64,000 nt of DNA from Luscinia megarhynchos. Its lineage: Eukaryota; Chordata; Aves; Passeriformes; Turdidae. A model generated the notes under the pieces. It was not told the origin of the DNA. It searched no databases and worked only from the letters and a program-made list of their open reading frames with translations. The stretch covers positions 1 through 64,000 of the forward strand of contig JAPFBE010000081.1 of NCBI GenBank assembly GCA_034336665.1, given 5' to 3'. Of the stretch, positions 1 to 64,000 are shown piece by piece (the stretch's first letter is position 1; the number at the start of each line of letters is the position of its first letter). A program made the position numbers and the translations under genes.

Positions 1-3000
1 AATTTGGGGGTTTTTGGAGGGAAAAATGGGGATTTTTGTGATTGGGGAAAAGGAATATTGATGGTGTTTGGAGAAAAAAACCTTGGATTTGGGAGGATTT
101 TGGGGGAAAATGGGGAAATTTGGGGGATTTTGGGGGAAAAACTAGGAGAATTTGGGGGATTTTGGGGGAAAAGTGGGAATTTTGGGATGTTTCAGCCTAA
201 AAAAGACCTTCCCAAACCCCAAAAAATCCCCCCAAAAAATCTCAGAGAAGTCCAAAAACATCCCTAAAAATCCCCCAAAAAAACTCCCCAAAAATATCCT
301 CAAAAATCCCCAAAGGTTAAAAACAAATCCCAAAAATCTCCAAAAGAAATCCCCAAAAATTCCAAAAAAATCCCCAAAAAATCCCAGAAAAATCCCAAAA
401 AAATCCCCAAAAAATCCCCCCAAATCCCAAAAATCCCAATAAAACCCCCAGAAATTAAAAAAAAATTAAAAAAAAACCAAAAGTTCCCCCCAAACCTTCT
501 CAAAGTCCTAATAAATTCCAATAAATCAATTCCCAAAACCTCATTTTCAGCTGCAAAAAAATCCAAGGAATTTTTTAGGTGCAAAACCAACCCAAAACTG
601 CAGAACCACCAAAAAAATCCCAGAAAACCTTCCTAAAATCCCAATAAATCCAAAAAAATCCCAATCAATTCCCCAAATCCCATCTTGTGGTGCCATTTCA
701 AAAACCTCAACAATTCAAGGTGTGAAACTGCCAAAAACAACCCAAAAAACCCCACAAAAATTCCAAACAAAATCTCCAAGAAATCCCTTAAAAATCCAAA
801 AGAAATCCCAATCAATTCCAAAAAATCCCCCCAAAAAAATCCCAAGAAAATAAAAAAAATCTCCAAAAAATTCCCAAAATTCCCCTAAATATCTTCAAAA
901 AATCCACAAAAATCCCCCAAAAATCTCCCAAAAAATCCGCAAAAAACCCAGAAAAAAAACCCTGAAAAAACCCAGAAAATCCCAAAAATGCCAATAAAAT
1001 CCCAATAACGTCCAAAAGAAATCCCAATAAATCCCAAAAGTAACCCAAAGAGTCAGAAAAAAAATTTAAAAAATCTCCAAAAAATCCCCCCAAAAAATAA
1101 AAAATAATCCCCAAAACCCCCCTAAATATCAAAAAAAAATCCACAAAAACTCCTTAAAATCCCCCCAAAAATCCCAAAAAATCCCAAATAAATAAAAAAG
1201 CCCCCAAAGAATAAAAAAAACCCAATAAAATCCAAAACAAATCCCACTAAATCAAAAAAATCCCCCAAAATAAAATAAAATAAAATCTCAAAAAGTCCCC
1301 AAAAAAATCCCCCAAAAAACCCTAAATATCCCAAAAAATCCACAAAAATCCCCCCCAAAAATCTCAAAAAATGTCAAAAAATCCCAAAAATCGCAAATAA
1401 TTCCCCATAAGCCTTAATAAATCTCAATCAATCCACATCAATTTCCAAAATCCCATCTTGTGGTGCCACTCCAAGAACCTCAACAATTTTTCAGCACAAA
1501 ACCAACAAAAAACACCCAAAAGCTCCCCCAAAAAATTGCAAAAGAATCCTCAAAAAAATCCAAAAAAATCCCCAACAAATCCCAATAAATCCCAATAAAT
1601 CCCAATAAATCAACTCCCAAAAAACCCATCTTCTGCTGCCACTCTAAGAAAAAACTCAACGATTTTAGGGACGAAACCGATGAAAACAACTCAATAAAAC
1701 ACCAAAAAATCCCCAAAAATAAAATAAAAAAAATCTAAAAAAATCTCCAAAAAATTCTTAAAAATCCTCAAAAAACTCCTAAAAATCCCCCAAAAAATCC
1801 CCCAATCCACCAATAAACCTTCCCAAAATTCCATCTTGTACTAATGCTCCAAGAAGAAACTCAACAATTTTTTGGCGCAAAACCGACAAAAACGACCTAA
1901 AAATCACCCTAAATAATCCCCAAAAAATGCCAAAAAATAAAATAAAAACCCCCAAAACAGCCCCAAAAACGCCCAGAAAATCCCAAAATTATCCCCAAAA
2001 ATCCCAATAAATTCCAATAAATAGATCCCCAAAAATCCAATCTTCTGCTACCACTCTAAGAAGAAACTCAATGATTTCAGGCGCAAAACCGCCAAAACCA
2101 ACACAATAAAACTCCCCTAAAATCCTCCCCAAATCCCCCAAAAACCTCCTAAAAATCCCCCCAAAAATCCCCCAATCCGCCAATAAAACTTTCTCAAAAT
2201 CCCAATAAATCCCAACAAATCAAATCCCAAAAATCCCATCTTCTGCTGCCACTCTAGGAAGAAACTCAACGATTTTAGGTGCGAAACTGCCAAAAACGAC
2301 TCAATAAAACCAAAAAAAAAATCCCAAAAAATATCCAAAAAATCCCCCAAAAATCCCAAAGAAAATCCTAAAAAATCACAATAAATGAATTCCCAAAAAA
2401 ACAATCTTCAGCTGCCACTCCAAGAAGAAACTCCACAATATTAAGCATGAAACTGCCAAAAACGATCCCAAAAAATCCCCAAAACAAATCTCAAAAGAAT
2501 CTCCAAAAAAACCCCCCAAAAAATCCCAATGATCCTTTCAAAATAAAAAAAAACTTCCAAATTCCCAATAAAACTTCCCAAAATCCCAATAAATCTCAAC
2601 AAATCAACTCCCAAAAAACTAAACTTCTGCTGCCACTCTAAGAAGAAACTCAACGATTTTAGGGATGAAACTGACTCAATAAAACCCAAAAAAATCCCCA
2701 AAAAATATTTAAAAAACCCAAAAAATCCCAAAAAATCACAAGGCACCCAATAAATCCCAACAAATCCCAAAAAATCCCAATAAATTCCCAATAAATTCCC
2801 ATCCTCTGATATGGCTCCAAGAAGAAACTCAACAACTTTAGGCTCGAAACCAATAAAAACGACTCAATAAAACCCCACAAAAAATAAAAAAAAAAAATCA
2901 AAAAAATAAAAAAAAAATCACAATGCACCCAATAAATCCCAATAAATCCCAATAAATTCCAAAAATCCCATCCTCTGATATCGCTCCAAGGAGAAACTCA

Positions 3001-6000
3001 ACAATTTTAAGCTCAAAACCACCAAAAACGACTCAATAAAACCCCAAAAAAACCCAAAAACTCCCCCCCAAATCCCCAAAAAATTTCTAAAAATCCCCAG
3101 AAAAATCCCACAATCCCCCAATAAACCTTCCCAAAATTCCATCTTGTGGTAATGGTCCAAGAAGAAACTCAACAATTTTTCGGCGCAAAACTGACAAAAT
3201 TGACCTAAAAATCACCCTAAAAAATCCAAAAAAAAGCCCAAAAAATCCCCAAAAATGTCAAAAAAATCCCAAAAAATTCCCAAAAAATCCCCAAAATTCC
3301 CAAAAAACGTGCAGAAGCTCCCACCTGTCCTGGCACTCCTCCTTCTGGTGCCTCTCCAGCAGGGACCTGGGGAACTGGCGGGCGCAGAAGCCGCCCTCGG
3401 CCAGACGCTCGCTCACCGCCTTTAGGCGCAAAATCGCCAAAATCTCCCCCAAAAAATCCCAAAAAATCCCCAAAAAATTCCAAAAAATTCTTTAAAAATT
3501 CTCAAAAAACTCCTAAAAATCCCCCAAAAATCCCCAAATCCACCAAGAGACCTTCCCAAAATTCCATCTTGTGGTAATGCTCCAAGAAGAAACTCAACAA
3601 TTTTTCGGCCCAAAACCGACAAAAATGACCTAAAAATCACCCTGAAAAATCCCAAAAAAATCTCCAAAAAATCCCAAAAAAAATCCCCCAAAATGCCCAA
3701 AAAATCCCAAAATTCCCAAAACATCCCAATAAATTCCAATAAATAAATCCCCAAAAAAACCAATCTTCTGCTGCCACTCTAAGAGGAAACTCAACGATTT
3801 TAGGGGCGCAAAACGCCCAAAACGACTCAATAAAACCCCCCAAAAAATCCCCCAAAATCCCAAAAAAATCCCCAAAAATCCCCAAAATTCCCAAAGAACG
3901 TGCAGAAGCTCCCACCTGTCCTGGCACTCCTCCTTCTGGTGCCTCTCCAGCAGGGACCTGGGGAACTGGCGGGCGCAGAAGCCGCACTCGGCCGGCAGCT
4001 CGCTCACCGCCTTCAGGCGCAAAATCGCCAAAATCTCCCAAAAAATCCCCAAAAAATTCAAAAAAATTCTTTAAGACTCCTAAAAAATCCACCAAAAAAT
4101 CCCCCAATCCACCAATAAACCTTCCCAAAATTCCATGTTGTACTAATGCTCCAAGAAGAAACTCAACAATTTTTCGGCCCAAAACTGACAAAAATGACCT
4201 AAAAATCACCCTAGAAAATCCCAAACAAAAGCCCAAAAAATCCCCAAAAATGTCCAAAAATGCCCAAAAAAATCCCAAAATTCCCAAAACATCCCAATAA
4301 ATTCCAATAAATAAATCCCAAAAAAAACCAAACTTCTGCTGCCACTCTAAGAAGAAACTCAACGATTTTAGGGGCGCAAAACGCCCAAAACGACTCAATA
4401 AAACCCCGCAAAAAATCCCAAAAAAATCACCAAAAATTCCCAAAAAACCCCCAAAACTCCCAAAGAACCCCCAGAAGCTCCCACCTGTCCTGGCACTCCT
4501 CCTTCTGGTGCCTCTCCAGCAGGGACCTGGGGAACTGGCGGGCGCAGAAGCCGCACTCGGCTGGCAGCTCGCTCACCGCCTTTAGGCGCAAAATTGCCAA
4601 AAATCTCCCCCAAAAAATCCCCCAAAAATTCCAAAAAATTCTTTAAAAATCCTCAAAAAACTCCTAAAAATCCCCTCCAAAAAATCCCCCAATCTGCCAA
4701 TAAACCTTCCCAAAATCCCATCTTGTCCTGCTGCTCCAAGAAGAAACTCAACAATTTTTCGGCGCAAAACTGACAAAAATGACCTAAAAATCACCCTAAA
4801 TAATCCCCAAAAAATGCCAAAAAACAAAAAAAAACCCCCAAAACAGCCCCAAAAAATGCCCAAAAAATCCCAAAATTCCCAAAAAATCCCAATAAATTCC
4901 AATAAATAAATCCCCAAAAAAACCAATCTTCTGCTGCCAATCTAAGAAGAAACTCAACGATTTTAGGCGCGAAACGCCCAAAACGACTCAATAAAACCCC
5001 CCAAAAAATCCAAAAAAATAAAAAAAAAATCCCCAAAAATTCCAAAAATACCCAAAAAATCTCCAGAAGCTCTCACCTATCCTGGCTCTTCTTCTTCTGG
5101 TGCCCCTTCAAGAACCTCAACAATTTTATGGGCAAAAACCCACCAAAACACCTTCCCAAAATCCCAAAATCATCCCAAAAATCACCCGAAAAAATCCCAA
5201 AAAATTACCAAAAGATTCCCAAAAAATCTCAAAAATCCCTAAAAAATCTCCAAAAAAAGTCAAAAAAAAAAAAAAAAAAATCCCTAAAAAAGCCTTCCCA
5301 ATAAATCCCAATATATTCCCAAAAATCCAGTCCACTGGTATCGCTCTGAGAAGAAACTCAACGATTTTAGACGCGAAACGGCCGAAAATGACTCAATAAA
5401 ACCCACAAAAAATCCCAAAAAATCCCAAAAAAATCACAAAAAACCCCCAAAATTCCCAAAGAACCCGCAGAAGCTCCCACCTGTCCTGGCACTCCTCCTT
5501 CTGGTGCCTCTCCAGCAGGGACCTGGGGAACTGGCGGGCGCAGAAGCCGCACTCGGCCGGCAGCTCGCTCACCGCCTTTAGGCGCAAAATTGCCAAAAAT
5601 CTCCCCCTAAAAATCCCAAAAAATCCCCCAAAAATTCCAAAAAATTCTTTAAAAATCCTCAAAAAATCCCCCCAAAAAAACCCCAAATCCACCAATAAAC
5701 CTTCCCAAAATCCCATCTTGTCCTGCTGCTCCAAGAAGAAACTCAACAATTTTACGGTGCAAACCCAACAAAAACGACCTAAAAATCACCCTAAATAATC
5801 CCCAAAAAATGCCAATAAATAAAAAAAACACCCCCAAACATCCCAAAAAAATACCCAAAAAATCCCAAAATTCCCAAAACATCCCAATAAATTTCAATAA
5901 ATAAATCCCCAAAAAAACCAAACTTCTGCTGCCACTCTAAGAAGAAACTCAACGATTTTAGGCGCGAAACGCCCAAAACGACTCAATAAAACCCCCAAAA

Positions 6001-6616
6001 AATCCCAAAAAAATCCCCAAAAACCCCCAAAATTCCCAAAGAACCTGCAGAAGCTCCCACCTGTCCTGGCACTCCTCCTTCTGGTGCCTCTCCAGCAGGG
6101 ACCTGGGGAACTGGCGGGCGCAGAAGCCGCACTCGGCCGGCAGTTCGCTCACCGCCTTTAGGCGCAAAATCGCCAAAATCTCCCAAAAAATCCCCAAAAA
6201 TTCAAAAATATTCTTTAAAAATCCTCAAAAAATCCGCCAAAAAATCCCCCAATCCACCAATAAACCTTCCCAAAATCCCATCTTGTCCTGCTGCTCCAAG
6301 AAGAAACTCAACAACTTTTCGGCGCAAAACCGACAAAAATGACCTAAAAAATCACCCTAGAAAATACAAAAAAAAATCCCAAAAAATCCCCAAAAATGCC
6401 CAAAAAATCCCAAAATTCCAAAAAAATCCCAATAAATTCCAATAAATAAATCCCCAAAAAAACCAATCTTCTGCTGCCACTCTAAGAAGAAACTCAACGA
6501 TTATAGGCACAAAACGCCCAAAACCGACTCAATACAACCCCCAAAAAATCCCAAAAAATCCCAAAAAAATCCCAAAAAACCCCCAAAATTCCCAAAGAAC
6601 CTGCAGAAGCTCCCAC
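1..6616. repeat. ZFTRAF1 intron 2 (part): A/C-rich interspersed array
   Basis: The plus strand is almost entirely runs of A broken by short C runs (AAAAATCCC-type units). Set into it are about 20 copies of a roughly 75-bp element built around AAGAAGAAACTCAACGATTT, for example near 1641, 1850, 2056, 2255, 2425, 2640, 2818, 2990, 3165, 3580, 3790, 4150, 4346, 4740, 4944, 5349, 5730, 5940, 6300 and 6486. Two sister forms alternate: one preceded by CTGCTGCCACTCTAAG and one by GCTCCAAG, with different 3' tails. From about 3.3 kb rightwards the units also carry exon fragments, described separately. I could not match the 75-bp element to any gene or transposon. The stretch lies downstream of ZFTRAF1 exon 2 on the minus strand, so it is intronic. 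Confidence 0.85.
3325..6158 (-). pseudogene. ZFTRAF1: Six tandem partial copies of the 3' end of ZFTRAF1 exon 2, each with splice donor
   Basis: Fragments at 3325-3422, 3916-4013, 4485-4582, 5077-5110 (short and degenerate), 5481-5578 and 6061-6158 repeat the last roughly 98 bases of exon 2 (6617-6714). On the minus strand they read [20 protein letters not shown] and onward to QKEECQDR, followed by the same GTGGGAGCT donor. Start-to-start spacing is about 591, 569, 592, 404, 580 and 556. The copy furthest from the exon is the most diverged of the full-length copies ([10 protein letters not shown]). All but the short copy keep the frame open. Each full copy begins at the same junction, where GCGCCTAAAG or GCGCCTGAAG runs into GCGGTGAGC, with no good acceptor, so they are probably not spliced as exons. 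They look like by-products of an intron array whose unit overlaps the exon end. Confidence 0.9.
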
Positions 6617-6855
6617 CTGTCCTGGCACTCCTCCTTCTGGTGCCTCTCCAGCAGGGACCTGGGGAACTGGCGGGCGCAGAAGCCGCACTCGGCCGGCAGC
6701 TCGCTCACCGCCTTCTCCACGGCCAGGTTGCGGCAGCAGAGGCTCTTGGAGATCTCGCAGCGGCAGTTGGGGCACGTGGCCTGTTCCTCCTTCAGCCGCG
6801 AGTCGGCCAAGAGGTGGATGAAGCACCCAGCACACATCAGGTGCCCGTTGGTGCA
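6617..6855 (-). CDS. ZFTRAF1: ZFTRAF1 (CYHR1) exon 2: RING/TRAF-type zinc-finger core
   Basis: This exon encodes the cysteine/histidine-rich core of ZFTRAF1. On the minus strand it reads [20 protein letters not shown], then [20 protein letters not shown], then [20 protein letters not shown] and ends EECQD. The order and spacing of Cys and His match the vertebrate protein nearly residue for residue, and the frame is fully open. The acceptor is TTTTTTGCAG before TGCACC, and the donor is GTGGGAGCT after CAGGACAG. The RING is completed by Cys residues in exon 1. The TRAF-like C-terminal half must lie in exons to the left of position 1. The family is thought to act as a zinc-binding adaptor; its biochemical role is poorly known. 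Both ends of this exon are copied into the flanking introns, but the middle is single copy. Confidence 0.95.
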
Positions 6856-6867
6856 CTGCAAAAAATA

Positions 6868-9535
6868 AAATTTGGAATATTTAAGATTTTTTCCTATTTT
6901 ATTTCCCTTTTTTTCTCCTATTTTTTCCTGATTTTTTCCTAATTTTTTCTCCTTTTTTCAGTATTTTTTTCACATTTTTTTCCTACTTTCCGCCTCTTTT
7001 TTTGCCAAATTTTCTGCCATTTTTCCTACTTTTTTTCTTAATTTTTCCCCCATTTTTCTCATTTTTTCCCATTTTCTTCCTATTTTTCCCATTTTCCCCC
7101 ACTTTCTTCCTGTTTTCGCCATTTTTCTCATTTTTTTCCCTTTTTCCTCTTTTTTTCCCATTTTCCCCACTTTTTCCATTCTTTTCTAATTTTTTGCCTT
7201 CTTTTTCCTCCATTTTTCCCCATTATTTCACCTTTCTGTCTGATTTTTTTTTCTTTTTTTTCCCAGGTTTTCCATTTTTTTGCCATTTTTTCCCATTTAT
7301 CCCTCAAGTTATTTCCCCAGCAGGTGGATGAAGCACTAGCACACATCAGGTGCCCGTTGGTGCACTGGAAAAAAAATAAAATTTGGAATATTTGGGATTT
7401 TTTTCCCTATTTTATTTCCCTTTTTTCCCCCTATTTTTTCCCTATTTTTTCCCTATTTTTTCCTGATTTTTTCCTACTTTTTGATATTTTTTCCCCTTTT
7501 TCTCGCATCTTTTTTCACATTTTTTTCCCTATTTTCTCCCTCTTTTTTTGCCAAATTTTCTGCCATTTTTCCTACTTTTTTTCCAACTTTTTTTTCCTAA
7601 TTCTTCCCCCATTTTTTCTATTTTTTTCCCATTTTCTTCCTATTTTTCCCATTTTCCCCCACTTTCTTCCTATTTTCCCCATTTTTCTCACTTTTTTCCC
7701 TTTTTCCTCATTTTTTCCCATTTTCCCCACTTTTTCCATTTTTTTCTAATTTTTTGCCTTCTTTTTCCTCCATTTTTCCCCATTATTTCACCTTTCTGTC
7801 TGATTTTTTTTTCTTTTTTTTCCCAGGTTTTCCATTTTTTTGCCATTTTTTCCCATTTATTCCCGTTATTTCCCCAGCAGGTGGATGAAGCACCCGGCAC
7901 ACATCAGGTGCCCGTTGGTGCACTGGAAAAAAAGAAAATTTGGAATATTTGGAATTTTTTCCTATTTTATTTCCCTTTTTTCCCCCTATTTTTCCCTATT
8001 TTTTCCTATTTTTTCCTGATTTTTTCCTACTTTTTTGATATTTTTTCCCCTTTTTTCGGTATCTTTTTCACATTTTTTTCCTATTTTCCCCCTCTTTTTT
8101 TGCCAAATTTTCTGCCATTTTTCCTACTTTTTTCCAACTTTTTTTCCTAATTCTTCCCCCATTTTTCTCATTTTTTCCCATTTTCTTCCTATTTTTCCCA
8201 TTTTCCCCCACTTTCTTCCTATTTTCCCCATTTTTCTCACTTTTTTCCCTTTTTCCTCAATTTTTTCCCATTTTCCCCACTTTTTCCATTTCTTTCTAAT
8301 TTTTTGCCTTCTTTTTCCTCCATTTTTCCCCATTATTTCACCTTTCTGTCTGATTTTTTTTTCTTTTTTTTCCCAGGTTTTCCATTTTTTTGCCATTTTT
8401 TCCCATTTATCCCCGTTATTTCCCCAGCAGGTGGATGAAGCACCCAGCACACATCAGGTGCCCGTTGGTGCACTGGAAAAAAATAAAATTTGGAATATTT
8501 GGAATTTTTTCCTATTTTATTTCCCTTTTTTCCCCCTATTTTTCCCTATTTTTTCCTATTTTTTCCTGATTTTTTCCTACTTTTTTGATATTTTTTCCCC
8601 TTTTTTCAGTATTTTTTTCACATTTTTTTCCTATTTTCCCCCTCTTTTTTTGCCAAATTTTCTGCCATTTTTCCTACTTTTTTCCAAATTTTTTTCCTAA
8701 TTATTCCCCCATTTTTCTCATTTTTTCCCATTTTCTTCCTATTTTTCCCATTTTCCCCCACTTTCTTCCTGTTTTCCCCATTTTCTCACTTTTTTCCCTT
8801 TTTCCTCTTTTTTTCCCATTTTCCCCAATTTTTCCATTTCTTTCTAATTTTTTGCCTTCTTTTTCCTCCATTTTTCCCCATTATTTCACCTTTCTGTCTG
8901 ATTTTTTTTCTTGTTTTTCCCAGTTTTCCCATTTTTTTGCCATTTTTTCCCATTTATTGCCGTTATTTCCCCAGCAGGTGGATGCAGCACCCGGCACACA
9001 CCAGGTGCCCCTTGGTGCACTGGAAAAATAAATATTATTCCATTTTTCCCACTTTTTTCTAATTTTTTTAAATTTTTTTGTGATTTTTTCCATGTTTGTT
9101 TCCAATTTTTTCCGACTTTTTTTCCGATTTTTTCCGTGTTTTTCCCCATTTTTTTCCCAAGTTTTTTCCCCATTTTTCCTTTCTTTTTTGGTATTTTTTC
9201 CTATTCTTTTCCCACTTTAGCCCCATTTTTTCTGCTTTTTTTCCCATTTTTTCTTATCATCATCTTATTTTCTTATTTTCTTATTATTCTATTTTTTCCC
9301 ACTTTTTTCCAATTTTTTTCCAATTTTTTTCTGATTTTTCCATGGTTTCCCCAATTTTTTTCCATTTTTTTCCTGATCTTTCTATATTTTTCCCCAATTT
9401 TTTTTCCAATTTTTTTTCATATTTTTTCCCCAAGTTTTTTTGTACTTTTCCCCATTTTTCCTTTCTTTTTTGGTATTTTTTCCTATTCTTTTCCCACCTT
9501 TCCTTCATTTTTTCCCCTTTTTTTTCCCTGTTTTT
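6868..9535. repeat. ZFTRAF1 intron 1: polypyrimidine array with ~550-bp unit
   Basis: Over 2.6 kb the plus strand is nearly all T and C (TTTTTCCCATTTTT-type), so the ZFTRAF1 pre-mRNA here would be purine-rich. A unit of about 550 bp recurs three to four times with very similar sequence, each ending in TTATTTCCCCAG followed by a short exon-like fragment. After about 9030 the exon fragment disappears and a related but different T/C array continues to about 9535. The long stop-free frames here are composition artefacts (Phe/Pro/Ser or Lys/Glu strings). Confidence 0.88.
7321..9019 (-). pseudogene. ZFTRAF1: Four tandem partial copies of the 5' end of ZFTRAF1 exon 2, each with splice acceptor
   Basis: Fragments starting (minus strand) at 7364, 7922, 8472 and 9019 repeat the first roughly 46 bases of exon 2, reading [16 protein letters not shown]. 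Each is preceded by a T-rich tract and CCAG, so each carries a plausible 3' splice site. After LL the copies run directly into GGGAAATAA, so a pseudo-exon spliced here would read Gly-Lys-stop instead of ADSRLK. Spacing from the true exon is about 509, 558, 550 and 547. The first copy has a small deletion (the GCCGGG or GCTGGG equivalent is GCTAG). The fourth has several substitutions, so the oldest-looking copy is again the most distal. Confidence 0.9.
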
Positions 9536-11945
9536 TCCAATTAATCAATTAGCCAAATAACCAATTAATCAATATCTGGATCAATTAATCAATTACCCAA
9601 TTAATCAATATCTGGATCAATTAATCAATATCTGGGTCAATTAATCAATTACTCAATTAATCAATATCTGGATCAATTAACCAATCAATTATCCAAATCA
9701 TTAGTTAATCAATTAATTACTTAAGCAATTAATCAATGACCTAATGAATGAACCAATTAATCAATACCTGGATCAATTAATCAATTATCCAATTAACCAA
9801 TTAATCAGTGAACTAATTAATCAAGTACCCAATGACCCATTGAACCAATTAATCAATGAATCAATTAATTGATTAATCAATGAACTGATGCCTGGGTCAT
9901 TTAGCCAACCAATCAAATAACCAATTAATCAATGAATCAATTAATAAATGAATCAATTAATCAATGCCTGGATCAATCAAACAATGATCAATAAACCCAT
10001 TAATTAATCAATGAACTCATTAAAAAATTAATCAAGTAAGATTAATCAATGACCTAATTAACTCATCAATCAATGAACCAATTAACCCATTGATCAATGA
10101 ACCAATCTCAAGATCAATTAATCAGTTACCCAAGTAATCCATTACCCAATTAATCAGTGACCCAATTAATCAATGACCCTATTAACCAATTACTCAGTTA
10201 CCCAATTAATCAATGACCCAATTAACTAATTAATCAATTTCCCAGTTTCCCAATTAATCAGTTGCCCAATTAACTGATTTACTTATTACCCCATTAATCA
10301 ATTACCCTATGAACCAATTAATTAATTACCCAATTACCAATAACCAATTCAGTGATTGCCCATATAATCAATTAATTAACTACTCAAATAACAAATTATC
10401 TAATAAGTTAGTCAATTAATCAATGATGCAATTATTCCATTAATTATGCAATTAATCAACTACTCAATTATCGCCTAAATCAACTTTCCAATGATCCAAT
10501 TAATCAATGCCACAATTAACCAATTATTTAATTACCCAATTAACCAATTATCTATTAATCAATGATCCAATTACCCAATTAATCAATAACTGATCTAATC
10601 AACTACCCGATAAATCAATTACTGGGTTATCAATTAGGCTGTTCATAATTACTCCCTTAATCAATAATCAGCTAATTAATCACTCAATGACCCAGTTAAT
10701 CAATTACCCAGGTCATAAATTATGCAATTAATCAATTACTCAATTAATCAATGACCCAGTTAATCAATTACCAAATTACCCAATTAATCCATAATCCCAT
10801 TAATTACCCAATTATTCAATTACTCAATGATCCAATTACTCAATTAATCAAATACCCTGTTCATAAAGTATTCAATTAATCAATGACCCAATTACTCAAT
10901 TTCCCAATTAATTAATGAGCCAATGACCCAATCATTCAATTAGTCAATTAATCAATTACCCAATTACCCAATTAATCAATTAATCAATGACCCAATTACT
11001 CAATTTCCCAATCAATCAATTTCCCAATGACCCAATTAATCAATTACCCAACTACTGGATTACCCAACTAATCAATTACACCATTAATTAATTACCCAAT
11101 TAATCAATTACCCAATGACCCAATGACTCAATTAATCAATTACCCTGCTCATAAATTATGCAATTAATCAATGACCCCATTAATCAATTACTGAATTAAT
11201 ACATTGTCCCATTAATTAATCACTAAATTTATCAATTATCCAATTAATCAATTACCCAATGATCCAATTATTCAATTAATCAATTAAGCAGTTACCCAAG
11301 TAATTAAGTACCCTGTTCATAAATTATGCAATTAATCGATTACCTAATTAATCAATTGTCCAATTAATTAATTAATCACCCAATTTATCAATTAATCAAT
11401 TTCCCAGTTAATCATTTACCCCATGACTCAATTACCCAATTAATCAATTACCCAATGACCCAATTACCCAATGACTAAATTACCCAATTAATTAGCCAAT
11501 GACCCAATTAATTAATTAGCCAATGACCCAATTAATCAATTACCCAATTAATCAATTACCCTGTTCATAAATTATGCAATTAATCGATTACCCTGTTCAT
11601 AAAATATGCAATTAATCCATTACCTAATTATCAATTGTCCAATTAATTACCCAATTTATCAATTAATCAATTATCCCATTAATTAATTACCAATGACCCA
11701 ATTTATCAATTAGCCAATTAATCAATTACCCAATGACCCAATTAATCAATTACCCAATTAATCAATTACCCTGTTCATAAATTATGCAATTAATCGATTA
11801 CCTAATTATCAATTGTCCAATTAATTAATTTATCAGTTAATCAATTATCCCATTAATTAATTACCCAATTACCCAATTAATCAATTACCCAATCAATCAA
11901 TTTCCCAATTAATCCACCACCCAATTAATCAATTAATCAATTAAT
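9536..11945. repeat. AT-rich array of AATTAATCAATTACCC-type units with period near 10 bp
   Basis: About 2.4 kb of irregular repeats of CAATTAATCA and CAATGACCCA, in ZFTRAF1 intron 1. From about 10.6 kb rightwards a higher-order element appears: CCTGTTCATAAATTATGC followed by AATTAATCGATTACC. It is recognisable near 10706, 10856, 11144, 11310, 11559, 11590 and 11770. The array is far more AT-rich than anything else in the window, ends abruptly at about 11945, and has no open frame of note. Confidence 0.9.
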
Positions 11946-12680
11946 GGGGTCCCACGCTGGAGATTTGGGAACTGGAGGGACTTGAGGGGGGTTTGGTGGC
12001 CCTGGGGAGGTTTTGGTGGCCCTGGAGGGACTTTGGTGGCCCCGGGCAGGGATTTGGTGGCCACAAAGGGACAAGGACAGTTTGGTGGCCCCAGGCAGGA
12101 GTTTGGTGGCCCCTGGGACAGTTTGGTAGCCCTGGAGGGGGTTTGGTGGCCCAGAAGGGCACAGGAACTCTGGGATGCTTTTGGTGGCCCATGAGGGGAC
12201 TTTGGTGGCCCAGGGGAATTTGGTGGCCCCAGGCAGGAGTTTGGTGGCCCAGGAGGGGTCAAGGACAGTTTGGTGGCCCCTGGGACAGTTTGGTAGCCCT
12301 GGAGGGGGTTTGGTGGCCCAGAAGGGCACAGGGACTCTGGGGACGCTGTTGGTGGCCCATGAGGGGACTTTGGTGGCCACTGAGAGAGTTTGGTGGCCCC
12401 AGGCAGGACTTTGGTGGCCTTTGAGGGGGCTTGGGTGGCCCTGGGGAGGATTCAGTGGCCCAGGAGGGCACAGGGACTCTCTGGGATGCTTTTGGTGGCC
12501 CTGGAGAGACTTTGGTGGCCATGAGGTGACAACGGTGGCCATGACAGGAGTTTGGTGGCCCCAGGCAGGAGTTTGGTGGCCTTTGAGGGGGTTTGGGTGG
12601 CCATGAGGGACTTTGGTGGCCCTGGGGAGGATTCAGTGGCCCAGAAGGGCCCAGGGACATTCTGGGACATTTTTGGTGGC
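11946..12680. repeat. GC-rich minisatellite, TTTGGTGGCCC-containing units
   Basis: Irregular units of roughly 25-30 bp all contain TTTGGTGGCCC, usually followed by CAGGCAGGAG, TGGGACAG or GGAGGG. A longer unit of about 190 bp can be followed twice (around 12090-12190 and 12230-12340). It lies in ZFTRAF1 intron 1. The reading frames through it are open by composition only. Confidence 0.85.
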
Positions 12681-14240
12681 CCTGAGGTGACACCTGTCCC
12701 AGTGTCACCTGTCCCAGTGTCACCCTCACCTGTCCCAGTGTCACCCTCACCTGTCCCAGTGTCACCTGTCCCAGTGTCACCCTCACCTGTCCCAGTGCCA
12801 CCTGTCCCAGTGCCACCTCTCCCAGTGTCACCTGTCCCAGTGTTACCATCACCTGTCCCAGTGTCACCTGTCCCAGTGCCACCCTCACCTGTCCCAGTGT
12901 CACCTGTCCCAGTGCCACCTGTCCCAGTGGCACCTGTCCCAGTGTCACCTGTCCCAGTGCCACCATCACCTGTTCCAGTGTCACCATCACCTGTCCCAGT
13001 GTCACCTCACCTGTCCCAGTGTCACCATCACCCTGTCCCAGTGTCACCTGTCCCAGTGTCACCTGTCCCAGTGCCACCATCACCTGTCCCAGTGTCACCC
13101 CTCACCTGTCCCAGTGCCACCTGTCCCAGTGCCACCATCACCTGTTCCAGTGCCACCATCACCTGTTCCAGTGTCACCATCACCTGTCCCAGTGTCACCT
13201 GTCCCAGTGTCACCATCACCTGTCCCAGTGTCACCTGTCCCAGTGTCACCTGTCCCAGTGCCACCATCACCTGTCCCAGTGTCACCCTCACCTGTCCCAG
13301 TGCCACCTGTCCCAGTGCCACCATCACCTGTTCCAGTGTCACCATCACCTGTCCCAGTGTCACCATCACCTGTCCCAGTGTCACCTGTCCCAGTGTCACC
13401 CTCACCTGTCCCAGTGTCACCTGTCCCAGTGTCACCTGTCCCAGTGCCACCATCACCTGTCCCAGTGTCACCTGTCCCAGTGTCACCCCTCACCTGTCCC
13501 AGTGTCACCTGTCCCAGTGTCACCATCACCTGTCCCAGTGTCACCTGTCCCAGTGTCACCCTCACCTGTCCCAGTGTCACCTGTCCCAGTGTCACCATCA
13601 CCTGTCCCAGTGTCACCTGTCCCAGTGCCACCCTCACCTGTCCCAGTGTCACCTGTCCCAGTGTCACCTGTCCCAGTGCCACCATCACCTGTCCCAGTGT
13701 CACCTGTCCCAGTGTCACCTGTCCCAGTGCCACCTGTCCCAGTGTCACCATCCCCTGTCCCAGTGCCACCTGTCCCAGTGTCACCCATCCCAGTGTCACC
13801 ATCACCTGTCCCAGTGTCACCTGTCCCAGTGTCACCTGTCCCAGTGTCACCTGTCCCAGTGCCACCATCCCCTGTCCCAGTGCCACCTGTCCCAGTGTCA
13901 CCCATCCCAGTGTCACCATCACCTGTCCCAGTGCCACCATCCACCTGTCCCAGTGTCACTCTCTCCCAGTGTCACTCTGTCCCAGTGTCACCCTCACCTG
14001 TCCCAGTGTCACCATCACCTGTTCCCACTGTCACCTGTCCCAGTGTCACCTGTCCCAGTGTCACCCTCACCTGTCCCAGTGCCACCTGTCCCAGTGTCAC
14101 CTGTCCCAGTGTCACCTGTCCCAGTGTCACCCTCACCTGTCCCAGTGTCACCTGTCCCACTGTCACCTGTCCCAGTGTCACCCTCACCTGTCCCAGTGTC
14201 ACCAGTCCCAGTGCCACCATCACCTGTCCCAGTGTCCCCA
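12681..14240. repeat. 15-bp minisatellite, CACCTGTCCCAGTGT
   Basis: More than 1.5 kb of CACCTGTCCCAGTGT and the variants CACCATCACCTGTCCC and CACCCTCACCTGTCCC. Because the unit is 15 bp, frames with no stop in the unit stay open for hundreds of codons on both strands (plus strand PVPVS, TCPSV, HLSQC; minus strand TLGQV, GTGDT). This explains the very long open frames here; none shows any other protein-like feature. Intronic to ZFTRAF1. Confidence 0.93.
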
Positions 14241-14617
14241 AGTTTGTCCCCCATCGGGGTTTCAAGCTCCCTCAGGGACCATCCCCCATCCCTCCGGCCC
14301 TGTCCCGGTGCCACCCCCGGTGTCCCCAGGCTGTCCCCCATGTCCCCAAGCTGTCCCGGTACCCCCCAAGCTGTCCCCATGTCCCCAGGCTGTCCCGGTA
14401 CCCCCAAAGCTGTCCCGGTGTCCCCAAGCTGTCCCGGTGTCCCCAAGCTGTCCAGGTGTCCCCAAGCTGTCCCGGTGTCCCCAAGCTGTCCCGGTACCCC
14501 AAGCTGTCCCGGTGTCCCCAAGCTGTCCCCATGTCCCTCAAGCTGTCCCGGGTACCCCAAGCTGTCTCAGGCTATCCCGGTACTCCCCCAGGCTGTCCCC
14601 GTGTCCCCCCGCCCCGC
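14241..14617. repeat. 18-bp minisatellite GTCCCCAAGCTGTCCCGG beside the ZFTRAF1 exon 1 donor
   Basis: Units of about 18 bp (CCAAGCTGTCCCGGTGTC and variants) fill the last roughly 380 bp of intron 1 and run up to the exon 1 donor at 14618-14619. A short bridging stretch at about 14240-14330 is more unique. Confidence 0.85.
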
Positions 14618-14619
14618 AC

Positions 14620-14943
14620 CTGGTAGACGGAGGCCTTGGGCAGGTCGAGGCACACGGTGCAGCACAGCACGGGAGTACAGCCGCTCCTCCAGCTTCACGC
14701 TGCCCGCCGCCCCCTCGGCCGCGCCGCCGCCGCTCCCCGCCGCCCTCAGCCGCTTCTTGGGCGGCGCGGCGGGATCTGCGCCCGCTCTCCAGGCAGCAGC
14801 GCTGCTGCTTCCTCCGCAGCGCCGCTTTCCCGCGCCCAGCGAGGCCGCGGCCGCGGGGCCGGGAGCGGCCGCCGAAGGAGCGGAGGGAGCGGCGGGGCCG
14901 TTGCCGGCATCGCGCTCCTCCGGCCCGGGACATCTGCCGCCAT
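14620..14943 (-). CDS. ZFTRAF1: ZFTRAF1 exon 1 (N-terminus and start of RING), frame interrupted
   Basis: The 3' end of this exon reads [16 protein letters not shown] and then a GTGCGGGG donor, exactly the residues that precede CTNGH in the family. Upstream, in another frame, the minus strand reads [10 protein letters not shown] and VKLEERLYS. Joining YS to VL needs removal of one C in TACTCCCGTG (about 14669-14678). A stretch rich in Ala, Gly and Pro precedes it, as in other ZFTRAF1 proteins. No ATG exists in the LEERLYS frame; the best candidate is the ATG ending at 14943 (MAADVPG), which would need another shift. I therefore mark the start as uncertain. Whether the shifts are sequencing errors or real cannot be decided here, but exon 2 being intact favours errors. 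Confidence 0.82.
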
Positions 14944-15280
14944 CGCTGCTGCTCACCCCGCCGCCATCTTGGCCGCCCTCACGGGTGGCTCCCCTCAGGG
15001 GGCGGAGCCAATCAGCAGAGAGAGCGGGAGGCGGGGCGGGAAATGCCGCAGCCAATCAGAACCAGCGGGAGGCGGGGCGGGAAATGCCGCAGCCAATCAG
15101 AACCAGCGGGAGGCGGGGCGGGAAAAGCAGCAGCCAATCAGAGCGCGAGGAGGGAGGAGCGATGGGGGAAGCGACCAATGGGGAGCTGCGGTTTGGGGAG
15201 GGGGCGGGGCTGCAGCGGCACGGCCGTCAGCTGGCGGGAGGGGCGGGGCTTGGTGACGTCACATGAGGGGGGCCAATGGG
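14944..15280 (-). promoter_or_regulatory. ZFTRAF1: ZFTRAF1 CpG-island promoter with 41-bp CCAAT/GC/E2F-like repeats and a CRE
   Basis: CCAAT boxes sit at 15008, 15052, 15093, 15134, 15175 and 15273, the first four spaced 44, 41 and 41 bp. GGCGGGAAA (E2F-like, overlapping a GC box) occurs at 15035, 15076 and 15117, also 41 bp apart. A full CRE palindrome TGACGTCA is at 15254-15261. The repeated block is thus a tandemly amplified promoter module. Forty-one bp is close to four helical turns, so equivalent sites would face the same side of the DNA. No TATA box is evident. The orientation is assigned from exon 1, which begins just to the left. Confidence 0.8.
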
Positions 15281-15329
15281 AGGTGGGAGACGGAGGGAGG
15301 GGGCCTGAGGGCAGAGCGCTGAGGGACCA

Positions 15330-16935
15330 CCAGTATGGACCAGTATGGACCAGTATAGACCAGTATGGACCAGTATGGACCAGTATAGACCAGTATAAAC
15401 CAGTATGGACCAGTATGGACCAGTATAGACCAGTATAAACCAGTATGGATCAGTATAGACCAGTATGGACCAGTATGGACCAATATAGACCAGTATGGAC
15501 CAGTATAGACCAGTATAGACCAGTATGGACCAGTACGGATGAGTATTGACCAGTATAGACCAGTATGGACCAGTTTGGACCACTATGGACCAGTATGGAC
15601 CAGTATGGGACCAGTATAGACCAGTATACACCAGTATGCTGAAATATGTACCAGTATGGAGCAGTATGGACTAGTATAGACCAGTATGGGCCGAGTATAA
15701 ACCAGTGTGGACCAATATAAACCAGCATGGACCAGTATGGACCGAGTATAAACCAGTATAGACCAGTATGGACCGAGTATAAATCAGTATAGACCAGTAT
15801 GGACCGAGTATAAACCCGTATGGACCAGTGTGTGGGACCAGTATGGGACCAGCGTGGGACCAGTATAAACCAGTATGGGACCGAGTATGGGCCAATATGG
15901 ACCAGTATAATCCAGCATAGGTCAGCAAAACCAGTATAGGGACAGTATGGGACCAGTATAAACCAGTAAGGACCAATATAAACCAGTATGGGCAGTAGAG
16001 ACCAGTATGGACTAGTGTAGACCAGTATAGACCAGTATAGGCCAGTATAGATCAGTATGGGCCAGTATAGACCAGTATAAAACCATATGGACCAGTATGG
16101 ACAAGTATAAACCAGTATGGACCAGTATGGACCAGTATGGGGATATCGACTAGTATAGACCAGTAAAAACAATATGGACCAATATGGGCCAGTAAGGACC
16201 TGTATGGGCCAGTATGGACCAGTATAAACCAGTATGGACCAGTATAAACCAGTATGGACCAGTGAGACCAGTATGGATGAGTATAAAAACAGTATAAAGC
16301 CAAAAATAAACCAGTATGGGCAAGTATGGGCCGAGTATAAACCAGTATGGACGAGTATGGACAGAGTATAGACCAGTATGGACCAGTATGGACCAGTATA
16401 AACCAGTATGGGTGTGAGTATAGACCAGTATGGACCAGTATGGACCAGTGTAGACCAGTATAGACCAGTATGGCTGAGTATCGGAAACCCAGTATAGACC
16501 AGTATGGACCAGTAAGGACCAGTATGGACCATTATAAACTGGAATGGACAGTATAAACCAGTATAGGGCAGTATAAACCAGTGTGGACCAGTATGGGCCG
16601 AGTATAAGAAAACCAGCATGGGTGAGCATGGACCGAGGTGTACGTTCAATATAGCAGACCAGTATGGGGAAATATGGACCAGTATAAACCAGTATGGACC
16701 AGTACAGACGGTATGGGGAAATATGGACCAGTATAAACCAGTATGGACCAGTACAGACCGAGTATAGACCAGTATGTGGAAATATGGATCTGAAGTAGCA
16801 AACCAGTATGGACCAGTACAGACCGTATAGACCGGTATGGGGAAATATGGACCAGTGTAAAACCAGTATGGACCAGTATAGACCAGTATGGAAATATGGA
16901 CCGAGTATAAACCAGTATGGGCCCAGTGTGGACCA
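15330..16935. repeat. 10-bp minisatellite GTATGGACCA / GTATAGACCA
   Basis: About 1.6 kb of ten-base units (CCAGTATGGA, CCAGTATAGA, CCAGTATAAA), increasingly irregular to the right. Ten is not a multiple of three, so translation cycles through three pentad-like motifs (minus strand YWSILVHTG), giving a long but meaningless open frame. It lies upstream of the ZFTRAF1 promoter and downstream of TMEM276. Confidence 0.92.
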
Positions 16936-17820
16936 GTCACCCCTGTGCTGCCATCATCAGTGCCACCACAGTGCCACCAGTGCCACCAGTGCCACCCAGC
17001 ATCAGTGCCACTGCTGTCACCCCAGTGTCAAATCCAGTGTCTGCCAGTGCCACCAGCATCAGTGCCACTGCTGTCACCCCAGTGTCACCACCAGTGCCAC
17101 CATCCCAGTGTCACCCCAGTGCCACCACCCCAATGCCACCAGTGCCAGCAGTGCCACAGTGTCACCCCAATGCCACCAATCTTACGCCACCAGTGCCACC
17201 TTTAGTGCCACCACAGCGCCACCCCAGTGTCACCTCACCCCAGTGCCACCATTCCAGTGTCACCACTGCTGTCAACCCAGGAGTGCCTCCACCCCTGTCA
17301 CAGTGCCACCCCAGTGTCATCCCAGTGACTCCATTGCTCTCACCCTCAGTGCCACCACCATCACCCCAGTGCCACCCCAGTGTCACCAGTGCCACCACCC
17401 CAGTGCCACTCCAGTGCGTCACGCGACCCCAGCTGACTCCATTCGCTCACTCCAGTGCCACACCCCCAATGCCACCACTGTCACTACCCCAGTGCCACCA
17501 CTGTCACCCCCAGTTTCACCACCCCAGTGCCATCACCATTGTCACCCCAATGCCACCACCAGTGCCACCACAGTCACACCAGTGCCACCGCAGTGCCACC
17601 CTACAGTGCCACCACCATCACACCAGTGCCACCACCCCAGTGCCACCTCAATGCTACCCGGTGTCGCGGTGCACCCCCAGTGCCCACCACTACCACCACA
17701 GTGTCACCCAGTGCCACCCCAATGTCACCACTGCCACCCCAGTGTCACTGCCCCCCGCGTCACCTGCCAGTGCGTCACCAGTGCCCACTCACCCCAGTGC
17801 CACCCCCAGTGACCACAGCA
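16936..17820. repeat. CAGTGCCACC-type minisatellite between TMEM276 and ZFTRAF1
   Basis: Irregular 9-15 bp units of CCAGTGCCACC, CCAGTGTCACC and CCACCATCACC fill the region immediately 3' of the TMEM276 stop codon. They would form its 3' UTR and downstream flank. No minus-strand poly(A) signal is obvious between 16936 and 17846. Confidence 0.85.
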
Positions 17821-17845
17821 GCGCCGCGCGAGTCCCGAACTGGTT

Positions 17846-18351
17846 TTACTGGTGCTCTCGGGCCCGGGGCAGCTCCCGCAGCACGTCCCCAGCAGCGCCA
17901 CGCTGGCCGCCACCCGCACAGGGGACGGCCCGCGGCGCCACCCGCGTCCCCGAGCGCCACCAGCGCCGCGGCGCCGCGCCGGTGACGCTGCCGGTGAGCG
18001 CGGCCAGCGCCAGCAGCGAGCCCGCCGTCAGCGCGGTGACACAGTGACCCGCCAGGGCGCGGCCGCCCTCGGGCCACCGCGCCGCCACCGCCGCCGCCGC
18101 CGCGCCCGAGGCCACCAGCAGCGCCGCGGTGGCGCCGTCCCGCACAGGCGGTGACAGCCAAAGGCCACCGGCGGCTGCGCCACGCTTCCCGAGACAGGGG
18201 GAGCCGCCGGGCGGGGCCGAGGATCGGCGGGGACAGCGCGGGGACGGCGCGCACGGCCCGGAGCCCGGGGACCAGAGACGCGCGCGGCGCGGGGACAGAG
18301 CCGAGCTGGCGGCCACCAGAGCCTCGCAGCAGGAACCCGGCGGCCCGCCAC
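17846..18351 (-). CDS. TMEM276: TMEM276-like membrane protein, main exon (frame broken)
   Basis: A GC-rich block of about 506 bp encodes small hydrophobic segments typical of a multi-pass membrane protein. In order on the minus strand: AAGFLL, EALVAASSALSP, LRAVRAVPALSPPILG, AALLVASGAAAAAVAARW, GHCVTALTAGSLLALAALTG, VAASVALLG, and a terminal LRELPRAREHQ before TAA at 17846-17848. The order and spacing resemble TMEM276, whose human gene lies directly upstream of ZFTRAF1 on the same strand. The pieces lie in different frames, so at least three single-base shifts are needed, mostly at G/C runs. The acceptor is CCACAG before GTGACAG, or the next CAG (18352-18354). The family match is from memory and moderate; the gene order supports it. 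It could also be a decayed copy. Confidence 0.62.
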
Positions 18352-19719
18352 CTGTCACCTGTGGGGACAGCAGAGATTGGCACTGTCGCCTGTGAGGGAC
18401 AATGCGACATGAGACTGGCACTGTCACCTGTGGGGACATGGGGACATTGTGTTAGGTGACATGGGACATGGGACTGGCACCTATCACCTGTGGGACATGG
18501 GATTGTCACCTGTGGGGGACATGGGGACAATGTGACATGGGAACAATCACGACATGAGACTGGCACTGTCACCTGTGGGACATGGGATTGTCACCTGTGG
18601 GGACATGGGGGCATGTGACTGGGGACAATGCGACATGAGACTGGCACTGTCCCTATAGGACATGTGATGTCACCTGTGGGGACATGGGGACAATGTGTAT
18701 TTGGGGACGTGGGACTGGCACTGTCACCTGTGGGAAAATGCGACATGAGACTGGCTGTCACCTGTTTGAGGACATGGGGACAATGTGACATGGGGACATG
18801 GGACTGGTGTTGTTGGTGGGGTGGGTGGTGTTTTGGGGGTTGTTGTGGGGGTGTGTGTGTTGTGGGGGGGTGTGGGGTGGGTGGCTGTCACCTGTGGGGA
18901 CAATGTGACATGGGACTGGCACTGTCACCTGTGGGGCATGGGGACATTGGACATGGGGACATGGGACTGGCACCTATCGCCCGTTGGGACAATGCGACAT
19001 GGGACTGGCACTGTCACCTGTGGGGACATGGGGACATTGTATATGGGGACATGGGACTAGCACTGTCACCTGTGGGGAAAATGCGACATGAACTGGCACT
19101 GTCTCCTATGGGGACAATGTGACAGGGACATGAGGACATGGGACTGGCACTGTCACCTGTGGGGACAATGCGACATGAACTGGCTGTCACCTGTGGGGAC
19201 ATGGGGACAATGTGACATGGGGACATGGGACTGGCACCCCTGTCACTGTCACCTGTGGGGACATGGGGACAATGTGACATGGGGACATGGGACTGGCACC
19301 TGGCACCTGTGGGGACAATGGGACATAGGACTGGCACTGTCACCTCTCTTGAGGGACGCAGGGATTGTCACCTGTGGGGACATGGGGACAATGTGACAGG
19401 GGACATGGGACATGGGGATGTGGGATGTCACCTGTGGGGACATGGGGACACATGGATGGTCACCTGTGGGGATATGGGATTGTCACCTGTAAGCCTGTGG
19501 GGATATGGGGACAGTGTGGGGACAGGTGACATGGGACAGGTGACACAGGATGGGACAGGTGACACAGGTGACTGGGGACAGGTGACACTGTTCCCCTGTC
19601 TCTGCTCTGCCCTGTCCTCCCAGTCTGCCTGTCCCCTCAATGTCCCCAATGTCCCCAGCCCCCAAATGTCCTGTCCCCAAGGTGTGGCCACTGTCCCACT
19701 GTCCCAAGGTGTCCCCCAC
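18352..19719. repeat. TMEM276 intron 1: GGGGACATGGGGACAATGTG-type minisatellite
   Basis: Units of about 45-60 bp combine CACCTGTGGGGACATGGGG, ACAATGTGACATGGG and ACTGGCACTGTCACC. Read on the minus strand, each unit contains TGTCCCCACAGGTGACAG, which is also the sequence at the acceptor of the main exon, so the splice acceptor belongs to the array. A short GT/GGGG-rich variant sits at about 18805-18890. The last roughly 220 bp (19500-19719) is a looser GGTGACACAG repeat followed by a less repetitive stretch. Confidence 0.85.
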
Positions 19720-19830
19720 CTGTCTGGCTCGGAGGGCACAGCCCAGGCTGGTGACACAGAGCAGCGCGCGACAGGGTGTCCCCGATGTCCCCGATGTCCC
19801 CAGTGTCCCCGATGTCCCCAGTGTCCCCAT
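19720..19830 (-). CDS. TMEM276: TMEM276-like exon 1 with repeat-coded N-terminus
   Basis: An ATG at 19830 opens the peptide MGTLGTSGTLGTSGTSGTP followed by CRALLCVTSLGCALRARQ, then a GTGGGG donor. The hydrophobic RALLCVTSLGCALRA part aligns in position with the first membrane segment of TMEM276, and the exon ends in phase 0, compatible with the next exon. The first 18 or so residues come from a GGGGACA tandem repeat (GGGGACACTGGGGACATC) continuous with the repeats upstream. Either a minisatellite has grown into the coding start, or the true ATG is elsewhere. With the main exon the protein would be about 200 residues, near the family size. Confidence 0.55.
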
Positions 19831-20130
19831 GGCGCTGGGGACACTTCACAGCCCTGGGGACCTGTGGGGACAGAGCTGTCAGAGTGTCCCCTCCCCGCCA
19901 ATGCCACCTCCCCGTGTGTCCCCGATGTCCCCAAGCCCCCAATGTCCCCATGTCCCCTCCCTGTCCCAAGTCCCCGGTGTCCCAATCCCCCTCTTTCAGT
20001 TGCCACCCCTGTCCCGGTGTCCCCCTCCCTGTCCCCATGTCCGCCCCCGTCCCCGTGTCCACAATGTCCCCGTCCCCAGTGTCCCCGTGTCCCCTCCTGT
20101 CCCCAATGTCCCCGTGTCCCCCCGGTACCG
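19831..20130. repeat. GTGTCCCC-type simple repeat, TMEM276 5' flank
   Basis: C-rich plus strand with recurrent TGTCCCC heptamers (CCCGTGTCCCC, CAATGTCCCC, CCGATGTCCCC). It bridges the candidate ATG and the promoter and may be 5' UTR. No other gene-like signal. Confidence 0.7.
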
Positions 20131-20535
20131 CCAGTTCCGCAGCGGCCCCGGGCGCGCGGGCCTGAAAAGGGGCGGGGCCGGTGGGCTGGACCGAGCACTG
20201 ATTGGCTGCGAGCTCCGGTGGGCGGGGCTAACACACCATATATGGGCACGTGATGGATGGGCGTGGCAAAAACATATATGGGCACGTGACGCGGTGGGCG
20301 AGGGCTAACACACAAATATGGGCATGATGGATGGGCGGGGCTAACACACCTGTATATGGACACGTGACATTGTGGGCGGGACTAACTACATATGGGCACG
20401 TGACGCGTGGGCGGGGCTAACACACCATATATGGGCACGTGACGTGTGGGCGGGGCTAACACACCATATATGGACATGTGTGCGCGGTGGGCGTGGCTAA
20501 CACACCATATATGGGCACTGAGAAGGTGGGCAAGG
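20131..20535 (-). promoter_or_regulatory. TMEM276: TMEM276 promoter region with tandem CArG-box / E-box / GC-box modules
   Basis: A GC-rich start (GGGGCGGGGC near 20172, inverted CCAAT as ATTGGCT near 20202) is followed by about eight 36-45 bp modules. Each has three elements in the same order: a CArG or CArG-like box (perfect CCATATATGG at 20236, 20425, 20464 and 20505; near matches near 20272, 20312, 20352 and 20389), an E-box (CACGTG at 20247, 20283, 20361, 20397 and 20436, mostly within GGGCACGTGAC), and a GC box (GTGGGCGGGGCTAACAC). CArG boxes bind SRF, CACGTG binds USF/MiT-type bHLH-ZIP factors, and GC boxes bind Sp factors, as general knowledge. CATATATGG could alternatively act as a TATA-like element. 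Assignment to TMEM276 rests on position only. Confidence 0.72.
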
Positions 20536-22060
20536 TTAATTTGGGCTGAGATGGGATATTGGGCTTTATAGGTGGGGCTAATTAGGGGGTAATGAGGCTA
20601 ATGGGGCTGGGATGGAGAGAGGTGGGCGGGGCTGGTGGGCTGATTAGAGATGGGAGGTGGTCGGGGGCTGGTTGGTGGTTGGGTTGAGGATGGGATGTGG
20701 GCGTGGCTTGGTGTGGGCGGGGCTAATTAGGTGTTTGGGCTGGGGTGGGAAGTGGGCAGGGGCTGGGGCTAATTAGAGATGGGCAGGTGGGCGGGGTTAT
20801 TTGGTGTAATTGGGTTGAGGATGGGATGTTGGGCGTGGCTTGATGTGGGCGGGGCTATTAGGCTAGTAGGGCTGGGGTGGGGGAGAATGGGCGGGACTAG
20901 TGGGGCTAATTGGGATGGAGCTGGGGAGGTGGGGAGAAGGTTAATTAGGGTTAATTAGGGCTAATTAGAAATGGGGATGGGAGGATGGATGGGGTAATTA
21001 GGATTGAGGATGGATGTTGGGTGTGGCTTGATGTGGGCGGGGCTAATTGGGTGGTGGGGATGGGTGGGAAGAGTGGGCAAGGTTGGTGGGGCTGATGAGA
21101 TGGGATATTGGGCTATATGGGTGGGGCTGGTGGGGTAGTGGGGCTGGGGTGGGGGAGGTGGGCGGGGCTAAGCAGGGCTGGTTGGGATGGGGTGGGAAGG
21201 TGGGCAGGTTAGTGGGGCTAATTGAGGGCTAATCAGGGATGGGGATGGGGAGGATTGAGAATGGGGGCTAATTAAGGGCGATGAGTGGGTTTTCAAGGGA
21301 TGGGATGTGGGCGTGGTTATGGGTGGGTGGGACTAATTAGGGATAATGAAAATTAGTATTGAGGGTGGGATATTGGGTGTGGCTTGATGTGGGTCGGGGC
21401 TAATTTAGGGATAATTAGAGATGGGGTGGGAAGGTGGGCGGGCTGGATTAGGCCAATTAGGATTGAGGGATGGATATTGGGTGTGGCTTGATGTGGGCGG
21501 GAGCCACTGGTGCGGGTGGTGGGGAGACGAGGTGTGGGAAGGTGGGCAGGCTAGTGGGCCAATTAAGCGAGTGGGTTGGGGATGGGAGCTAGACCTTGGA
21601 GGCCTAATTAGGAGCAATTAGGGATGAGGTGTGGGATATTACGGGTTAAGGGTGGGTGGGACTAATTAGGGTCCAATTAGAGTTTGGGATGGGATACTAG
21701 GTGTGGTTATGGGTGGGCATGCTAATTAGGAGCTAATTAGGCTCGGAAGGATGATATTTGGATGTGGTTGGGGTGGGCGAGGCTAATTAGGAGATAGTGG
21801 GATGGGGTTGCAAAGATGGGTACAGCTCATTAAGGCTAGTGGGAGCCTAATCAGAAATAGGAGGATTGGAAGGTGGGCGAGCCTAATTAGGCACTAAGTT
21901 TGAGGGATGGGATATTAGTGGTTGAGGTGGGCGGGGCTAATTAGGATTACTGGGGATGGGATATTGTGGAGTGAAAGCTCGAGGTGTGTGGGCTAATTAG
22001 AGTGGACTAGGGATGGGATATTGCAGTGCTGAGGTAGGCCTTTGCTAATTAGGGCCGTGC
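20536..22060. repeat. GTGGGCGGGGCTAATTAGG-type minisatellite
   Basis: About 1.5 kb of units combining GTGGGCGGGGCTAATTAGG, TTGAGGATGGGATATTGGG and TGTGGCTTGATGTGGGC. The GTGGGCGGGGCTAA core is shared with the promoter modules to the left, so this looks like an expanded and decayed continuation of them. Intergenic between TMEM276 and FOXH1. I see no exon of KIFC2 or any other gene here. Confidence 0.85.
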
Positions 22061-24050
22061 CCAGCTGTGCCCAATCCCAAACCAGTTCCCAAATCCCATA
22101 AACCGCATTAAACTAGCTCCCACCCCTTTTTACCCTGTAATGGAACCCCAAATCCCAGAAACCCCTAAATCCCAGAAACCCCAAATCCCAGAAACCCCAA
22201 ATCCCACAGAGTCCCATCCCATCAATGCCATAAATCCCAAGCCCGCCCCATTCTCCAAACCCCAAAATCCCAATTCCCAAACCCCAAATCCCACAAACTC
22301 CCAAACCCCACCCTTTACCTGCTAATCCCATAAACTAAATCCCAGATACCCCAAACCCCACAGATCCCATCCCATCAATGCCATAAATCCCAAACCCGTC
22401 CCATTCCTCTTAAACTCCCAAAATCCCAATTCTCAAACCCCAAACAAATCCCACCAAGCAAACCCCACCCTTTGCACTCCAATCCCACCAAACCCCAAAT
22501 CCCAGAAACCCCAAACCCCACAGATCCCATCCCATCCAATGCCATAATCCCAAACCCCGCCCCATTCCCCAAACCAAAATCCCAATTCTCAAACCCCAAA
22601 CTAAATCCCATAAACCCCAAACCCCACCTCTTTTACTCCAGTCCCATAAACCCCAAATCCCAGAAACCCCAAACCCCACAGATCCCATCCCATCAATGCC
22701 ATAAATCCCAAACCCGTCCCGTTCCCAAAACCCCATCTCCAATTCAAACATAAACCCCCAAAACCCCAAACCTCATCCCTTTTATCCCAATCCCCAAATC
22801 CCCAAACTCCACAAACCCCAAACTCCGATCCATTGTCCCAAAGCCCAGTTCCAAACCCCAAAGTCCCACCAATCCCAAATTCCAAATCCTATCAATCCCA
22901 AATCCCAAGCCCCCAAATCCCAGTCTGAACACAATCCCATGGATCACATCCCAAATCCCATCCAATCCCAATCCTTAATCCCTCATCCCATAAACCCTAT
23001 AAACCCCACCTTTATCCCAATCCCAAATCCCTAATCCCAAAACCCATGTCATCCCAAATTCCAAATCTCATGTCCCAATTCCAAGTCCACTAATCCCAAT
23101 CCCAAAATCCAAAATCCATAAACCCCAAACCCCACCTTTCAGTCCATCTCCAAGTCCCATGCATCCATTCCAAATCCTGCTAATCCCAGATGCAAATTCC
23201 CACGTTAATGGGTCCCAAACCCCAAACCCCAAATGCCCAACTCCATCCCATGGATCCCATCCCAAATCCCAATCCCAAACCCCATAAACCCCAAATCCCA
23301 CGCAAACCCCAAATCCCATAAATCCCAAACTCCCAAATTCCAAATCCCAAATCCCAAACCCCATAAACCCCAAACCCCATAAACCCCAAACCCCAAATCC
23401 CATCAATCCCAGATCCCAAACCCCATAAACCCCAAGCCCCAAAACCCCAAACCCCAAATTCCATAAATCCCAAACCCCATAAACCCCAAACCCCAAATCC
23501 CATCGGTCCCAGATGCCAAACCCCATAAACCCCCAAACCCCAAATTTCATAAATCCCAAACCCCATAAACCCCCAAATCCCATAAATCCCAAACTCCAAA
23601 TCCCAAACCCCCAAACCCCATAAACCCCCAAACCCCAAATCCCATCAGTCCCAGATCCCAAACCCCGTGAAACTCCCCAAATCCCATAGCAAACCCCAAA
23701 TCCATAAATCCCAAACTCCAAATCCCTAATCCCAAAACCCATAAACCCCAAATCCCAAATCCATCAGTCCCAGCCCAATTCAGCCCATAAAGCAAAAGCA
23801 AATCTATAAAGTCCCAGACCCCATAAACCCCCAAGTCCCATAAACCCCAAATCCCAAATTCCATAAATCCCAGAGCCTCATAAACCCCAAATCCCATCAA
23901 TCCCAAGCGTAAATCCCAAATCCCAAACCCCATAAACACCAAACCCCATAAACCCCCAAAACCCCATAAACCTCAAACCCCAAACTCCATCAATCCCAAA
24001 CTCCGAATTCCAAATCCCAAATCCCAAATCCCAACCCCTCCTTTAAATCG
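22061..24050. repeat. CCCAAACCCCATAAA-type minisatellite
   Basis: C/A-rich units such as CCCATAAACCCCAAA and ATCCCATCAATGCC. In 22.2-22.75 kb a higher-order unit of about 155-160 bp repeats about four times, marked by CCATCAATGCCATAAATCCC near 22224, 22379, 22540 and 22699. From 23.2 kb a shorter unit dominates. On the minus strand this is a dense series of GGG/GGGG runs. Confidence 0.87.
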
Positions 24051-24660
24051 AGCCTCCCAAAATTCTCGACCCCAAAATTCCCTCTTCCTCCCCGGGACAT
24101 TCCCTCCCCAGTACCCCTGACCCCCCAAACCTCCCCGATATAAATCCCAACCCCCTCCCCCAAAATTCCCGACCCCCCAAAATTCCTGACCCTTCCTCAG
24201 CGACAAACTCCGACCCCAAATTCTCGACCCTTTCCAAAATTCCCGACCTAAAATTCCGACGCTCCCCCAAAATTCCCGACCCTCCCGGGATAAATCCCGA
24301 CCCCAAAAATTCCCGACCCTCCCCGGGATAAATCCCGACCCCAAAATTCCCAACCCTTCCCCCCGGGATAAATCCAGACCCGTCCCCAAAATTTCGACCC
24401 TTCCCAAAAATTCCTGACCCTTCCCCGGGGACAAATCATGAACCCCAAATTTTCGACCCTTCCCGGGATAAATCCCGACCCTTCCCAAAATTCCCGACCC
24501 CAAAATTCCCGACTCCAAAATTCCCGACCCTCTCAAAAATTCCCGACCCTCCCCGGGACAGTTCCCAACCCCTCCCAAAATTCCTGTCCCTCCCCGGGAT
24601 AAATCCCGACCCTTTCCCCTCCCCCGGGATAAATCCCGACCCTTCCCCGCCCCCCGCCGC
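24051..24660. repeat. CCCGGGATAAATCCCGACC-type minisatellite upstream of FOXH1
   Basis: Units of about 30-45 bp containing AAAATTCCCGACCC and CCCCGGGATAAATCCCGACC fill the 600 bp before FOXH1 exon 1. They occupy the place of the proximal promoter or 5' UTR. I see no CCAAT, TATA or E2F motif comparable with the other three promoters. Confidence 0.8.
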
Positions 24661-24666
24661 CCCTCG

Positions 24667-24946
24667 ATGCCGCTGCGCCGCCGCCGCCGCTCCCGCAGCG
24701 CCCGCCCCGGCCCGGGGGGATCCGGGGTGACTCCCGGGATGGATCCCCGGACGGGATCCCGGGGTGACTCCTGGAAGGATCCCCGGAGGGATCCCAGGAT
24801 GGATCCTGGGGTCCTGGGGCGCTCCCGGGGTCCCCGCGCCGCCCGCAGCGCTACCGGCGCCACCCCAAGCCCCCGTACTCGTACCTGGCTCTGATCGCGC
24901 TCGTCATCCGCGCCGCGCCCGGCCGCCGCCTCAAGCTCGCACGCAG
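24667..24946 (+). CDS. FOXH1: FOXH1 exon 1: N-terminus and first half of forkhead domain
   Basis: FOXH1 is the forkhead DNA-binding partner of SMAD2/3 in Nodal/activin signalling in the nucleus. From 24849 the exon reads [20 protein letters not shown] and then [11 protein letters not shown], the helix 1-2 part of a forkhead domain; the ALVI form favours FOXH1. The donor is CGCAG before GTACC (24947). The ATG at 24667 opens a peptide in a different frame, and the forkhead frame has a TGA at 24765-24767 with no ATG after it, so one shift is needed upstream. Near the exon end CTCGCACGCAG has two extra bases against the expected Leu-Ala-Gln. The N-terminal part contains GGATCC-rich short repeats. 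The start is unresolved. Confidence 0.85.
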
Positions 24947-26170
24947 GTACCGGAGCCCCGGGACCCCCGAACCGGGACCCCCGAAAGGGATTCACCCTGG
25001 GACCCCCGAACCGGGACCCCCGAACCAAAACCCCGGGACCTCCGAACCGATTCACCCGGACCCCTGAACCGGGGATTCACCCCGGGATTCCCGATCCAGC
25101 CCCGGGACCCCCGAACCAGGACCCCCAGAACCAAAACCCCGGGACCTCCGGAACCGGGACGTTCATCCACCCTGGGACCCCTGAACTGATTCACCCCGGG
25201 ATTCCCTGATCCAGCCCCGGGACCCCCGAACCGGGACCCCAAACCAGTATCACTGGGACCCCGGGACCCCCAAACCGGGATTTTCACCCACCCCGGGACC
25301 CCCCGAACCGGGACCCTCCTCCATCACTGGGACTCCCGAACCGGGACCCCTGAACCGGGATCACTGGGACCCCCGAACCGGGACCTTCATCCATCACTGG
25401 GACTCCCTAACTGGGATTCGCCCCGGGACCCCCGAACCAAAAAACCCCGGGACCCCCGAACCGGGACCCCTCGGATTCCCTGATCCAGCCCCAGGACCCC
25501 CGAACCGGGATCCTCATCCCCCCGTGGGACCCCCGAACCGGGACCTCGTCCATCTCCGGGACCCCGAACCGGGATTCACCCTGGGACCCCCAGACCGGGA
25601 CCCCTCGGGATTCCCGATCCAGCCCCGGACCCCTAAACCGGGGTCACAGGGACCCCGAACCGGGATCCTCATCCATCACCGGGACCCCCAGAACCGGGAT
25701 CCACCCCGGGACCCCCAGACCGGGATCATTCCAGGACCTCCGAACCGGGATCTTTATCCAGCCCCGGGACCCCCGAACCGGGGTCACAGGGACCAGACCG
25801 GGATCATATCAGCCCCGGGACCCCTGAACCAAAACCCCGGGACCCCCGAACCAGGATCATTCCAGAACCCCCAAACCGGGATCATTTCAGGACCCCCAAA
25901 CCGGGACTCCCTCATCCAGCCCCGGGACCCCCTGAACCGGGATCATTCCAGGACCAGAACCGGGACCCCTCGGGATTCCCGATCAGCGGGACCCCCAGAA
26001 CGGGATCTTTATCCAGCCCTGGGACCCCCGAACCGATCCTCCTCCCCCGGGACCCCCGAACCGGGACCCCCTGAACCCGGGACCCCTCGGGATTCCCGAT
26101 CCAGCCCCGGGACCCCCAAACCAAAACCCCAAAACTGGGACCCCTCTGTGCGGGACCCTCCTTACCGGGA
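24947..26170. repeat. FOXH1 intron 1: CCCGAACCGGGACCCC-type minisatellite
   Basis: About 1.2 kb of 12-18 bp units GGGACCCCCGAACCGGGA with variants carrying TTCATCCA or GATTCCCGATCCAGCC. Open frames through it (Pro/Arg/Asp-rich) are composition artefacts. The array starts within about 15 bp of the exon 1 donor. Confidence 0.88.
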
Positions 26171-27625
26171 CCCCCAATTCCTTCCTAGGACCCCCAAAAT
26201 TTTTCACCTCAGTTTTCCCCCGGGACCCCCATTCCAGGACCGCCCCCAGCCTCAATTCCCGACATTTCCCATCCCGGAATTCCCGAATTCCCAGGACTCA
26301 AAATTCCCCCGAAAAAATCCCGAACTCCAAAAACCCCCCAAAAATCCCCGAACTCCAAAACCCCCAAAAATCCCCCAAACTCCAAAACCCCCCAAAAATC
26401 CCCAAACTCCAAAACCCCGCTGCCCTCAAATGTCCCCCAAAAAATCCCCCCAAAAAGTTTTTTAGAAATTTTAAAAATCCAAAAAACATTTAAAAATTCC
26501 ACAAGAAAACCCCAAGAAACTCCCCCTCAAAATTCCAAATCTCGCCAAAACCCCAAAAAAACCCCCAAAAATCCTCTGAAAAAAATAAAAAACAACACAA
26601 AAAACTTCTAAAAATTTTCCAAAATCCCCTGGAATTGTAAAAAAAATTCCACAAAAATCCAAAAAAATACCAGAAGTTCTCCCAAAAATCCCCCGAAAAA
26701 TCCCCCAAAACCCCTAAAAACTCCCGAAAAAAACCCCAATAAACAACAAACCTTTAAAAATTCCCTAAAAACTCCAAGAAACGTTAAAAAAATCCCCCCC
26801 AAATCCCCAAAAGCCCAAAAAAATCCCAAAAAACCCCAAAAAAATCCCCTAAAAATCCCCCGAAAGTCCCCAAAGAATCCCCAATAAAGCCCCAAAAAAC
26901 CCCCAAAAATTCCCCAAAAAAATTTCCAAAAAATGCCCCCAAAAAATCCCAAAAAATCCCCCAAAAAATCCACAAAAAATCCCCAAAATATCCCCCCAAA
27001 AATCCCCCAAAAATCCCAAAAATCCTCAAAAAATCCCCCAAAAATCCTCAAAAAAATCCCCAAAAACCCCAAAAAATCCACAAAAAATTCACAAAAAATC
27101 CCCAAAAATCCCAAAAAAATCCCCCAAAAATCCCCAAAAAATCCCTAAAAAATAAAAAAATCCCCAAAAAATTCACAAAACGTCCCCCAGAAATCCCAAA
27201 AAAATCCCCAAAAAATCCCCCAAAAATCCCCAAAAAATCCCCAAAAATCCCCCCAAAAATCCCAAAAATCCCCAAAAATCCCCCCTAAAAATCCCCAAAA
27301 AAATCCCCCAAAAATCCCCCAAAAATCCCCCCAAAAATTCCCAAAAATCCCAAAAAATCCCCAAAAATCCCCCAAAACCCCCAAAAAATTCCCCCAAAAC
27401 CCCAAAAAATCCCCAAAAAAATCCCCAAAAAATAAAAAAAAATCCCTAAAAAAATCACAAAAAGTCCCCCAGAAATCCCAAAAAATCCCCCAAAAATCCC
27501 TAAAAAATAAAAAAAAAATCACCAAAAAAATCCCAAAAAAATCCCCAAAAAATCCCAAAAAAATCTTTAAAAATCCCCAAAAAACCCCCAAAAAATCCCC
27601 AAAAAATCCCCAAAAAATCCCAAAC
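26171..27625. repeat. FOXH1 intron 1: AAAAATCCCCC low-complexity array
   Basis: A/C-rich plus strand, mostly A runs alternating with C runs of three to six bases (CCCCAAAAAATCCC). It resembles the 1-6600 region but lacks its 75-bp element. No exon-like sequence seen. Confidence 0.87.
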
Positions 27626-27825
27626 CTCTGCCCGACCCCAGGGCAGCCCCACCCCCCCCCGGCTCTGTCGCGCCCATGCAAATGTCGCGACAGGGGGGGA
27701 CAATCGCGGCGCCGGGGGGTCTGGCACCTCCGTCGCCTCCTTTGTCGCCACTTTTGTCCCCTCGCTCGCCACCCCGGGGGCGTTTGTCGCCTCCCCTCCC
27801 CCCGCGGGAATCAGGGGGGAGGGGG
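27626..27825. other. Single-copy GC-rich island inside FOXH1 intron 1, with octamer motif
   Basis: About 200 bp of non-repetitive GC-rich sequence between two low-complexity arrays. It contains a perfect octamer ATGCAAAT at 27676-27683, directly followed by the palindrome TGTCGCGACA (27683-27692), and several GTCGCC motifs. No convincing open frame or splice pair is seen. Because it is one of very few unique stretches in the introns, it is a candidate enhancer or an alternative promoter. Confidence 0.5.
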
Positions 27826-29355
27826 GAAAAAAAAATTCCCCAAATTGGGAAAAGTCAGAGAGGGAAAATTTAAAAAAAAATTAGAGAAAAAGGGGAAAAA
27901 AATGAATAAAAAAATGAAAAAAGCTTTAAATAACAGAGAGAAGAAATTCCCAAAATTAGGAAAAAAAGGAAAAAAAACAGGGGGAAAAGGGAAAAAAAAC
28001 AATTTGAAAAAAAAGAGAAAAAAAATTTGAAATTGGGGAAAGTTGGAAAAAAAAAAGAAAAGAAAAAAAAAGGGGAAAAAACAGAAAAAAAAGATTTAAA
28101 AAATCCGAAATTAAGGGGGAAAAAAGGGGAGGGGAAATTGAAAAAAGGGGGAAAAATAAGAAAAAAAGCTCTAAAAATAGAGAAAAAAAACAAAAATTTG
28201 GGAATAGTAGGGGGGGGAAGGGAAAAAAAGAGGGGAATAGAAAAGAAAGCTTAAAAAAAACGGAGAAAAAATCCCGAAATTGGGAAAAAAATGGAGAAAA
28301 AAAGGTGGAGAAAGGGAAAAAAGGGGAGAGAAGAAAAGAAAAGAAAAAAACTTTAAAAAACGGAGAAAAAATCCCAAATTTGGGAAAAGTCGGAGAAAAT
28401 AAAAGGGGGGAAAAGAAAAAAAAAGAAAAGAAAAAAGCTTTAAAAAAAGGAGAAAAAAATCCCAAATTTGGGAAAAGTCGCGGAAAATAAAAGGGGGGAA
28501 AAGAAAAAAAAAAACAAAAAAACTTTAAAAAAACGGAGAAAAAAATCCCAAATTTGGGAAAAGTCGGGGAAAATAAAAGGGGGGAAAAAATAAAAGAAAA
28601 TAAAAAAAGCTTTAAAAAACGGTGAAAAAATCCCAAATTTGGGAAAAGTCGGGGAAAATAAAAGGGGGAAAAAAAGAATAAAAGAAAAGAAAAAAACTTT
28701 AAAAAAACAGAGAAAAAAGTCCCAAATTTGGGAAAAGTCGGGGAAAATAAAAGGGGGAAAAAAGAATAAAAGAAAAGAAAAAACTTTAAAAAAAGAGAGA
28801 AAAAAGTCCCAAATTTGGGAAAAGTCGGGGAAAATAAAAGGGGGAAAAAAAAAGAAAAGAAAAAGGTTTAAAAAACGGAGAAAAAAAATCCCAAATTTGG
28901 GAAAAGTCGGGGAAAATAAAAGGGGGGGGAAATGGAATAAAAAGCGAAAAATACAGAAAAAAAGACTTAAAAAACAGAGAAAAAAATCCCGAAATTGGGA
29001 AAAAAAGGGGGAAAAAAAGGGGGAGGGGGAAAGGGGGAAAAAGGGAAAAAAAAGTGAAAAAGATCAAGAAAAAAATCCCGAAATTGGGGGAAAAAGGGGG
29101 AGGAATGGGGGGAAAAGGAAAAAAAAGGGAAAAAAAACTTAAAGAAACAAAAAAAAATCCTAAATTTGGGGGAAATAGGGGTGGGGGAAAAGGAGGAAAA
29201 AAGCGAAAAAAAAAGGCAAAAACAGAAAAAAGGTTAAAAAAACCAGGAAAAAAATCCCAAAATTGGCAAAAATCGAGGGAAAAAAGGGAAAAAAGGGGAA
29301 AAAGCGAAAAAAGGGAAAAAGGGAAAAAAGGGGAAAAAGGGGAAAAAAACCCAAA
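27826..29355. repeat. FOXH1 intron 1: polypurine array with ~90-bp unit
   Basis: About 1.5 kb in which the plus strand is overwhelmingly A and G. In the middle a unit of about 90 bp repeats: TCCCAAATTTGGGAAAAGTC, then GGGGAAAATAAAAGGGGG, then a CTTTAAAAAA segment. The only regular pyrimidine-containing element is the small palindrome CCCAAATTTGGG. Long Lys/Arg-rich frames on the plus strand and Phe/Ser/Pro frames on the minus strand are artefacts. Confidence 0.9.
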
Positions 29356-30955
29356 AGTCGCAGTGACCCCAAAATTCAAAACCCCCAAAAAACCCAAAAC
29401 TCCCAAACTAAAAAATCCCAAACCCCAAAAAATCCCCAAAAATCCCAAACTATGAACGCCAAAACCCCAAAAATCTTAAAAACCCGAAAATCCCAAACTG
29501 GGAAAGATCAAAAATCCCAAATTAAAAACCCCAAAAATCCCAAAAACCCAAAATGCTCCAAAAAACCCCCCAAAACCCCCAAAATTCCAAATTATGAAAC
29601 CCCAAACCCCTCAAAATCCCAAAAATCCCGAACTACAAAACCCCAAAATCCCGAACTACAAAACCCCAAAATCTAAAAAATCCCAAAAATCCCAAACTCC
29701 AAAAAATCCTAAAAATCCCAAACTCCAAAAAATCCCAAAAACCCCAAAAATCCCAAACCACAAAACCCCAAAATCTAAAAAATCCCAAAAATCCCAAACC
29801 CCCAAAATCCCAAAGTCACAAAAAATTCCCAAAAAATCCCGAACTACAAAACCCCCAAATCCCAAAAATCCCAAATCCCAAACTCCAAAAAATCCTAAAA
29901 ACCCAAAAATCCCAAAAACCCCCAAAATCCCGAACTACAAAACCCCCAAAATCTAAAAAAATCCCAAAAATCCCAAACCCCCAAAATCCCAAAAAGCCAC
30001 CAAAAAAAATCCCAAAAAATCCCGAACTACAAAACCCCAAAATCTAAAAATCCCAAAAATCCCAAAAATCCCGAACTACAAAACCCCAAAATCTAAAAAA
30101 TCCCAAAAATCCCAAACCCCCAAAAAATCTCAAAAATCCCCAGATCCCAAAAGATCCCAAAATATCCCAAAACCTCAAAACCCCAAAAAAATCCCCAAAA
30201 AATCCCCAAAAAATCCCCAAAAAATCCCCAAAATCCGAAAAGCCAGAAATAAAAAAAAAAACAACCCAAAAATCCCAAAATTCCAAGATTCCCAAATCCC
30301 AAAAATTCTAAAACCCCAAACCCCCAAAAATCCCAAAAGCCACAAAAAAAACCCCAAAAAATCCCCGAACCACAAAACCCCAAAATCTAAAAATCCCAAA
30401 AATCCCAAACTCCAAAAATGCTAAAACCCCAAAATCCCAAAAACCCCAAAAATCCCGAACTACCAAACCCCAAAATCTAAAAAATCCCAAAAATCCCAAA
30501 CCCCCAAAATCCCAAAATCACAAAAAATAAATCCCAAAAAATCCTGAAATACAAAACCCCAAAAATCCCAAACTCCAAAAATCCTAAAAACCCCAAAAAT
30601 CCCAAACCACAAAACCCCAAAATCCCTCAAAATCCCAAAAATCCCAAACCACAAAACCCAAAAAATCCCAAAAATCGCGAACTACAAAACCCCAAAATGT
30701 AAAAAATCCCAAAAATCCCAAACTCCAAAAATCCTAAAAACCCCAAAATCCCCAAACCCCCAAAAATCTCAAAAATCCCCAAAATATCCCAAAACTCAGC
30801 CCCCAAAATCCCAAAAGCCAAAAATCCCAAAGTTGTAAAAAAATCCCCAAAATCTCAACTAAAAAGTCCCTAAAATCCCAAAAACCCAAAAGATCCCCAA
30901 AAATCCCTAGACTACAAAGATCCCAAAATCCCCTAAAAATCCCAAATCCCAAATT
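29356..30955. repeat. FOXH1 intron 1: CCCAAAAATCCCGAACTACAA array
   Basis: C/A-rich units: CCCGAACTACAAAACCCC, AAAATCTAAAAAATCCC, CCCAAACTCCAAAAAATCC. Unit lengths vary around 60-70 bp. The array ends sharply at about 30955, where the plus strand switches from C/A-rich to G/T-rich. Confidence 0.87.
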
Positions 30956-31890
30956 TTTGGGGATCCCTGGATGGGAATTTTGGGATTTTTTTGGGTCCTA
31001 TTTGGGGTCGGGATTTGGGATTTTTGGGGTTTTTGGGGGTTTTGGGGTTTTGGGATTTCCAAATTTATGGGATCCCAAAAAATTTTGGGGATTTCCCCAA
31101 ATTATCCCAAAATCTCTCGGATTTTTATGGATTTGGGGTGAGGATTTTGGGGATTTTTGAGATTTTCGCGGGGATTTTTGGGGATTTTTTGGGGGATTTT
31201 TTAGGATTTTTGGGGGATTTTTGTGGGGTTTTTAAGATTTTTTGGGGATTTTTTGGGATTTTTTAGGGATTTTTTGGGGATTTTTTGAGGATTTTTTGAG
31301 GATTTTTTTGGATTTTAGGATTTTGGGATCCCCCAAAATTTTTTGGGATTTGGGGTGAGGATTTTTGGGCTTTTCGTGGAGATTTTTTTAGGATTTTTAT
31401 TTAGGATTTTTTGGGGATTTTTTGGGATTTTTTGGGATTTTTTTGGGATTTTTTGGGATTTTTTGGGGTTTTTGGGATTTTAGGATTTCGGGACCCCCCA
31501 AAAACCCCAAAATTTTTTGGGATTTCCTCAAATTACCCAAAATCTCTCGGGTTTTTAGGGATTTGGGGCGAAGATTTTGGGGATTTTTGGGATTTTCACG
31601 GGTTTTTTGGGGAGTTTTCACGGGGGTTTTTTAGGATTTTGGGGGGATTTTTTGGATTTTAGGATTTTAGGACCTCCCAAAAACCCCAAAAATATTTTGG
31701 GATCTCCCCAAATTATCCAAATCTCTGCGATTTTTATGGATTTGGGGTGAGAATTTCTTTGGGATTTTCCAGGTTTTTGGCGGCATTTTCAGGGTTTTTT
31801 AGGATTTTTAAGGGATTTTTTGGGGATTTCTTAGGGGGATTTTTTGGGGTTTTGGGTTTTAGGACTCCCCAAAAACCCCAAAATTCTTTG
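30956..31890. repeat. FOXH1 intron 1: GGGATTTTTGGGG array approaching exon 2
   Basis: G/T-rich units with a recurrent composite of about 165-270 bp. Each composite has a CCCCAAAATTTTTTGGGATT segment followed by CAAATTATCC and then GGATTTGGGGTGAGGATTTT (near 31070, 31335, 31505 and 31685). The same CCCCAAAATTCTTTGGGATT segment occurs immediately before the exon 2 acceptor (about 31875), so the acceptor side of exon 2 belongs to this array. Confidence 0.82.
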
Positions 31891-31902
31891 GGATTCCATG
31901 AG

Positions 31903-32011
31903 ATCATCCAGCAGCTCATGGGAGCTGTTCCCGTTTTTGAGGGGGGGGGTACCAGGGCTGGAAGGATTCCGTGCTACCACAACCTCTCCTCCAACCCCTG
32001 CTCACGCCAAG
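31903..32011 (+). CDS. FOXH1: FOXH1 exon 2: middle of forkhead domain including recognition helix, frame broken
   Basis: After the acceptor CCATGAG the exon reads IIQQLMGAVPVF, then in shifted frames YQGWKDSV and HNLSSNPC, ending at a GTCCGG donor (32012). These match the forkhead segment containing recognition helix 3 (W-x-D-S-V-R-H-N-L-S). Two or more shifts are needed: a run of nine G after GA (31941-31949) gives the wrong length before YQGW, and GTGCTACCACAAC has an extra base relative to Val-Arg-His-Asn. A further extra C near 32008 fits Phe-Arg-Lys at the exon end. All three are the kind of error long reads make, but a decayed gene is possible. Confidence 0.85.
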
Positions 32012-35000
32012 GTCCGGGGAAATTTGGGGGCTTTGGGGAAATTTGGGGTTTTTGGGGAAATTTGGGGTTTTGGGGGTTTTTAGTCAGAATTTGGGGGATT
32101 TTGGAATACATATTAGGAATTTAGGGTCATATTTAGGGGATTTAGGGTCAAAATTTGGGGATTTGGGGTCATAATTCTGTGGATTTTAGGGTCACATTTA
32201 GAGATATTTTGGGGGTTTTTTGGGTTTAGGGATTTTAGGGGGTTTTGGGGACTTTTTGGGGTTTTGGGGTCAGAATGGGGGATTTTGGGGGCCATATTTA
32301 GGAATTTAGGGTCAAAATTTCAGGGATTTAGGGTCAAAATTTGGGGATTAAGGGTCAAAATTTAGATTTGGGGGTCACATTTAGAGATATTTTGGGGTTT
32401 TTTGGGTTTGGGGATTTTGGGGTGAAAATTTGGGATTTTTGGGCTTTTGGGATTCAGAATTTGGGGGATTTTGGGGGAATATATTTAGGGGATTTAGGGT
32501 CAAAATTTGGGGATTTGGGGTCAAAATTTGGGGATTTGGGGGTCACATTTCAGGAATTTTTGGGGGTTTTGGGGGTTTTGGGGTTTGGGGTTTTTGGGGT
32601 TTTTTGGGGTTTTTGGGGTCAGAATTTGGGGGATTTTGGGGTGCAGTTTAGGGGATTTAGGGTCAAAATTTGGGGATTTGGGGTCAAAATTTCGGGATTT
32701 GGGGGTCACATTTCAGGAATTTTGGGGGGTTTTGGGGGTTTGGTTTTTGGGGATTTTGGGGTTTTAGCGTTTAGGGGTTTTTCGGGTTTGGAGCTCAAAT
32801 TTTGGGGGTTTTTGGGGTCAGAATTTGGGGGATTTTGAGGCCATATTTAGGGGGATTTAGGGTCGAAATTTGGGGATTTGGGGGTCATAATTTGAGGATT
32901 TGGGGGTCACATTTCAGGGAATTTTGGGGTTTTTGGGTTTTTGGGGGTTTTGGGTTTTTGGGGTTTTGGGTTTTTGGGTTTTGGGGTTTTTGGGGTGAAA
33001 ATTTGGGATTTTTGGGGTTTTGGGGTCAGGATTTAGGGGATTTTGGGGCCATATTTAGGGGGGATTTAGGGTCAAAATTTGGGGATTAAGGGTCAAAATT
33101 TGGGGATTTGGGGTCACATTTCAGGAATTTTGGGGGTTTTGGGGTTTTGGGGTTTGGGGGTTTTGGGGTTTTTGGGGTTTTTGGGGTCAGAATTTGGGGG
33201 GATTTTGGGAATGTATATTTAGGGATTTAGGGTCAAAATTTGGGGATTTGGGGGTCAAAATTCCGGGATTTGGGGTCACATTTCAGGGAATTTTGGGGGT
33301 TTTGGGGTTTGGTTTTTTGGGGATTTTGGGGTTTTTGGCGTTTGGGGTTTTGGTTTGGAGCTCAAATTTTGGGGGTTTTTGGGGTCAGAATTTGGGGGAT
33401 TTTGAGGCCATATTTAGGGGATTTAGGGTCGAAATTTGGGGATTTGGGGTCATAATTTGAGGATTTGGGGGTCACATTTCAGGGAATTTTGGGGTTTTTG
33501 GGTTTTTGGGGGTTTTGGGTTTTTGGGGTTTTTGGGTTTTTGGGTTTTGGGGTTTTTGGGGGTGAAAATTTGGGATTTTTGGGGTTTTGGGGTCAGGATT
33601 TGGGGGATTTTGGGGCCATATTTAGGGGATTTAGGGTCAAAATTTGGGGATTAAGGGTCAAAATTTGGGGATTTGGGGGTCACATTTAGAGATATTTTGG
33701 GGGTTTTGGGGTTTTGGGGTTTGGGGTTTTGGGGTTTGGGGGTTTTTGTGGTGAAAATTTGGGATTTTTGGGGTTTTCGGGAAGAGAATTTGGGGGTTTT
33801 GGGGTCATATTTAGGGGATTTAGGGCCAAAATTTGGGGATTTTGGGGTCACATTTCAGGGAGTTTTGGGGTTTTGGGGGTTTTGGGGTTTTGAGTTTTGG
33901 GGTTTCTGGGGTTTGGGGTTTTTGGGGGTTTGGGGGTCAAATTTTGGGGGATTTTGGGGTCTGGGGTTTAGGGGATTTAGGGTCAAAATTTGGGGATTTG
34001 GGGGTCAAAATTTGGGGATTTGGGGGGTCACATTTCAGGGAATTTTGGGGGGTTTTGGGGTTTTGGGGTTTGGGGTTTTTGGGGTTTTTTTGGGGTTTTT
34101 GGGGTCAGAATTTGGGGGATTTTGGGGCCATATTCAGGGGATTTAGGGTCAAAATTTGGGGATTTGGGGGTCATATTTCAGGGAGTTTTGGGGTTTTGAG
34201 TTTTGGGGTTTCTGGGGTTTGGGGTTTTGGGGGTTTGGGGGTCAAATTTTTGGGGGATTTTGGGGTCATATTTAGGGGATTTAGGGTCAAAATTTGGGGA
34301 TTTTGGGGGTCATATTTAGGGGATTTTGGGATCACATTTCAGGAATTTTGGGGTCAAAATTTGGGGGATTTTAGAGACCATATTTAGGGGGATTTAGGGT
34401 CAAAATTTGGGGGATTTGGGGTCAAAATTTGGGGATTTAGGGGGTCACATTTCAGGGAATTTTGGGGGTTTTGGGTTTTTGGGGGTTTTGGGTTTTTTGG
34501 GGTTTTGGGTTTTGGGTTTTGGGGTTTTGGGGTGAAAATTTGGGATTTTGGGGTTTTGGGGGTGACAATTTAGGGGATTTTAGGGATATATTTAGGGGAT
34601 TTAGGGTCAAAATTTGAGGATTTAGGATGAAAATTTGGGGATTTTGGGCTGTTTGGGGGTTTGGATTTTTGGGGCTTTGGGGTCAGGATTTGGGGGATTT
34701 TGGGGGCCATATTTAGGGGATTTAGGGTCAAAATTTGGGGATTTGGGGTCGCAATTTGTGGATTTTAGGGTCACATTTAGAGATATTTTGGGGTTTTTTT
34801 GAATTTGGGGTTTTTGGGGTGAAAATTTGGGATTTTGGGGTTTTGGGGATGAGAATTTGGGGGATTTTGGGGTCATATTTAGGGGATTTAGGGTCAAAAT
34901 TTGGGGGATTTGGGGGTCATATTTCAGGGAGTTTTGGGGTTTTGAGTTTTGGGGTTTCTGGGGTTTGGGGTTTTTGGGGTTTGGGGGTCAAATTTTAGGG

Positions 35001-37620
35001 GATTTTGGGGGTCATATTTAGGGGATTTAGGGTCAAAATTTGGGGATTTTAGGGTCACATTTAGAGATATTTTGGGGGTTTTGGGGGTTTTGGGGTTTGG
35101 GGTTTTTGGGGTTTGGGGTTTTTGGGGTGAAAATTTGGGATTTTTGGGGTTTTGGGGGTGAGAATTTGGGGGATTTTGGGGTCATATGTAGGGGATTTAG
35201 GGCCAAAATTTGGGGATTTGGGGTCAAAATTTGGGGATTTTGGGGTCACATTTCAGGGAATTTTGGGGTTTTGGGTTTTTTGGGGTTTTTGGTTTTTTGG
35301 TGTTTGGGGTTTTTTTGGGATTTTGGGGGTTTTGGGTTTTGGGGTTTTGGAGTTCTGGGGTTTTGGGTTTTGGGGATTTTAGGGTTAAAATTTGGGGGAT
35401 TTGGGGTCACAATTTGTGGATTTTAGGGTCACATTCAGAGATATTTTGGGGTTTTTAGGGTTTTTGGGGTTTGGGTTTGTTGGGTTTTGGGGTTTTTGGG
35501 GTGAAAATTTGGGATTTTTGGGGGTCAGAATTTGGGGGATTTTGGGGCCATATTTAGGGGATTTAGGGTCAAAATTTGGGGATTTGGGGGTCTAATTTGT
35601 GGATTTTGGGGTCACATTTAGAGATGTTTTGGGGGTTTTGGCTTTCTGGGGTTTGGGGTTTTGGTGCTTTGGGGTTTTTGGGGTTTGGGGTTTTTGGGGT
35701 GAAAATTTGGGATTTTTAGGTCAAAATTTAGGGGGTTTTGGGGTCATATTTAGGGGATTTAGAGCCAAAATTTGGGGATTTGGGGATCGCATTTCAGGGA
35801 ATTTTGGGGTTTAGGTCAAAATTTGGGGGGACTTAGGGTCATATTCCGGGGATTTTGGGGTTTTGGGGTTCAGGGGTTTTTGGGTTTTGAAGTTCTGGTG
35901 TTTTGGGTTTTGGGGGTTTTTGGCGTTTGGGGTTTTTGGGTTTTTGGGGTCAAAATTTGGGGGATTTTGGGGCCAAATCTAGGGGATTTAGAATTTCGAA
36001 ATTTGGGGGTTTGGGGTCAAAATTTTGGAATTTTGGGATCGCATTTCCGGGAATTTTGGGGTTTTGGGGGTTTGGGGGTTTGGGAGTTTTTGGGATAAAT
36101 TTGGGGTTTTTGGGGGTTCGGGAGTTTTGGGGTTTCTGGGGGTTTCTGGGGGTTTTGGGGTTTTGGGGTTTTGGGGGCCAGAATTTGGGAATTGGGGTCA
36201 AAATTTGGGGGATTTTTACCGATCGTATTCAGGGGATTTAGGGTCAAAATTTAGGGTTTGGGGTCAAAATTTGGGGATTTTGGGGTCACATTTCAGGGCA
36301 TTTGGAGGTTTTTGGGGTTCGGGAGTTTTGGGGGTTTTTGGGGTTTTGGGGTTTGGGGGCTTTGGGATGTTGGGGTTTTTGGGTTTTTGGGGTTTGGGGT
36401 CAAAATTTGGGGATTTGGGGAGTCACGTTTCAGGAATTTTGGGATTTTAGGGTTTTGGGGTTTTTGTTTTTTGGGGTTTTGGGATAAATTTGGGGTTTCT
36501 GGGGTTTGGGGTTTTGGGGGTCAAAATTTGCTGATTTTTGGCGTCCCATTTCAGGGAATTTAGGGTTTTTTGGGTTTTGGGGCTTTTGGGATAAATTTGG
36601 AAGTTTTTGGGGGTTCCGGGGTTTTGGGGTTTTGGAGTTTTGGGGGTTTTGGAGTTTGACGTTTGGGGATTTTGGGGGTCAAAATTTTGGGTTTTGGGAT
36701 TTTGAGGTTTTTGGGTTTGGGGGTTTTGAGTTTTTCGAGTTTTGGGGGTCAAAATTTGGGGATTTTGGGGTCAAAATTTGGGGTTTTAGGGTTTTGGGGT
36801 TTTGGAGTTTTGGAGTTTTTGGGATAAATTCCGGGGTTTTGGGGTTCGAGGTTTTGAGGATTTTGGGGTTTGGGGTTTTGGGGTTTTGGGTTTTGGGGTT
36901 TTGGGGTTTTGGAGTTTGAGGTTTGGGGGTCAAAATTTTGGGTTTTGGGTTTTTAGGGGGTTTTGGGGGTCAAAATGTGGACTTTTGGGTTTTGGGGTTT
37001 TTGGGGTTTTGGGTTTTGGGGTCAAAATTTGGGGGTTTGGGTCTTTGGGGGTTTTGGGGTTTTGGGGTTTTTGGGGTTTTTGGGGTTTTGGGGTTTAAGT
37101 TTTGGGGTCAAAATTTTGGGTTTTGGGTTTTTAGGGGTTTTGGGGTCAAAATTTGGACTTTTGGGTTTTGGGGATTTTTGGGGTTTTGAGGTTTGGGGGT
37201 CAAAATTTGGGGGTTTGGGTGTTTTGGGGGTTTTTGGGGTTTGGGGGTTTTGGGATTTGGGGTCAAAATTTGGAGTTTTGGGTTTGGGGGTTTTGGGGTC
37301 AAAATTTGGGGTTTTGGGATTTTTGGGGTTTGGATGTTTTGGGAATTTTTTTGGGGTTTTGCAGCTTTTGGTTTTTGGGGGTTTTTCAGTTTTGGGTTTT
37401 ATTGGTTTTGGGGGTTTGGGGTCACATTTAGGAGATTTTGGAGTAAAATTTGGGGGATTTTGGGGTCCCAGTTTGGGGGATTTGGAATCCAATTTTGGGG
37501 ATTTTTGGGGTCCCCATTTGGGGTCATAATTTGGGGTTTTGGGGTTTTGAGGTTTTGAACTTTTGGGGGTCAAAATTTGGGGATTTTTGGGAGATTGGGG
37601 ATTTTGGGGGTCCCATTCTT
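32012..37620. repeat. FOXH1 intron 2: 5.5-kb TTTTGGGG-rich array
   Basis: The plus strand is dominated by G runs of three to five separated by T/A (GGGGATTTGGGGTCAAAATT, TTTTGGGGTTTTGGGG). A higher-order unit of roughly 230-280 bp recurs between about 32.1 and 36.3 kb. It contains a GGGGATTTAGGGTCAAAA segment, a GTCACATTTCAGGAATTTT or GTCACATTTAGAGATATTTT segment, a pure TTTTGGGG stretch, and GGTGAAAATTTGGGATTTT. From 36.3 kb the unit shortens and the pure TTTTGGGG component dominates. Confidence 0.9.
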
Positions 37621-39300
37621 GTGGAGTTTTGGGGTCTCACCCTGAAATTTTGGATTCCCAACCAGGAATTTTTTAGGGTTTTGGGTTGAATCCTGTGATT
37701 TTTTGGTTTTGGGAATTTTTGGGGGTCCTGAGTGGAATCCCGGAATTCTTGGGGTGGAATCCTGGGATTTTGGGGGGGGATTTGGGTTGAAACCTGGAAT
37801 TTTTTGGGGTCCCTCATGGGATTTTTTGGGGGTTTTGGCTGAAATCCAAAAATTTTTGGGGTCCCCACCTGGAATTTTTGGGATTTTTGGTGGAATCCCA
37901 GAATTTTTGGGTGAATTTTTTTTTTTTTTAGGTGGATCCAGAATTTTTTGGGTCTTGGGTGGAAACCCAAAATTTTTGGGATCCATTATGGGATATTTTT
38001 GGTGTTTTGAGTGAAATCCAAGAATTTTTGGGTCCCACCTGGAATTTTTTGGGATTTTAGGCGGAATCCCCGAATTTTTTTGGGTGCAATCCCAGAATTT
38101 TTGGGCATTTTTGGATCCAACCTGGAATTTTTTGGGTCTTGGGTGGGATCCCGGAATTTTTGGGGTCCCATCAGGAATTTTTGGGGTTTTGGCTGAAATC
38201 CTGGAATTTTTGGGGTCCCTCATGGGGTTTTTTTGGGTTTTGGCTGAAATCCAAAAATTTTTGGGGTCTCACAGGGAATTTTTGGTGGAACCCCAGAATT
38301 TCTTGGGTTTTTGAGTGGAATCCTGGAATTTTTGGGTGCAATCCCAGAATTTTTTAGGTGGAATCCCGGGATTTTTTGAGTTCCCACCCAGAATTTTTTG
38401 GGTCTTGGGTAGAAACCCAGAATTTTTGGGGTCCCATTGGAAATTTTTGGGGTTTTGGCTGAAATCCTGGAATTTTGGGGTCCCTCATGGGGTTTTTCTG
38501 GGTTTTGGCTGAAATCCCGGAATTTTTGGGGTCTCACAGGGAATTTTTAGGATTTTAGGTGGAATCCGAGAATTTCTTCGTTTTTGGGTGAAATCCTGGA
38601 ATTTTTTAGGTGGAATCCCGGGATTTTTTGAGTTCCCACCCAGAATTTTTTGGGTCTTGAGTGGAAACCCAGAATTTTTGGGGTCCCATCAGAAAATTTT
38701 TGGATTTTGGCTGAAATCCCGGAATTTTTGGGGTCTCACAGGGAATTTTTGGTGGAATCCCAGAATTTCTCGGGTTTTTGAGTGGAATCCTGGAATTTTT
38801 GGCTGAAATCCCAGAATTTTTTCGATGGAATCCCGGGATTTTTTGAGTTCCCACCCAGAATTTTTTGGGTCTTGGGTGGAAACCCAAAATTTTTGGGATC
38901 CATTATGGGATTTTTTTGGGGGTTTTGAGCGGAATCTTTCAATTTTTGGGGTCCCACTTGGAATTTTTGGGATTTTAGGCGGAATCCCCGAATTTTTTTG
39001 GGTGCAATCCCAGAATTTTTGGGGATTTTTGGATCCAACCTGGAATTTTTTGGGTCTTGGGTGAGATCCCGGAATTTTTGGGGTCCCATCAGAAAATTTT
39101 GGGGATTTTGGCTGAAATCCTGGAATTTTGGGGTCCCTCATGGGGTTTTTCTGGGTTTTGGCTGAAATCCCAGAATTTTTGGGGTCTCACAGGGAATTTT
39201 TGGTGGAACCCCAGAATTTCTTGGGTTTTTGAGTGGAATCCTGCAATTTTCGTGTGGAAATCCCGGGATTTTTTGTATGAAATTCCGGATTTTTGTGTGA
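37621..39300. repeat. FOXH1 intron 2: GGAATTTTTGGGGTCCC array
   Basis: Different units from the preceding block: GGAATCCTGGAATTTTTGGG, GGTGGAATCCCAGAATTTTT, TTTTGGGTTTTGGCTGAAAT. Composite units of roughly 260 bp and longer repeat, for example 38270-38520 against 38750-38900 and 39175-39250. About 90 bp of less repetitive T/C-rich sequence follows, ending in the exon 3 acceptor CCCCGCAG. Confidence 0.85.
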
Positions 39301-39391
39301 AATTCCGGATTTTTTCAGGATTCTCTCTAACCCCCCTAATTTTCGGGGTCCCCCCCCAATTTCTGACCCCCCCAATTTATCCCCCCCGCAG

Positions 39392-39942
39392 GTGCTGAAG
39401 GACCCCTCAAGCCGCAGTCCAAGGGCAATTTCTGGACCGTGGACGTGTCAGCGGATCCCGCCGGCAGCTTGCGGCTGCAGAACACGGCGGTGGCGCTGGG
39501 GGGGTCCCGCCCCGGTGCCGGTTCCGCTCCCGGTTCCGCCCCCGGTGCCGCCCCCGGTACCGCCCCCCGCCCCCGTTCGTCCCGGACCTCGCCCCCGTTC
39601 GTGCTTTTGGGGGCGCCGCTACCCCCCCCGCCCCCCGCGGCCCCCCCAAATTCCAACTTCTCCATCGCCTCCTTGCTCCGCCCCACGCCGCCCCCTCCCC
39701 AAATTTGGGGGGCGCTCCCCTCCTCCCACAGCTCGGGGGGCGCCCCCAACGCTGTAGCGCCCGCGGGGGGGGCGCCCCAAATTTTGGGTTGGGGTTGGGG
39801 TGGGGGGGGGATGGGAGCGGCGCCCCCAACGCCGGGGGAGCCCCAAAATTGGGGGGAGGGGGCGGATTTGGGGGCGCCGCCCAACAAGAGCGTGTTCGAC
39901 GTTTGGCTGAGTCACCCCGGGGATATCGCCATAAGGGGCTGA
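39392..39942 (+). CDS. FOXH1: FOXH1 exon 3: forkhead wing, eh1-like motif and SMAD-interaction motif
   Basis: The exon opens VLKDP, then after one missing C in GACCCCTCAAG reads LKPQSKGNFWTVDVSADPAG and LRLQNTAV, the end of the forkhead domain. A Pro/Gly/Ala-rich linker follows, then SNFSIASLLRP, an eh1/FSI-x-SLL type motif that in FOXH1 is linked to Groucho-type corepression. Near the C-terminus PPNKSVFDVWLSHPGDIA is the SMAD-interaction motif, with the PPNK and W-x-SHP core intact. The stop is TGA at 39940-39942. The frame from 39439 to the stop is fully open. About 180 residues are encoded here. The intact C-terminus argues that the gene is functional and that the missing base is an error. 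Confidence 0.93.
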
Positions 39943-40500
39943 TGACGTCATCGGGGCGCCCCGAATTTGGGTTTTGGGAGGGGGGTCCTTAAAATCAACA
40001 CCCGAAATTTGGGGGTGTCAACCCCGAAAATCGCATTTTTTTTACTAAATTCCGAAAAATTGAGTCTAAAAACCTTCAAATTTGGGGTGTGTATGGAAAT
40101 TTGGGGTGATGACGTCATCGCGGTGCCCCAAAAATTTGGGGGGGTCTCTGAAATCAACACCCAAAATTTTGGGGTGTCACACCCCAAAAATCACATTTTT
40201 TAAAACTAAATTCCGCAAAATTGAGTCTAAAAACCTTCAAATTTGGGGTGTACATGGAAATTTGGGGTGATGACGTCATCGCGGTACCCCAAAAATTTTG
40301 GGGGGGTCTCTGAAACCAACACCCGAAATTTGGGGATGTCCCCCCCCAAATTCGAGGTTTTTTGGACTCAATCCCCCAAAATTTGTGTCTAAAACCTCCC
40401 AAATTTGGGGTGTAAAGGGAAATTTGGGTGATGACGTCACCATCGGGATGACGTCATCGCTGTCACCACCCCTCAAATCGCGTGTCCCCTCCGCAATAAA
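39943..40500 (+). promoter_or_regulatory. FOXH1: FOXH1 3' UTR: ~161-bp tandem repeat with five CRE palindromes and a poly(A) signal
   Basis: TGACGTCA occurs at 39943, 40110, 40271, 40432 and 40449. The first four are spaced 167, 161 and 161 bp within a tandem repeat that also carries AAATTTGGGGTGT and CCCCAAAAATTTTGGGG (an inverted repeat able to form a hairpin in RNA). The first CRE begins right after the stop codon. A canonical AATAAA at 40495-40500 is the likely FOXH1 poly(A) signal. In DNA these are perfect CREB/ATF sites; whether they are used is inference. Confidence 0.8.
40495..40500 (+). terminator. FOXH1: FOXH1 polyadenylation signal AATAAA
   Basis: Canonical hexamer about 550 bp after the FOXH1 stop, at the end of the CRE repeat and directly before the next minisatellite. 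Confidence 0.7.
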
Positions 40501-40519
40501 AGGGTTCCAGTTACTCCCA

Positions 40520-40967
40520 GTTTGGCCCTTAGTTTGGTCCTCAGTTAATCCCAGTTCCATCCCAGTCCCTCCCAGTTAATCCCAGTCCCTCCCAGTCCTT
40601 CCCAGTTAATCCCAGTCCATCCCAGTTAATCCCAGTCCCTCCCAGTCCCTCCCAGTCCCTCCCAGTCCATCCCAGTCCATCCCAGTCCCTCCCAGTCCCT
40701 CCCAGTCCCTCCCAGTTCATCCCAGTCCCTCCCAGTTGATCCCAGTCCATCCCAGTCCCTCCCAGTCCCTCCCAGTCCATCCCAGTCCATCCCAGTCCAT
40801 CCCAGTCCCTCCCAGTCCCTCCCAGTCCATCCCAGTCCATCCCAGTCCCTCCCAGTCCATCCCAGTCCATCCCAGTCCATCCCAGTCCCTCCCAGTCCAT
40901 CCCAGTTAATCCCAGTCCCTCCCAGTCCATCCCAGTCCATCCCAGTCCATCCCAGTCCCTCCATTTG
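40520..40967. repeat. 10-bp minisatellite CCCAGTCCAT / CCCAGTCCCT (C-rich orientation)
   Basis: About 450 bp of very regular ten-base units, mostly CCCAGTCCCT and CCCAGTCCAT with some CCCAGTTAAT. The units are the exact reverse complements of ATGGACTGGG and AGGGACTGGG, which make up the array in TONSL intron 2 at 50.3-51.2 kb. Confidence 0.95.
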
Positions 40968-43505
40968 GAATTTCGGGGTCCTGAGGGCACTGGGAGCAAA
41001 CTGGGATTTACTGGGAGCGAACTGGGAGTCACTGGGAGCTACTGGGACATACTGGGAGTGAACTGGGATGCACTGGAAGTTACTGGGAGTTACTGGGATG
41101 GGGATACTGGGAATACTGGGAGCAAACTGGGATTTAGTGGGAGTCACTGGGAGCTACTGGGATTTACTGGGATTACTGGGAGTGAACTGGGAGTCACTGG
41201 GAGTTACTGGAAGTTGCTGGGATGAGGTCAAAGGGGTTACTGGGAGCACTGGGAATACTGGGATGGGATACTGGGAGCAAACTGGGATTTACTGGGAGGG
41301 AACTGGGAGCACTGGGAGTTACTGGGATTTACTGGGAGTGAACTGGGATGTACTGGGATGTACTGGGAGTTACTGGGTGCGAATTGGGATTTACTGGGAG
41401 TCACTGGGGGCTACTGGGAGTGAACTGGGAGCTACTGGGAGCACTGGGATGGGGATACTGGGAGCACTGGGAGCAAACTGGGATTTACTGGGAATGAACT
41501 GGGAGTTACTGGGATCTACTGGGAGCAAACTGGGATTTACTGGGAGTTACTGGATGTGCACTGGGAGTTACTGGGATGAGTTTAGGAGGGTTACTGGGAG
41601 CACTGGGAGTGAACTGGGATGGGGTACTGGGGATACTGGGAGTCAGTGGGAGTGACCTGGGAGTCAACTGGGACTTACTGGGAATGAACTGGGATTTACT
41701 GGGAGTGAACTGGGATGAATTGAAGGGGTTACTGGGAGCACTGGGATTTACCAGGAGCATTGGGAGCAAACTGGTATTTACTGGGATTCACTGGGAATGT
41801 ACTGGGAATGAACTGGGAGTTACTGGGAGGGACTGGGAGTTATTGGGAGTGAACTGGGAGTTCCTGGGAGTGAACTGGGAGTTACTGGGAGTTACTGGGA
41901 TTAACTGGGATTTACTGGGAGTGAACTGGGATTTACTGGGATTTACTGGGAATGAACTGGGAGTGAACTGGGAGTAACTGGGAATGCACTGGGATTTATT
42001 GGAGTGAACTGGAAGTTACTGGGAGTTACTGGGATGGGGATACGGGGAGCACTGGGATTTACTGGGAATGAACTGGGAGTTACTGGGATTCACTGGGATT
42101 CACTGGAATGAACTGGGAATGAACTGGGAACAAACTGGGATTTATTTGGATTTACTGGGCATAAACTGGGATATACTGGGAGTGAACTGGGAGTTACTGG
42201 GAGTTACTGGGATTAATAGGGACTTACTGGGAATGAACTGGGACTTACTGGGAATGAACTGGGATTTACTGGGATATACTGGGATTTACTGGGATATACT
42301 GGGATTTACTGGGAATGAACTGGGAGTTACTGGGAATGAACTGAGATTGACTGGGAGTTACTGGGAGTGAACGGGGAGTTACTGGGAACGGACTGGGATT
42401 AACTGGGAACGAATTGGGAGTCACTGGGATTTACTGGAATTTACTGGGAATGAACTGGGATTTACTGGGAGTGAAATGAACTGGGATTTACTGGGAATGA
42501 ACTGGGATTTACTGGGAGTGAAATGAACTGGGATTCACTGGGAATGAACTGGGAGTTACTGGGAGTTACTGGGAATGAACTGGGATTTACTGGGAGTGAA
42601 ATGAACTGGCATTTACTGGGATTTACTGGGAATGAACTGGGATTTACTGGGAGTTACTGGGAATGAACTGGGATTTACTGGGAGTGAAATGAACTGGCAT
42701 TTACTGGGATTTACTGGGAATGAACTGGGATTTACTGGGAGTTACTGGGAATGAACTGGGATTTACTGGGAGTTACTGGGAGTAAACGGGGAGTTACTGG
42801 GAACGGACTGGGATTAACTGGGAACGAACTGGGAGTCACTGGGATTTACTGGAATTTACTGGGAATGAACTGGGATTTACTGGGAGTGAAATGAACTGGG
42901 ATTTACTGGGATTAACTGGGAACGAACTGGGAGTCACTGGGACTTACTGGGAATGAACTGGGATTTACTTGGAGTGAACTGGGAGTTACTGGGAATGAAC
43001 TGGGAATGAACTGGGAATGAACTGGGATTGAACTGGGATTTATGGGAGTGAACTGGGAGTTACTGGGAGTTACTGGGAATGAACTGGGAGTTAGTGGGAA
43101 TGAACTGGGGTTTACTGGGAATGAACTGGGATTTATGGGAGTGAAATGAACAAGGATTTACTGGGATTTACTGGGACTTACTGGGAATGAACTGGGATTT
43201 TCTGGGACTTAGTGGAAGCGAACTGGGAGTTACTGGGAATGAACTGGGAGTTACTGGAATTTACTGGGACTTACTGGGAATGAACTGCGATTTACTGGGA
43301 ATGAACTGGCATTTACTGGGAGTGAACTGGGAGTAACTGGGAATGAACTGGGAGTCACTGGGAGTGGAATGAACTGGGATTCACTGGAATTTACTGGGAA
43401 TGAACTGGGATTTACTGGGAGTGAAATGAACTGGGATTTACTGGGATTTACTGGGAATGAACTGGGATTTACTGGGATTTACTGGGATTTACTGGGAGTT
43501 ACTGG
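40968..43505. repeat. ACTGGGA minisatellite in the opposite orientation
   Basis: After about 20 bp of unique spacer (CCATTTGGAATTTCGGGGTC) the repeats resume with the ACTGGG strand uppermost: ACTGGGATTTACTGGGAATG, AACTGGGAGTTACTGGGAG and similar, in 10-12 bp steps. So CCCAGT-type units face ACTGGG-type units across a short centre. The array runs up to the CTCF-like site before TONSL. Confidence 0.93.
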
Positions 43506-43518
43506 GAGTCACCGGCAG

Positions 43519-43533
43519 CCACCAGGGGGCGCC
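43519..43533 (+). promoter_or_regulatory. CTCF-like core motif CCACCAGGGGGCGCC
   Basis: The fifteen bases match the vertebrate CTCF core consensus very closely. The motif sits exactly at the end of the 3-kb minisatellite and about 200 bp before the TONSL start codon, a common place for a boundary site. Binding is not shown by sequence alone. Confidence 0.7.
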
Positions 43534-43737
43534 ACCCGTTCCCATGATGCCCCGCGGCGCTGCGGGCAATGCGGAAGCGCCTTTTCCCGCCTCGCTCAGG
43601 TGGGCGTGGCTTCCCCCGCTGACCAATAGGAGCGGCCGCCGCCGCTTTGCCGCGCGCTGATTGGTGGAGACGCAGTTCCCGCCCTTCCCTCAGCCAATCA
43701 GAGCGCGAGGGGGGCGTGGCCTCGGCCAGCGGCGGGA
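43534..43737 (+). promoter_or_regulatory. TONSL: TONSL CpG-island promoter
   Basis: GC-rich, CpG-rich, no TATA. CCAAT at about 43622 and 43694, an inverted one (ATTGG) near 43660. E2F-like TTTCCCGCC at 43583-43591 and GGCGGGAA just before the ATG. CCAAT plus E2F sites fit a gene for replication-fork repair, but this is inference from motifs. Confidence 0.75.
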
Positions 43738-43780
43738 ATGGCGGCCGAGCTGAGCGCTGAGGCGGCGCGGGAGATCCGCC
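43738..43780 (+). CDS. TONSL: TONSL exon 1
   Basis: TONSL, with MMS22L, protects stalled replication forks and reads histone H4 unmodified at Lys20 in the nucleus. An ATG in good context (GGGAATGGCGG) encodes MAAELSAEAAREIR, then the donor CCGTGAGT splits the next codon (C|AA, Gln). Joined to exon 2 this gives REIRQLQKSKGKFRDLG, which parallels the TONSL N-terminus (R-E-L-R-Q-L-S-K-A-K). The exon is short, as expected, and is preceded by a CpG-island promoter. Confidence 0.82.
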
Positions 43781-43919
43781 GTGAGTCGGGGTTGTCGTGG
43801 CGGTCAGCGCGGATTAAATGGCGATTAACGGGGTGGAAGGAGGGGCGGGCGCCCTCAGGGTTCGGGGAGTCCTTGCCGAGCTGGTCCCCTCAGGATTTCA
43901 CCCGCCTCAGGGCGCCGTA
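43781..43919. other. Start of TONSL intron 1, single copy
   Basis: About 140 bp of unique GC-rich sequence continuing the CpG island. No further exon-like signal is visible. Confidence 0.6.
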
Positions 43920-45350
43920 AGCTCCAGTTCCTCTCACGGAACTTTTCAAACCCTCAGTCCCCTCCAATTCCCCTCACGGAGCTTTTCAAACCCTCAGTCC
44001 CCTCCAATTCCGCTAAGGGGCTTTTTATATCCTCAATCCCCTCACACAGGCTCGAATTCCCCTCACGGAGCTTTTCAAACCCTCAGTCCCCTCCAATTCC
44101 GCTAAGGAGCTTTTTATATCCTCAGTCCCCTCACAAGAGCTTGAATTCCCCTCACGGAGCTTTTTATATCCTCAAACTCCTCACACAGGCTCGAATTCCC
44201 CTCACGGAGCTTTTCAAACCCTCAGTCCCCTCCAATTCCGCTAAGGAGCTTTTTATATCCTCAGTCCCCTCACAAGGGCTCGAATTCCCCTCACGGAGCT
44301 TTTTATATCCTCAAACTCCTCACACAGGCTCGAATTCCCCTCACGGAACTTTTCAAACCCTCAGTCCCCTCCAATTCCACTAAGGGGCTTTTTATATCCT
44401 CAAACCCCTCACAGGGGCTCGAATTCCGCTCACGGAGCTTTTCAAACCTTCAGTCCCCTAAAAAAGGCTCCAATTCCCCTCACAGGTGTTTAAATTTGCA
44501 TTTTGGGACTTTTTATACCTTCAAACCCCTCAAAAGGGCTCCAATTCCCCTCACGGGATTTTTCAAACTCTCAGACCCCTCACAAAGGCTCCAATTCCCC
44601 TCACGGGTGTTTAAATCTCAATTTTGGGATTTTTTATACCCTCAAACCCCTAAAAAATCTCCAATTCCCCTCACGGGTGTTTAAATCTCAATTTTGGGAT
44701 TTTTTATACCTTCAAACCCCTCACAGGGTCTCGAATTCCCCTCACGGGTGTTTAAATCTCAATTTTGGGATTTTTTATAACTTCAGTCCCCTCACAAAGG
44801 CTCCAATTCCCCTCACAGGTGTTTAAATTTGCATTTTGGGACTTTTTATTCCTTCAAACCCCTCACAAAGGCTCCAATTCCCCTCACGAGTGATTAAATC
44901 TCAATTTTGGGATTTTTTATAACTTCAGACCCCTCACAAAGGCTCCAATTCCCCTCACGGGTGTTTAAATCTCAATTTTGGGATTTTTTATATCCTCAAA
45001 CCCCTAAAAAATCTCCAATTCCCCTCACGGAGCTTTTCAAACCTTCAAACCCCTCACAGGGGCTCCAATTCCCCTCACGAGTGTTTAAATTTGCATTTTT
45101 CACTTTTTCAACTTTCAATTTTTCAATTTTTCAATTTTCAAACCCTCATTTCCTCACAAAGGCTCCAATTCCCCTCACGGGTGTTTAAATCTTAATTTTG
45201 GGATTTTTCAAACCTTCAAACCTCTAAAAAAGGCTCCAATTCCCCTCAGGAGTGTTTAAATTTTCAATTTTCAGTTTTCAATTTTTTAATTTTTAAACCC
45301 TCAAACCCCTCACAGAAACTCCAATTCCCCTCACAAGTGTTTAAATTCTC
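43920..45350. repeat. TONSL intron 1: CTCCAATTCCCCTCACGGAG array
   Basis: Units of about 60-110 bp: CCAATTCCCCTCACGGAGCT, TTTTCAAACCCTCAGTCCCC, with TTTTTATATCCTC and later GTGTTTAAATCTCAATTTTG variants. The left half uses the GGAGCTTTT form and the right half the GGGTGTTTAAAT form. Confidence 0.88.
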
Positions 45351-47255
45351 CAAAATGTCCCAAAATCCCCCCAAAAATCTCATTTTTTTCCCCAGAAGAG
45401 TTCAAAAATCTTTTTTTTTTCCCTCAGAGGAGCCCAAAAATCCCTCCCAAATTCTCCCTTTTTTCCCCCCAAACGACACAAAAATCCCCCTCAAAAATAT
45501 TTTTTTTCTCTCCAAATTTACCCAAAATTCTCATTTTTTCCCCCAGAATGACCCAAAATCCCCTCTGTAAATTCTCCTTTTTTTTCCCCAAAAATCCCCC
45601 CAAAATTCTCATTTTTCCCCAAAATGACCCAAAATCCCCCGTCAAAATTCTTTTTTTTTTTTCCCCAGAAATCTCCCCAAATTCTCCTTTTTTCTCCCCA
45701 AAAATGACCCAAAAATCTCCCAAAATTCTCATTTTTTCTCCCTAAATGACCCAAAATTCCCCCAAATTCTCTTTTTTTATTTTCCCCAGATTGGCCCAAA
45801 ATCCCCCCTCAAAATTCTCCTTTTTTCCCCTAAAATGTCCCAAAATTCTCCCAATATTCTCATTTTTTCCCCCAGAATGACCCAAAAATCCTCCAAAAAT
45901 CTCATTTTTTCCCCCAGAATGATACAAAATTCTCCTTTTTTTCCCCAAAAATGACCCAGAATTCCCCCACAAAATTCTCATTATTTTCTCCCAAAATGAC
46001 CCAAAATCCTCCCTCAAAATTCCCTTTTTTTCCCCAAAAATCCCCCCAAATTCTCCTTTTTTTCCCCAAAAATGACCTAAAATCCCCTCCAAAATTCTCA
46101 TTTTTTTCCCCCCAGAATGATCCAAAATTCCCCCAAATTTTTCTTTTTTTATTTTCCTCAGATTGGCCCAAAATTCCCCCTCAAAATTATTTTTTTTTCC
46201 TCCAGAATGACCCAAAAATCTCCCCAAAAATCTTATTTATTTCCCTCCAGAGTGGCCCAAAATTCTCCTTTTTTTCCCCCAAAAATCCTCCCCAAATTCT
46301 CATTTTTCTCCTCTAGAAATACCCTAAAATTCTCCTTTTTTTTCCCCAAAATGACCCAAAAATCCCCCCTAAAATTCTCATTTTTTTCCCTCAGAATGAC
46401 CCAAAAATCCCCCAAAATTCTCATTTTTTCTCCCCCAGAAAGGCCCCAAAATTCCCTTTTTCTCCCACAAATGTCCCAAAATTCTCCCAAAATTCTCATT
46501 TTTTTCCCTCATAATGACCCAAAATTCACCCCCAAATTCTCATTTTTCTCCCCAAAAAACCCCCAAAATTATCTTTTTTTTTCCCCCCAAATGACCCAAA
46601 AATCCCCCAAAATTCTCATTTTTTCCCCCAAAAATCCCCCCAAATTCTCCTTTTTTTTCCCCCAAAATGACCCAAAAATCCCCCAAAATTCTCTATTTTT
46701 TTTCTCCCAAAAATCCCCCCAAATTCTTCTTTTTTCTCCCCCGAAATGACCCAAAAATCTCCCAAAATTCTCATTTTTTCTTCCTAAATGACCCAAAATC
46801 CCCCCAAATTTCTCCTTTTATTTTCCCCAGATTGGCCCAAAATCCCCCCTCAAAATTCTCCTTTTTTCCCCTAAAATGTCCCAAAATTCTCCCAAAATTC
46901 TCATTTTTTCCTCCAAAAAATCCCCCAAAATTATCTTTTTTTTCCCCGAAATGACCCAAAAATCCCCCAAAATTCTCATTTTTTTCCCCCCAAAAATGCC
47001 CCAAAATTCTCATTTTTTTCTCCCAAAAATCCCCCCAATTTTTCCTTTTTTTCTCCCCAAAATGACCCAAAAATCTCCCCAAAATTCTCTTTTTTTTACC
47101 CAAAATGACCCAAAAATCTTCCCAAAATTCTAATTTTCCCCTAAAAATCCCCCTCAGAATTCCCATTTTTTCCCCCTAAAATGTCCCAAAATCCCTCCCA
47201 AAATTCTCTTTTTTCTCCCCTAAAAAATCCCCCAAAATTCTCCTTTTTTCCCTCC
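45351..47255. repeat. TONSL intron 1: AATTCTCATTTTTTCCCCCA array
   Basis: About 1.9 kb of units, roughly 35-50 bp each: CCCAAAAATCCCCCAAAATT, CTCATTTTTTCCCCCAGAAT, GACCCAAAAT. Many units contain a pyrimidine tract plus CAG, so the intron holds dozens of acceptor-like sites. No exon fragment is attached to them. Confidence 0.87.
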
Positions 47256-47990
47256 AAATGATTCAAAATCCCCCCAAAATTGCCCCAAAATTTCTCCAGA
47301 GAATCCTAAAAAATTCTCCAAAAATTCTCCAAAAATTCTCAAAAAATGCCCAAAAAATTCTCAAAAAAGCCCCAAAAAATTTAAAAAAATTCCAAAAAAA
47401 TTCTCAAAAAATTCTCAAAAAAAAGCCAAAAAAATTCTCAAAAAATGCCCAAAAAAATTTAAAAAAATTCTCAAAAAATGCCCAAAAAATTCTCAAAAAA
47501 TGCCCAAAAATTTTTAAAAAATTCTCAAAAAATGCCCAAAAAATTCTCAAAAAATTCTCAAAATTCACAAGAAAGCAAAAAAAGTTTTTTTCCATAAATC
47601 CCCCAAAAATCTCCAAAAAATCCCCACAAAATTTTCCAAAAATCCACCCAAAAATCACAAAAATTTACCCAAAAAATCCCCAAAATTTCTCCACAAAAAT
47701 CTCAAAAATTCACCAAAAAATGACAAAAAAATTCCCTAAAAAATCCATAAAATTCCCCCAAAATTCTGTAAACATCCCCAAAATTCACCCCAAAAATCCC
47801 CAAAATTCACCCCAAAAATTCAGAAAAAATTCTCAAAAAATTCTCAAAAAATAAAAAAAAAAAATTTAAAGAATTTCCCCAAAAATCTCAAAAAAATCCC
47901 CAAAAATTCTTTAAAAATCCCAAAAAATTCCCCCGAAATTTCTCCTTTTTCCCCCAAGAAATTCAAATTTCTCCCAAATTTTAATCCAAG
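47256..47990. repeat. TONSL intron 1: AAAAAATTCTCAAAAAATGCCC array
   Basis: A-rich plus strand, units of 14-28 bp (AAAAATTCTCAAAAAATGCC, AATCCCCAAAATTCACC). Low complexity; nothing exon-like. Confidence 0.85.
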
Positions 47991-50159
47991 GGGAAAAAAA
48001 TCCACCCAAATTTTGGGAATTTTAGGAAATTTTAAAATTTTTGTGGAAATTTCTTGAATTTTTCTGGGTTTTTTTAATTTTTATTTTTGTGAGAATTTCT
48101 TGGATTTTTATGGGAATTTCTTGAATTTTTGTGAGAATTTTTTAAATTTTTATGAGAATTCCCAAAATTCCAAATTTTAATTTTTTCTTAATTTCTCATT
48201 CCCAAAATTACAAAAATCCAAGAAAAATTCCCAATTTTTGTGAAAATTCTCTAAATTTTTATGGAAATTTCTTCAATTTTTGCAGAAATTTCTGAAATTT
48301 TATCAAAATTTTTTTTAAATTTTTGTGAGAATTCCAAATTTTAATTTTTTTGGGAATTTCCCATTCCCAAAATTACAAAAATCCAAAAAAAATTCCCAAT
48401 TTTTGGTGGAAATTCTCTAAATTTTTATTGAAATTTCTTCAATTTTTGCAGGAATTTCTTGAATTTTATGAGAATTTTTTTGGGATTTTTTTATAAATTC
48501 CCAAATTTCCAAATTTTAGTTTTTTGGGAATTTCTCATTGCCAGAATTACAGAAATAAAAAAAAAATTCCCAATTTTTTGTGGAAATTCTCAAAATTTTT
48601 ATGGAAATTTCTTCAATTTTTGCAGGAATTTCTGAAATTTTCTTGGGATTTTTTGTGGGAATTTTTTTATAAATTCCCAAAATTCCAAATTTAATTTTTT
48701 TGGGAATCTCTCATTCCCAAAATTACAAAAATCCAAGAAAAATTCCCCATTTTTGCTGGAAATTCTCCAAATTTTTATGGAAATTTCTTCAATTTTTGCA
48801 GAAACTTCTGAAATTTTTTTGGGATTTTTTGGGGAATTTTTTTATAAATTCCCAAAATTTCCAAATTTTAATTTTTTTGGAAATTTCTCATTGCCAGAAT
48901 TACAAAAATCCCCAAAAAATTCCCAAATTTTTTGTGGAAATTCTCTAAATTTTTATGGAAATTTCTTCCATTTCTTGAATTTTTATGGAAATTTTTATTT
49001 TATTTTTTTGGGGATTCCCAAAATTCCAAATTTTAATTTTTTGGGAATTTCTCATTGGCAGAATTACAGAAATCCAAGAAAAATTCCCAATTTTTTTTTT
49101 AAATTCTCTAAATTTTTATAGAAATATCTTCAATTTTTGCAAGAATTTCTGAAATTTTGTCAAATTTTTTTTTTATTTTTGTGGGAATTCCTAAAATTCC
49201 AAATTTTGTTTTTTTTAAATTTCTCATTCCCAAAATTACAAAAATCCAAAAAAAATTCTCAAATTTTTGTTGGAAATTCTCCAAATTTTTATGGAAATTT
49301 CAACAATTTTTGCAGGAATTTCTGAAATTTTATGGGAATTTTTTTAAAATTTTTTTAGCAATTCCCAAAATTTCTAAATTTGAATTTTTTTCCTAATTTC
49401 TCATTCCCATAATTGCAAAAATCCAAGAAAAATTCCCAAATTTTTGTCGAAACTCTCTAAATTTTTCTGGAAATTTCTTCAATTTTTGCAGAAATTTCTT
49501 GAATTTTATGAGAAATTTTTTGGGATTTTTTCGGGAATTTTTTTGGGATTTTTTTTGGGAATTCCCAAAATTCCAAATTTAATTTTTTCGGGAATTTCTC
49601 ATTTTCAGAATTACAAAAATCCAAGAAAAATTCCCAATTTTTTTCGGAAATTCTCCAAATTTTTATTGAAATTTCTTCAATTTTTGCAGAAACTTCACCA
49701 ATTTTTTTGGGGGATTTTTTTTGGGAATTTTTTTGGGAATTCCCAAATTCCCAAATTGAATTTTTTGGGAATCTCTCGTTCCCAGAATTACAGAAATCCA
49801 AGAAAAAATCCCAAATTTTATGTGGAAATTCTCAAAATTTTAATGGAAATTTCTTCAATTTTTGCAGAAATTTCTTGAATTTAATGAGAAATTTTTTGGG
49901 ATATTTTTGGGAATTTTTTTGGGATTTTTTTTGGGAATTCCCAAAATTCCAAATTTAATTTTTTTGGGAATTTCTCATTTTCAGAATTACAAAAATCCAA
50001 GAAAAATTCCCAATTTTTTTCGGAAATTCTCCAAATTTTTATTGAAATTTCTTCAATTTTTGCAGAAACTTCACCAATTTTTGGGGGATTTTTTTTGGGA
50101 ATTTTTTTGGGAATTCCCAAATTCCCAAATTGAATTTTTTGGGAATTTCTCGTTCCCAG
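47991..50159. repeat. TONSL intron 1: array whose unit carries the exon 2 acceptor and first exon bases
   Basis: A composite unit of roughly 170-250 bp repeats about ten times. It contains GGGAATTTCTCATTCCCAGA, ATTACAGAAATCCAAG, GAAATTCTCCAAATTTTTAT, and TTCTTCAATTTTTGCAG. The TTCCCAGAATTACAGAAATC and CCAAG part is identical or nearly so to the true exon 2 start (50151-50176), so each copy repeats the acceptor and about 17 coding bases. Copies are seen near 48200, 48370, 48545, 48715, 48895, 49070, 49235, 49410, 49610 and 49790, with another near 49985. Confidence 0.88.
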
Positions 50160-50255
50160 AATTACAGAAATCCAAGGGGAAGTTTCGGGATCTGGGGAAT
50201 TCGGCCGAGCTGGCGGCGACCTGCAACAGGCTGGGGGAGCTGCTGGCAGCACACG
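50160..50255 (+). CDS. TONSL: TONSL exon 2: first helix and start of TPR region
   Basis: The acceptor CGTTCCCAG (50159) gives the right phase with exon 1. The peptide is QLQKSKGKFRDLG, NSAELAATCNRLGELLAAHG, with the last Gly split across the GTGAGA donor at 50256. CNRLGELLAAHG matches the family motif (C-H-Q-L-G-E-L-L-A-G-H-G) that opens the first TPR. The frame is open throughout. Its first roughly 17 bases are part of the upstream array. Confidence 0.92.
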
Positions 50256-51185
50256 GTGAGAGCGCAAACTGGGAGCACTGGGAGCACTGGGAGGGACTGG
50301 GATGGGATTGGGAGGGACTGGGAGGCACTGGGAGGCACTGGGATGGGATTGGGATGGGACTGGGAGGCACTGGGATGGGACTGGGATGGACTCGGATAGG
50401 ACTGGGATATACTGGGATGGGACTGGGAGGGACTGGGATGGATTGGGATGGACTGGGAGGGACTGGGAGGGACTGGGATGGGATTGGGATGGGATTGGGA
50501 TGGGATTGGGATGGACTGGGAGGGACTGGGATGGGATTGGGATGGACTGGGAGGGACTGGGATGGGATTGGGAGGGACTGGGATGAACTGGGATGGGATT
50601 GGCATGGACTGGGATGGACTGGGAGGGACTGGGATGGGATTGGGATGGACTGGGATGCACTGGGATGGGATTGGGATGGACTGGGAGGGACTGGGATGGG
50701 ATTGGGATGGACTGGGAGGCACTGGGATGGGATTGGGATGGACTGGGAGGGACTGGGATGGGATTGGGATGGACTGGGAGGGACTGGGATGGGATTGGGA
50801 GGGACTGGGATGAACTGGGATGGGATTGGCATGGACTGGGATGGACTGGGAGGGACTGGGATGGGATTGGGATGGACTGGGAGGGACTGGGACCAGACTG
50901 GGATCAACTGGGAGGGACTGGGAGGGACTGGGATGGACTGCGATATACTGGGATTGGATTTGGATAGACTGGGATGGACTGGGAGGGACTGGGATATACT
51001 GGGATAGGACTGGGATATACTGGGATGGACTGGGAGGGACTGGGAGGGACTGGGATTAACTGGGACTGGATTTGGATGGACTGGGAGGGACTGGGATTAA
51101 CTGGGAGGGACTGGGATGGACTGGGATTGGATTTGGATGGACTGGGATGGACTGGGATTAACTGGGATTAACTGGGATGGTCTGG
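50256..51185. repeat. TONSL intron 2: 10-bp minisatellite ACTGGGATGG / ACTGGGAGGG
   Basis: About 900 bp of regular units, mainly ACTGGGATGG, ACTGGGAGGG and GATTGGGATGG. They are reverse complements of the units at 40520-40967. The array begins within about 15 bp of the exon 2 donor. Gly/Trp/Asp-rich frames through it are artefacts. Confidence 0.94.
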
Positions 51186-52500
51186 GAGGGGATTCCTTGG
51201 ATATTTGTGGGATTTTTTTGTGGGAATTTTTTATTTTTGGGGAAATTTCCTGGATTTTTTTTAAAATTATTTTTGTGGAAATTTCTTGTTTCTTTGGGGG
51301 AAATTCTTGATTATTATTTTGGGAATTTCTTGGATTTTTGTGGGAATTTTTTTGCTTTTTGTGGGAATTTTTGTGGGATTTCTGACATATTTTGTGGGAA
51401 TTGCTGGGATTTAAAAAATTTTTTTTATTTTATTTTTTTGTGGGCATTCCTTGGATTTTGATGGGAACTTTTTTGATTTTTTTGGTGGAAATGTCTTGGA
51501 TTTTTGTGGGAAATTTTAGTTTTGTTTGGCTTTTTTAAATTACTTTTTTGTGGGAGTTTCCTGGATTTTTGTGGGAATTTTTTTTGTTTTTTGGGAATTG
51601 CCTGAATTTTTTCAGTTTTATTTTTGTGGGAATTTCTTGGATTTTTGTGCGATTTTTTTTTTACAAATTCCATGAATTTCTGTTGAATTTTTTTTTACAT
51701 TTTGGGATTTTTTTTTTAATTTTCTGTGGGAATTCCCTGATTTTTTGTGGGATTTATGATGTGAATTCCCTGAATTTTTTGTGGGAATTTAATTGATTTT
51801 TGTGGCAATTTTGGTGGGAATTTCTTGGATTTTTGTGCGAATTTTTTGGTTTTTTCCAGGAATTTTTTTGGATTTTTTTTGGAATTTTTTGGATTTTGCT
51901 GGGAATTTTTTGGGAATTCTCTGAACTATTTTTTTAAAATCCCCAGGTCAGTTCCAGGAGGCTCTGGAGGAGCTGAAAATTCTGGAATTTTGTGGCAATT
52001 CCTTGGAATTTGATGGGAACGTTTTGAAATTTTTGTGGCAATTTCTTGGATTTTTGTGGGAATTTTTTTGATTTTTTTTACAGGAATTTCTTGGAATCTT
52101 GTGGGAATTTTTTGTGGGAATTTCTTGAAATTTTGTGGGAATATTGGTGGGAATTTCTTTGATTTTTGTGAGAATTTTTTTTGATATTTGGTGGAATTTT
52201 TTGTGAATTTTTCTGCAAATTCCATAAATTTTTCTGGGATTTTTTTTAAATTTTTTGGGATTTTTTTTTTAATTTTCTATGGGAATTCCCCGAATTTTTT
52301 GTGGAAATTTTGATGTTTATTTCCTGAAATTTTGTGAGATTTTTTTTCATTTTTATGGAATTTTTTTAGAAAATTTTTTGGATTTTTGTCGATTTTTTTT
52401 GCGTTTTTTTGCGAATTTTGGTGGGAATTTTTTGGATTTTTTTTTTAAATATTTGGATTTTGCTGGGAATTTTTTGGGAATTCTCTGAACTATTTTTTTA
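51186..52500. repeat. TONSL intron 2: GTGGGAATTTCTTGGATTTTT array
   Basis: G/T-rich units of 20-40 bp: GGATTTTTGTGGGAATTTTT, TTTCTTGGATTTTTGTGGG. Two composite units of about 564 bp run from roughly 51380 to 52510 and end in the same sequence: GGGAATTCTCTGAACTATTT, TTTTAAAATCCCCAG, then exon sequence. Confidence 0.86.
51947..51985 (+). pseudogene. TONSL: Partial copy of the 5' end of TONSL exon 3 with acceptor
   Basis: After AAAATCCCCAG the sequence reads GQFQEALEEL, then KILEF before it dissolves into intron repeat. It copies the first part of exon 3 (52511 onward), 564 bp upstream, and then skips the CACAGGGAGGAGCTG block. It has a usable acceptor but no nearby donor. Confidence 0.9.
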
Positions 52501-52510
52501 AAATCCCCAG

Positions 52511-52655
52511 GTCAGTTCCAGGAGGCTCTGGAGGAGCACAGGGAGGAGCTGGAAATTCTGAATCTGCTGGGGACCCTCTAATGCCGTCATGCACCAATCG
52601 AAAATCGGGCGAACAGCCTGGCTGAGCTGCACAGCTTCCCCTGGAGGCCCTGCAG
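52511..52655 (+). CDS. TONSL: TONSL exon 3: TPR 1, frame broken
   Basis: The acceptor CCCCAG gives the right phase with exon 2 (G|GT). The exon reads GQFQEALEEHREELEIL, matching the first TPR (Y-A-E-A-L-E-Q-H-W-Q-E-L). The frame then meets TAA at 52579-52581. In other frames AVMHQSKIG and NSLAELHSFP follow, matching A-V-A-H-R-K-I-G-E-R-L-A-E of the family, before GCCCTGCAG and the GTGAGA donor. At least two or three small indels are needed. The surrounding exons are open, so errors or a recent lesion are more likely than an old pseudogene. Confidence 0.85.
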
Positions 52656-54720
52656 GTGAGAAAAAATATAACAATTTGGGCAATTTGGGCAATTTTAGGG
52701 ATGTTGGGAATTTAAGAAGCAAAAATCCCCCTGAATTCTACAAAAATCCCCAAAAAAATCGGAGAAAAATCGCAAAAAATCCGCCCGAAAATCGCAAAAA
52801 ATCGTAAAAAAAATCGCAAAAATTCACAAAAAAAAATCCCTCTAAATTGCAGAAAAATTGTCCTGAAAAAAAGTTCTCCCAGGATTGTGAGAAAAAGCTC
52901 AAAGAAGCTTCAAAAATGCCCCAAAAAATTCTCCAAAAATCCCCCCAAATCCCCAAAATTCACCCCAAAAACCCCCAAAATTGCCCCCAAAAATCTGATA
53001 AAATTCTCAAAAATTTCTCCAAAAATAAAAAAAAATTCACAAAAAAATCCCCCCAAAAATCCCTAAAAAAGTCTCCCAAGAAAAATTTCAAAAAATCTCC
53101 AAAAATTCTCCCAAAAAATCCACAAAACTGCCCAGAAATACTTGAAAAAAATCCCTCTAAAAATTGCTTAAAAAAATCCCCCCAAAAAAATCTGAAAAAA
53201 AATCTCAAAAATGTCCAAAATTCTCAAAAAAATCCCCCCAAAAAAATTCACAACAAATCTTAAAAAAATCTCAAAAAATTCACCAAAAAATCCCTCAAAA
53301 TTGCAGAAAAATTGTCCTGAAAAAAGTTCTCCCAGGATTGTGGGAGAAAAAGCTCAAAGAAGCTTCAAAAAATGCCCCAAAAAAATTCTCCAAAAATCCC
53401 CCCAAATCCCCAAAAATTCACCCCCAAAACCCCCAAAATTCGCCTCTCAAAAAATCTGGATAAAATTCTCAAAAAATTTCTCCAAAAATAAAAAAAAATT
53501 CACAAAAAATCCCCCCAAAATCCCTAAAAAGTCTCCAAGAAAATTTCAAAAAATCTCCAAAAATTCTCCCAAAAATCCACAAAAACTGCCCAGAAATACT
53601 TGAAAAAATCCTCTAAAAATTGCTTAAAAAATCCCCCCAAAAATCTGAAAAAAATCTCAAAAAATGTCCAAAATTCTCAAAAAATCCCCCCAAAAATTCA
53701 CAACAAATCTTAAAAAAAATCTCAAAAATTCACCAAAAAATCCCTCAAAAATTGCAGAAAAATTGTCCTGAAAAAAAGTTCTCCCAGGATTGTGAGGAAA
53801 AGCTCAAAGAAGCTTCAAAAATGCCCCCAAAAAATTCCCTCCAAAAATCCCCCTAAAAATTCTAAGTAAGAATCCCCCAAAAATTGCAAAATAAATTTTC
53901 AAGAAATCCCAAAAATTCACCAAAAAATTCCCAAAAAATCCCCCCTAAAAATCCCCAATAACTTATCCAAAAATCCCAAAAATTCAGCAAAAACCCCCGA
54001 AAAATTCCCCTAAAAAAATCCCCCCCAAATTCTCCAACAATCCCCTAAAAATTTCAAAGAATTCCTCCAAAAAATTGCCCCCAAAAGTTCTCCAAAAATT
54101 GCTGAAAAGTTCCTTGATAAAATTCTTAAATATTCCCTCTAAACATCAAAAAAAATTCACAAAAAAATCCCCCCAAAAATCCCTAAAAGTCTCCAAGAAA
54201 AATTTCAAAAAATCTCCAAAAAATTCCTCCCAAAAAATCCACAAAAAAGTGCCCAGAAATACATGAAAAAAATCCCTTAAAAATTCCCTAAAAAATCTGA
54301 AAAAATCTCAAAAAATGTCCAAAATTCTCAAAAAATCCCCCCAAAAATTAACAAAAAATTCTAAAAAAAAAATCTCAAAAATTCACAAAAAAATCACCCA
54401 GAATTGCAGAAAATTGGTCCAAAAATTGAGAATCCTTAAAAAAATCCTCCCAGAATTCAGAAAAAAAAGACCAAAGAAGCCTCAAAAAATTTCCTGAAAA
54501 ATTCTCCAAAATCCCCTAAAAATTCTAAGAAAGAATTCCCCAAAATTGCAAAAAAAAATTTTCAAGAAATCCCAAAAATTCACCAGAAATTCCCAAAAAA
54601 TCCCCCTAAAAATCCCCAATAATTTATCCAAAAAATCCCAAAAATTCAGCAAAAAACCTCCAAATTCTGCATAAAAAATCCCCCCAAATTCTTCAACAAT
54701 CCCCTAAAAATTTCAAAGAA
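52656..54720. repeat. TONSL intron 3: AAAAATCCCCCC array with ~452-bp unit
   Basis: A/C-rich plus strand. A composite unit of about 452 bp is marked by TTCTCCCAGGATTGTGAG followed by AAAAAGCTCAAAGAAGCTTC at about 52881, 53334 and 53786, with a decayed fourth near 54460. The marker looks exon-like (QDCEKKLKEASK) but I cannot match it to TONSL or any family; it may be a fragment of unrelated origin carried by the unit. Confidence 0.83.
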
Positions 54721-55685
54721 TTCTCTCAAAAATCATGAATAAATCCCACGAAGTTTTCAAAAAATCTCCAAAAATTCCCCAAAAATCCTCAAAAAATTCT
54801 CTAAACCCCCCTAAAAGTTCACAAAAAAAAAGCCAAAAAAACCCTGAAAAAATCCCCAAAAATTCCCAAACAATTCTCAAATAAAACCCTCAAAAGATGG
54901 ACAAAAATAATCCAAAAATCCCAAAAACTCCTTAAAAATTCCCAAAAAATTAAAAAAAAAAATTCCCAAAAATTCTCATGAAATCCCCAAAAATCTTCAA
55001 AAATTCCTCAAAAAATCGCCAAAAAAATTCTCTAAAAATCTTCAAAAATTCAGTAAAAATTCTAAACAATTTGGAAAAAGGTTCCAAAAAAATCTCTAAA
55101 AATTCCCAAAAATCCCCCTAAAAATCCCCAAAATTTTTCTCAAAAATCATGAATAAATCCCACGAAATTTTCAAAAAATCTCCAAAAATTCCCCAAAAAT
55201 CCTCAAAAAATTCTCTAAACCCCCCTAAAAGTTCACAAAAAAAAAGCCAAAAAAACCCTGAAAAAATCCCCAAAAATTCCCAAACAATTCTCAAATAAAA
55301 CCCTCAAAAGATGGACAAAAATAATCCAAAAATCTCAAAAAACTCCTTAAAAATGCCCGAAAAATTCCAAAAAAAATTCCCAAAAATTCTCATGAATCCC
55401 CAAAAATTTTCAAACAATTCTCAAAAAATCACCAAAAAATTCTCTAAAAATCACCAAAAATTCAGTAAAAATTCTGAAAAAATTCCCCAAAAAATCTCAG
55501 AAAATCCCCAAAAATTCCCCTAAATATCCCCAAAATTTCTCCAAAAAATCCCCAAAAAATCCCGCGAAATTCTCAAAAAACCTCCAAAAAATGCCCAAAA
55601 AATCCACAAAAATTCCAGATTTTTCCCCAAATTTTTCCCAAATTTTCCCAAAATTCTCGAATTTTCCTAAAATTCCCAATTTTCC
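54721..55685. repeat. TONSL intron 3: recent ~414-bp tandem duplication
   Basis: A segment beginning AAAAATCATGAATAAATCCC at about 54729 recurs at about 55143 with near identity for at least 170 bp, including AAACCCTCAAAAGATGGACA. The rest is AAAAATTCCC low complexity leading into the exon 4 partial copy. Confidence 0.82.
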
Positions 55686-55691
55686 CCCCAG

Positions 55692-55730
55692 CACCAGCGG
55701 CAGCACCTGCTGCTGGCTCAGGAGCTCTCA
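55692..55730 (+). pseudogene. TONSL: Partial copy of the 5' end of TONSL exon 4 with acceptor
   Basis: TTTCCCCCCCAG is followed by HQRQHLLLAQEL in the exon 4 frame, then the copy ends at TCAAATCCC. It lies 558 bp before the true exon start (56250). The intervening DNA repeats the same intron units, so exon edge and intron were duplicated together. Confidence 0.92.
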
Positions 55731-56249
55731 AATCCCTCAAAAATCACCCAAAAATTCTCCAAAAAAATCCCCAAAAATCCTCCAAAAATCTCCCAAAGTT
55801 TTTCCAAAAAATCCCATCAATTGAGCAAAAAATGCCCAGAAATTACCTGAAAAATCCACAAAAAAATTCTTCAAAAATCCCCCAAAAATTCTTTAAAAAT
55901 CCCTTAAAAAGTGAAAAAAAATTCTCCAAAAATCCTCGAAAATCTTGTAAAAAATCTAAAAAAATCCACAAAAAATGCCTCAAAAACTTCCCAAAAATTG
56001 TCAAAATTTCCCCAAAAATTTCTCAAAAATTCCCCAAAAAAATCTCAGAAAACCCCCAAAAATCCCCCTAAAAATCCCCAAAATCTCTCCAAAAAATCCC
56101 CAAAAAATCCTGCGAAATTCTCAAAAAATCTCCAAAAAATGCCCAAAACATCCTCAAAAAAATCCAAAAAAATTCCTGATTTTTCCCAATTTTCCCCCAA
56201 ATTTTCCCAAATTTCCCAAATTTCCCTAAAATTCCCAATTTTTCCCCAG
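55731..56249. repeat. TONSL intron 3 end: A/C-rich array
   Basis: AAAAATCCCCAAAAATTC units, ending in a T-rich CCCAATTTTCCCC tract and the true exon 4 acceptor. Nothing else seen. Confidence 0.8.
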
Positions 56250-56550
56250 CACCAGCGGCAGCACCTGCTGCTGGCCCAGGAGCTCTCAGACCCCGTGGAG
56301 CAGCAGCGAGCCTGGGCCACCATCGGCCGCACCTTCATCCTCCTGGCTGAGGAATCCCCAGAATTCTCAGAATTCCCAGAATTCCCACAATTCCCAGAAT
56401 TCCCAGAATTCCCACAAGGATCCCAAGGAGGAGCTGGAATTGCAGAAATTTGGGAAAATTGCCCAAATTTGGGGGAAGCTCCGGAGGCGCTGGGCCGGGC
56501 GCTGGAGGCGTTCAGGGCCAGCCTGGCCATCGTGGAGACACAGCTGGAAG
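56250..56550 (+). CDS. TONSL: TONSL exon 4: TPR region with an in-frame repeat insertion
   Basis: The exon reads HQRQHLLLAQELSDPVEQ, QRAWATIGRTF, then ILLAEESPEF, a run of EFPEFPQ-type residues, GGAGIAEIWENCP, and finally ALEAFRASLAIVETQLEG before the donor GTAGG (56551). The ends match TONSL (Q-H-Q-Y-L-E-L-A and L-Q-R-A-W-A-T-I-G-R-T; then A-F-E-K-S-L-A-I-V-D-E-E-L-E-G). The middle (about 56349-56430) has no counterpart I know: it is a GAATTCCCA tandem repeat of the same type that fills the end of intron 4. The frame is fully open and phases fit on both sides. At 301 bp it is longer than expected because of this insertion. Confidence 0.93.
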
Positions 56551-58020
56551 GTAGGAAGGGAAAATTTGGGAATTTTGGGATATTTAGGAAGTTGTGGAAT
56601 TTTTTAGGGAATTTTTGGGAATTTTTTTTGGAAATTTTGGGGGTTTTTTGAGGATTTTTTAGGGATTTTTTGGGAATTTTTTAGGGATTTTTAAGGGAAT
56701 TTTGGGGTTTTTTGGGAGAATTTTTTGGGAATTTTTGGGGAATTTTTGGGGATTTTTTGGGAATTTTTTGAGGGTTTTTTGGGTTTTTTTGGGGATTTTG
56801 TAAAGGAATACGGGGGATTTTTGAACAATTTTTGGGGATTTTTTGGGGATTTTTTGGGGATTTTTTAGGGGAATTTTGGGAATTTTTTGGAATTTTTTGG
56901 GGATTATTTAGGGGAATTTTGGGGGTTTTTTTTTGGGGAATTTTAGGGATTTTTAGGAATTCTTTTAGAATTTTGGCACTGGAATTTTGGGCACTGGAGG
57001 CGCTTCAGGGCCAGCCTGGCCATCGTGGAGACACAGCTGGAAGGTAGGAATGGGAAAATTTGGGAATTTTGGGAATGTTTAGGGGAGTTGTGGAATTTTT
57101 TAGGGAATTTTTGGGATTTTTTTGGAAATTTTGAGGATTTTTAAGGGATTTTTGGGGAATTTTTAGGGATTTTTAAGGGAATTTTGGGGCTTTTGGGAGA
57201 ATTTTTTGGGAACTTTTTGGGGATTTTTAGGAATTTTTGGGAATTTTTTGGGAATTTTTGAGGGTTTTTGGGGTTTTTTGGGATTTTGTAAAGGAATATG
57301 GGGGGTTTTTGAACAATTTTTGGGGATTTTTGGGATTTTTGGGGATTTTTAGGGAATTTTGGGAATTTTTGGGATTTTTGGGGATTATTTAGGGGATTTT
57401 TGGGGGATTTTTAGGGGATTTTGGGGACTTTTTGGGGGAATTTTGGGATTTTTTAGGAATTCTTTAGAATTTTGGCACTGGAATTTTTGGGCACTGGAGG
57501 CATGCTCAGGGCCAGCCCGGCCATCGTGGGGAGACACAGCTGGAAGGTAGGAAGGAAAATTTGGGAATTTTTAGGAATATTTAGGAAACTGTGGAAATTT
57601 TAGGGAATTTTTGGGATTTTTTTGAAATCTTTAGGATTTTTAGGATTTTTGGGAATCCCTTTATTGATTCTTTAAGGGAATTTGGGGGTTTTTTGGGAGA
57701 ATTTTTGGGGAATTTTCTGGGATTTTTTAGGGATTTTTTGGGAATTTTTGGGGAGACATTTTGGAATTTTTTTATTTTTTAGGGATTTTTTGAAATTTTT
57801 TGGGATTTTTTGGGAGGTTTTTGGGATTTTTTTGAATTTTAATGGGATTTTTAGAGAATTTTGTGGGATTTTTTTAGGGATTTTTTTGAAATTTTTTGGG
57901 GATTTTTTAGGGAATTTTTGGAGGACTTTTTTGGAGATTCCTTGGGAATTTTTTTTGATTTTTTGGGGATTTTTGGGGATTTTTTTGAGAATTTTGGGGT
58001 CTTTTTTGGGGAACTTTTTT
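56551..58020. repeat. TONSL intron 4, first part: GGGAATTTTTGGGGATTTT array with ~500-bp unit
   Basis: G/T-rich plus strand. A composite unit of about 493-503 bp runs from the exon 4 donor and contains GGGAAAATTTGGGAATTTTG, TTTAGGAAGTTGTGG and later GGATTTTGTAAAGGAATA, and ends in a copy of the exon 4 end. After 57547 the array degenerates into TTTTTTGGGATTTTTT units. Confidence 0.85.
57000..57546 (+). pseudogene. TONSL: Two partial copies of the 3' end of TONSL exon 4, each with splice donor
   Basis: Copies end at 57043 and 57546, each followed by GTAGGAA like the real donor. The first reads across CTTCAGGGCCAGCCTGG and CCATCGTGGAGACACAGC almost unchanged but with an extra base; the second has further changes (GGCATGCTCAGG, CGTGGGGAGAC). 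Spacing from the true end at 56550 is 493, then 503. Neither has a clear acceptor. Confidence 0.92.
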
Positions 58021-60538
58021 CAGCACTTCTCAACCACCGCGAGCTGTGGAGCTGCCTCTTCCATCATTCCTAATTCCCTGATCCCATCATTCCCAAAATC
58101 CCAAATCCCATCATTCCCATCCTTCCCAGAATTCCCAAATCCCAGAATTCCAGATTTTTTTCCCATTTTTTTCAGGAATTCTTCTCCACCGAGAGCTGTG
58201 CCAGATGCGGGGCCGCCTCTTCCCATCATTCCCAAATCCCTGATCCCAAATCCCATCATTCCCAAATCCCAAAATTCCCAAACTCCAAATCCCATCATTC
58301 CCAAAATCCCAAATCCCAAAATTCCAGATTTTTTCCCATTTTTTTAGGAATTCTCCCCCACTGTGAGCTGTGTCAGATGCGCAGCCGCCTCTTCCCAGAA
58401 TTCCCAAAATTCAATCCCAGGCTCCAAAATTCCCTCCCCAAAATGTTCTCAAATATTCCCAGAAATCCATTCCAACATTCCTAAAAATCCACTCCAGAAT
58501 TCCCAAATTCCTATCCCAAATTCCCAAAAATCCATTCCCAGAATTCTCAGATTCCACTTCCGGATTCCCAAAATTCCAATCCCAAATTCCCAAAAGTCCG
58601 AACCAGAAATTCTCAAAAACCCAATCCCACAATTCCCCAAATTGCCAAAAATCCAATCCCAAAATTCCCAGAATTCCCAAAATTCCCAAAAAATCCAATC
58701 CCAGAATCTCCAAATCTGCTCCCAAACTTCCAAAAATCTTCTCCGAAATTCCCAGAATTCCCAAAAATCCTTTCCCAAAATTCTGAAATTCCCAATCCCA
58801 TCATTCCCAAAATTCCCAAACTCATTCCCATCATTTCCAGAATTCCCAAAATCCCAGAATTCCTGGAATTTTCCCCATTTTTTTCCAGGAATTCTGCCCT
58901 GCTGGGAGCTGTGTCAGATGCGGAGCCGCCTCTTCCCAGAATTCCCAAATCCCAAATCCCAAAAATCCCAAACTCCAAATCCCAAAATTCCCAGAACTTC
59001 CAAATCCCAGAATTCCCAAATCCCATCATTCCCAAATCCCAAAATCCCAGAATTCCTGGAATTTTTCCCATTTTTTTTCAGGAATCCTGCCCCGCCGGGA
59101 GCTGTGTCAGATGCGGAGCCGCCTCTTCCCAGAATTCCCAAATCCCAAAATTCCCATCATTCCCAAATCCCAAATCCCAAAATTCCCATCATTCCCATCA
59201 TTCCCAAAAATCCCAAATCCCAAAATTTTCAGAATTCCTGGAATTCCATTTTTTTTTAGGAATCCTGCCCCACCGGGAGCTGTGCCAGATGCGGAGCTGC
59301 CTCTTCCCAGAATTCCCAAATCCCAAATCCCAGAATTCCCAAATCCCAAAATTCCCAGAACTCCCAATTCCCAAAACCCCAAATCCCAAAATTTTCAGAA
59401 TTCCCAAAATTCCCTTTTTTTTTTTAGGAATTCTGCTTCGCCGGGAGCTGTGTCAGATGTGGAGCCGCCTCTTCCCAGAATTCCCAAATCCCAGAATTCC
59501 CAAACTTCAAATCCCAAATCCCATCATTCCCAAAATTCCAAAAACCCCCAAATTCCCAGAATTCCCAAATCCCAAAATTTTTTGAATTCCATAGGAATCC
59601 TGCTCACTTGAGCTGTGCCAGATCTTGAGAGCTGCCTCTTCCCAGAATTCCCAAATCCCAAAATTCCCAAACTTCAAATCCCAAATCCCATCATTCCCAG
59701 AATTCCCAAATCCCCAAATTCCCAAATCCCAGAATTCCAGATTTTTCCCCATTTTTTTTAGGAATCCTGCCCTTGAGCTGTGCTTGAATCTTGAGCTGCC
59801 TCTTCCCAGAATTCCCAAATCCCAGAATTCCCAAACTTCAAATCCCAAATCCCATCATTCCCAAAATTCCAAAATCCCAAAATTCCCAGAATTCCCAAAT
59901 CCCAAAATTTTCAAAATTCCAAATTTTTTTTTTTAGGAATCCTGCCCCGCCATGGCTGTGCCAGCTGCGAAGCCGCCTCTTCCCAGAATTCCCAAATTCC
60001 AAAATTCCCAATCTTCAAATCCCAAATCCCATCATTCCCAGAATTCCAAAATCCCCAAATTCCCAGAATTCCCAAATCCCAAAATTTTCAGAATGCCAAT
60101 TTTTTTTTTTTAGGAATCCTGCCCCACTGGGAGCTGTGCCAGATGCGGAGCCTCCTCTTCCCAGAATTCCCAAATCCCAAATCCTGAAATTCCCAAATCC
60201 CAAAATTTCCAGGACACCCAATTCCCAAAATCCTAAATCCCAAAATCCCAAATCCCATAATTCCCATCATTCCCAAAACCCCAAATCCCAAAATTTTCAG
60301 AATTCCCAAAATTCCAATTTTTTTTTTTTTTTAGGAATCCTGCCCCGCCGGGAGCTGTGCCAGATGCGGAGCCGCCTCTTCCCAGAATTCCCAAATCCCA
60401 GAATTCCCAAACTTCAAATCCCAAATCCCATCATTCCCAAAATTCCAAAACCCCCAAATTCCCAGAATTCCCAAATCCCAAAATTCCCAAATCCCAGAAT
60501 TCCCAGATTTTTTTCCCATTTTTTTCAGGAGTCCTGCC
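58021..60538. repeat. TONSL intron 4, second part: CCCAGAATTCCCAAATCCC array
   Basis: C/A-rich plus strand in units CCCAGAATTCCCAAATCC and CCCATCATTCCC, organised in a unit of about 167-220 bp that ends in an exon 5 fragment. Between about 58395 and 58870 there is a different block (TCCAAATCTGCTCCCAAACT, CTTCTCCGAAATTCCC) that is the reverse complement of the units filling intron 5. Confidence 0.88.
58022..60390 (+). pseudogene. TONSL: Twelve partial copies of the 5' end of TONSL exon 5, each with acceptor
   Basis: Fragments follow AG at about 58021, 58175, 58347, 58888, 59081, 59259, 59427, 59594, 59761, 59936, 60113 and 60334; the true exon follows 60538. Most read ILPRRELCQMRSRLF in the exon 5 frame, then switch to PEFPNP instead of LNLG. 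Nearly all keep a T-rich tract plus CAG or TAG. The first, eighth, ninth and tenth are more decayed. Spacing is mostly 167-221 bp, with one gap of 541. Any copy could in principle compete with the real acceptor. Confidence 0.93.
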
Positions 60539-60658
60539 CCGCCGGGAGCTGTGCCAGATGCGGAGCCGCCTCTTCCTCAACCTGGGGCTGGTGCAGGAAT
60601 CGCTGGGGAACTGCCAGAGCAGCGCCCGCCTGCTGAGGGAGAGCGCCCAGCTGGCCCA
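60539..60658 (+). CDS. TONSL: TONSL exon 5: TPR region
   Basis: Joined to exon 4 the peptide is LEG then VLPRRELCQMRSRLFLNLG, then LVQESLGNCQ and SARLLRESAQLAQ. This matches the family (E-L-N-E-M-R-T-R-L-Y-L-N-L-G-L-x-x-E-S-L). The best donor is GTGAGC at 60659, splitting the final Gln codon; read through, the next codon is TGA. The exon is open and in phase. Its first roughly 50 bases are repeated twelve times upstream and its last roughly 51 bases six times downstream; only about 20 central bases (LNLGLVQ region) are single copy. Confidence 0.93.
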
Positions 60659-63600
60659 GTGAGCTGGGAAACTCGGGAATTTGGGAATTTGGGAATTTTG
60701 GGAATGATGGGAATGATGGGATTGGGAATTTTGGGATTTTGGGACAGGATTTTTGGGAATTCTTGGAATTTCAGAGAAGATTTTTGGGAGTTTGGGAGTG
60801 GATTTGGAGATTCTGGGATTGGGATTTTTTGGGAATTTTGGGGAATTTTGGGAATGTTGGGAATGAGATTGGGAATTTTGGGAATGATGGGAATTTTGGG
60901 AATTTTGGAATTTTGGGATTTTGGGAATGGATTTTTGGGAATTCTTGGAATTTCGGAGAAGATTTTTGGAAGTTTGGGAGTGGATTTGGAGATTCTGAGA
61001 TTGGATTTTTTTGGGAATTTTGGGAGTTTTTGGGAAGGTTGGAAATTTTAGGAATGAGTTTGGGAATTTTGGGAATGATGGGATTGGGAATTTTGGAACT
61101 TTGGGAATTTTGGGATTTTGGGACAGGATTTTTTGGGATTTTGGAACTGCGAGAGCAGCGCCCGCCTGCTGAGGGAGAGCGCCCAGCTGGCCCAGTGAGC
61201 TGGGAAACTCGGGAATTTGGGAATTCTGGGAATTTTGGGAATGTTGGGAATGAGATTGGGAATTTTGGGAATGATGGGATTGGAAAATTTGGAATTTTGG
61301 GATTTTGGGAATGGATTTTTTGGGATTTTGGAACTGCGAGAGCAGCGCCCGCCTGCTGAGGGAGAGCGCCCAGCTGGCCCAGTGAGCTGGGAAATTCGGG
61401 AATTTGGGATTTCTGGGAATTTTGGGAATTTTGGGAATGATGGGAATGGGAATTTTGGGAATTTTGGGAAAGGTTTTTTGGGAATTCTTGGAATTTCAGA
61501 GAAGATTTTTGGACGTTTGGGAGCGGATTTGGAGATTCCGGGATTGGGTTTTTTTGAAGTTTGGAATTTTGGGGATTTTGGGAAATTTTGGGAATGTTGG
61601 GAATGAGATTGGGAATTTTGGGAATGATGGGATTGGGAATTTTGGGAATGATGGGATTGGGAATTTTGGGAATTTTGGGATTTTGGGACAGGATTTTTTG
61701 GGATTTTGGAACTGCGAGAGCAGCGCCCGCCTGCTGAGGGAGAGTGCCCAGCTGGCCCAGTGAGCTGGGAAATTCGGGAATTTTGGGAATTTTGGGAATG
61801 AGTTTGGGAATTTTGGGAATGATGGGATTGGGAATTTTGGGAATGATGGGATTGGGAATTTTGGGATTTTGGGAATGGATTTTTGGGAATTCTTGGCATT
61901 TCGGAGAAGATTTTTGGAAGTTTGGGAGTGGATTTGGAGATTCTGAGATTGGATGTTTTTGGGAATTTTGGGAGTTTTTGGGAATTTTGGAAATTTTGGG
62001 AATGAGATTGGGGATTTTGGAAATGATGGGAATGGGAATTTTGGGAATTTTGGGATTTTGGGACAGGATTTTTTGGGGTTTTGGAACTGCCAGAGCAGCG
62101 CCCGCCTGCTGAGGGAGAGCGCCCAGCTGGCCCAGTGAGCTGGGAAACTCGGGAATTTTGGGAATTTTGGGAATGTTGGGAATGAGCTTGGGAATTTTGG
62201 GAATGATGGGATTGGGGTTTTTTGGGAATTTTGGGAATGATTTTTTGGGAGTTTGGGATGTGTTTTTCGGGAAGTCTTGGAATTTCGGAGAAGGTTTTTA
62301 CAAGTTTGGGAGCGGATTTGGAGATTCTGGGATTGGGATTTTTTGGGACTTTTAGGAATTTTGGGAAATTTGGGAATTTTTGGGAATTTTTGGGAATGTT
62401 GGGAATGAGTTTGGGAATTTGGGGAATGATGGGATTGGAAAATTTGGGATTTTGGGAAAGGTTTTTTGGGAATTCTTGGAATTTCGGGGAAGAGTTTTGG
62501 AAGTTTGGGAGCAGATTTGGATATTCTGGGATTGGGTTTTTTGGGAAGTTTGGAATTTTGGGAATTTTTGGGAATTGTGGGAATGTTGGGAATGAGATTG
62601 GGAATTTTGGGAATGATGGGATTGGGAATTTTGGGATTTTCAGAATTTTGGGAAAGGATTTTTGGGAATTCTTGGAATTTCTGGGAAGATTTTTGGAAGT
62701 TGGGGAGTGGATTTGGAGATTCTAGGATTGGATTTTTTTGGAATTGTTGGAATTTTTTGAATTTTGGGAGTTTTTGGGAAATTTGGGAATTTTGGGAATG
62801 ATGGGATTGGGAATTTTGGGAATTTTGGGATTTTGGGAATGGATTTTTTGGGATTTTGGAACCGCGAGAGCAGCGCCCGCCTGCTGAGGGACAGCGCCCA
62901 GCTGGCCCAGTGAGCTGGGAAATTCGGGAATTTTGGGAATTTTGGGAATGAGTTTGGGAATTTTGGGAATGATGGGATTGGGAATTTTGGGAATGATGGG
63001 ACTGGGAATTTTGGGATTTTGGGAATGGATTTTTGGGAATTCTTGGAATTTCGGAGAAGATTTTTGGAAGTTTGGGAGTGGATTTGGAGATTCTGAGATT
63101 GGATGTTTTTGGGAATTTTGGGAGTTTTTGGGAATTTTGGAAATTTTGGGAATGAGATTGGGGATTTTGGGAATGATGGGAATGGGAATTTTGGGAATTT
63201 TGGGATTTTGGGACAGGATTTTTTGGGGTTTTGGAACTGCAAGAGCATCGCCCGCCTGCTGAGGGAGAGCGCCCAGCTGGCCCAGTGAGCTGGGAAATTC
63301 GGGAATTTGGGGATTCTGGGAATTTTGGGAATTTTGGGAATGATGGGATTGGGAATTTTGGGAATTTTGGGAATGATTTTTTGGGAGTTTGGGACGTGTT
63401 TTTTGGGAATTCTTGGAATTTCGGAGAAGGTTTTTGGAAGTTTGGGAGCGGATTTGGGGATTCTGGGATTGGATTTTTTGGGAATTTTGGGAAATTCGGG
63501 AATTTTGGGAATTTTGGGAATGTTGGGAATGAGTTTGGGAATTTTGGGAATGATGGGATTGGGAATTTTGGAAATTTGGGTTTTTGGCACAGGATTTTTG

Positions 63601-64000
63601 GGAATTCTTGGAATTTTGGAGAAGATTTTTGGAAGTTTAGGAGCGGATCTGGAGATTCTGGGATTGGGGTTTTTTTTGAATTTTGGGAATTTTTTGAATT
63701 TTGGGAATTTTGGGAATGTTGGGAATGAGATTGGGAATTTTGAGATTGGAAAATTTGGAATTTTGAGACAGGATTTTTGGGAATTCTTGGAATTTCGGAG
63801 AAGATTTTTGAAGCTTTAGGAGCGGATTTGGAGATTCTGGGATTGGATTCTTTTAGAATTTTGGGAATGTTGGGAATGAGATTGGGAATTTTGGGAATGA
63901 TGGGATTGGGAATTTTGGGAATTTTGGGAAAGGTTTTTTGGGAATTCTTGGGATTTCGGAGAAGATTTTTACAAGTTTGGGAGCGGATTTGGAGATTCTG
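60659..64000. repeat. TONSL intron 5 (part): GGGAATTTTGGGAATG array with ~188-bp higher-order unit
   Basis: G/T-rich plus strand built from GGGAATTTTGGGAATGATGG, GGAATGAGATTGGG, and a block TTTCGGAGAAGATTTTTGGA followed by GTTTGGGAGTGGATTTGGAG. Exon 5 end copies are embedded in it at multiples of about 188 bp. The array continues to the right edge; no later TONSL exon is reached. Confidence 0.9.
61146..63286 (+). pseudogene. TONSL: Six partial copies of the 3' end of TONSL exon 5, each with splice donor
   Basis: Copies begin at about 61146, 61331, 61709, 62084, 62859 and 63234 and read SARLLRESAQLAQ followed by TGAGCTGGGAAA, so each retains the CCCAGTGAGC donor. They begin at GAACTGCGAG or GAACTGCCAG and are very similar to the exon (60608-60658). 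Spacing is about 538, 185, 378, 375, 775 and 375, near multiples of 188. Differences are few (one copy reads SIARLL, one has GGGACAG for GGGAGAG), so the expansion is probably recent or kept homogeneous by conversion. Confidence 0.93.

Follow-up and report, generated by a model that had tools for sequence, protein, structure and literature searches.

A 2026 study, based mainly on chicken and speculative as to mechanism, described exon stuttering as the tandem recurrence of a lateral part of a coding exon, together with its splice site, in the adjacent intron (Hron et al. 2026, PMC12954441). The published cases have 1-44 copies with exonic lengths of 20-187 bp and are mostly, although not always, dot-chromosomal (190 of 236 introns); coding regions are reported as intact, with no repeat block crossing into exons. 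TONSL is not named in the main text of that study, and the parts of it drawn on here are not concerned with polarity, with founders, with the sequence at the junctions or with how reach relates to whole-exon copies.

The 64,000-nucleotide stretch of Luscinia megarhynchos DNA analyzed here (the window) contains a case of this known phenomenon in another bird and in a gene that the chicken study leaves unnamed in its main text. As in the sections of PMC12954441 considered here, the adjacent intron contains tandem copies of a lateral exon part with its splice site, the introns are filled with repeats, and length and copy number differ between what are probably alleles; TONSL exon 5, with 12 + 6 copies of 48 + 52 bp, falls within the ranges given there. 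Unlike the cases in those sections, the bird is not chicken, and a related repeat lies within coding exon 4. The locus, which lies on an unplaced contig, probably belongs to a dot chromosome. It shares with minisatellites (VNTRs) the tandem units and the gain and loss of whole units between contigs (putative alleles), but each unit takes in part of a coding exon along with the splice site, and the units are imperfect and interleaved with other repeats. GC-rich avian genes also have tandem-repeat introns, G-quadruplex motifs, and complementary motifs in different gene parts, whereas exon-edge copies are not described for them in the portions of that paper considered here (Beauclair et al. 2019, PMC6792250).

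The sequence-only reading of the window had placed TONSL exon 5 amid 18 copies of its own edges, 12 of the acceptor edge upstream and six of the donor edge downstream, and profile and BLAST searches agree with it. The acceptor-edge profile has 13 matches in the 64-kb window (12 copies and exon 5 itself; E 2.8e-6 to 1.6e-22) and the donor-edge profile seven (six copies and exon 5; E 6.8e-20 or better), as compared with totals of three and one matches at E <= 1 in five block-shuffled windows. By blastn (>36 bits), the acceptor copies number 10 instead of the 12 found by profile. All copies lie on the plus strand, those of the acceptor edge at 58013-60382 and those of the donor edge from 61143 to about 63294:

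60529-60658, plus strand: TONSL coding exon 5 (130 bp; BLAST; open frame with exon 4; tonsoku-like matches)
58013-58062, plus strand: acceptor-edge copy 1, strongly degenerate (profile E 2.8e-6)
58158-58223, plus strand: acceptor-edge copy 2 (E 4.3e-20)
58332-58395, plus strand: acceptor-edge copy 3 (E 3e-19)
58872-58936, plus strand: acceptor-edge copy 4 (E 1.1e-20)
59064-59129, plus strand: acceptor-edge copy 5 (E 1.9e-22)
59243-59307, plus strand: acceptor-edge copy 6 (E 3.8e-22)
59411-59475, plus strand: acceptor-edge copy 7 (E 3.7e-20)
59581-59642, plus strand: acceptor-edge copy 8, strongly degenerate (E 3.1e-8)
59745-59806, plus strand: acceptor-edge copy 9, strongly degenerate (E 6e-8)
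59921-59983, plus strand: acceptor-edge copy 10 (E 5.8e-18)
60099-60161, plus strand: acceptor-edge copy 11 (E 2.8e-21)
60318-60382, plus strand: acceptor-edge copy 12 (E 1.6e-22)
61143-61204, plus strand: donor-edge copy 1 (E 2.3e-21)
61330-61391, plus strand: donor-edge copy 2 (E 2.3e-21)
61708-61769, plus strand: donor-edge copy 3 (E 2.5e-21)
62083-62144, plus strand: donor-edge copy 4 (E 3.4e-21)
62858-62919, plus strand: donor-edge copy 5 (E 6.8e-20)
63233-63294, plus strand: donor-edge copy 6 (E 2.4e-21)

The exon is indeed mostly copied, but the earlier figure of about 20 unique bases in 120 bp needs correction: BLAST finds exon bases 1-48 and 79-130 in the copies and leaves a unique middle of 30 of the 130 bp (bases 49-78). 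The coding sequence of the exon is intact. Tandem units on the acceptor side measure about 150-220 bp, and the donor copies are spaced by near multiples of one unit (187, 378, 375, 775, and 375 bp), in introns that are packed with tandem repeats (184 TRF rows across 50000-64000).

Similar halos surround other exons. That of ZFTRAF1 exon 2, already part of the sequence-only reading, is upheld with four acceptor-edge copies upstream and six donor-edge copies downstream; the gene to which this minus-strand exon belongs is presumably ZFTRAF1, and its matches are weak zinc-finger/RING ones only. Beyond the features listed in that reading, TONSL exon 2 has an acceptor halo of 11 copies, and exons 3 and 4 have one or two copies at each of three of their edges:

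50160-50255, plus strand: TONSL coding exon 2 (AG/GT borders)
48192-50159, plus strand: acceptor halo of exon 2 with 11 copies, each holding about 17 bp of the exon, spaced by 164-199 bp (start reckoned from the spacings)
52511-52655, plus strand: TONSL coding exon 3, with frameshifts on this contig
51928-51974, plus strand: acceptor-edge copy of exon 3 (profile E 4.9e-11)
56250-56550, plus strand: TONSL coding exon 4 (301 bp)
55672-55730, plus strand: acceptor-edge copy of exon 4 (profile E 5.9e-18)
56989-57056, plus strand: donor-edge copy 1 of exon 4 (profile E 7.3e-23)
57489-57559, plus strand: donor-edge copy 2 of exon 4 (profile E 3.8e-20)
6618-6860, minus strand: ZFTRAF1 exon 2
7320-7394, 7877-7951, 8427-8501, and 8974-9048, minus strand: four acceptor-edge copies of ZFTRAF1 exon 2
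3316-3422, 3907-4013, 4476-4582, 5068-5116 (short, degenerate), 5472-5578, and 6052-6158, minus strand: six donor-edge copies of ZFTRAF1 exon 2

The outward-only polarity that had been proposed as a rule for these halos extends to all 138 edge copies counted in three genes on the contig and on a second contig from this genome. The count excludes TONSL exons 8, 16, 17, 22, and 24 (our numbering), the FOXH1 edges, and ZFTRAF1 exon 1; the only other matches above its cut-off are 84, all internal and to the repeat of exon 4. What does not stand is the idea that the polarity needs a process of its own. A tandem duplication across one border always yields it (as seen in 459 explicit cases and in every simulated one), because the intact exon stays innermost and edge copies can only lie outward; the polarity thus follows from the geometry of duplication and calls for no special rule. 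A suspected wrong-side copy at TONSL exon 21 was dismissed, since the full exon is the one at 119491-119632 and the three other copies lie upstream of it (read by eye).

None of the 138 edge copies is a whole-exon duplicate, an absence that the sequence-only reading had suggested could be due to selection against arrays of entire exons. Such selection is possible: under uniform placement, zero whole-exon founders among 16 has a probability of 6e-5 (unit = smallest spacing) or 8e-6 (median spacing). However, the copies reach only a short way into the exon (modal 17-90 bp, mean 53 bp, never above 57% of the exon), and an exponential reach with that mean predicts just 1.02 whole-exon founders in 16, so that the explanation by selection is not borne out.

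We explain the halos, with a probability of about 0.85, by exon stuttering that began with an ancestral tandem duplication across one border and continued as turnover within the intronic array. The founder of each halo would have been a local duplication with one breakpoint in the intron and the other inside the exon, whose unit would thereby have carried the splice site and the exon edge; this unit would then have been multiplied, lost, shuffled, and partly homogenized within the array in the manner of a minisatellite, probably by unequal exchange or slippage, while the geometry would have kept the intact exon innermost. The copies at each multi-copy edge have one exon-side junction in common, which fits a single founding duplication and subsequent turnover inside the array. 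At exon 5, none of the 12 acceptor copies has the third base of the exon (11 have A, one has C), and four of them share a further C-to-T change; changes common to copies and absent from the exon suggest that copies arose mostly from other copies or from an older state of the exon.

These observations also bear on an improbable alternative, in which a border-seeking process copied the edges repeatedly and independently from the exon, by template switching or from an RNA template. The short reach of 17-90 bp agrees with it, as does the presence of the splice border at the start of or within all 138 copies, although the latter holds by definition, because a copy had to take in the exon edge to be counted. 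Independent copying should, however, give varied junctions instead of one per edge, and neither the shared changes nor the near-periodic spacing of the units is in line with it. Of the single founding process at exon borders postulated earlier, one founder per edge fits the shared junctions, but an action specific to borders is not supported, since the introns are packed with repeats of a similar kind and coding exon 4 contains a related repeat. Some observations speak against our explanation. In two of the 12 acceptor copies of exon 5, the intronic sequence past the junction is different. Similarity at exon 5 is not significantly higher between neighboring copies than between distant ones (Mantel p 0.17 when the exon is included, 0.13 for the 12 acceptor copies by themselves, 0.10 for the donor side); neighbor similarity is significant only among the donor copies of ZFTRAF1 (p 0.007).

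Further evidence for turnover comes from the second contig (C373), which is most simply the other haplotype of the window's contig (C1028). Copy numbers differ at six of the nine shared edges. In the exon 2 halo, eight of the 11 copies of C373 can each be matched, in order, to a single clear partner on C1028 and the others cannot, which points to gain or loss of whole units. Identity between the 13 exons placed on both contigs is 98.8-100% for seven and 82.9-90.9% for six, a sign of errors in the consensus or of divergence beyond that of alleles. An assembly artifact, in which repeat units were collapsed or invented, could account for these six exons (9-17% different) and for the frameshifts of exon 3, which are absent from C373, but it is very unlikely as the source of the halos: C373 has halos of its own with the same exon junctions, and the tandem structure of PHF8 in chicken was, according to the authors, checked with raw nanopore reads (PMC12954441, in the part considered here).

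The splice sites of the copies seem well preserved, with AG in all 12 acceptor copies of exon 5 and GTGAGC in all six donor copies, as would be expected if selection had retained them as decoys that regulate TONSL splicing. We give this explanation very little credence, because 12 of the 47 adjacent pairs of exon columns in the acceptor copies are as invariant as the AG, and blastn finds 10 acceptor copies on one contig but six on the other. Splice-site conservation in the copies is not above background, and differences by codon position are uninformative (acceptor: 34, 23, and 29 of 192 each; donor: 6/102, 1/108, and 2/102). Presumably, the innermost acceptor-donor pair is the one still used in splicing; with 18 spare splice sites around it, exon 5 offers a natural test of this choice.

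Several candidate factors were considered. Microhomology at the junction is suggestive at three edges and amounts to 5 bp at the exon 5 acceptor (a level reached by 1 of 120 exon positions), 4 bp at its donor (7 to 9 of 120, depending on word length), and 2 bp at the ZFTRAF1 donor edge (8 of 234), with no signal at three other halos among the seven considered, the seventh being without context. As a general rule it was dropped: p is 0.022 (k=4), 0.16 (k=5), and 0.90 (k=6) over the seven halos; over 16 TONSL halos, k=4 gives 0.095 and k=5 gives 0.44, and a slack of 2 bases changes these values to 0.31 and 0.23. G4 motifs are dense in the arrays beside exon 5 (24 upstream on the minus strand, 31 downstream on the plus strand) but are not a necessary cause, as the acceptor-side block of ZFTRAF1 carries a halo with none on either strand. 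The 300-base flanks of exon 5 pair at -276.8 kcal/mol versus -159.0 in shuffles of 2-base blocks, which are not strictly dinucleotide-preserving (z -14.1); elsewhere, z is -14.4 (exon 4), -6.9 (exon 3), -1.9 (ZFTRAF1 exon 2), and -0.6 (exon 2). Specific flank complementarity was rejected, since the upstream arm of exon 5 also pairs (-151 to -254) with six blocks outside intron 5, so that the pairing stems largely from skewed repeat composition.

The new elements include constraints on the mechanism: each edge has one exon-side junction, no copied part is longer than 57% of its exon, junction microhomology is not general, and a halo may lack G4 motifs. Splice-site conservation no higher than background and the repeat in coding exon 4 are further additions, and polarity is struck from the features that need explanation. 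The two contigs of one genome also allow a side-by-side view of stuttering.

The repeat in coding exon 4 is related to those that fill the introns:

56352-56414, plus strand: in-frame coding repeat (GAATTCCCA)7 in TONSL exon 4 (TRF period 9, 7.0 copies; open frame)

The odds appear even that stuttering acts gene-wide, that introns, exon edges, and coding loops are merely where it survives, and that it built the TPR-region insert of exon 4. If so, it would supply lineage-specific new protein sequence to a replication-repair gene, and the repeat would be a testable link from intron instability to protein change. At exon 4, two other songbirds have (E[I/F]P)n, and pigeon has a different in-frame repeat in the same place.

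TONSL exon 5 is flanked by a halo of copies of its own edges, splice sites included, with 12 acceptor-edge copies upstream and six donor-edge copies downstream, as an earlier sequence-only reading had reported; further matches to its edges at E ≤ 1 were absent from both strands of the whole window. The acceptor count depends on the method (12 by profile, 10 by blastn with a strict cut). Bases 1-48 and 79-130 of the exon are copied, so that its unique part comprises bases 49-78 and not the roughly 20 bases claimed before. AG is kept in 12/12 acceptor copies and GTGAGC in all six donor copies.

Features of the TONSL and VPS28 region (window coordinates unless stated; TONSL exon numbers are our own)
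60529-60658, plus strand: TONSL exon 5
48192-50159: acceptor halo of TONSL exon 2, 11 copies
56352-56414: repeat (GAATTCCCA)7 within the coding sequence of TONSL exon 4, in frame
C1028 138588-152319, minus strand: VPS28 halos; 4 of 8 exons carry edge copies, six altogether, each on the outward side

The claim of an outward-only polarity, with acceptor edges copied upstream and donor edges downstream, held throughout. Twenty TONSL exons were placed on C1028, the contig whose first 64,000 bases are the window, and 13 on C373, a second contig of the same genome, and the introns on either side were searched with blastn up to 12 kb from each exon (cut > 36 bits; best of 3,240 shuffled-intron control matches, 31.9). 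All acceptor-edge copies above the cut (56 on C1028, 31 on C373) lie upstream and all donor-edge copies (17 and 18) downstream; the remaining matches are 84 internal to exon 4, mostly its coding repeat, three of them on the opposite strand. ZFTRAF1 exon 2, for which the same rule had been proposed, has four acceptor and six donor copies, and VPS28 three of each, again all outward (best of 903 control matches, 26.5). Over three genes and two contigs that are not independent of each other, 138/138 copies are outward (TONSL 73 + 49, ZFTRAF1 10, VPS28 6). Pieces of the donor edge of TONSL exon 21 also recur downstream in steps of about 190 bp (C1028 119800-120200; by eye, under the size cut).

The polarity had been read as a possible sign of a process acting at exon borders. 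A halo would be founded when a segment reaching from the intron into the exon is duplicated in tandem; the copy joined to the exon remainder would be the intact one, and the other would be stranded outside. Exceptions to outward placement occurred neither in a simulation nor in 459 explicit cases. The polarity is therefore a consequence of the geometry of tandem duplication across one border and no clue to a border-specific process.

Each multi-copy halo in the window has one exon-side junction, common to 12/12 acceptor and 6/6 donor copies of exon 5 and, at ZFTRAF1 exon 2, to 4/4 acceptor and five full donor copies (the sixth is a degenerate fragment), which supports one probable founder per halo edge. 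The intronic continuation past the exon 5 acceptor junction is alike in 10/12 copies; the two outermost deviate. The third base of exon 5 is G in the exon, A in 11 acceptor copies and C in one, and four acceptor copies have an additional C-to-T change in common, suggesting that copies arose mostly from copies or that they preserve an older state of the exon. Array distance does not significantly predict divergence at exon 5 (p 0.10 to 0.17), which argues against simple neighbour-to-neighbour descent; it does among the ZFTRAF1 donor copies (p 0.007).

Halos occur at 16/39 TONSL edges on C1028, none of them whole-exon, and blastn detected no whole-exon copy of any placed TONSL exon in the scanned introns of either contig. 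Selection against whole-exon arrays, as proposed earlier, finds support in a model of uniform placement, where the lack of a whole-exon founder has P = 6e-5 (smallest spacing as unit) or 8e-6 (median spacing). The modal copied exonic part, however, is short: it ranges from 17 to 90 bp with a mean of 53 and never exceeds 57% of the exon. An exponential reach model expects only 1.02 of 16 founders to be whole-exon. Selection is thus possible but not required.

From about position 8550 onward C373 and C1028 are collinear, and C373 probably represents the other haplotype of the region. Of the 13 exons placed on both, seven (1, 2, 4, 5, 9, 12, 14) are 98.8-100% identical and six (3, 6, 7, 10, 11, 13) only 82.9-90.9%. 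The window copy of exon 3 (52511-52655) has a frameshift, while that on C373 (reverse complement 46691-46833) reads through, which makes a consensus error the likeliest explanation for this one of the six divergent exons; alternatively, the frameshift may mark a broken allele.

Edge copies of TONSL exons by blastn (C1028/C373)
Acceptor edges: exon 2, 11/11; exon 3, 1/3; exon 4, 1/1; exon 5, 10/6; exon 10, 2/3; exon 14, 23/7
Donor edges: exon 4, 2/3; exon 5, 6/6; exon 9, 2/9

In the exon 2 halo, 8/11 C373 copies have a clear, in-order single partner on C1028, whereas the exon 5 acceptor and exon 14 copies mostly lack a clear one-to-one partner (the exon itself excepted). Exon 4 including its repeat measures 301 bp on both contigs.

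C1028 comprises 171,621 bases of a 1.09-Gb genome (1235 contigs). The window contains a minus-strand gene that we take to be ZFTRAF1, a plus-strand forkhead gene, presumably FOXH1, and the beginning of TONSL (plus strand); the former two have zinc-finger/RING and forkhead matches, respectively, under the Pfam cut-offs. The minus-strand VPS28, found with a bait sequence, follows TONSL. The name TONSL is supported by protein matches of exons 4 and 5: Agelaius (E 1.5e-39, 63%) and Camarhynchus (E 7.0e-22) have matching proteins called "tonsoku-like", and a pigeon "hypothetical protein" also matches (43%, E 1.2e-19). These matches point to the genome of a bird, probably a songbird. A PDB search with TONSL ranks other TPR proteins at the top (GPSM2, E 1.2e-8) and "Protein TONSOKU" last among 11 matches (E 0.0035). 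A tRNA-gene-like stretch was noted by eye at C1028 162491-162580.

The locus belongs to exon stuttering, the tandem repetition of a lateral exon part with its splice site in the adjacent intron, described in chicken for 115 genes, 236 introns (190 on dot chromosomes) and 1,345 hits in a paper whose main text leaves the mechanism open and does not contain TONSL, "microhomology", "polarity" or "inverted" (Hron et al. 2026, PMC12954441). No second paper on the phenomenon was among the matches listed from the open-licence literature. The locus contributes further constraints together with a coding companion. The founding lesion may have come from replication slippage, break repair or unequal exchange. 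Microhomology at the junction looks suggestive for exon 5 but does not hold as a general rule over all halos, and G4 motifs, dense next to exon 5, are absent beside the ZFTRAF1 acceptor halo. Between 52656 and 64000, G/C skew switches in blocks (C-rich in intron 3, G-rich in intron 4 up to about 58020 and C-rich beyond, G-rich in intron 5), placing exons 4 and 5 between complementary arms.

The coding companion is the exon 4 repeat, across which the reading frame of exons 4 and 5 stays open. GT does not occur anywhere from 56335 to 56500, so its removal by a GT-AG intron is impossible; a GC-AG intron is conceivable. The repeat 9-mer occurs 28 times in the exon 5 acceptor halo block and not at all in the two blocks directly flanking exon 4, which makes simple spill-over from the adjoining sequence less likely. 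At the repeat site, Agelaius and Camarhynchus align with (E[I/F]P)n, pigeon with a different in-frame repeat, and three other sequences with short loops. The repeat may have arisen by stuttering, although the main text on chicken reports no repeat block crossing into adjacent exons (PMC12954441), in contrast to the coding repeat contained in TONSL exon 4.
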